This document shows positions 1 to 26,448 of a stretch of DNA of 26,448 nt, piece by piece (position 1 is the stretch's first letter; every line of letters begins with the position of its first letter). Location: the IMG/VR virus record IMGVR_UViG_3300046321_000316, positions 1 to 26,448 of that record. The stretch is one strand, 5' to 3'. Position numbers and translations under genes: made by a program. The DNA comes from a virus. The notes beneath the pieces were generated by a model. The model did not search any database and was not told where the DNA came from. It saw only the letters and a list, made by a program, of their open reading frames with translations.

Positions 1-82
1 TACCGTCTTCATGTGTACTCCAGCGCCCAGCTGCACAGGCCCGGCCGATCGCCAAGATAAAGGCATGTTGATAGAGATTCAT
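1..82 (-). CDS. Partial small protein, 5' end only (runs off left edge)
   Basis: A reading frame starts at ATG 82-80 and stays open to the window edge, giving the N-terminus MNLYQHAFILAIGRACAAGR and a few more residues. The start overlaps the stop of the upstream small membrane protein in an ATGA arrangement. A GGTGG sequence lies about nine bases before it, which fits translational coupling in a leftward operon. The visible part is a short amphipathic, alanine-rich helix. I do not recognise the protein. The frame choice rests on the overlap and the ribosome-binding site, because too few codons are visible for codon statistics. Confidence 0.5.
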   Translation of the reverse strand, partial: MNLYQHAFILAIGRACAAGRWSTHEDG

Positions 83-243
83 TTGAAAAATCCACCAAAG
101 TATACACATATCCAAGCAGGGCTCGCATACACGACACCAACCCAAAAGTTGTAACTTCCAACTCGCGGCTTACCATGCATGTGTGCTAACGATAACGCAC
201 CAACAATCTGTAGACAAATATAAGCTATTGCATAATTATTCAT
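79..243 (-). CDS. Small membrane protein, 54 aa
   Basis: The start is placed at ATG 243, not at the upstream TTG 267, because a strong GGAGG ribosome-binding site lies nine bases before 243. The product begins MNNYAIAYICLQIVGALSLA and has two hydrophobic stretches: residues about 4-20, and about 33-52 (rich in Trp, Phe, Val and Gly) ending FGGFFK. A charged HMHGKPR turn separates them. This suggests a two-pass inner-membrane miniprotein. It follows the 85-aa gene by about 20 bases and overlaps the next gene by four, so it sits inside a leftward operon of small accessory genes. No family is recognised. Confidence 0.65.
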   Translation of the reverse strand: MNNYAIAYICLQIVGALSLAHMHGKPRVGSYNFWVGVVYASPAWICVYFGGFFK

Positions 244-263
244 AATTTGATTCCTCCATGTTT

Positions 264-521
264 TCAATATACTCGCACAATCGCCACAACTTCATTCAGA
301 TCAAGCGTTTCCAACTCAATTAGGTTGTGGGCGCTATCTGCTTGCATAAAATTCCTAATAGTTCGTGTGAGGTAAGATAACGGTGGACTGTACGTTGTAT
401 ACGCAGTGGTTGTGTATTGCGATTTACTCGACTCCTCACTAAAATCGATATCACACGATTCTACCTTGTCGAGTTCGATGATCGCACCAGACCTCATGTA
501 AATTTTTAATGAATATGTCAT
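264..521 (-). CDS. Hypothetical protein, 85 aa
   Basis: This small acidic-to-neutral protein begins MTYSLKIYMRSGAIIELDKV. It then has a Ser/Thr/Tyr-rich middle (residues about 32-50) and a C-terminal beta-rich stretch ending EVVAIVRVY. The opening beta-hairpin pattern (KIYMRSGAIIEL...VESCDI) resembles small phage beta-barrel proteins that carry a bound-ligand or DNA surface, but no motif allows a functional call. It lies 11 bases downstream of the 125-aa gene and is the second member of a four-gene leftward run ending at the left edge. No membrane segment or signal peptide is seen. Confidence 0.6.
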   Translation of the reverse strand: MTYSLKIYMRSGAIIELDKVESCDIDFSEESSKSQYTTTAYTTYSPPLSYLTRTIRNFMQADSAHNLIELETLDLNEVVAIVRVY

Positions 522-532
522 ATTATAGTCTT

Positions 533-910
533 TCAGTTATAAGGCAAGTACTGTAGCATCGCACCATTGATCATTGTCAGTTGCAGTCCTGTACTGTTGC
601 CTGGAATGAATTTCAAATCACTGACTTGGCCCCCAGAGCTGCGCTCGGTACCACCAAATTCAACCCACTCTAGTGTATACTTCGTACTGGTGTGAGTGAA
701 TTTACCGATGCGTGTCCGTGCTATCTTAGGGCGGATTGCAATCTGCGAACCTTTCTCCAGTACACTACACTGGCTACCCGATTGCCACCGCCAGCCATCA
801 TTCATTAGCGTATCTACCACCGCATCAAAATCTTCTTGTGCAGTACCGCCGACCATCGTACACACAACTGGTGAGTTCGCCAGGCGTGTTAGTAATTCTG
901 CTTTCGTCAT
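533..910 (-). CDS. Hypothetical protein, 125 aa
   Basis: The longest frame runs to a TTG at 976. The start chosen is ATG 910, because a GGGGT purine tract lies about six bases before it and the product then opens cleanly with MTKAELLTRLANSPVVCTMV. The protein has an N-terminal helix, then GGTAQEDFDAVVDTLMNDGW, which recalls the CATMGGTARDFDPDALVQNL segment of the 89-aa protein at 2336-2605. The rest is beta-rich with a Gly/Ser loop (FGGTERSSGGQVSDLKF). The shared 'C-T-M-x-G-G-T-A' and 'DFD' pattern suggests a common small domain in both genes. Function is not known. Confidence 0.6.
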   Translation of the reverse strand: MTKAELLTRLANSPVVCTMVGGTAQEDFDAVVDTLMNDGWRWQSGSQCSVLEKGSQIAIRPKIARTRIGKFTHTSTKYTLEWVEFGGTERSSGGQVSDLKFIPGNSTGLQLTMINGAMLQYLPYN

Positions 911-962
911 TTTTAACCCCAGTGTTCTATTTAACTTAGGGTCTATTGTACCCTCTATTAGA

Positions 963-1481
963 TCAAAGGTCAACAAGTAAATCCGAAGAGTTATCCGTTA
1001 ACTCATCTAACTCGATATTCTCTGCACCTTCTATGATCTGCTTCTCTATATCCGAGTGTGAGTGGGTACGATCCACACCATCAGCCCCTCGTTGCACGTA
1101 TCCACATGGGAGTGTTATCGTTGCTGTGACTCCACAATATACAGCAGCTCGAGCACCTGCTAAATCAACACCTGCCTGTCCCCAGTTACAATCAGCAGAT
1201 CTCTATTGTAGATACGTAGCACGCGCCGTAGAACATCTGTTACAAAATTATCAACTCGTGTCTGTGTCCAACCGTGTTTACTAAGCGTGGACAGTCCATT
1301 TCCCGCTATGTTTAAACACGAACAGTTGTGGTGTTCCGTGAAGGTCACCAAACCCATTGCAATCACTTCAACATCACTGCTATCTGTTAATGAAAACCCA
1401 ATGTGTTTTACCAGCACTCTTGTGTGTGAGTTTCTCACCTGGTGCGTAGTTTGGTGATGTGTGCTGGCGTACAGTAATCAT
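963..1481 (-). pseudogene. Frame-disrupted gene with C-terminal GGQxGxD nucleotide-binding-like domain
   Basis: No single frame spans this interval, yet protein-like sequence continues across it by switching frames. Frame A starts at ATG 1481 (MITVRQHTSPNYAPGEKLTH). A second frame, open from GTG 1438 to 1160, carries SKHGWTQTRVDNFVTDVLRR and then LLIVTG. Frame A resumes with GQAGVDLAGARAAVYCGV and continues to TGA 965-963. At the last switch, the run of four Gs near 1183 needs only one more G to read IVTGGQAGVDLAGA. That matches the GGQxGxD loop of Rossmann-like (SLOG/molybdenum-carrier-like) proteins. Other apparent switches also sit at short T or G runs. The gene could be decayed, or the sequence could carry homopolymer errors. 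The intact product would be about 170 aa. Confidence 0.5.
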
Positions 1482-1506
1482 TGATATGCCCAAACAGAGC
1501 AACAGA

Positions 1507-2268
1507 TTAATCAAAACTTAGCGAATAACCATCGACCAACCCTAGAACTTGAAACATAATACCATTGTAACTTAATGTGATGTGCAAACCCTCAATCACC
1601 GGTACATCCGTGTCAGGAGTGATCCAGTCTTGATAGTCTGGGTGACATAGACCAAGACTACCTTTCAGTTCGTGAAGTTGGTGTACTACGAACTTTCCTT
1701 CAAATGTCCTGAATATGATACCGTCGATGGTATCAACAAACCCAACAATTTTACCATAGTTAGTCTGAGTTCCAATTGGTAAATCACGAACATTTACAGT
1801 TTTCTTTTTTTGGTACCCAATCTGAGCAATCAGTGCCTTTGCAATGATGTCGTTCCGTGTGAGGTTACTCTTTGCCGCAAGCTCATCTAGGGATGCTAGG
1901 TCTTCTGGTGTGATGTCAAATTGCATCACCGAATCTGGTGACTTTGATGCATTGGTACACATCAGGTCTAGGAGTTCCGAACTATCTACCAGCGCAATTT
2001 CATTGACAAAGTGGTCTAGGATTGCATTATTAGGGGTTAATACATACAGGCATTCGCCTATTGTTGCAATCAAGACTTCGGATGTTACATTATTGAAAAC
2101 GACAACGGATTGCTTAGGGGACTCACAGGAAGAGAACCCCAAAATTGTGATGTATTCTTTCGGTACACCAAGTTCTTCATATAGAGATTCATCAAAGTAG
2201 TCGTGGGTAACATTCATCATCCCGCCGAGATGCCACGAATGGATTTGCATAATTTGATTGATATTCAT
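1507..2268 (-). CDS. Ribbon-helix-helix (CopG-like) domain protein, 253 aa
   Basis: An upstream GTG at 2370 would overlap the preceding gene by 35 bases. ATG 2268 is preferred, with GAGAG about seven bases before it, giving MNINQIMQIHSWHLGG. Residues about 116-152 (FDITPEDLASLDELAAKSNL followed by TRNDIIAKALIAQIG) have the beta-strand, helix, turn, helix layout of a ribbon-helix-helix DNA-binding unit. About 115 residues precede it and about 100 beta-rich residues follow (VRDLPIGTQTNYGKIVGFVD onward). An RHH domain in the middle of a larger protein is unusual for a simple repressor. It could be a DNA-binding regulator, or an adaptor with effector domains on both sides. The flanking regions are not recognised. 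Confidence 0.65.
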   Translation of the reverse strand: MNINQIMQIHSWHLGGMMNVTHDYFDESLYEELGVPKEYITILGFSSCESPKQSVVVFNNVTSEVLIATIGECLYVLTPNNAILDHFVNEIALVDSSELLDLMCTNASKSPDSVMQFDITPEDLASLDELAAKSNLTRNDIIAKALIAQIGYQKKKTVNVRDLPIGTQTNYGKIVGFVDTIDGIIFRTFEGKFVVHQLHELKGSLGLCHPDYQDWITPDTDVPVIEGLHITLSYNGIMFQVLGLVDGYSLSFD

Positions 2269-2335
2269 TTTGTTCTCTCGCAGTTCTATGGTGTTATTAA
2301 AAATTTCAATGTTGTTGGATGATAACCCATGACCA

Positions 2336-2605
2336 TCACCGAAGTACTCTAGTGACGGTATTGTACCCACACAACCCTACAATAAGATTCTGAACCAAAG
2401 CATCAGGGTCGAAGTCTCGTGCAGTGCCACCCATCGTTGCGCAGCGAATAGCGTACTGTGCTGCTTCTCGGATGGCAGCGATGTTTTGTGGAGATCGGTC
2501 GATGATACTCACAGGGGGTTCAGAGGCGGGGTGATATATCCAGTGGTCTGTTGGTAGTGGCAGAGATGCGCAGTGCGCCCCCGAACCGTCAGGAAGTTGA
2601 ATCAT
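2336..2605 (-). CDS. Hypothetical protein, 89 aa
   Basis: The ATG at 2605 has no clear ribosome-binding site. The product begins MIQLPDGSGAHCASLPLPTD, with a Pro-rich first third, and ends in a helical segment containing CATMGGTARDFDPDALVQNL. That segment resembles part of the 125-aa protein at 533-910, which has CTMVGGTAQEDFDAVVDTL, so the two may share a small domain. The gene belongs to the leftward accessory cluster, with about 70 bases to the gene on its right. No catalytic motif or membrane segment is visible and I do not assign a function. Confidence 0.55.
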   Translation of the reverse strand: MIQLPDGSGAHCASLPLPTDHWIYHPASEPPVSIIDRSPQNIAAIREAAQYAIRCATMGGTARDFDPDALVQNLIVGLCGYNTVTRVLR

Positions 2606-2676
2606 AGTATTACTAAACGAAGGTTAAAGTGTAGTGCATATTACACTGTTTGAACAATTGTAGTTAACCAGGGCAT

Positions 2677-2931
2677 TCAACCCATCTTCTTTAATTTACC
2701 GATGGTACTTGCTAATTTGCACTCTAACTTCTTCTCACGTTTGTATGCTGCATAGTGAGAAGAGAAATAATTGAAATAATCTTGTGTACCAGCATCGTGA
2801 ATATTCGCGGACTGCCAAGCGGCTAATGCTGTTCGCTTGTGGAATCGCTTATTATCTACTGTTGTTTCTAATTCTAGTCTTAGTCGCTGGATTAAGAATT
2901 GTCGGTCTGCTAAAGTAAGTTGCTGTGGCAT
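2677..2931 (-). CDS. Small basic helical protein, 84 aa
   Basis: The longer frame starts at 2973. ATG 2931 is better supported, with GGAG nine bases upstream, giving MPQQLTLADRQFLIQRLRLE. The protein looks all-helical and strongly basic toward the C-terminus (YKREKKLECKLASTIGKLKK), with an aromatic patch DYFNYFSSHYAAY around residues 51-63. Size, charge and helical content fit a small nucleic-acid- or partner-binding protein, but no family is recognised. It lies in the leftward cluster just downstream of the NlpC/P60-like gene, whose stop is 58 bases away. Confidence 0.6.
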   Translation of the reverse strand: MPQQLTLADRQFLIQRLRLELETTVDNKRFHKRTALAAWQSANIHDAGTQDYFNYFSSHYAAYKREKKLECKLASTIGKLKKMG

Positions 2932-2988
2932 AAGTGGAATCTCCAAAGTTGTTGAACCTCTGGAGATTAACACAAAAACCGTTTGGTG

Positions 2989-3426
2989 TCAATACAGTAG
3001 TGGTGAACTGTAAATCATTGCTGGGGTTACTCGGTGCTTCGGCACTCGAGACAGCACTACTGCACCACCTTCTTGTAGTGCAGCAAAAACTAGCTCTGAA
3101 CAGAACCATTTGTCCGGGCTACTGTAGTCACGAGCAACAAATGGTAGTGCATACAGTGCTGTGTAATCATATTTTTTACCGAGTTGTTCTTGGGCAAATT
3201 TTCGCACAAGATCTGGTCTGGGAATATCGATATTAAATATTTCCCACTTCGCATTATCGCCCTTGACCCAGTCGAGTGTATGCTCAGCGACACCACCGTA
3301 GTGCCCACTTGACCCTATGACACACGAATCCGAGAAGCACAACTCTACGTGCGACCACGTGCTGAATGTCGCTGCTTGTATTATCTTAGAGGTTAGGTGG
3401 TCGGATGAACAAAATATGAGGCGCAT
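2989..3426 (-). CDS. Permuted NlpC/P60 (YiiX/YebB-like) hydrolase, 145 aa
   Basis: The protein has the two landmark motifs of the circularly permuted papain-like NlpC/P60 group: an early WSHVE with His about residue 26, and a late WFCSELVF with Cys about residue 109. Between them lies KKYDYTALYALPFVARDY, the usual 'YdY..l' stretch of this group. Members are thiol hydrolases acting on peptidoglycan peptides, lipids or amide bonds. In phages they are found as accessory enzymes as well as lysis or virion-associated ones. Its 145 aa is normal for a single domain, and there is no signal peptide. The sequence supports the family; the substrate is not shown. No strong ribosome-binding site precedes ATG 3426. 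Confidence 0.7.
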   Translation of the reverse strand: MRLIFCSSDHLTSKIIQAATFSTWSHVELCFSDSCVIGSSGHYGGVAEHTLDWVKGDNAKWEIFNIDIPRPDLVRKFAQEQLGKKYDYTALYALPFVARDYSSPDKWFCSELVFAALQEGGAVVLSRVPKHRVTPAMIYSSPLLY

Positions 3427-3454
3427 TTGAAGTTAGTATAGGGTATGTGTGTGA

Positions 3455-4663
3455 TTATTTAGCACCAAGTGTACCCAAAATCTCACTAATTTCATCAAGT
3501 TGATTATACTTTATGATTAGCAGTTCAATACCCATAGACCTACAATAGTCTTCCTTTAGTCGATCTCTCTGAGCACCACGAAAGAATGCAACTTCAGCGT
3601 CCATCGGTTGAGCACCTGCGCTTCTCCCAAAGTGACTCGGTTGGTAGTGCTGAACACCATGAAATTCTATACAAAGGTTGTGGTCGGGTAACCAGAAGTC
3701 AAATGGTAGTAATTTGTTCGTCATAGGATTACGACAGTCGCCAAATCGGTGCTCCTGGATGAAGTTGATTGATTTGAGTTTTAGTATGTGTGATATAATT
3801 GCCTCACCCCTACTCTCTTTACATTTCTTGCATCCCACCAGACTATTTGCATGTTGCTGCACTGTCGTCGTAAACGCACCGTGCTTGGGGCAAACTACTT
3901 GTATCTTAGACTTGATATTGGCAAACTCCCCAACAAGGGAATAATCATACTTACCAAAGTGTACTGTCGTCGCTTTGGTGACGAAACTAGAACGAGTGTG
4001 TTGAGCTTTTTGTGCACACCCTGCACACCCTGTCTTGTGTTTGTTGGTAAATCTATATGGATATACCTCAAAATCTCCATGAGTCGGACACGTCACGATA
4101 ATTTTAGACAATCCGTCACCAAATTCTGCTCGCTCATAAGTGTACTTGTTTCCGTGCACTGATATAGCAGCGGCAATCCACGACTCAGTTGTCTTAGCGG
4201 GTTTGCGAATCCCACACTTGGGGCATCCTGACGGATCTTTTCGAAAGTGATGTTTGCTTCGAGTCCACCACTCACCGTGTTCTGGGCACATAACAGAGAA
4301 TAGGTAGTTGTACCTACTACCCTCTAGGTTCACTTGGCGGGTTGTGTTGGTATAATCATATTTGACTCCATGAATTGCTTGTGACTTGGTAACAAAAGAT
4401 TCTACTGCTTGACTATCTCTAGATAGTAACTGCTGATTGCTGCCACATGTTGGGCAACCGCGTTTATATTGTATGTGTGATGCCCAGGAACTTGTCCACG
4501 GGCCGTGAGTCTGGCACACAACAGTGACCTTAGTCGACTGGTCTTCACAGTGTGTTACGTCTGTGTAGTCATACAAATCGCCGTGGTGCACACGACCTTG
4601 TTCGATAAAAGCTTTTTGGGATATCTGTTGCTTGAACTGATTAGAATTTAGTCGTACTATCAT
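3455..4663 (-). CDS. EDxHD (Vsr-like) homing endonuclease with four zinc-finger repeats, 402 aa
   Basis: Residues about 15-280 hold four repeats of the form F...HG..YDY...V.V.C..HG.....GC..C, each with paired cysteines likely to bind zinc. The C-terminal domain begins RGEAIISHIL, continues with FGDCRNPMTNKLLPFDFWLP, then CIEFHGVQHY, and ends with Asp/Lys residues near RDRLKEDYC and LLIIKYNQ. These Glu, Asp, His and Asp positions match the EDxHD group of phage homing endonucleases related to the Vsr mismatch nuclease (type example I-Bth0305I). The protein should cut a specific DNA site and promote its own spread. It sits downstream of the tail sheath gene beyond a terminator. The 553-aa protein at 7406 is a paralogue. 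Confidence 0.82.
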   Translation of the reverse strand: MIVRLNSNQFKQQISQKAFIEQGRVHHGDLYDYTDVTHCEDQSTKVTVVCQTHGPWTSSWASHIQYKRGCPTCGSNQQLLSRDSQAVESFVTKSQAIHGVKYDYTNTTRQVNLEGSRYNYLFSVMCPEHGEWWTRSKHHFRKDPSGCPKCGIRKPAKTTESWIAAAISVHGNKYTYERAEFGDGLSKIIVTCPTHGDFEVYPYRFTNKHKTGCAGCAQKAQHTRSSFVTKATTVHFGKYDYSLVGEFANIKSKIQVVCPKHGAFTTTVQQHANSLVGCKKCKESRGEAIISHILKLKSINFIQEHRFGDCRNPMTNKLLPFDFWLPDHNLCIEFHGVQHYQPSHFGRSAGAQPMDAEVAFFRGAQRDRLKEDYCRSMGIELLIIKYNQLDEISEILGTLGAK

Positions 4664-4673
4664 ACAATTATTG

Positions 4674-4681
4674 TATTTATT
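4674..4681 (-). promoter_or_regulatory. Late-promoter-like box AATAAATA
   Basis: The minus strand reads AATAAATA, one base from the T4 late element TATAAATA. It ends 11 bases before ATG 4663, which would leave an almost leaderless transcript and no ribosome-binding site. The functional link to the endonuclease gene is therefore uncertain. Confidence 0.3.
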
Positions 4682-4737
4682 AAGTGTTGTGTTGCCAACA
4701 AACTTCTAGTTGTAGTGATATTTGGTAGCCTCTTTGA

Positions 4738-4779
4738 TTTTTGACAACACTTAGTAGCATCACAATGTGTTGTCAAAAA
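4738..4779. repeat. Perfect 13-bp inverted repeat with TTGACA in both arms
   Basis: The arms TTTTTGACAACAC (4738-4750) and its complement (4767-4779) are separated by 16 bases. Each arm contains TTGACA on one strand, so the element could be an operator or a pair of facing -35 boxes. The stem is AT-rich and lacks a terminator's GC core. Confidence 0.6.
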
Positions 4780-4881
4780 ATGGGTGAGTTGCTAACTTTC
4801 GTTGTTCTATATATCTCATGGTTCTAACCAGTTGTGGACTAATTCTTTAACCCGAGTGATTTGATCGCACTTAATTATTAA

Positions 4882-5043
4882 CTATTTAATGGTATGATCA
4901 TTGCAGTATTGTTCCTTGATTTTGTCTGGCCAAGGTAGATCCACGAACAATACGACTGAATAGTTGTTGTCAAAAAATAGGTGAGTATCACGATGATACT
5001 CACCTAAATGAAGCGCTATAGCTGGGGAATTATGATGAAGTTG
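4882..5043 (-). pseudogene. Start-less open frame, possible gene remnant (53 codons)
   Basis: A minus-strand frame is open from after a TGA at 5046-5044 to TAG 4884-4882. It has no ATG, GTG or TTG at a sensible start and overlaps the end of the sheath gene. Its later part, NNYSVVLFVDLPWPDKIKEQ, has a protein-like composition and could be the C-terminus of a gene whose front was lost. The terminator hairpin lies inside it. The frame may also be open by chance. Confidence 0.25.
4972..5006 (-). terminator. Intrinsic terminator of the tail sheath gene
   Basis: On the minus strand a perfect 13-bp stem, TAGGTGAGTATCA and its complement, with a 3-base loop (stem 4978-5006) is followed directly by six Ts (4977-4972). 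It starts 24 bases after the sheath stop codon, the usual position for a Rho-independent terminator. Confidence 0.88.
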
Positions 5044-7147
5044 TCAAACTTGCACCCTGTGCTACGACGTGCACCGGAATAATAATAAACTCCACACTCA
5101 ACATCGGCTTGATCGCTATGTCCAGATACAATTCGTGGCGGTCGATCCTGATACCATAATTGTTACTGGAGTCACAGACTACCAAATAATCGACCAGACC
5201 ACGCTTGATCAAAATGTCCTTCAACATCCCTTCGATTGCAGACTTAAAGTTGTTGCGTGTGATTTGGTCATTAGGTTCAAAAAGGTAGGAGAAGCCCAAT
5301 TTGCGGGCTTGGCGTCTAATGTACGCACACAACCGAACAACGTTCACTCGATCTAGTGCACTTGCATAGCTTTGTGACGTCTTTTGGCCGAATACTAATA
5401 TACCCCTGCCTGGCATGTTCACGATCGGATTCATGTTGGTGTAGTACTGGTACAGTGCATTGCGTTGTCCCTTATTCAGAGCAACGTCGACGAATGTTGT
5501 TGGTGCGCCCATTGTACCTGTTACATAACCAACGCGAGTGATGCCGGTCACCTGGCCGCGATGTACGCCTGCTGGTGCGAACCACAACTCACCTGCCAGA
5601 TCATTGTATGTATATGTACGGATAGCAATCGCTGATGATGGGACAAACACATCATTTCCATCAACATTGGTGCCCATTCCGTGAGGGTAGTAGTAAGCAA
5701 TATTACGGTTAACACGGCGGCTTGAAGCGCTGGTCGCTGGTGCATTACCCCAGTTAGCAGCTTGCTCAGGATCCAGGTTAAAAGGCACATCACCGATTAC
5801 CATCGCTTCTTCGCCAATATCTTCACTCAGAGTCAAAAGATCATCAGCCAACTCAGGAAACCCTGGGCACAGGATCAGATTGTATTCATACAATTCAGAG
5901 CGAATTTCTTGATTGCTGCTTACGACCGCTTGTAGTGCAGTCACGATCGTGCTGCGTTTTGCTGCATCATTAGCACCGAGAGTTGTATTATTTGCAAATG
6001 CTAGAGTCAACTTATATTCTGTACCAGCATCTAACAAGAATGCGCTTGCTTCCGAACTTGTCCATTCACTTGCTATCGAACCAGTTCCCGGAGCTGCAAG
6101 CAACCAAGCGGCGATTGCACCAGTATAACCCAAGAATTGAGTAGTAGCTGGTTGGTTAAAACCGTTCCCGTACACGTCAATGCTTGTATCAGCAGTTGCG
6201 CCAGCCACAGGTACGCCAAGTGATTGGTATCCATTCAGTGAGCTGAACAAGTTTGTATCATTGATTACAATTGAGCTGAGGCTGCCGACTGCTGTGCTGG
6301 TAACAATCAAATTACCACCCGTGATCGTAATTGTCGCTGTGCCTGCCAGATCAGCATTGATTTGAATTAACAAATTGTTATATGTTTGGGCATTTGCTCC
6401 AATCAGACTGATAACCCGGTTAACACCATTCACACTGATATTGGCTGTGTACACGCTGGCGTTATTGTTGAGTCCAGTAGGCAGTGCTGTGGACGTCAGT
6501 CCAGCTGCAAAGTCAATACCTTGGAAGCCAGCAGTTGTAATCGCAGGTGTAGCGCTGTCATCGTAAAAATCAAACTCAGCACGCAAGAATGTATTCTCGG
6601 AGAGTACGGGTTGCATCACTTGCTGAGTAAATGTTAGCAACTCAGAGTCAGTAATCGAATCGCGAAACCCCGGATCCCCAATATTGTAACCGTTTTGCAT
6701 GTTGTAAGAAGCCAAGTAAGCATTCGACAATGCTTCTAACTCAGCAGCTGCAGTGGCCAGCTTGGTGGTCCAGCGAGAACTAACTACGGTATAGTTGTCT
6801 TGTAAATTGACATTGGCACGAACGACATAAGCCAGGTCGCCAATGCCGAGATAACGATTCAGTGTGTACAAGCCATATTCATTGAGAGCGGAACCATGCA
6901 GTGGAGCACCATTTGCGGCTTTCAAGAATGACGGAATACCATACAACTGCAGTGATTGACGTAGAGATGTGACGGTGCGAACAACATTCGACTCTATTGT
7001 TCCGAGGGCAGTGTTAATGCCATCAGACTGCAGCTTATCCTCTTGGGTAGCAATAAAATACAGCGGAACGGTTGAAGCAATGCTTGGTACGAACATGGAC
7101 TGATCGTCCAGCAGTGTAACGACACCAGGAGATACTAAAGAAGCCAT
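5030..7147 (-). CDS. Tail sheath protein (T4 gp18-like), 705 aa
   Basis: The start at ATG 7147 has AAGGA about eight bases before it and gives MASLVSPGVVTLLDDQSMFV, a typical sheath N-terminus; a longer frame to 7216 is not supported. The later part carries conserved sheath sequence such as RRVNRNIAYYYPHGMGTNVD, ELWFAPAGVHRGQVTGITRV and a C-terminal region (residues about 600-700) with NVVRLCAYIRRQARKLGFSY. Sheath subunits polymerise around the tail tube and contract to drive injection. At 705 aa it is somewhat longer than T4 gp18 (659 aa). The extra length appears as a Thr/Ser/Asn-rich stretch around residues 220-330 (for example TATITITGGNLIVTSTAVGS), probably an exposed insertion. It is flanked by two related homing endonucleases. 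Confidence 0.93.
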   Translation of the reverse strand: MASLVSPGVVTLLDDQSMFVPSIASTVPLYFIATQEDKLQSDGINTALGTIESNVVRTVTSLRQSLQLYGIPSFLKAANGAPLHGSALNEYGLYTLNRYLGIGDLAYVVRANVNLQDNYTVVSSRWTTKLATAAAELEALSNAYLASYNMQNGYNIGDPGFRDSITDSELLTFTQQVMQPVLSENTFLRAEFDFYDDSATPAITTAGFQGIDFAAGLTSTALPTGLNNNASVYTANISVNGVNRVISLIGANAQTYNNLLIQINADLAGTATITITGGNLIVTSTAVGSLSSIVINDTNLFSSLNGYQSLGVPVAGATADTSIDVYGNGFNQPATTQFLGYTGAIAAWLLAAPGTGSIASEWTSSEASAFLLDAGTEYKLTLAFANNTTLGANDAAKRSTIVTALQAVVSSNQEIRSELYEYNLILCPGFPELADDLLTLSEDIGEEAMVIGDVPFNLDPEQAANWGNAPATSASSRRVNRNIAYYYPHGMGTNVDGNDVFVPSSAIAIRTYTYNDLAGELWFAPAGVHRGQVTGITRVGYVTGTMGAPTTFVDVALNKGQRNALYQYYTNMNPIVNMPGRGILVFGQKTSQSYASALDRVNVVRLCAYIRRQARKLGFSYLFEPNDQITRNNFKSAIEGMLKDILIKRGLVDYLVVCDSSNNYGIRIDRHELYLDIAIKPMLSVEFIIIPVHVVAQGASLTTSS

Positions 7148-7178
7148 AAGATTTTCCTTTTTTGTGTTAGGGCGAATA

Positions 7179-7186
7179 TATTTACT
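7179..7186 (-). promoter_or_regulatory. Late-promoter-like box AGTAAATA upstream of tail sheath
   Basis: The minus strand reads AGTAAATATAT, six of eight matches to TATAAATA, 32 bases before ATG 7147. The identical 11-mer recurs at 7320-7310. Position is right for a late promoter but the match is weak. Confidence 0.35.
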
Positions 7187-7215
7187 TGACCCCAATATTT
7201 TTGTATAAACTATCA

Positions 7216-7223
7216 CATAAATA
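7216..7223 (+). promoter_or_regulatory. Late-promoter-like box CATAAATA, rightward
   Basis: The plus strand reads CATAAATA, one base from the T4 late consensus and identical to boxes at 10999 and 23752. It points toward the 553-aa endonuclease gene but lies about 180 bases from it. Confidence 0.35.
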
Positions 7224-7405
7224 GTGGTGTATATCCAAGGTGGTTAGCTAACAACAACTTGTGTCTAGGTGGTTGGTGATTCGTAGTTCGAGTCTACCAC
7301 TTTAATTTGATATATTTACTGACAACACATCCAACTTAATGCCCAATAAAAACCTAGTCCGTATCTGTATTAAGAGTTGTTTACTGTTGATGTATACCAC
7401 ACACT

Positions 7406-9067
7406 ATGATTGAACCAACTCAGAGTGTATCCTTAGAGCTCAGCTCATGTAATGATGGCAGTTTAACCACCTGCAACACCAAACTTGAAAAATTCTTGGC
7501 AGCCTGTAGTGTCGCACATGGCGATCGATATGACTACTCGTTAGTCCACAACATATCAAGTGGTTCTGATAAAGTTGTAGTAATCTGCCGCAAGCATGGA
7601 GAATTCACTACGCAAGCACGAGCGCATAGTAGTACGCGCACTCGGAGTGGGTGTCCGGCTTGTGCAGGTAATGTAGCCTGGACTCATCAATCATTCATCA
7701 CTCACTGTACTACGAAACATGGTGATCAATTTGATTATTCTAAGATACCAAGCAACTTTGATATGGGGCAGAATACACCAATAATAATCACCTGCCGAGA
7801 TCATGGACAGTTTACATCAACTGTAGTCAGGCACCTGGCAAGCGCACGTGGGTGCCCACGGTGTTCACTTAGTGAGCCACTTACTAGGATGAAGTTTATA
7901 CGAGATGGGTTGAGACTGTATGGGGATCTATATAGCTACAACAATCTTCCAGACACTGTTAGTAGAATTGACAAGGCGGTGCCAGTCACTTGCATAAATC
8001 ACGGTGATTGGTTGGTGTCGTACCAGAGATTTGTGAATAAAACCATTGGTTGTGTTAATTGCCGACGAGAATCCAGAAGCGATTTGAGATCATCAAGAGA
8101 GGTGGAGGATAGACGGATTGCACACTTCATAACAGGTGCTCAGAGGGAACACGGAAACAAATATGATTATTCCCACATAAACCAACTTGCTTCGATGAGC
8201 CACAAGGTATCTGTGCGCTGCCCCATACACGGAGATTTTTTGATCACTGCTAGCAATCATACTAAGAGAGGTAGTGCTGTTGGGTGTGTGGATTGTGCTG
8301 GGAATAGAAAATTGACTAGAGATGTCTTTATTCGCCGAGCAGTGGAAATACACCGTGGGCGATATGACTATGCTAAGGTTCCTGCTGAATTCCATGACGG
8401 GATTTCAACGAGAATTCAAGTCAATTGCAGCACACACGGCGAGTTTTCGACACAAATCAACTGGCATTTGCTTGATAAAGCTGGTTGTGCCAAGTGCGCC
8501 AAGAATGCACCAATGACCCAAGAACGGTTCTTAGTAAGAGCACAAGAGAAGCATGGTGATTCATATGATTATTCTCACCTCGCCGTAACAAGCGTAAGTG
8601 AAAATATTACACTTGAGTGTACCAAGCATGGGCCTTTTTCATTAACGGTCAAGCGGCACATAGATACTGGAACAGGCTGTAAGATGTGCACTCCACCATC
8701 GAGAGGTGAAGAGCGGATAGTTCGTCTGTTAGATTCACTTAGCCAAATGTACAAAAGAGAACACAAATTTGCCGACTGTATTAACCCACTCACTGGCAGA
8801 CTCTTGCGCTACGATTTTTGGTTGCCTGAGCACAATTTATTAATAGAGTTTCATGGTAAGCAACACTACATAATCAGCAACTTCTCAACTACGCGTACAC
8901 CCGAGAAGCAACGTGAGGCGGAAATTCAGTTTGCTGCTAGTATCGCACGTGATGAAGTTAAGAAAAAGTATGCTGATCTTAGAGGGTATAGATTGCTGGT
9001 GATTAAGTACACAGAAATCAACGATGTTGAACGAATAATCAAACGGGAGTTATCCGATGTCACTTGA
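7406..9067 (+). CDS. EDxHD (Vsr-like) homing endonuclease with six zinc-finger repeats, 553 aa
   Basis: This rightward paralogue of the 402-aa endonuclease has about six repeats of the F...HG..YDY...C..HG.F...H....GC..C type between residues 28 and 425. Examples are KYDYSHINQL with VRCPIHGDF, and RYDYAKVPAE with VNCSTHGEF. The C-terminal nuclease domain has SRGEERIVRLL, FADCINPLTGRLLRYDFWLP, LLIEFHGKQHY, then RDEVKKKY and LLVIKYTE. The Glu, Asp, His, Asp signature of EDxHD homing endonucleases is thus intact. It should cleave a specific DNA site. It lies upstream of and divergent from the tail sheath gene. No clear ribosome-binding site precedes ATG 7406. Its last 11 bases overlap the next frame. 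Confidence 0.82.
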   Translation: MIEPTQSVSLELSSCNDGSLTTCNTKLEKFLAACSVAHGDRYDYSLVHNISSGSDKVVVICRKHGEFTTQARAHSSTRTRSGCPACAGNVAWTHQSFITHCTTKHGDQFDYSKIPSNFDMGQNTPIIITCRDHGQFTSTVVRHLASARGCPRCSLSEPLTRMKFIRDGLRLYGDLYSYNNLPDTVSRIDKAVPVTCINHGDWLVSYQRFVNKTIGCVNCRRESRSDLRSSREVEDRRIAHFITGAQREHGNKYDYSHINQLASMSHKVSVRCPIHGDFLITASNHTKRGSAVGCVDCAGNRKLTRDVFIRRAVEIHRGRYDYAKVPAEFHDGISTRIQVNCSTHGEFSTQINWHLLDKAGCAKCAKNAPMTQERFLVRAQEKHGDSYDYSHLAVTSVSENITLECTKHGPFSLTVKRHIDTGTGCKMCTPPSRGEERIVRLLDSLSQMYKREHKFADCINPLTGRLLRYDFWLPEHNLLIEFHGKQHYIISNFSTTRTPEKQREAEIQFAASIARDEVKKKYADLRGYRLLVIKYTEINDVERIIKRELSDVT

Positions 9068-9389
9068 GAGAGAACAATTTATTACACTGTTATTAGCTGA
9101 GCGAGTTCTAATTAAGAACAAGAAGGGTATTACAACAATCAACCCTCAGTGGGAGTTTAGGATTCAATTCGTACCCAAGCTATTTTACACACTCAGAGAT
9201 TTCTGTCCATGGACAGAAGATTCATTTCGCGAGCAAATCCACTGTCTGTTAAATGATATTGTTGAACCACCAGGGTGTCGTGGGTGCGGTAAATTTGTAA
9301 CGTTTAATAGTTATCGAAACGCGTATAACAACTATTGCAGTAGAGTGTGCCCTCAATCGCAAGTAAATAGTGATATTACAACTAATTGA
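9057..9389 (+). CDS. Truncated homing-endonuclease-like N-terminal fragment, 110 aa
   Basis: The start overlaps the end of the 553-aa endonuclease by 11 bases. The sequence CLLNDIVEPPGCRGCGKFVT followed by YNNYCSRVCP is the zinc-ribbon segment (C-x2-C ... C-x3-C) that in many large phage homing endonucleases precedes a nuclease domain. Here the protein stops right after it, with a hydrophilic tail SQVNSDITTN. No nuclease residues remain. It may be a truncated remnant, or a stand-alone DNA-binding partner of the upstream nuclease. The family resemblance is from memory of such proteins; the truncation is seen directly. Confidence 0.55.
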   Translation: MSLEREQFITLLLAERVLIKNKKGITTINPQWEFRIQFVPKLFYTLRDFCPWTEDSFREQIHCLLNDIVEPPGCRGCGKFVTFNSYRNAYNNYCSRVCPQSQVNSDITTN

Positions 9390-9396
9390 TTCGACT

Positions 9397-10212
9397 ATGA
9401 CTTCTTTATTCACCACTACGCTGTTTGAGAGCAGTGATGCTGATGCTGCTGAATCAGCGACCTTTCATAGACTAGTATCGAAGGGATTTACTCCATTTGC
9501 TTCTCCGAGTGGTTCAGATACCGCATTTCCTGATTTCGGATTGAGCATTGAAATTGACGGTAAGATTGTTGATCTCCATATCGAATACAAAATGAATAAA
9601 AAGGCTCAGATGGGGTCTGTTCGAGATTGGGTGTTTGACGGATCAGTATTCACCTCCCCCGACAAAAACTCCGAAGATAAGGCGCAATTGTTGGAATTAA
9701 TGAATGGTAGTGACGTGTGTGTCCGAAACGGGAAGAGGCTTTTGGCTGATTTGAAAACCTATGTTGGCTCAGGGGTGGGTAAAATTAGCTCCGGATCACT
9801 GAACTTCATATCAGATATGACTGAGCGCAAGGACAAATTGCGAGCTTTTGCTGCTGGTACTGATAATTTTCAATTAGCAAATATCGAGTCTCCTGTACTT
9901 GGTGATAAAATATTGGATCACTATCGCAAGAAATTTAAACCAAGAGGATCGGCGGACTACTCTATCCTAATCATGATGATGGGGACAGAGATGTGGGTAG
10001 TTCAAGCTGATAAGAAAATTCCTTCGGACTTGCAGCGAAAAATCAGTCAAAGCTTGGGAGTAGACGATATTCCTGTGTTGCACAGCATTGAGGCGAAACT
10101 TGAGGTTCGCATTCAGCCCCGAGGATTAAATAGTGGTGGGCGAGGATCTATCGACGTGATGGCTAACTTCAGACTAAACGCCAAGAGCGCAACTGGTGGG
10201 GCTCAAGTTTAA
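9397..10212 (+). CDS. Possible PD-(D/E)XK-fold protein, 271 aa
   Basis: A GTG at 9370 is possible, but ATG 9397 (MTSLFTTTLFESSDADAAES) is preferred. Residues about 40-75 contain GSDTAFPDFGLSIEI, then VDLHIEYKMNKKAQMG. The spacing of 'PD' and 'E-x-K' on adjacent beta-strands matches the core of PD-(D/E)XK nucleases. The remainder is mixed alpha/beta with a basic KILDHYRKKFKPRGSADY segment. The N-terminus is acidic and low in complexity. It is the last gene of a short rightward set following two endonuclease-type genes and ends 24 bases before a bidirectional terminator. Nuclease activity is inferred from one motif only; a structural role cannot be excluded. Confidence 0.5.
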   Translation: MTSLFTTTLFESSDADAAESATFHRLVSKGFTPFASPSGSDTAFPDFGLSIEIDGKIVDLHIEYKMNKKAQMGSVRDWVFDGSVFTSPDKNSEDKAQLLELMNGSDVCVRNGKRLLADLKTYVGSGVGKISSGSLNFISDMTERKDKLRAFAAGTDNFQLANIESPVLGDKILDHYRKKFKPRGSADYSILIMMMGTEMWVVQADKKIPSDLQRKISQSLGVDDIPVLHSIEAKLEVRIQPRGLNSGGRGSIDVMANFRLNAKSATGGAQV

Positions 10213-10235
10213 TAAGTTTCTGGCACGTGACACAC

Positions 10236-10260
10236 AAAAAGCCTCAATGCGAGGCTTTTT
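10236..10260. terminator. Bidirectional intrinsic terminator
   Basis: AAAAAGCCTC, a loop AATGC, then GAGGCTTTTT forms a 10-bp stem with T-runs on both strands. It lies between convergent genes. The stop codon of the leftward 57-aa gene (10244-10246) lies inside it. Confidence 0.9.
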
Positions 10261-10417
10261 CTTTGTCTATTAGTGTTTGTGTAAGCGCATCTAGTGTTGC
10301 GTTTGAGGTTTCGATTACTCTATTGGTATCAGCAAGTAATTGCTTTGTCGCAGCACGCGTCTCTACTATGGAATTTAGAGATGCGATGATTTCACTTAGT
10401 TGCTGTTGGATGTTCAT
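10244..10417 (-). CDS. Small coiled-coil protein, 57 aa
   Basis: The start is ATG 10417 with GAG about eight bases upstream; a TTG at 10429 that overlaps the previous stop is an alternative. The product, MNIQQQLSEIIASLNSIVET onward, is almost entirely helical with a regular pattern of Leu, Ile and Val and no Cys, Pro or Gly. It is probably a coiled coil. It follows the 75-aa protein in the same leftward run. It lacks the MNNQRLAELAGI leader of its two upstream neighbours. Its stop codon lies in the terminator loop region. Function is unknown; a scaffold- or head-associated role is possible from context. Confidence 0.6.
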   Translation of the reverse strand: MNIQQQLSEIIASLNSIVETRAATKQLLADTNRVIETSNATLDALTQTLIDKEKASH

Positions 10418-10425
10418 GAGATAAC

Positions 10426-10653
10426 TCAATCATAATCGGGAACAGAATCCACAATGGCTTCCAACGCCGACACGAGAGCTTCCATGCTCTTGACGTCTGT
10501 GTGCGTGCGAATTTTTCGGATTGCTCGTTGAATCTGATTTATTACTTTGTCGGCATCGGCAGCTAAGTCGGTAATAGCATTAATATCAGTCTGGTCGACA
10601 GATGATTCTGTTAATGCAATTCCTGCTAGTTCCGCTAATCGTTGATTATTCAT
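10426..10653 (-). CDS. Small helical protein with capsid-targeting-like leader, 75 aa
   Basis: The protein begins MNNQRLAELAGIALTE, then SSVDQTDINAITDLAADADK and a helical remainder. The first 12 residues are identical to those of the neighbouring 96-aa protein, and the underlying 38 bases are identical too. After residue 16 the two diverge completely. LTE followed by Ser fits the (L/I)-x-E site cut by the T4 prohead protease gp21. T4 internal head proteins carry such short N-terminal targeting sequences, which are removed during maturation. I infer, but cannot show, that this is a packaged internal head protein. The mature part would be about 59 aa, acidic and helical. Confidence 0.6.
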   Translation of the reverse strand: MNNQRLAELAGIALTESSVDQTDINAITDLAADADKVINQIQRAIRKIRTHTDVKSMEALVSALEAIVDSVPDYD

Positions 10654-10970
10654 AATGTGTAGGTGTGGTGGTTTGTAATTAGCCAGAAAACTTCCCGCTA
10701 ATCACATCAGAAATAGTTCGTTGGCATCCCGCTAATATCTTCGATACTTCTGTTGTTTTTTGCAGCAGTTGCTCCAAGTGACGCGCGTCGGCGGTATCAT
10801 CAGATGTACTGGCAGCGCTTCTTCTGAGTCGATCTGTTTTTAATGTGATCTGTTCTAGTGACGTTGATATATTTGCCAATTCAGTATCGAGTCTGGATTT
10901 TGTCCAGTTCACGTCGACTGCTTCGGTAATTACAATTCCTGCTAGTTCCGCTAATCGTTGATTATTCATA
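10617..10970 (-). repeat. Exact 38-bp direct repeat at two gene starts
   Basis: Positions 10617-10654 and 10933-10970 are identical and encode MNNQRLAELAGI plus the base before the start codon. A shared GGTGTGGTGGTTT follows each copy within 15 bases, so part of the leader region is duplicated too. Confidence 0.9.
10679..10969 (-). CDS. Small helical protein with capsid-targeting-like leader, 96 aa
   Basis: The N-terminus MNNQRLAELAGIVITE, then AVDVNW, duplicates that of the 75-aa neighbour. It ends in ITE before Ala, again a fit to the (L/I)-x-E prohead protease site. The remaining 80 residues are helical, with LDTELANISTSLEQITLKTD and a Ser/Asp-rich hinge ASTSDDTADA, and end in VISGKFSG. 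A CATAAATA late-type box lies about 23 bases upstream, which agrees with expression late in infection together with head assembly. The leader logic matches T4 internal proteins (IPI-IPIII), but the mature part has no recognisable family. It could equally be a core or scaffold accessory protein. Confidence 0.62.
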   Translation of the reverse strand: MNNQRLAELAGIVITEAVDVNWTKSRLDTELANISTSLEQITLKTDRLRRSAASTSDDTADARHLEQLLQKTTEVSKILAGCQRTISDVISGKFSG

Positions 10971-10991
10971 TGGTGTGGTGGTTTTGTGTAG

Positions 10992-10999
10992 TATTTATG
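10992..10999 (-). promoter_or_regulatory. Late-promoter-like box CATAAATA
   Basis: The minus strand reads CATAAATA, one base from the T4 late consensus, ending 23 bases before ATG 10969. That is the usual leader length for a T4-type late transcript. Confidence 0.55.
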
Positions 11000-11008
11000 T
11001 GTTACTGA

Positions 11009-11791
11009 TTACTCTGCAGATGGAAACAATGCCTCAGCGTCAATTTCTGTCGAGCTGTAGTCGATTGGGTTACCGTCCAGGAAATCAACAATTTCTTGTG
11101 CATCACCTGGAGTAAACACCTGGTCTGCTCCTGTAGCGGTAATTGCTGTTAGCCGAACAAGAATCTTCTTGATGAAATCATCCTTATTCTTGGCTGGTGG
11201 AGTAATCCAGATCGGAAACTCGAAGCTCAACTTGATAACTAAATTCCTATCATCGGTACCGGCGGGGACAACTTCATCCAACGAAATATCCGTCAACTCA
11301 ACAAAAGTTAACTTAGTCCAATCAAATCGTGAATCACTGGTCTGGATTGTCAGAGAGGGGTCGAACAACATGAGAATCTGCTCCAGCAGCTGCATTTGTT
11401 GGTGCTGGTTACTCACCCAACAGTACACTTCTGTCGTGACTTTGTATGGAATGGGCATATACCGGTGAATCACTCGAACGTCATTTGGCAGCATCCCACC
11501 ACTGGGGAGGTAAGAAAACCTATCCTCTTGCCCGATACTCTTGTTCATTTCAGGAGCTTGATTAATTCCTGTCATGTGAGTAGACATTAGTGGTAGTCGA
11601 ATTGGTTTGTTTTGGGTATTCTCATTTGCTATGCTGGCAACTACTTTGTCGTAGCTACCATACATCACAGGGACAGATACAAACTTGTCGTTATTTACAC
11701 CAACTTTAACCTTGAATCCAGTAAAGATATTTGCAAATTGGATTAGGTAGCGTTCTATTTGGTGATTGTAGAAGTATGGTTGACTTTGCAT
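11009..11791 (-). CDS. Tail sheath stabiliser and completion protein (T4 gp15-like), 260 aa
   Basis: The protein has the recognisable order of the gp15 family: an opening YFYNHQIERYLIQFANIF, then KFVSVPVMYGSYDKV, a middle IHRYMPIPYKVTTEVYCWVS, QQMQLLEQILMLFDPSLTIQ and a closing LVIKLSFEFPIWITPPAKNK. T4 gp15 is 272 aa and forms a hexameric ring capping the head-proximal end of the tail, stabilising the sheath and joining tail to neck. The 260-aa length agrees. Its start overlaps the upstream stop as TAATG, so it is translationally coupled to the 270-aa gene in a virion operon. The homology is by pattern, not by alignment. Confidence 0.75.
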   Translation of the reverse strand: MQSQPYFYNHQIERYLIQFANIFTGFKVKVGVNNDKFVSVPVMYGSYDKVVASIANENTQNKPIRLPLMSTHMTGINQAPEMNKSIGQEDRFSYLPSGGMLPNDVRVIHRYMPIPYKVTTEVYCWVSNQHQQMQLLEQILMLFDPSLTIQTSDSRFDWTKLTFVELTDISLDEVVPAGTDDRNLVIKLSFEFPIWITPPAKNKDDFIKKILVRLTAITATGADQVFTPGDAQEIVDFLDGNPIDYSSTEIDAEALFPSAE

Positions 11792-12603
11792 TATAGTTGG
11801 TCCTTAATTTGTTGCCAGATATCATATCGGACATATACAGCACGACCAGAGAACCACACCTCGCGAGAATGTAGGTGGAATACTTCCGAAGTGTATTCGA
11901 ACGTTGGCATTGTTGAAGGTGTGACTAACTGAAAGTTATTGAATTCTGGCGCCATGTACTTCTCCAGGAAGTCTCGCAGGGATCCCGACATCGGGACATT
12001 TGGATAGAATTTACGAATTGATTGGTCCAACTGAGTAGTCACGTTCCCAGTACCAGCGGGGTCTATCGTATCAAATAGGTCGATCAAATTATGAGCCCAG
12101 TCTCCATCAACATTCTGGCTGGCGGCTCGAATGAGTGGTTTGAAGCTACCCCACAAATCATAAGACGGGCATATGCCAATTTTTGTACCGTTCTCTGGAA
12201 ACACCACATATGTGTCTCCATATTCATTAGATTCGCCAGTATCTGCAGTTGTGCAAATCGTACTGCGATCACGAGGTGGGTAATTTTTCCAACTATCTAG
12301 CCCACCCGCTGAAAGTAGCTTGGTGTAGTGGTTTGGATTGTCCAGAGACCGGCGCTCAATCTGTGATGAGTCGCTTGCAAAATATTCGGTTGTTACTTTC
12401 CGTAATCCTCTAAACAACGGAGAATTTTGAATAGAGTCGGAGCACCGCTGTTTGATTAACTCAAGTGCGTGGTCAACTTCAATTGATACGGTGTATTGGG
12501 ATGCTGTATCAGGATCGATGATTGTAGGATTAGATGCTCGCCTGCCGTTGGAAGAATCGGGGGCGGTGAATACAGCTGCCTCTAATACGTGTTGTAGTTT
12601 CAT
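11791..12603 (-). CDS. Possible ADP-ribosyltransferase-like virion protein, 270 aa
   Basis: The start overlaps the upstream stop (ATGA) and the stop overlaps the next start (TAATG), so it lies within a virion operon. The N-terminus MKLQHVLEAAVF resembles a short head-targeting leader ending in x-L-E before Ala. Inside are SPLFRGL, RRSLDNPNHYTKLL, then NYPPRDRSTICTT and YGDTYVVFPENGTKIGICPS. This order (an early R-G, an R-S-x-x-x-T-T strand and a Y-G-x-x-Y-V-x-P-E strand) recalls R-S-E class ADP-ribosyltransferases, which in T4 (Alt) are packaged and injected. The match is loose and no ExE motif is obvious. It may instead be a purely structural neck or tail protein. Confidence 0.4.
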   Translation of the reverse strand: MKLQHVLEAAVFTAPDSSNGRRASNPTIIDPDTASQYTVSIEVDHALELIKQRCSDSIQNSPLFRGLRKVTTEYFASDSSQIERRSLDNPNHYTKLLSAGGLDSWKNYPPRDRSTICTTADTGESNEYGDTYVVFPENGTKIGICPSYDLWGSFKPLIRAASQNVDGDWAHNLIDLFDTIDPAGTGNVTTQLDQSIRKFYPNVPMSGSLRDFLEKYMAPEFNNFQLVTPSTMPTFEYTSEVFHLHSREVWFSGRAVYVRYDIWQQIKDQL

Positions 12604-14387
12604 TTAATATCCTGAAGCGCAATGCGCTGATCATCTACCATATAGGTTTTCAAATTAGTTTTATTCGACTGGTGTGCCGCCCGTTCGTCAGATTCCATAT
12701 AGATCCACTGATTCTTCTTGGCACTATATCTATATAGCTTAGGTGGGATCTGATCTGTACTAACAGATTCGTATGTTACTCGATGATATGCACCATTGAC
12801 TGAGAATTGTGGGAAGCCAATTGAAGTGTCGCCTGTGGTGAATAGCTCGGGGGGTGTACCAGCTGGTGGCATTGCATCCTTATACAATCCATGAGCATCT
12901 AGATTAGCAAAGTCCGTTGTCAACTTGCTTATATTCACTCCATTGTTTAGGGCAGCTGTTATGTGCTCTTGTGGTATTTCTGAAATATCAGCAACCGTTT
13001 TCTGATCTTGGCCCAACTGGGGTGTCATCGAATCAGCTGCGATCTGAATCCGTTCATTAGCTTCAAGCGCAAATGTGGAGAATAATGGATCTGAGCCAGG
13101 GGAGAATCCTGTGCCTGATCCAGAGGCCAGGTTACCTTCCAGCGAGCCAACAAGGTCCAGTGTTTCTTGACGAGCCAACATCGGGCGGGCAACGATCTTC
13201 TGAAACATTGGAACCCAACCTGGTGTGTACCCGGTAGTAGACCACTTGACGTCCGATACTTCAACATACTTTCGAATAATTTTCATATCCGAGGTGAATT
13301 GAATTTCACTAGGAATTTCAAGAACGTCGCCAATGATAAACCCCCGGCCTAATTGTTTTACTGTTTCGGAGAAGTTTGCTGTAAATGTGAATACTGCTGA
13401 AGGCAAATCTATACCAAAGCGAGATAATTCTGTATTGATATCCACTAAGTCGTATTGAATCTTTAACTTGACGGGATTGGTACAATAAGATCTATCTCGG
13501 TTTTCTTGGAACAGTGGTGAGTCCTGGATATTGCGTATATCCGTTTGGATAAATTCAAACAACTCTAAAGTATCTACACGCCAGTGGGTAGTTCCAGTGG
13601 CGTCCACTGGTGATATTCTCCACATACGAGCAGGGACACTAGACTTGATTGATATTACATTCCGGACATTGTTTTGTGGTAGGTTGACTACATCAACTCC
13701 CCGCCATGTAATTCCATCATCACTACGCTCTACCCGGATACGCTTCACCCAATTTGTTTGCTCACCGTCTTGCTTAATTGCGATTGTGGTTATGTGTTTG
13801 CGCACCTCGGCGTGGGCCTCACGTGAGTAGTACTGTAGTCCAGTATCACGCTTGAGTACCCCGAAGTCGTAACCCAACCAGGATGATAGCAGCCCAGCGC
13901 CACACACATCACTCTGCCAACCAGCAGAAAATCGATCAAATGCATTTGCAGCTGGGTAGTCAGGAAGCGCGTCACTTGCGATAGCTGACCCAGTGCCGGC
14001 GGCGTCTATTAGTGTCCCTTGTTGGTGAACACCCAACATTTTGAATACACACGCATCTGCTCCACTGATGTTCAAGTTCTCATTTACCAGCGAATTGATA
14101 TAGCAATTGTCAGCAGTTTGCTTCTGCAACTGCATTGGTGAACAGGCACTAGAATCTACCGTATCAGGACACGTCAGTTGACCACCGGGATGTACCAATA
14201 TACAACCACCAGCTGATATTGTAGAGTCGATTACAGTCTCTACTAAGTGCGGCAACGGTGCGCACCCGCCATCGGACGGAGTGCATGTATTTCGAGGAAT
14301 GAAATTAGATTCCGACGACTGGAGAGATGTTGGAATCTCATTTGGTTGTATGGTTTTTTCAACAGAAGGATCTAGAAAAATACTCAT
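12600..14387 (-). CDS. Virion structural protein with F5/8-type (discoidin-like) domain, 595 aa
   Basis: The N-terminal 110 residues are Cys-rich (NTCTPSDGGCAPLP; SSACSPMQ). Residues about 125-285 look like an F5/8 type C domain: DYPAANAFDRFSAGWQSD, SSWLGYDFG, KRIRVERSDDGITWRGVD, then HWRVDTLELFEF. Such jelly-roll domains bind glycans. Residues about 300-440 include GDVLEIPSEIQFTSDMKIIR and the Trp-rich DVKWSTTGYTPGWVPMF. The C-terminal part ends in LYRYSAKKNQWIYMESDERA. The AAAGGA ribosome-binding site for ATG 14387 lies inside the end of the 959-aa gene, and the stop overlaps the next start. A baseplate or neck component with host-surface contact is plausible, but the exact T4 equivalent is not clear. 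Confidence 0.65.
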   Translation of the reverse strand: MSIFLDPSVEKTIQPNEIPTSLQSSESNFIPRNTCTPSDGGCAPLPHLVETVIDSTISAGGCILVHPGGQLTCPDTVDSSACSPMQLQKQTADNCYINSLVNENLNISGADACVFKMLGVHQQGTLIDAAGTGSAIASDALPDYPAANAFDRFSAGWQSDVCGAGLLSSWLGYDFGVLKRDTGLQYYSREAHAEVRKHITTIAIKQDGEQTNWVKRIRVERSDDGITWRGVDVVNLPQNNVRNVISIKSSVPARMWRISPVDATGTTHWRVDTLELFEFIQTDIRNIQDSPLFQENRDRSYCTNPVKLKIQYDLVDINTELSRFGIDLPSAVFTFTANFSETVKQLGRGFIIGDVLEIPSEIQFTSDMKIIRKYVEVSDVKWSTTGYTPGWVPMFQKIVARPMLARQETLDLVGSLEGNLASGSGTGFSPGSDPLFSTFALEANERIQIAADSMTPQLGQDQKTVADISEIPQEHITAALNNGVNISKLTTDFANLDAHGLYKDAMPPAGTPPELFTTGDTSIGFPQFSVNGAYHRVTYESVSTDQIPPKLYRYSAKKNQWIYMESDERAAHQSNKTNLKTYMVDDQRIALQDIK

Positions 14388-14389
14388 TA

Positions 14390-17269
14390 TTATCCTTTAG
14401 TGATGCTGGCGCCGATGCCCCATGTCTCAACATCTGAGGCAACGTAGTCATCTAACTCCGAGATCAGCAATGTTTGCATCGTCACCGCCTCAGCCTTGAG
14501 AGATTCAGCATTCAATGTGATGCTACCGCCAGCGCCAGCAAGTGAGCTGAACTTGCCCCGCATATTGCCAAGCATGATCATAGCTTCTGATAGTGCCCAA
14601 TCTTCGATCCAATTTTTCGTCATTCTATCAGTCAACAAGTCTTGCTCTGTGCGTTCGATTACAGCATCGACCAGGATTCGTTCATTGTTGCCGATATTTC
14701 GCATGATCGATAATAATCGCTTACGTTCTGTCCATTGAAATTGGAACTCACGCACAAACAGTTTATTGACGAGAGATTGATAAGAAGACATCAAGTGGAA
14801 CGATAGTAAGTCGAATGTGCCGCTAGAGTATAGTTGTTGGACTAACTGTTGTCCGTACAAATCACTACCACCACTGTTGTTCGTGAGTAGACCCCCTCGT
14901 GTACGGTATAGATTCAAGACGTCTACAATTGTGTTGAATCCAACTGAGCGGCTAGTGAGAAGATAATTTTGTTGACCACGCTTGAGATCCAAGAAGAAGT
15001 ATGCACGAGAGTTCCCAGCGCCAGAATCACGGCGAATATAGTCTAAACCTTTTTGAACAGCAAGGTCCATTTGCTCACGAGACAACTCAACATTGACTGT
15101 CGGTGCACCTAACCGGGTAAACAGGTTGTTTATTATTTTTCTACGCTCATCAACTGAACCGTCTGTTCCTACACCTATCTCTTCTGTCATAGGACGGCCT
15201 GAGTAGCCATCCAATCCTAGGATTGGAGTGCCTGCAGTAAAAGTAAGGTCTATAAACAGGAGGGGCGATGAGATCACTTCAATCATTGACGGCTCGCCGC
15301 ACAATTGAGATACAATGTTGATATTGTTGATTTCGTTCCAGGCGGCAATAAAGGGTGCTGTGATTTGATCCCAGGTGCTGCCCGTCCAAATGTTGAGGGC
15401 ACCAGAAGCACTGTTCAACCATCGAGTGCCGACTGGGATCACCAATAGTGAGGTCGAAAATGGTACTACTACCCAAGTGGTAGTCGAGTCCCGCTGAAAT
15501 AGTTGACTACCATCGTACCAGGTTGTGCCGAGCACGGGCTGGGTGGGGTCTGTTACAGATGATGTTGGATATATTTGCGACCACGTCGATCCAACTCTCT
15601 CGTACCAAAGTCTCGTAATGGTATTAAACCAATATCCAGCAGTGAGTGCGGACGGACTCACGATGGATTGGAGAACATTTACCCCGACCCAACTACAATT
15701 TTCAACAGTCCCTACTAGTTTAAACCAGAGACCTAGTGTTGTGTTGTACCAGAGAGACCCTTGGGTGATGGGTGATTTGGTGGCGGGATTGGTAGTTTGG
15801 ATAAACAGTTTACTTGTAATATCGATCCACGTAGTCCCATCCCATTCGCTCAGAGTGTTGAGTGTGGTGTTGAATAACACATCTGCTACAGCCAGGTCAG
15901 TTGGCTGCTTATGGTACACAATTGCTGTCACACTCACCCAAGTGCTTGATGAGTTATACTGCATCAAATGTTTTGTGAGTGGGTCAATCCAGTATTGGTG
16001 ATTAGTTGGTGATGCTGGAGCTGTAGTAGATAGAGTTGCTGGGGTAGCTACCCAAATACTACCGTTCCAAACGCTCAGTACCATGGTCATTGGGTTATAC
16101 CAGAGTGACCCTGTCGTGATCGTTTGGGGAGTTGTGTTCATCACCAATACGGTTGGCGTTGTCCAAGTATCAGAAGTATCATTCCAACGGAAAAATACAT
16201 CACCTGATTTCCAGAAGTTAGTACAATCGAGCATTGGTGCTTTGTTGGGATCGAGTGCTGTTACTGTGGTCGCGACATCTTTCCACACAACACCATCAAA
16301 CTGGTGGGCGGTAGTACCGTCATACCAATAGTCATCACACTTAGGTAGGGATGGGTCGCTAGCATACGATATAACTGGAGATAAAGGTGATGGTGGTACC
16401 CAAGCGGTACCAGACCAGAGTTTCAGCTGAGATGTTGTAAGGTCAAACCAGGCTGAGTTAGTAGGTGGGGCAGTTGGATCAGCGTTAGAGATCACTGGTT
16501 TTACAATATTATACTGAGTACCATTCCACTGGGACCACAAACCACCAACATACGAGAATTGTCCATAATATGGTGCAGTGTTTTGTTCAAATTGGTTGAT
16601 TGCAGTATGCTTCCAACTCTCGTTCAACTCATCAACAAGCGTCTGGTATGTAGATAGCGCAGATCCTCTGAGAACGAGATCTATTACCTTATCATCAACG
16701 TTCAATTTGATAGGAAAGTTGTTAAGTGCAGGTAATGTAATCGGAAGGGTTGCAGTTGGGTCGACTCCATTAGTCTGTATACACTGGTACCCCGCAGTAC
16801 ATTTGATTTCACTAGCACTTGGGTTGGATTGTGCATAGCTGTATATGCCGCCCTGGTTGTACTGGCACACTTTATCAATCGCAAAGAAGCCGAAATAATA
16901 GGCGGTGCAGCTGGTGTCAAGACCAGTAACGCTCACACACCCCGTCGTGGTGTCGCTATTGCTGCTCCAGACTACTTTTGCAGCGCCTATCTTATCACCA
17001 GCAAATATCACATTTGACACATTACTGTCGCCTGAATAGCAACACATTCCGTCCTTGGGTTTGTCTCCTTGGGTTATGGGGGCGGTGCTCACTAAGAGTG
17101 TCCCACCTGCGTAGTGCCCAGTGGGAGTTCCACAGCCCGTCTGGGGTGTAGGAGGGACAGGCGACCAACAAACGGTACCAGTCGTATCAGACGTTCGTGT
17201 GAAGGTTAGGGTTTGAGTATTTCCTTCGGTCCGAATTGCACCAGGAGTGTCGAAGAATGAAACGGCCAT
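14390..17269 (-). CDS. Large virion protein with Trp-rich tandem repeats, 959 aa
   Basis: Residues 1-165 are Cys-rich with a fibronectin-III-like pattern (GCVSVTGLDTSCTAYYFGFF). Residues about 240-636 hold around eleven imperfect repeats of some 35-45 residues, with the core G-x-x-W-(Y/F)-(N/D)-x-x-x-x-x-L-x-x-W-x-G-x-x-W, for example GSLWYNPMTMVLSVWNGSIW and TRWLNSASGALNIWTGSTW. Residues about 640-959 form a separate domain with LSREQMDLAVQKGLDYIRRD, NSRAYFFLDLKRGQQNYLL and SVGFNTIVDVLNLYRTRG, seen in structural proteins of T4-like phages. A GATAAATA late-type box lies 26 bases upstream. The repeats probably form a beta-rich array for binding or as a spacer. The virion role is inferred from the operon and composition. 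Confidence 0.65.
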   Translation of the reverse strand: MAVSFFDTPGAIRTEGNTQTLTFTRTSDTTGTVCWSPVPPTPQTGCGTPTGHYAGGTLLVSTAPITQGDKPKDGMCCYSGDSNVSNVIFAGDKIGAAKVVWSSNSDTTTGCVSVTGLDTSCTAYYFGFFAIDKVCQYNQGGIYSYAQSNPSASEIKCTAGYQCIQTNGVDPTATLPITLPALNNFPIKLNVDDKVIDLVLRGSALSTYQTLVDELNESWKHTAINQFEQNTAPYYGQFSYVGGLWSQWNGTQYNIVKPVISNADPTAPPTNSAWFDLTTSQLKLWSGTAWVPPSPLSPVISYASDPSLPKCDDYWYDGTTAHQFDGVVWKDVATTVTALDPNKAPMLDCTNFWKSGDVFFRWNDTSDTWTTPTVLVMNTTPQTITTGSLWYNPMTMVLSVWNGSIWVATPATLSTTAPASPTNHQYWIDPLTKHLMQYNSSSTWVSVTAIVYHKQPTDLAVADVLFNTTLNTLSEWDGTTWIDITSKLFIQTTNPATKSPITQGSLWYNTTLGLWFKLVGTVENCSWVGVNVLQSIVSPSALTAGYWFNTITRLWYERVGSTWSQIYPTSSVTDPTQPVLGTTWYDGSQLFQRDSTTTWVVVPFSTSLLVIPVGTRWLNSASGALNIWTGSTWDQITAPFIAAWNEINNINIVSQLCGEPSMIEVISSPLLFIDLTFTAGTPILGLDGYSGRPMTEEIGVGTDGSVDERRKIINNLFTRLGAPTVNVELSREQMDLAVQKGLDYIRRDSGAGNSRAYFFLDLKRGQQNYLLTSRSVGFNTIVDVLNLYRTRGGLLTNNSGGSDLYGQQLVQQLYSSGTFDLLSFHLMSSYQSLVNKLFVREFQFQWTERKRLLSIMRNIGNNERILVDAVIERTEQDLLTDRMTKNWIEDWALSEAMIMLGNMRGKFSSLAGAGGSITLNAESLKAEAVTMQTLLISELDDYVASDVETWGIGASITKG

Positions 17270-17294
17270 TAGTATTGTGTAGTTGGTATGATCT

Positions 17295-17302
17295 TATTTA
17301 TC
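17295..17302 (-). promoter_or_regulatory. Late-promoter-like box GATAAATA, leftward
   Basis: The minus strand reads GATAAATA, ending 26 bases before ATG 17269 of the 959-aa virion gene. It forms a divergent pair with the box at 17308-17315. Confidence 0.55.
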
Positions 17303-17307
17303 TTTGC

Positions 17308-17315
17308 AATAAATA
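17308..17315 (+). promoter_or_regulatory. Late-promoter-like box AATAAATA, rightward
   Basis: The plus strand reads AATAAATA, ending 27 bases before ATG 17342. With the leftward box five bases away it could form a divergent late promoter pair. Confidence 0.5.
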
Positions 17316-17341
17316 CACGACAGTCGAACTACCTGTGCCAC

Positions 17342-17830
17342 ATGAAGCTAGTCAACATTTTAAGTATGCGTCGGAGCATCCAAGAAGCATATAGTACGTA
17401 TCTACCCACTGTACTAAGCACACTAAACACACCTGAGAAATTTATGGTGATGAAGCCAACTGCAATCACTCAGATCGCCCAACTGATTACTGCACTGTCT
17501 ATTATATCAAATGATAAGTTCAAAGAAACATTAAAATTGTCGGATTCAGATGTGTTGAATTACATCACAAAATTAGGATCTGATTCGTCAGTGGCAGCGA
17601 AACTTGTCGAGATTTCCAAAAAATCTCCATCCCAACTAACAGCCCTGACTACACTGCTGACAGATTTTCAAAAACTAGATCAAGGAAAGAAGCAAGAATT
17701 AGTTGGGCAAATTACCAAATTAGACACAAAGCTTCAAGCTCTTTGTGCAGAACTGGAGAAAACGACAGCGCAAGAAAAGCAAGAAATTGATAAGGTGGCT
17801 CAGACAGCTGTACCAAACCTTACTCTCTAG
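17342..17830 (+). CDS. All-helical protein with possible head-targeting leader, 162 aa
   Basis: A longer frame begins at 17288, but ATG 17342 gives the sensible N-terminus MKLVNILSMRRSIQEAYSTY. The first 15 residues end in IQE before Ala, matching the (L/I)-x-E prohead protease site. MKLVNIL also resembles the MKLQHVL start of the 270-aa protein. The rest is helical with two parts: a region rich in Thr, Ile and Leu (TAITQIAQLITALSIISND), then a coiled-coil C-terminus (TKLDTKLQALCAELEKTTAQ). It is preceded by a late-type box and followed by phoH on the same strand. No family is recognised. A core or internal head protein is a reasonable guess. Confidence 0.55.
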   Translation: MKLVNILSMRRSIQEAYSTYLPTVLSTLNTPEKFMVMKPTAITQIAQLITALSIISNDKFKETLKLSDSDVLNYITKLGSDSSVAAKLVEISKKSPSQLTALTTLLTDFQKLDQGKKQELVGQITKLDTKLQALCAELEKTTAQEKQEIDKVAQTAVPNLTL

Positions 17831-17873
17831 GAGTAATGTAGGCTTTGTGATAGAAGTACTTGGTCCGTGCTTT

Positions 17874-17881
17874 TATTTATA
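17874..17881 (-). promoter_or_regulatory. Perfect TATAAATA box, antisense to upstream gene
   Basis: The minus strand reads exactly TATAAATA in the gap between two rightward genes. If active it would transcribe antisense through 17342-17830 toward the 959-aa virion gene. It may instead be chance AT-rich sequence. Confidence 0.3.
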
Positions 17882-17909
17882 TGCCCTCATTAACTTTTAA
17901 AGGATCAGA

Positions 17910-18695
17910 ATGGCACGAAAACTTAGTTCTCCCCTTTCCCGCAGATCTACCGCTGGTACTACCAAGCGCGATCAGTTTATTAATGTAGAGACAGATGCTC
18001 AACTAAACGCAACCCGCAGGAGAAAAACGTGGACAGAAAAAGATTGTGTTGATGTGTCGCCATTGACAGATACACAACGTGATGTATTTCAATGTTGGTA
18101 CCAACGGAGCGATTCACATCTCGCACTCACTGGCAGTGCCGGCACAGGAAAATCGTTTATTGGGTGTTACTTGGCTATAAATGATGTGCTAAACCCGATG
18201 ACTGAACAAAAGAGATTGATTATCGTTCGTAGTGCTGTACCAACCCGTGCTAGTGGCTTTTTACCTGGTTCTCGGGAGGAAAAGGAAGAAATCTACCAAG
18301 CCCCATACAAAGAAATTTTCAGCAAGTTATTCAAGAGAGCTTCAACATTCGAAGACATGTTAGAGGCGGGGGTGATTGAGTTTGTTACTACCAGCTACAT
18401 TCGGGGATTGACATTCGATAACTGTATCATTCTAGTTGACGAGATCCAATCGATGACTCAACACGAAATTGATAGTGTGTGTACCCGTCTCGGTAAAAAC
18501 TCTCGGATTCAGTTGATTGGGGATTCTAGGCAGGATGACTTGCATTCAAAGAAGGGAACTGAAGTCAGTGGCTTTGAGTATGCAATCAACACAGCCCGAC
18601 ACGTATCCAGTTTCGACATCATCAAATTTACTCACGATGATATCGTACGAAGTGGATTTGTAAAAGATTGGATCATCGCTAGCGAACGTTCCTAA
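17910..18695 (+). CDS. phoH: PhoH-like P-loop ATPase, 261 aa
   Basis: AAAGGA lies six bases before ATG 17910. After a basic N-terminal 50 residues, the protein shows the PhoH ATPase core: LTDTQRDVFQCWYQ, Walker A GSAGTGKS (about residues 76-83), RLIIVRSAVPTRASGFLPGS, FVTTSYIRGLTFDNCIILVD with Walker B ILVDEIQ (about residues 175-181), then IQLIGDSRQDDL. PhoH proteins are widespread in T4-like phages. The fold is related to superfamily 1 helicases, and the precise role in infection is not settled. The length is normal for phage PhoH, which lacks the KH domain of some bacterial homologues. A strong hairpin follows the stop. Confidence 0.92.
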   Translation: MARKLSSPLSRRSTAGTTKRDQFINVETDAQLNATRRRKTWTEKDCVDVSPLTDTQRDVFQCWYQRSDSHLALTGSAGTGKSFIGCYLAINDVLNPMTEQKRLIIVRSAVPTRASGFLPGSREEKEEIYQAPYKEIFSKLFKRASTFEDMLEAGVIEFVTTSYIRGLTFDNCIILVDEIQSMTQHEIDSVCTRLGKNSRIQLIGDSRQDDLHSKKGTEVSGFEYAINTARHVSSFDIIKFTHDDIVRSGFVKDWIIASERS

Positions 18696-18705
18696 TCATA
18701 TATAA

Positions 18706-18744
18706 TTCGCGTAGGGAGATAGTTAATCCTTAACCCTACGCGAA
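18706..18744 (+). other. Strong hairpin after phoH
   Basis: TTCGCGTAGGG (18706-18716) pairs perfectly with CCCTACGCGAA (18734-18744) across a 17-base loop, and the loop holds a nested GTTAA/TTAAC pair. No T-run follows, so it is an RNA structure or protein-binding site rather than a standard terminator. It starts 11 bases after the phoH stop. Confidence 0.6.
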
Positions 18745-18775
18745 ATGCATTACACAGTACAGAAACAACCAAAAT

Positions 18776-19057
18776 ATGAGATTTACTTTTGCGACACGAG
18801 GGGCATGTTGCGGCAACAAAACTGGTGGGGTTAAATTACGGTCAACAAATTACGCTGTCGCTGCCGGATCTGCTCAACTATCACTAACACGAGCGTTTGA
18901 TGTGTTTTACACTAATTATCACACCCAACCAATTGAAATTGTGTTAACTCAACCAGAGCTGGTGATAATTCAAGCAGAACTCCCTAACAGTGAGTTTTCA
19001 CTCACTGAAGATGTATTGCACTTTCGAGGCTATCCTATTTCTGTCGAACCACTATGA
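18776..19057 (+). CDS. Hypothetical protein, 93 aa
   Basis: The product begins MRFTFATRGACCGNKTGGVK and is mostly beta-rich (AFDVFYTNYHTQPIEIVLTQ; VIIQAELPNSEFSLTED). It has a Cys-Cys pair near residue 11 and a Gly-rich turn. No clear ribosome-binding site precedes the ATG. The stop overlaps the start of the next gene (ATGA at 19054-19057), so the pair is translationally coupled. Its stable neighbours are phoH upstream and the zinc-ribbon protein downstream. No family is recognised and no function is proposed. Confidence 0.6.
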   Translation: MRFTFATRGACCGNKTGGVKLRSTNYAVAAGSAQLSLTRAFDVFYTNYHTQPIEIVLTQPELVIIQAELPNSEFSLTEDVLHFRGYPISVEPL

Positions 19058-19299
19058 TGCAACGATTTGTCAGTAGTTATATTGCAACTCAATATGACGC
19101 ATCTACTCGACTAGAGGCGTGTCGCACTTGTGACAAGATGAATTCTTTGATGTTGTGTGATCAGTGTGGGTGTTTTATGCCAGCAAAAGTTCGCCTTAAG
19201 CACTCATACTGTCCAATTCAAGTTTGGGGGCCGATAGAGGATGATGGTAAGCAACACCCTATTTCGTCAGAGTACTTTGAAGAGCTCAACAAAGATTGA
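19054..19299 (+). CDS. Small zinc-ribbon protein, 81 aa
   Basis: Four or more cysteines occur in a tight arrangement, ACRTCDKMNSLMLCDQCGCF, followed by MPAKVRLKHSYCPIQVW. The C-x2-C ... C-x2-C-x-C ... C pattern with 'CGCFMPAK' is a known small zinc-ribbon type, common as a conserved hypothetical protein in T4-like phages. It likely binds metal and a protein or nucleic-acid partner. The start overlaps the upstream stop by four bases. The last 14 bases overlap, tail to tail, the end of the leftward denV gene. Confidence 0.72.
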   Translation: MMQRFVSSYIATQYDASTRLEACRTCDKMNSLMLCDQCGCFMPAKVRLKHSYCPIQVWGPIEDDGKQHPISSEYFEELNKD

Positions 19300-19705
19300 C
19301 ACCACGATAGCGATACCAGTGAGGTTTTTCTGCAATTCGGGCATCTATTCGCTCGGTAACAATATCGATATCCCGTTGATCTGGTACCCAATCTAGGTAC
19401 AGTCCAGCATTTATGAACGTATCACTATCAAAGTGCGACTCTTTGTTGTAATTGATGCCCCTGACATCTAACTCACGTTTAATTTGATTGAAGCGTTTGG
19501 CTAAGTAAAGACCCTTGTCGTAAAACCACGAAACGTGGCCGGTGTTTAGCGTGAACCGTGGAGGCATTCGCTCTAGTACTCGTTCTACACCAAAAGCTCG
19601 TAGGCTTCTGATTAGCGATTTGGGTACCATCTTTAATTCCCTGAATTCCGAAAACGCGTGTTGATCTGTCAGTAATACTGGATCTATTAAGTTAATTCGG
19701 GTCAT
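19286..19705 (-). CDS. denV: Pyrimidine-dimer DNA glycosylase / endonuclease V, 139 aa
   Basis: The frame extends to 19843, but ATG 19705 gives MTRINLIDPVLLTDQHAFSE, which aligns directly with T4 DenV (MTRINLTLVSELADQHLMAE). The catalytic Thr2, which supplies the N-terminal amine after Met removal, and Glu23 in SEFREL are both present. Other conserved parts are TLNTGHVSWFYDKGLYLAKR and the C-terminal PHWYRYRG. The length matches T4 DenV (138 aa). The enzyme cuts the glycosyl bond at UV-induced cyclobutane dimers and then nicks the abasic site, starting base excision repair of phage DNA. It is the only leftward gene inside a rightward stretch and overlaps its convergent neighbour by 14 bases. 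Confidence 0.95.
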   Translation of the reverse strand: MTRINLIDPVLLTDQHAFSEFRELKMVPKSLIRSLRAFGVERVLERMPPRFTLNTGHVSWFYDKGLYLAKRFNQIKRELDVRGINYNKESHFDSDTFINAGLYLDWVPDQRDIDIVTERIDARIAEKPHWYRYRGVNLC

Positions 19706-19761
19706 TTTGATTTCTCGGTACTCTGCTTGATAACTAAAGGATTGTATTATTAAGGAACAAC

Positions 19762-20007
19762 ATGCGCACATCTTACACCTATTTGATTGGATGGTCAACA
19801 CTAGACAGATGGTGCTACGGATGCCAGTACAGAAACCCCACAAATCCGGATAAACTATGGGTTACATACTTCACATTCTCTAAAGTAATGAAGGATTGTC
19901 GATTGAAATACGGCGATCCAGATATAATCAAACTCCGAAAAGTTTTCAGCGATTGTAACAAGCGCAGCGAGAGGGGAATCGAGAGGATTCATGGTCCAAA
20001 ATCATGA
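19762..20007 (+). CDS. Truncated homing-endonuclease-like protein, 81 aa
   Basis: A good ribosome-binding site (AAGGA, about seven bases upstream) precedes ATG 19762. The sequence TYLIGWSTLDRWCYGCQYRN, then LWVTYFTFSKVMKDC and YGDPDIIKLRKVFSDCNK, matches the N-terminal half of a phage putative homing endonuclease family that begins YLIGW...YYG..Y and resembles the GIY-YIG core. The family normally continues with a WE..VL..L segment and a C-terminal LN motif. Here the protein ends in RSERGIERIHGPKS and stops. I found no continuation in the other frames, so it looks truncated at the 3' end and probably inactive. It is divergent from denV and convergent with the GroES gene. Confidence 0.6.
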   Translation: MRTSYTYLIGWSTLDRWCYGCQYRNPTNPDKLWVTYFTFSKVMKDCRLKYGDPDIIKLRKVFSDCNKRSERGIERIHGPKS

Positions 20008-20036
20008 GGTCTATGTGTCCAACAATTGTTAGCTCT

Positions 20037-20372
20037 TTAAGGTTGTAGGGAGTCGCGAGATGGGTCAGTAGTGACTTTCGGTACAATTCCCATGATGTCC
20101 CTCTGTTTCAAGAAAAGATATTTTGTTCGCTCGAATTCAACTTCCTGTCCTGTTCGTCGGTTGAACATCACTCGGTCCCCAACAGCTACTACCATCTTAT
20201 CAAAACGGTCACTAATGTAGGTACCTGGACCAACAGCGACAACCGTGCCTAGGTCAGTATCATCTTCTTTTTGAGAAGCGATGATAATTCCCGTTGATGT
20301 TTGAGTAACTTTTTCTTGTTTTTTAATCACTACAAAATCGTGGAGTGGTTGCAGGTTGAGTGGTGTTGTCAT
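20037..20372 (-). CDS. GroES-like co-chaperonin, 111 aa
   Basis: An AAGGA ribosome-binding site lies seven bases before ATG 20372. The sequence follows GroES: LQPLHDFVVIKKQEKV, a mobile-loop region TSTGIIIASQ, then LGTVVAVGPGTYI, MVVAVGDRVMFNRRTG and the closing FLKQRDIMGIV. T4 gp31, also 111 aa, replaces host GroES on GroEL so that the large capsid protein gp23 can fold. This protein is closer in pattern to bacterial GroES than to gp31. Because the phage also encodes a gp23-like capsid protein nearby, the same job is likely. A TATAAATT box lies within the end of the upstream endonuclease gene. Confidence 0.9.
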   Translation of the reverse strand: MTTPLNLQPLHDFVVIKKQEKVTQTSTGIIIASQKEDDTDLGTVVAVGPGTYISDRFDKMVVAVGDRVMFNRRTGQEVEFERTKYLFLKQRDIMGIVPKVTTDPSRDSLQP

Positions 20373-20390
20373 ATATTTCCTTTAAAATTT

Positions 20391-20398
20391 AATTTATA
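20391..20398 (-). promoter_or_regulatory. Late-promoter-like box TATAAATT before groES-like gene
   Basis: The minus strand reads TATAAATT, one base from the late consensus, ending 19 bases before ATG 20372. It overlaps the stop codon of the 377-aa endonuclease gene. Confidence 0.5.
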
Positions 20399-21527
20399 CA
20401 GCAAGTTCCGAGTTGGTCAAAACATATTCCCATTTGGTGGTACCAGCACCCCAAACGCGGTCATGGCCCATCACGTTGAACACTGTGTCATACTCAGTGC
20501 GTATGGGATCATAGTCGGGGACTTTCAACTTCAGAATATCCTTGCGGAACCCCCAACGATGTTTACGTACACCATCTACCACATAGTAGTATTCGATACT
20601 ATTAGATCGAGCACAAGAAAACCCCAACTGCTGGTACATATTACCAGCACTCCACCGATTGTCAGACATGGAGAAAATCTTCACAGGTTTCCAGACTTTG
20701 ATAAAGTGGTTCATTAACTTGGACGCACCACCTACCACTCGGAAATCGCTATCAGTAGCATATCGGACCAGTTCATACTCCCCTGTAGTATCTTTCCCCT
20801 TATTCTGGGACATGAGAATTCGAGGTGAACTGAATGTTTGTACTGCAACTAAGTGTTCACCGTGATATAGTCCCAAGTTGATCTGAGCTACGACTGAACC
20901 CTGAAGGTGATGTTTATTCAACAACCCTGCAGTCATTCTATTGGTAATTTCTCGTACTTCGCATTTGCGAGCATAAATTACATCGAGGTTACTGCGTTTT
21001 GATATGTGTTCGATTTTTGTAACAATTAACTCCTGATTAGCCTTCCACTCATCTGACCAAAAAAGAATGGCGCCTGGGTTTTCTGCTATAAGCGTCTGTA
21101 CTAACTTCTTGGGAACCAAATTTTGCCCAAACTTCTCTACATCTGCAATAATCACAATCAACTCAGAAGTCACTCTCAGCGCTGGCACACTCTCCCCTTC
21201 AGCTAACAGTGTGATTAACTTACCCCCCACTCTACTGTACAACTCATCTACATAAGTCTGCCCAGATTTCACTCCAAGCGAACGAGTCTTACCAGATTTC
21301 TTCTTGCCGCAGTGAGGGCAGCCATGCCCTTCCTTCAGTGATGTGATGCGAGTGTGCCAAGACCCGTGTTCTGAATTCTTGGTACAGTGCACCGCAACTT
21401 TACTGTGTACACCTGTCGCGCAATATTGCGAAAAAGCGCTTGTGGGGTCTGCAAGTGCGATTCCAGAAATTCTCTGAACTGCTGCCTCTATTGAGGGCCA
21501 TTTTTTATTCGCTTGGACGATGTTCAT
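20394..21527 (-). CDS. Homing endonuclease, Hef-like, with GNAT-like C-terminal module, 377 aa
   Basis: Residues about 40-75 hold a zinc-ribbon-like segment ending GHGCPHCGKK. Residues about 90-190 form an alpha/beta region with ELIVIIADVEKFGQ, then AILFWSDEWKANQELIVTKI, typical of phage Hef-like/Vsr-type homing endonucleases. The rest matches the C-terminus of the 545-aa protein at 22061: CEVREITNRMTAGLLNKHHL, VVGGASKLMNHFIK, FSMSDNRWSAGNMYQQLGF and GVRKHRWGFRKD. 'GASKL' and 'MYQQLGF' resemble the cofactor and C-terminal motifs of GNAT acetyltransferases. The start overlaps the stop of a 44-aa zinc-ribbon frame (ATGA), as if a longer protein had been split. It lies directly upstream of the groES-like gene. 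Confidence 0.75.
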   Translation of the reverse strand: MNIVQANKKWPSIEAAVQRISGIALADPTSAFSQYCATGVHSKVAVHCTKNSEHGSWHTRITSLKEGHGCPHCGKKKSGKTRSLGVKSGQTYVDELYSRVGGKLITLLAEGESVPALRVTSELIVIIADVEKFGQNLVPKKLVQTLIAENPGAILFWSDEWKANQELIVTKIEHISKRSNLDVIYARKCEVREITNRMTAGLLNKHHLQGSVVAQINLGLYHGEHLVAVQTFSSPRILMSQNKGKDTTGEYELVRYATDSDFRVVGGASKLMNHFIKVWKPVKIFSMSDNRWSAGNMYQQLGFSCARSNSIEYYYVVDGVRKHRWGFRKDILKLKVPDYDPIRTEYDTVFNVMGHDRVWGAGTTKWEYVLTNSELAV

Positions 21528-21658
21528 TTTTGTGTGGCTTTCGTAGATGATATTTTGTTGCAGGTCGGGCAGCCTGTTCTGGTAGGATTATCCAGCATCC
21601 ATTTATGCTTTTTTAGCACACAATGTGTGAAGACTGAACCACAACTACTGCATCTCAT
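21524..21658 (-). CDS. Small zinc-ribbon ORF or split endonuclease N-terminus, 44 aa
   Basis: ATG 21658 opens MRCSSCGSVFTHCVLKKHKW and the protein continues to TGCPTCNK, giving two CxxC pairs. Its stop overlaps the 377-aa endonuclease start as ATGA. The same frame stays open upstream to a TAA at 21808-21806, adding residues such as VTFEIANLTITQPYKTAKSK but no normal start codon. That extended sequence parallels the N-terminus of the 545-aa endonuclease (LLEPFKGASAHHQMACMVCS). It is therefore probably the detached first zinc module of a homing endonuclease. A perfect sigma70 promoter lies within the open upstream part. Whether the 44-aa form is translated is uncertain, as only GGG directly abuts the ATG. 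Confidence 0.5.
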   Translation of the reverse strand: MRCSSCGSVFTHCVLKKHKWMLDNPTRTGCPTCNKISSTKATQK

Positions 21659-21754
21659 CCCTATTTTGGACTTTGCTGTTTTATAAGGTTGTGTGATCGT
21701 TAAGTTAGCAATCTCAAACGTTACCTTGTATTTATCAGGTAAGGTGTTATTGAA

Positions 21755-21783
21755 ATTATATATGTTGTGGGATGTGTTGTCAA
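21755..21783 (-). promoter_or_regulatory. Consensus sigma70 promoter, leftward
   Basis: The minus strand reads TTGACA (21783-21778), 17 bases, then TATAAT (21760-21755), an exact consensus match at ideal spacing. It should be recognised by unmodified host polymerase early in infection. It would drive the 44-aa frame and the 377-aa endonuclease. Confidence 0.8.
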
Positions 21784-21886
21784 TTATTGGAGTAATTATA
21801 ATATATTATGGTTGTTGTGCACAACTAAATGCAGTTGTGGGTTGTGTTGAACCACTAAGTTAAATCTTTGCAATGTGTACCCAATC

Positions 21887-21911
21887 TAGCCCACTGTCCG
21901 ACGGTGGGCTA
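21887..21911. other. Hairpin TAGCCCAC...GTGGGCTA
   Basis: An 11-bp stem (one G-T pair) with a CCG loop. There is no T-run on either strand, so it is not a standard terminator. It could be a protein-binding or RNA structural site. Confidence 0.5.
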
Positions 21912-21945
21912 TCTATAGTACTACATTTCATGCATGCAACATCTA

Positions 21946-21961
21946 GGGGTTGGGGTTGGGG
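21946..21961 (+). other. G-tract GGGGTTGGGGTTGGGG
   Basis: Three runs of four Gs separated by TT on the plus strand, just beyond the terminator. A further GGTGGG lies at 21903-21908. Three tracts alone do not make a standard intramolecular G-quadruplex, though one using the distant run is possible. Confidence 0.5.
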
Positions 21962-21964
21962 CGA

Positions 21965-21993
21965 AGAAAAAGCCGCGGCCCGCGGCTTTTTCT
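21965..21993. terminator. Bidirectional intrinsic terminator after 545-aa endonuclease
   Basis: AGAAAAAGCCGCG, a 3-base loop, then CGCGGCTTTTTCT forms a perfect 13-bp GC-cored stem with T-runs on both strands. It lies 68 bases beyond the leftward stop at 22061. Confidence 0.9.
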
Positions 21994-22060
21994 AGTTAGT
22001 TGTTCGATAAATTATTCTACATGGGTTCTTGCTTTGGTGGCTACGTAGGTGCTCACAGCT

Positions 22061-23698
22061 TTAACTATCTCGAGTCATTTCAAATTTTAGTGTGCCACAA
22101 TCCCAGACTCTCCAAAACCCATGCACTTCCATGTTAGCATATTCCGTAAGTTTAGGGTTGTACTGTGGGAGGATCTTTTTGAGATTGTCCTTGCGATAGT
22201 TCCACCTGTGCTTGCGAACGCCTTCTATGACGTAGAAATAAGATGGTGGGTTGTCCACCGTTAATTTGAACCCGAGTGTGGTATACATATTGCCCACACT
22301 CCATCTCTTGTCTGCGAAGCTGTATATCTGCTGCCACTCGGGTTGGGTTCGCTTGAAGTGGGTCAACAACTTAGATGCAATTCCGGGAATACGGTAATTA
22401 ACATCTGTACAGAATCTACTTAATTCCCACACACCTTGCTTTTCAGTTGGTGATTTATTCTTCTGCCCGAGCGCGACCCGTGGAGCAGAGAATGTCATCA
22501 CCGCAACCAACACATTTTCGAAGTATGCACCCAGAGATACCGAGCACGTATCATTCCCTTGTATGTGATTACTATTCAGCAATCGCTTTTTGTCGGCGGG
22601 TTGACACTCTCGGATAGTACACTGTCGGGCATGAATCCTGGCAGGAGTTCCCGATTGAGTGTAGTGCTTTAACTTTGCGGACAGCAGATTAATATTGTTA
22701 AATTCATCTTCAAATAATAGTGTATATTTGACGCCAGCCGCCTGCAGCGCCTTAGAAGTTACTAGCGCATTGCGACGATGAGCATTCTTATCTCGAATCG
22801 ATAGTACAACCACTGCATGATTTGATGAGGGGTCAAAAAACGTCACCACAACCTCTCCGACTCTAATAAACTTTTGCCCGGACGGGAAAATGCTTTGTAA
22901 CACATCCGCGAAGTATTCGACTGTCGAATTTGCTGAAATATATTTGAAAAATAGTGGGGGGATCACACCTTTGATATTGTGGCGAGATCCTACATTTTCT
23001 CTCCACCCCAACATCTGCAAATTCGACACATCAGCGCACACGGCTGGGGGGATGTTATTGTCGAAGCAGTATCTTGTAGGGACAAAGTGATCTAAGTGAT
23101 ACGCACCCTGGACACCAGCCCTACCACGTGGTAGGTTGTTCGGATTTATGATGTGTTTGTAGTTGCGATAAGTCTCTTCAGTCAGTGTGGATACCATTGC
23201 TTTGTATGATCCCCATGCGGGAGCTGTCTCTCTCCACTTAACTGAATTAGCTTTCGACCACGCTGTTACACCTGAGGTGCGGTCATTTATGCCGCAGACA
23301 ATACATACCGAGTTCAGGTTTATCAAATTTCCTGGGTAAGTTTCGAATTTATGACCACACTTGTTGTTATAAAACCATAACTTGTGGGTTGTTTGTCTGA
23401 GACCTGTGAAAGGACTAAGCACCTCTAACCCCTCGCTTGCCCACTTATCCAATATTGGCAATTGCGCGTCTTGGATAGCGGATAATCTTCGGTTGTTGTA
23501 GCACTTTGGACACCCCGAGACTCCGTTCTTCTTAAGTGTCTGCCGCTTAGATAATGGTGTTGCTGACCACACGTGACTACACACCATACATGCCATTTGG
23601 TGATGTGCTGAGGCTCCTTTGAATGGTTCCAACAGTTGAATCTGATTCTCTTCTAGTAGAGATGTGGCATATGGTGGTGGTGCGAGTGGGGTGAGCAT
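22061..23698 (-). CDS. Multi-domain homing endonuclease: zinc ribbons, HNH-like, GNAT-like, 545 aa
   Basis: Residues about 40-70 (MACMVCSHVW ... GVSGCPKC) and about 105-140 (CGHKFETYPGNL ... CIVCG) are two zinc-ribbon modules. Residues about 195-245 resemble an HNH-type nuclease: GAYHLDHFVPTRYCFDNNIP, then DVSNLQMLGWRENVGSRHNI. Residues about 280-370 form an alpha/beta domain with HAVVVLSIRDKNAHRRNALV. The last 175 residues repeat the 377-aa protein's C-terminus: TIRECQPADKKRLLNSNHIQ, IPGIASKLLTHFK, WSVGNMYTTLGFKL and GVRKHRWNYRKDNL. A CATAAATA box lies 47 bases upstream and a terminator follows. It sits next to the major capsid gene. No ribosome-binding site is visible at ATG 23698. Confidence 0.75.
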   Translation of the reverse strand: MLTPLAPPPYATSLLEENQIQLLEPFKGASAHHQMACMVCSHVWSATPLSKRQTLKKNGVSGCPKCYNNRRLSAIQDAQLPILDKWASEGLEVLSPFTGLRQTTHKLWFYNNKCGHKFETYPGNLINLNSVCIVCGINDRTSGVTAWSKANSVKWRETAPAWGSYKAMVSTLTEETYRNYKHIINPNNLPRGRAGVQGAYHLDHFVPTRYCFDNNIPPAVCADVSNLQMLGWRENVGSRHNIKGVIPPLFFKYISANSTVEYFADVLQSIFPSGQKFIRVGEVVVTFFDPSSNHAVVVLSIRDKNAHRRNALVTSKALQAAGVKYTLLFEDEFNNINLLSAKLKHYTQSGTPARIHARQCTIRECQPADKKRLLNSNHIQGNDTCSVSLGAYFENVLVAVMTFSAPRVALGQKNKSPTEKQGVWELSRFCTDVNYRIPGIASKLLTHFKRTQPEWQQIYSFADKRWSVGNMYTTLGFKLTVDNPPSYFYVIEGVRKHRWNYRKDNLKKILPQYNPKLTEYANMEVHGFWRVWDCGTLKFEMTRDS

Positions 23699-23744
23699 AA
23701 TAAATTGAGTAGCAGCTTTGTGAGTTATATGCGATATTGTGGTA

Positions 23745-23752
23745 TATTTATG
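23745..23752 (-). promoter_or_regulatory. Late-promoter-like box CATAAATA before 545-aa endonuclease
   Basis: The minus strand reads CATAAATA, ending 47 bases before ATG 23698 and downstream of the capsid terminator. It would give the endonuclease its own late transcript. Confidence 0.5.
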
Positions 23753-23808
23753 ATGATGGTCACCACGATCTTAAGTCCATACTAATCTGCAGAATTCCCT
23801 CAGAGTAA

Positions 23809-23837
23809 AAAAAGCCCGCATTCAATGCGGGCTTTTT
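23809..23837. terminator. Bidirectional intrinsic terminator after major capsid gene
   Basis: AAAAAGCCCGCAT, loop TCA, then ATGCGGGCTTTTT: a perfect 13-bp stem with a GC core and T-runs on both strands. It begins 14 bases beyond the capsid stop codon. Confidence 0.93.
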
Positions 23838-23850
23838 GGTGCATTATGGT

Positions 23851-25164
23851 TTATGCGAATGACAAACCGTTAATTACGACTTTACCATAGTAGTCCGAAC
23901 TATTAGCTAACGATGTAGCAGAGTTCGTGAATGAGGTCTTAGCATAGCGAGTCATCAAGGACATTGATGGTTGATATGTTGTTGGATTCATGATCACACC
24001 AGTGCTCATCAACGGAATGTATGGGCAGTAAAAGTACCCTGCATCTTGTTCCCCATTACCACCCTTGTACCCGATAAGCAGCTCATCATCACCTGAACCA
24101 CCAAATGTAGTTGATGATGCTTGATTCCACATGTATGAGTACACTTTAATGGAACCATTCAACGTGCCAGCCAGTGCTGTATTATTTGGTCCTTTGAAGG
24201 AACCTTCAACAGCTGGTGCGAACACTGATTTTGCAGCGCTTTGCAGAACCGACAAGATCATTGGAGACACGACGATGAAGTTACCTGCACCACGACGAGT
24301 CTTACGACCAATCTCATTTGTCACTGCGTTGATGATGGTACCCAAAGCAGCGAAACGATCACCAGCAAATGTTGGTGTGTATGGAGATGCTGCGAGAGCA
24401 CCATTCCAGGTTGCAGTTGTACCAGCAAGGGCCAACAGGTCACTAATGACCTCATTGTCGATTTCTTGGATAATTTCTGCAGACATACCAGCAGTCATTT
24501 CAGTCTCAATGTTCAGACCGTGTTGGCTGTTCAAATCTTGCATTGCTTCGATTGTCCAACCAGTTTGCAATTTGCGTGACTTAGCTTCGACAGCTTGTGA
24601 CACAACTTCCAGGGTTACCTTACGGCCGCCAGAACCTTCGATACGGCCACCAGAACCACCGACGGTACAACCATCCAAGCTAGAGAATCCGGTGTTAGCA
24701 CCGAAACCTGCACCTGTAGGAGCACCAGAGATGTTTGCTTCGTTGGTTGCACCCAAGCCGGACGCACCAGCTGCGATCGCACCAGCATCTGTGTCACCAG
24801 AGTAGTAACGGCGGATTGGCTCAGCATTACCGAACATTTCATCGCCAGCGTTGACAGTGCTTGGAGCGCCGACAGTTTCGTTATACTTGTAACGCATGCT
24901 ATAGACGATACCGACAGGTGCCTTCATAGGCTGCACACCGACCAACTCAGTTGCGATTGTACCAGGGATGATACGACGAACCATAGGGATCAGGATGTTA
25001 CGGAAGCCAGCAACATCAGATGCTTGGGTAGTACTGCCAGAAGCAGACTCTGACAAGTGTTGTTTTTGGTTCTCGAGCAATTGGTCGACAATCTTGCGTT
25101 TGTCACCGGACAAACCGGTCAGGAGGGTGGACTTGGCTTCGCTCCAGTTTTCTAGTAAATTCAT
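23851..25164 (-). CDS. Major capsid protein (T4 gp23-like), 437 aa
   Basis: ATG 25164 has AAGGA about nine bases upstream and gives MNLLENWSEAKSTLLTGLSG; a TTG two codons earlier is not needed. Gp23-family features are GFRNILIPMVRRIIPGTIAT, ELVGVQPMKAPVGIVYSMRY, the Gly/Ala-rich insert around residues 130-175, LNSQHGLNIETEMTAGMSAE, GNFIVVSPMILSVLQSAAKS, and the C-terminal region with YFYCPYIPLMSTGVIMNPTT. T4 gp23 loses its N-terminal 65 residues to the prohead protease. Here LSE before Ser at about residue 39 is a likely site, giving a shorter propeptide. Subunits form the head hexamers, and folding probably needs the GroES-like protein encoded nearby. It is co-transcribed with the scaffold, 22 bases away. 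Confidence 0.92.
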   Translation of the reverse strand: MNLLENWSEAKSTLLTGLSGDKRKIVDQLLENQKQHLSESASGSTTQASDVAGFRNILIPMVRRIIPGTIATELVGVQPMKAPVGIVYSMRYKYNETVGAPSTVNAGDEMFGNAEPIRRYYSGDTDAGAIAAGASGLGATNEANISGAPTGAGFGANTGFSSLDGCTVGGSGGRIEGSGGRKVTLEVVSQAVEAKSRKLQTGWTIEAMQDLNSQHGLNIETEMTAGMSAEIIQEIDNEVISDLLALAGTTATWNGALAASPYTPTFAGDRFAALGTIINAVTNEIGRKTRRGAGNFIVVSPMILSVLQSAAKSVFAPAVEGSFKGPNNTALAGTLNGSIKVYSYMWNQASSTTFGGSGDDELLIGYKGGNGEQDAGYFYCPYIPLMSTGVIMNPTTYQPSMSLMTRYAKTSFTNSATSLANSSDYYGKVVINGLSFA

Positions 25165-25186
25165 GGTCAATTTTCCTTTCTGAATA

Positions 25187-26122
25187 TTAAATTAGACCCG
25201 CGCTTGATAACAAGCGACGTTTTTCTTCTTCTGACATTCCAGATGTCGATTCGCTTACTACCTTGCGGGTATTGCGAGTCGTGTCACCTGTCATCAGTTC
25301 CAGCTTACGGGGATCTACCTTAGATTCAGACAGTACTTGAACTTCCTTTTCTGTTTCTTTGCTTCCCACTTTAGTGCTGATATTAGCACTCTCTGTGATC
25401 ACACGGTCAATAAATCGATCGTATGTTTCTTGCAGCTTGTCTGTGGAGACAGTTGCGAGAATCGTTTCCATCACTTGTTTCGGTTTGCCGCCAAGTGATG
25501 ATAAAATTGTTGTCAGTGTATTTGCGCGCTGTGACTCATTGAGCGACTTTTTCAGTGCAGCATTTTCTGCTTGTGACTCTTGGAGCGCAGATGTTAGTTT
25601 TTCCAATTGGCCGGCGATGCCAGTCTGTTGAACATAGAATTGTTCAAATTCAGAGCGGAAACCTTCAAACATCTTAGCTCCGAGAGCATTGCGTTGAGAC
25701 TCTACCAGATCAGCTTTGATCTCTTCAAACTCTTCTGCAATTACAATGTCCAAGAATGAATCGATCTTTTCGATCAACATCTTGAAATCACCCTTGACGG
25801 TTTGAGAGAGTTCTTCTTTAGCTTCTACTAGCGATGCTGCAGATTCTGCTTCCAGATCACGGAAACTTTCGATGTCTGCTTTGTGCTCTGTCACGTGCTT
25901 TGTGAGGGCTTCGGTTACCAATTGGTCAACTGATTCGATCAGAGTATCACGATCTGCTACGTACTCACGAGCGAATTTCTCAGTCAACTCTTGGGTAACA
26001 GAAGCGGTAGCTTCTTCACGAGCTTCTGTGACGATCTGATCAAAAGCTTCCTTGATAGACACTTTGGTATCATCTGTCAGGACTTCGCTTTCAAATAGTT
26101 TCTTTAGTACTTCAACTGACAT
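25187..26122 (-). CDS. Prohead core scaffold protein (T4 gp22-like), 311 aa
   Basis: AAAGGA lies about six bases before ATG 26122. The protein is highly charged and almost entirely helical, as expected for a scaffold core: KVSIKEAFDQIVTEAREEAT, LTEKFAREYVADRDTLIESV, EELSQTVKGDFKMLIEKIDS and a coiled coil QLEKLTSALQESQAENAALK. The C-terminus KRRLLSSAGLI is typical of gp22. Several (L/I/V)-x-E motifs before Ala or Ser (IVTEA, LVTEA, LVES, LNES, VITES, LSES) fit cleavage by the prohead protease, which breaks the core down before DNA packaging. Position directly upstream of the gp23-like gene matches T4 gene order. An exact late promoter box precedes it. Confidence 0.88.
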   Translation of the reverse strand: MSVEVLKKLFESEVLTDDTKVSIKEAFDQIVTEAREEATASVTQELTEKFAREYVADRDTLIESVDQLVTEALTKHVTEHKADIESFRDLEAESAASLVEAKEELSQTVKGDFKMLIEKIDSFLDIVIAEEFEEIKADLVESQRNALGAKMFEGFRSEFEQFYVQQTGIAGQLEKLTSALQESQAENAALKKSLNESQRANTLTTILSSLGGKPKQVMETILATVSTDKLQETYDRFIDRVITESANISTKVGSKETEKEVQVLSESKVDPRKLELMTGDTTRNTRKVVSESTSGMSEEEKRRLLSSAGLI

Positions 26123-26162
26123 AATTTATCCTTTGTATATGGTTAACGACTATATTTAGTAT

Positions 26163-26170
26163 TATTTATA
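26163..26170 (-). promoter_or_regulatory. T4-type late promoter TATAAATA before scaffold and capsid
   Basis: The minus strand reads exactly TATAAATA between the stop of the right-edge gene and ATG 26122, about 40 bases upstream of the scaffold start. It is the best-placed late promoter in the window and should drive scaffold and capsid together. Confidence 0.75.
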
Positions 26171-26199
26171 GTGGTAGTGAAAAAAATGGCTAGAGGGTG

Positions 26200-26448
26200 C
26201 TATTTCAGTGACTGTGAGAGCTCTTCTGCTGTTGAAAACTTGAGTTCTCGTGATGTTAGTGGCCGAGTAGATGCAGGGTCGCGGTAGTAATTAATGATGC
26301 AGTGGTATTGATTGGGTGAGCTCTTCCAGAAGGATACCTCTGATCTCATACCATGAATTTGCGCACCCCGAACGTAAACATTGAGAACATCTTGGTTGAT
26401 TTGGTCACCACCATCAGTAGCGACTTCTCGAAATTTGATATTAGCGAG
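26200..26448 (-). CDS. Partial protein, C-terminal 82 aa (runs off right edge)
   Basis: A minus-strand frame is open from the right edge to TAG 26202-26200 and is protein-like throughout: KFREVATDGGDQINQDVLNV, YVRGAQIHGMRSEVSFWKSS, HCIINYYRDPASTRPLTSRE, ending AEELSQSLK. In T4 the gene upstream of 22 encodes the prohead protease gp21. The visible part shows no motif that lets me confirm that, and the protease catalytic residues would lie further upstream. It could also be an inserted accessory gene. About 30 bases separate its stop from the late promoter of the scaffold gene. Confidence 0.6.
   Translation of the reverse strand, partial: LANIKFREVATDGGDQINQDVLNVYVRGAQIHGMRSEVSFWKSSPNQYHCIINYYRDPASTRPLTSRELKFSTAEELSQSLK

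Follow-up and report, generated by a model that had tools for sequence, protein, structure and literature searches.

A shared N-terminal leader on small proteins of uncultivated T4-type phages as a candidate capsid-targeting signal

Two small genes with a common start in a T4-type phage

The window, that is, the whole stretch of DNA analysed here, is a virus record of 26,448 bases from a T4-type myovirus. Two small genes, P0001 and P0002, were found on its minus strand immediately downstream of gp15 (Table 1; throughout, a slash marks a predicted point of cleavage). An ATAAATA motif begins 29 nt ahead of the start codon of P0002. Five of the seven ATAAATA motifs on the minus strand stand 17-53 nt before a listed gene start, and the starts of gp23, gp18 and gp15 in the window are without such an upstream motif. 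These motifs resemble the T4 late promoter and are possibly late promoters of T4 type. Elsewhere in the window, two large ORFs between structural genes (3455-4663 and 7406-9067) carry repeated HGxxYDYS and CPxC zinc-ribbon-like units and look by eye like free-standing endonucleases. On the opposite (plus) strand, a likely internal start in the ORF at 17288-17830 gives MKLVNILSMRRSIQE/A, a candidate leader with IQE/A.

Table 1. Positions of the genes, leaders, repeats and motifs discussed, in window coordinates
Feature	Position	Strand	Details
Tail sheath gene	5030-7216		closest cultured relatives Stenotrophomonas phages CM1/RAS14 and Xanthomonas phage XacN1, ~40-42% identity
56-aa ORF without leader	10244..10414	-	
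P0001	10426..10653	-	75 aa, ATG start; leader MNNQRLAELAGIALTE then S17; predicted helical
P0001 leader (codons 1-16)	10606..10653	-	predicted gp21-type site L-T-E/S
Direct repeat of 79 nt, copy 1	10603..10681	-	P0001 leader and 5' element
P0002	10679..10969	-	96 aa, ATG start; leader MNNQRLAELAGIVITE then A17; predicted two-helix hairpin
P0002 leader (codons 1-16)	10922..10969	-	predicted gp21-type site I-T-E/A
Direct repeat of 79 nt, copy 2	10919..10997	-	P0002 leader and 5' element
gp15-like tail sheath stabilizer gene	11009..11791	-	upstream neighbour of P0002; phrog_11196 (tail sheath) E 5e-41; phrog_227 (tail sheath stabilizer) E 8e-33
gp13-like protein gene	14390-17269		
gp23, major capsid protein gene	23851..25170	-	PF07068, E 1e-93; LSE/S aligned with T4 cleavage site LTE/A65
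gp22-like scaffold gene	25187..26122	-	PF25623 T4_CASP, E 4e-6, score at cut-off; nine [LI]-x-E-[AS] sites
ATAAATA before gp22, 22061-23698, gp13, P0002 and 3455-4663	26169, 23751, 17301, 10998, 4680	-	

The initial annotation described two adjacent small genes that share a start, MNNQRLAELAGI, which is followed by LTE/S or ITE/A and then by unrelated bodies, and both ORFs confirmed this description. Residues 1-12 of the two proteins are identical, and so are all the nucleotides of those codons (36/36). In BLASTP, residues 1-17 aligned (14/17 identical) and the bodies gave no alignment; nor was the P0001/P0002 pair found in an all-versus-all BLASTP (E ≤ 1) of the bodies of the 19 leader proteins described below. 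At the DNA level, the repeat unit is 79 nt at 80% and extends upstream beyond the start codon. Two perfect copies of the 11-mer ACCACCACACC are present in the window, one ahead of each gene, and a further copy elsewhere has one mismatch, while 0.39 occurrences with at most one mismatch are expected from shuffled sequence. The likeness of P0001 and P0002 exceeds chance by far. Since the repeat is recent at the DNA level, a duplication of the gene start is possible when this genome is viewed alone, and the case for a functional leader thus depends on other phages.

Leader and bodies in the closest relatives

Two relatives of the window were compared. G002, from the window's own species, matches the window over its full length at 99.4% identity, and G001, a 64 kb contig, is a genus-level relative. 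A P0002 homologue is present in G001, with 75% identity overall and 79% in the body. Its leader, MNTQQRLAELAGITLITLINE/A, has one residue inserted before the core and four after it, and the I-x-E/A site is retained as INE/A. The homologue is adjoined by a 58-aa ORF that resembles by eye the 56-aa ORF of the window, in a different order. The body of P0001 had no tblastn match (E ≤ 1) in the G001 contig, which is a fragment. The high variability expected of the bodies in the initial annotation may thus apply to P0001, as far as this 64 kb comparison shows, but not to P0002, whose body is largely conserved there.

Between the window and G001, 13 of 16 aligned residues of the P0002 leader are kept, while 6 of 12 degenerate identical codons are changed, a share like that of six other genes, which span 0.26-0.60. 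In the body, 8 such codons are changed (13%; leader versus body, Fisher p 0.009). The local DNA alignment of the two P0002 genes begins at the E16 codon, an end that the leader insertion in G001 could produce alone. These small numbers fit an exchange of bodies beneath a resident leader.

The prohead protease gp21 was found in three of the nine records searched, namely G001 (PF03420, E 3e-27), XacN1 and RAS14. It was unmatched in the window record and in G002, both of which end short of the region that holds gp21 in G001. Among mechanically called ORFs of G001, an [LI]xE[AS] site at residues 8-25 was present in 9 of the 26 late plus-strand ORFs (19-50 kb) versus 1 of the 44 others (Fisher p 4e-4, with the late/other split chosen after looking at the list), and the internal site density of the late ORFs predicts ~0.04 per ORF. 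The ORFs with such an early site include gp21 itself (ITE/A), gp22, the P0002 homologue and two proteins with T4-like leaders encoded directly after gp21 (G001:21482-22264 and 22264-22977; L043:1482-2977). The leaders of the latter two are MPTLKFSEYLAE/S (KFSEYLAE/S) and MKFSDYLSE/S. The two proteins match different parts of phrog_12810, and that with MKFSDYLSE/S carries a zeta-toxin/AAA kinase-like domain, so that, judging from its leader, the head of this phage may contain a packaged kinase.

A third leader-like protein of 149-153 aa starts with RLAQMAGIVLKE/S in G002 (4657-5115, L046) and with RLARMAGITLKE/S in G001 (28637-29083). Its gene sits between the tail tube gene and gp22, and its leader is a divergent form of the P0001/P0002 leader. 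Since G002 covers the window at 99.4%, this gene can be counted as the third in the species with a leader-like start. By eye, the protein has an acidic-looking middle, a second site (LTE/G) and a conserved C-terminal part, features that give it the look of a core protein processed by gp21.

In the neck region of the window, the ORF at 11791-12603 was also observed to match phrog_12810. Its product starts with MKLQHVLE/A (MKLATILAE/A in the G001 version), and 258 of 270 residues are shared with G001, while synonymous change is low (0.26). It is possibly another head-targeted protein.

The leader recurs on other bodies in other viral contigs

IMG/VR was scanned with back-translated leader patterns, and the matches were then translated. 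Together with neighbours found by eye or regex, hand-picking from these scans gave a collection, not a census, of 19 small leader proteins in 12 contigs, the window included. Outside the window's genus, 16 small proteins starting with MxxxRLxxLAG were found in 10 contigs (L050, L052, L056, L062, L069, L070, L071, L072, L073 and L076). Related phages had been named as the place to look for the same leader on different bodies, and the leader does recur elsewhere on other bodies. The genes often stand in company: three are adjacent in L062, three lie in one cassette in L069, two are adjacent in L073 as in the window, and two lie ~900 bases apart in L050.

The first scan (QRLAELAGI) gave 12 matches in 10 contigs, eight of which were P0001/P0002 or a G001-type homologue. 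The other four (L004, L007, L009 and L010) were rejected as internal to longer frames, with an internal M just before the match in L004 and L007. The second scan gave 16 matches in 14 contigs; four were from the window's own species, three were kept (L050, L052 and L056), and five with S-L or R-F in place of R-L were rejected (L054, L055, L057, L059 and L060). A 68-aa protein, MNIERLKELAGVNEYKG, present in four copies (L051, L053, L058 and L061), was excluded for its doubtful site. From the third scan (7 matches in 5 contigs, four from the own species), two matches were kept and that in L063 was rejected as internal. A strict pattern, R-L-L-E-L-A-G-[IVM]-x-hydrophobic-[TN]-E, matched nine times, in seven viral contigs, all nine N-terminal in a small ORF and all kept; its codon-reversed control gave one match, within a longer frame. 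Eight of the 10 matches (9 contigs) from the fifth scan were kept, and L074 (a 36-aa frame) and L075 (a 136-aa frame with K after G and no site) were dropped.

The bodies behind the leader are mostly dissimilar. When the 19 bodies were compared with each other by BLASTP (E ≤ 1), P0002 was linked to its G001 homologue, one L069/L070 pair was alike at E 2e-5, the three L069 bodies were weakly alike (E 0.001-0.01), and one L050/L071 pair had E 0.02; all other pairs had E of at least 0.1. No link was found at this threshold among the three bodies of L062, nor did the two bodies of L050, of L073 or of the window match each other. Identical residues of leaders within the same contig differed at the codon in 20 of 53 comparisons, in which the pairs overlap. 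With this recurrence, the leader is a real module.

The module was sought beyond the viral contigs as well. In bacterial genome contigs, the third-scan pattern gave five matches in five contigs, none an N-terminal leader. R-L-x-E-L-A-G was found in 0 of 14 cultured phage genomes searched, a pattern that divergent forms would escape, and the looser L-x-E-L-A-G gave seven matches in XacN1 and one in RAS14, with no leader protein among them. In tblastn against the phage collection, P0001 had two matches (E 2 and 5) and P0002 none; three further leader proteins, single ones of L056, L050 and L062, as well as a 24-aa leader, had none or weak ones (best E 0.05). In the main texts of a largely open-access literature collection, the strings RLLELAG, LLELAGV and RLAELAGI were not found, and no listed title on capsid targeting, prohead proteases or internal proteins was taken as describing the leader.

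A gp21-type site follows the leader core

L/I-x-E is given as the gp21 motif in PMC9026906, with propeptides that are 10-19 residues long in the T4 internal proteins and 65 in gp23. The regex [LI]xE[AS] located sites in the T4 record at E19 of ipI, E10 of ipII, E10 of ipIII and E65 of gp23, in agreement with these lengths. In the window, [LI]xE[AS] occurs once each in P0001 and P0002, at E16, and a further L-A-E/L lies inside the leader core of both. The gp22-like scaffold has nine such sites versus seven in its T4 counterpart, as expected of a gp21 substrate. Besides P0001, P0002 and this scaffold, 15 of 18 other window proteins tested are without [LI]xE[AS]. One [LI]-x-E-[AS] site each is also present in T4 gp15, gp18 and gp20, which are not known to be gp21 substrates, so the motif by itself is weak and unspecific.

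Within ten residues after the leader core, [LIVM]xE is present in 19 of 19 leaders and [LI]xE in 14; with A or S required after E, the counts are 13 for [LIVM]xE[AS] and 10 for [LI]xE[AS]. V or M thus replaces L/I in five leaders, and A/S is missing after E in six. The 19 leaders are mutually related and hand-picked, so these counts speak of motif conservation and are not 19 independent observations. At the aligned gp23 site, the window has LSE/S, T4 LTE/A, XacN1 LAE/T, G001 MTE/S and L056 MME/T, and two relatives (G001 and L056) thus have M as the first residue of the motif.

Genomic context of the leader genes

In six of the ten contigs outside the window's genus, the leader genes have head or neck genes around them, and in one of the six they directly follow the gene of the prohead protease. 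This one is L073, in which the order is portal (phrog_213), a gene of 241 aa, head maturation protease gp21 (phrog_207, E 7e-54; PF03420, E 4e-23), two leader genes and a gene in scaffold position. The last matches phrog_10922 (function unknown) and also shows a sub-threshold match (E 0.003) to the T4 scaffold family. Downstream of gp23 in L056, three genes precede the leader gene, and one of the three starts with MSLPTFKEFLFEA, near the T4 leader by eye. In L069, L070 and L072, the leader genes have a gp13-like gene (phrog_211) on one side and a structural gene of phrog_11591 on the other, and in L052 the leader gene is upstream of a gp13-like gene (phrog_211, E 4e-153) with two genes between. 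L069 was also observed to hold, at 4021-5431, four small genes on both strands that start with MKTQELF or MKIQELF, several with bodies alike by eye; by eye, this is a different repeated leader type.

The scanned neighbours in the other four contigs (L050, L062, L071 and L076) belong to DNA metabolism or other functions and include exonuclease, polymerase, helicase, ribonucleotide reductase and QueE-like genes. No head gene was found among the scanned genes of these contigs, so these four are at most candidates for the T4 type. The ip genes of T4 likewise lie outside the head cluster. A recurring spot away from head genes was observed next to or near an exonuclease-like gene, of phrog_298 in L050 and L062 and of PD-(D/E)XK type in L076.

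Predicted folds, families and charge of the bodies

Single-sequence AF2 models of P0001 (pLDDT 71) and P0002 (pLDDT 84) are helical, the latter a two-helix hairpin. A Foldseek search of the PDB with the P0002 model returned helical hairpins, with 0 of 544 at E ≤ 0.001, and the best E in a PDB sequence search was 0.7. These results would fit an inhibitor no better than a protein of the core or a helper of assembly. In family searches, the window proteins reached a best E of 0.0027 (Pfam) and 0.033 (PHROGs). Among the 19 leader proteins, L062:4402-4635 resembled DUF7336 (E 5e-5) and one in L017 resembled End3 (E 4e-4), both under the Pfam cut-off, and one matched phrog_3002 (E 7e-5). No informative functional or structural match was found for the bodies examined, and none was above the Pfam cut-off. 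The mature pI of the window bodies is 4.5 and 6.8, versus 9.0-9.7 for the T4 internal proteins; of the bodies of 15 other leader proteins, which with those of the window make up 17 of the 19, 11 are below pH 7 and four above 8.

Interpretation of the leader

We consider it probable that the 16-residue N-terminus of P0001 and P0002 is a capsid-targeting leader of a second type, which docks in the prohead and is cut by gp21, so that the bodies stay in the head and are probably delivered. A capsid-targeting leader ending in (L/I)-x-E had been proposed by the initial annotation; its recurrence, its motif, the head-gene context and the aligned gp23 site speak for it, while the counter-defence role that it suggested is an analogy. 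In sequence, the leader is not similar to that of T4. As a predicted capsid-targeting signal, the leader is well supported by sequence comparison, and a role of the bodies as effectors is possible by analogy.

In this mechanism, the leader would dock P0001 and P0002 into the prohead scaffold core late in infection. The gp21-type prohead protease of the phage would then cut after LTE16 and ITE16, sites of the same kind as those in its gp23 and gp22, and would leave the mature bodies, 59 and 80 residues long, free in the head. There the bodies would remain with the DNA and, by analogy with T4, probably enter the next host cell, and by the same analogy alone they could serve an early-infection task such as counter-defence.

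A special case is that the bodies, once packaged, specifically inhibit host restriction or another first-line defence and are swapped under a constant leader. According to PMC12373910 (also PMC9391042 and PMC3012670), T4 Ip1-3 have only their N-terminal leader in common and inhibit distinct type IV restriction enzymes, and IPIII is required on ECOR17 (PMC9391042). Cassettes with several bodies per phage would suit such a role. However, the searches of the bodies gave no informative match, and the P0002 body is not hypervariable, with low synonymous divergence from G001. By analogy, we rate this role as possible but somewhat unlikely.

Alternatively, the leader may mark proteins of the prohead core, scaffold helpers like T4 gp67 and gp68, that are cut up or expelled at maturation and have no role after injection. 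The helical models and the acidic to neutral bodies are consistent with this, as are the position of the L073 leader genes between gp21 and the scaffold-position gene and the third leader-like protein of G002 and G001, acidic-looking and with a second LTE site by eye. However, P0001 and P0002 each carry just one [LI]-x-E-[AS] site, P0001 is unmatched in the G001 contig, and the many different bodies under one leader would be unusual for essential core parts. We regard a core role as unlikely.

That the leader serves as a tag for docking in the assembly of neck or tail, on small completion or chaperone factors beside gp13/gp14/gp15 and with an incidental E-A/S likeness, seems to us quite improbable: leader genes adjoin gp13/gp14/gp15-like genes in the window, L069, L070 and L072 and lie upstream of gp13 in L052, but they are placed otherwise in L073, L056, L050, L062, L071 and L076, the site is retained in all 19 leaders, and the bodies are mostly unrelated. 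Least probable is a recent local duplication in which P0001 took the translation-start region of P0002 (5' element and leader) by recombination and the peptide is functionless, for although the leader and the 5' element are nearly identical in DNA, cross-phage conservation, with the same peptide on bodies of other phages and synonymous changes in its codons (20/53 within contigs; 6/12 between the window and G001), has largely refuted it already.

If the leader is a second type of capsid-targeting signal, it would offer a sequence handle on small unknown virion-borne proteins of uncultivated phages, with several bodies per phage, and would show which of them deserve the first tests for injected effectors. 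Phage heads could then also be loaded with cargo by a second tag. If the bodies are core parts instead, the leader still defines a prohead-core docking signal in these phages. A broader proposal, which we make tentatively and with the balance leaning against it, is that R-L-x-E-L-A-G with [LIVM]-x-E within ten residues is an independently evolved second capsid-targeting signal across uncultivated T4-type phages, and that the bodies behind it form a hidden arsenal of injected early effectors, many of them anti-defence, readable by the leader.

Comparison with known systems

Among T-even phages, many internal proteins were discovered by their leader alone, as noted in PMC12373910; for uncultivated Far-T4 phages, background is given in PMC4360716. 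Like IPI, IPII and IPIII of T4, P0001 and P0002 are otherwise unrelated small proteins with a short leader (10-19 residues in T4, 16 here) that ends in (L/I)-x-E before A or S, and they are encoded by a T4-type phage with gp22 and gp23, with gp21 in a relative. Unlike the T4 leader, MKTxxEF as read from the T4 record, MNNQRLAELAGI bears no resemblance to it by eye, and the mature bodies in the window are acidic or neutral whereas those of T4 are basic. The T4 proteins are packaged and injected, whereas P0001 and P0002 are candidates known here from their sequence.

The core proteins gp67, gp68 and gp22 of T4 are likewise small or helical with gp21-type sites, and one leader pair, that of L073, lies in the gp21-scaffold interval. 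In contrast to gp22, which has several [LI]-x-E-[AS] sites along its chain, P0001 and P0002 have only one, near the N-terminus, and no sequence match was found. Closer at hand, the KFSEYLAE/S and KFSDYLSE/S proteins of G001, encoded beside gp21 in the same phage genus, have the same kind of N-terminal site, but their leaders are T4 CTS-like by eye and stand on larger proteins. With these leaders beside a P0002-type leader in G001, the genus seems to hold two leader types. Since the leader of P0001 and P0002 is unlike that of T4, and two features of the T4 class, leader similarity and a basic body, were not found, the two proteins would represent a variation on the T4 design.
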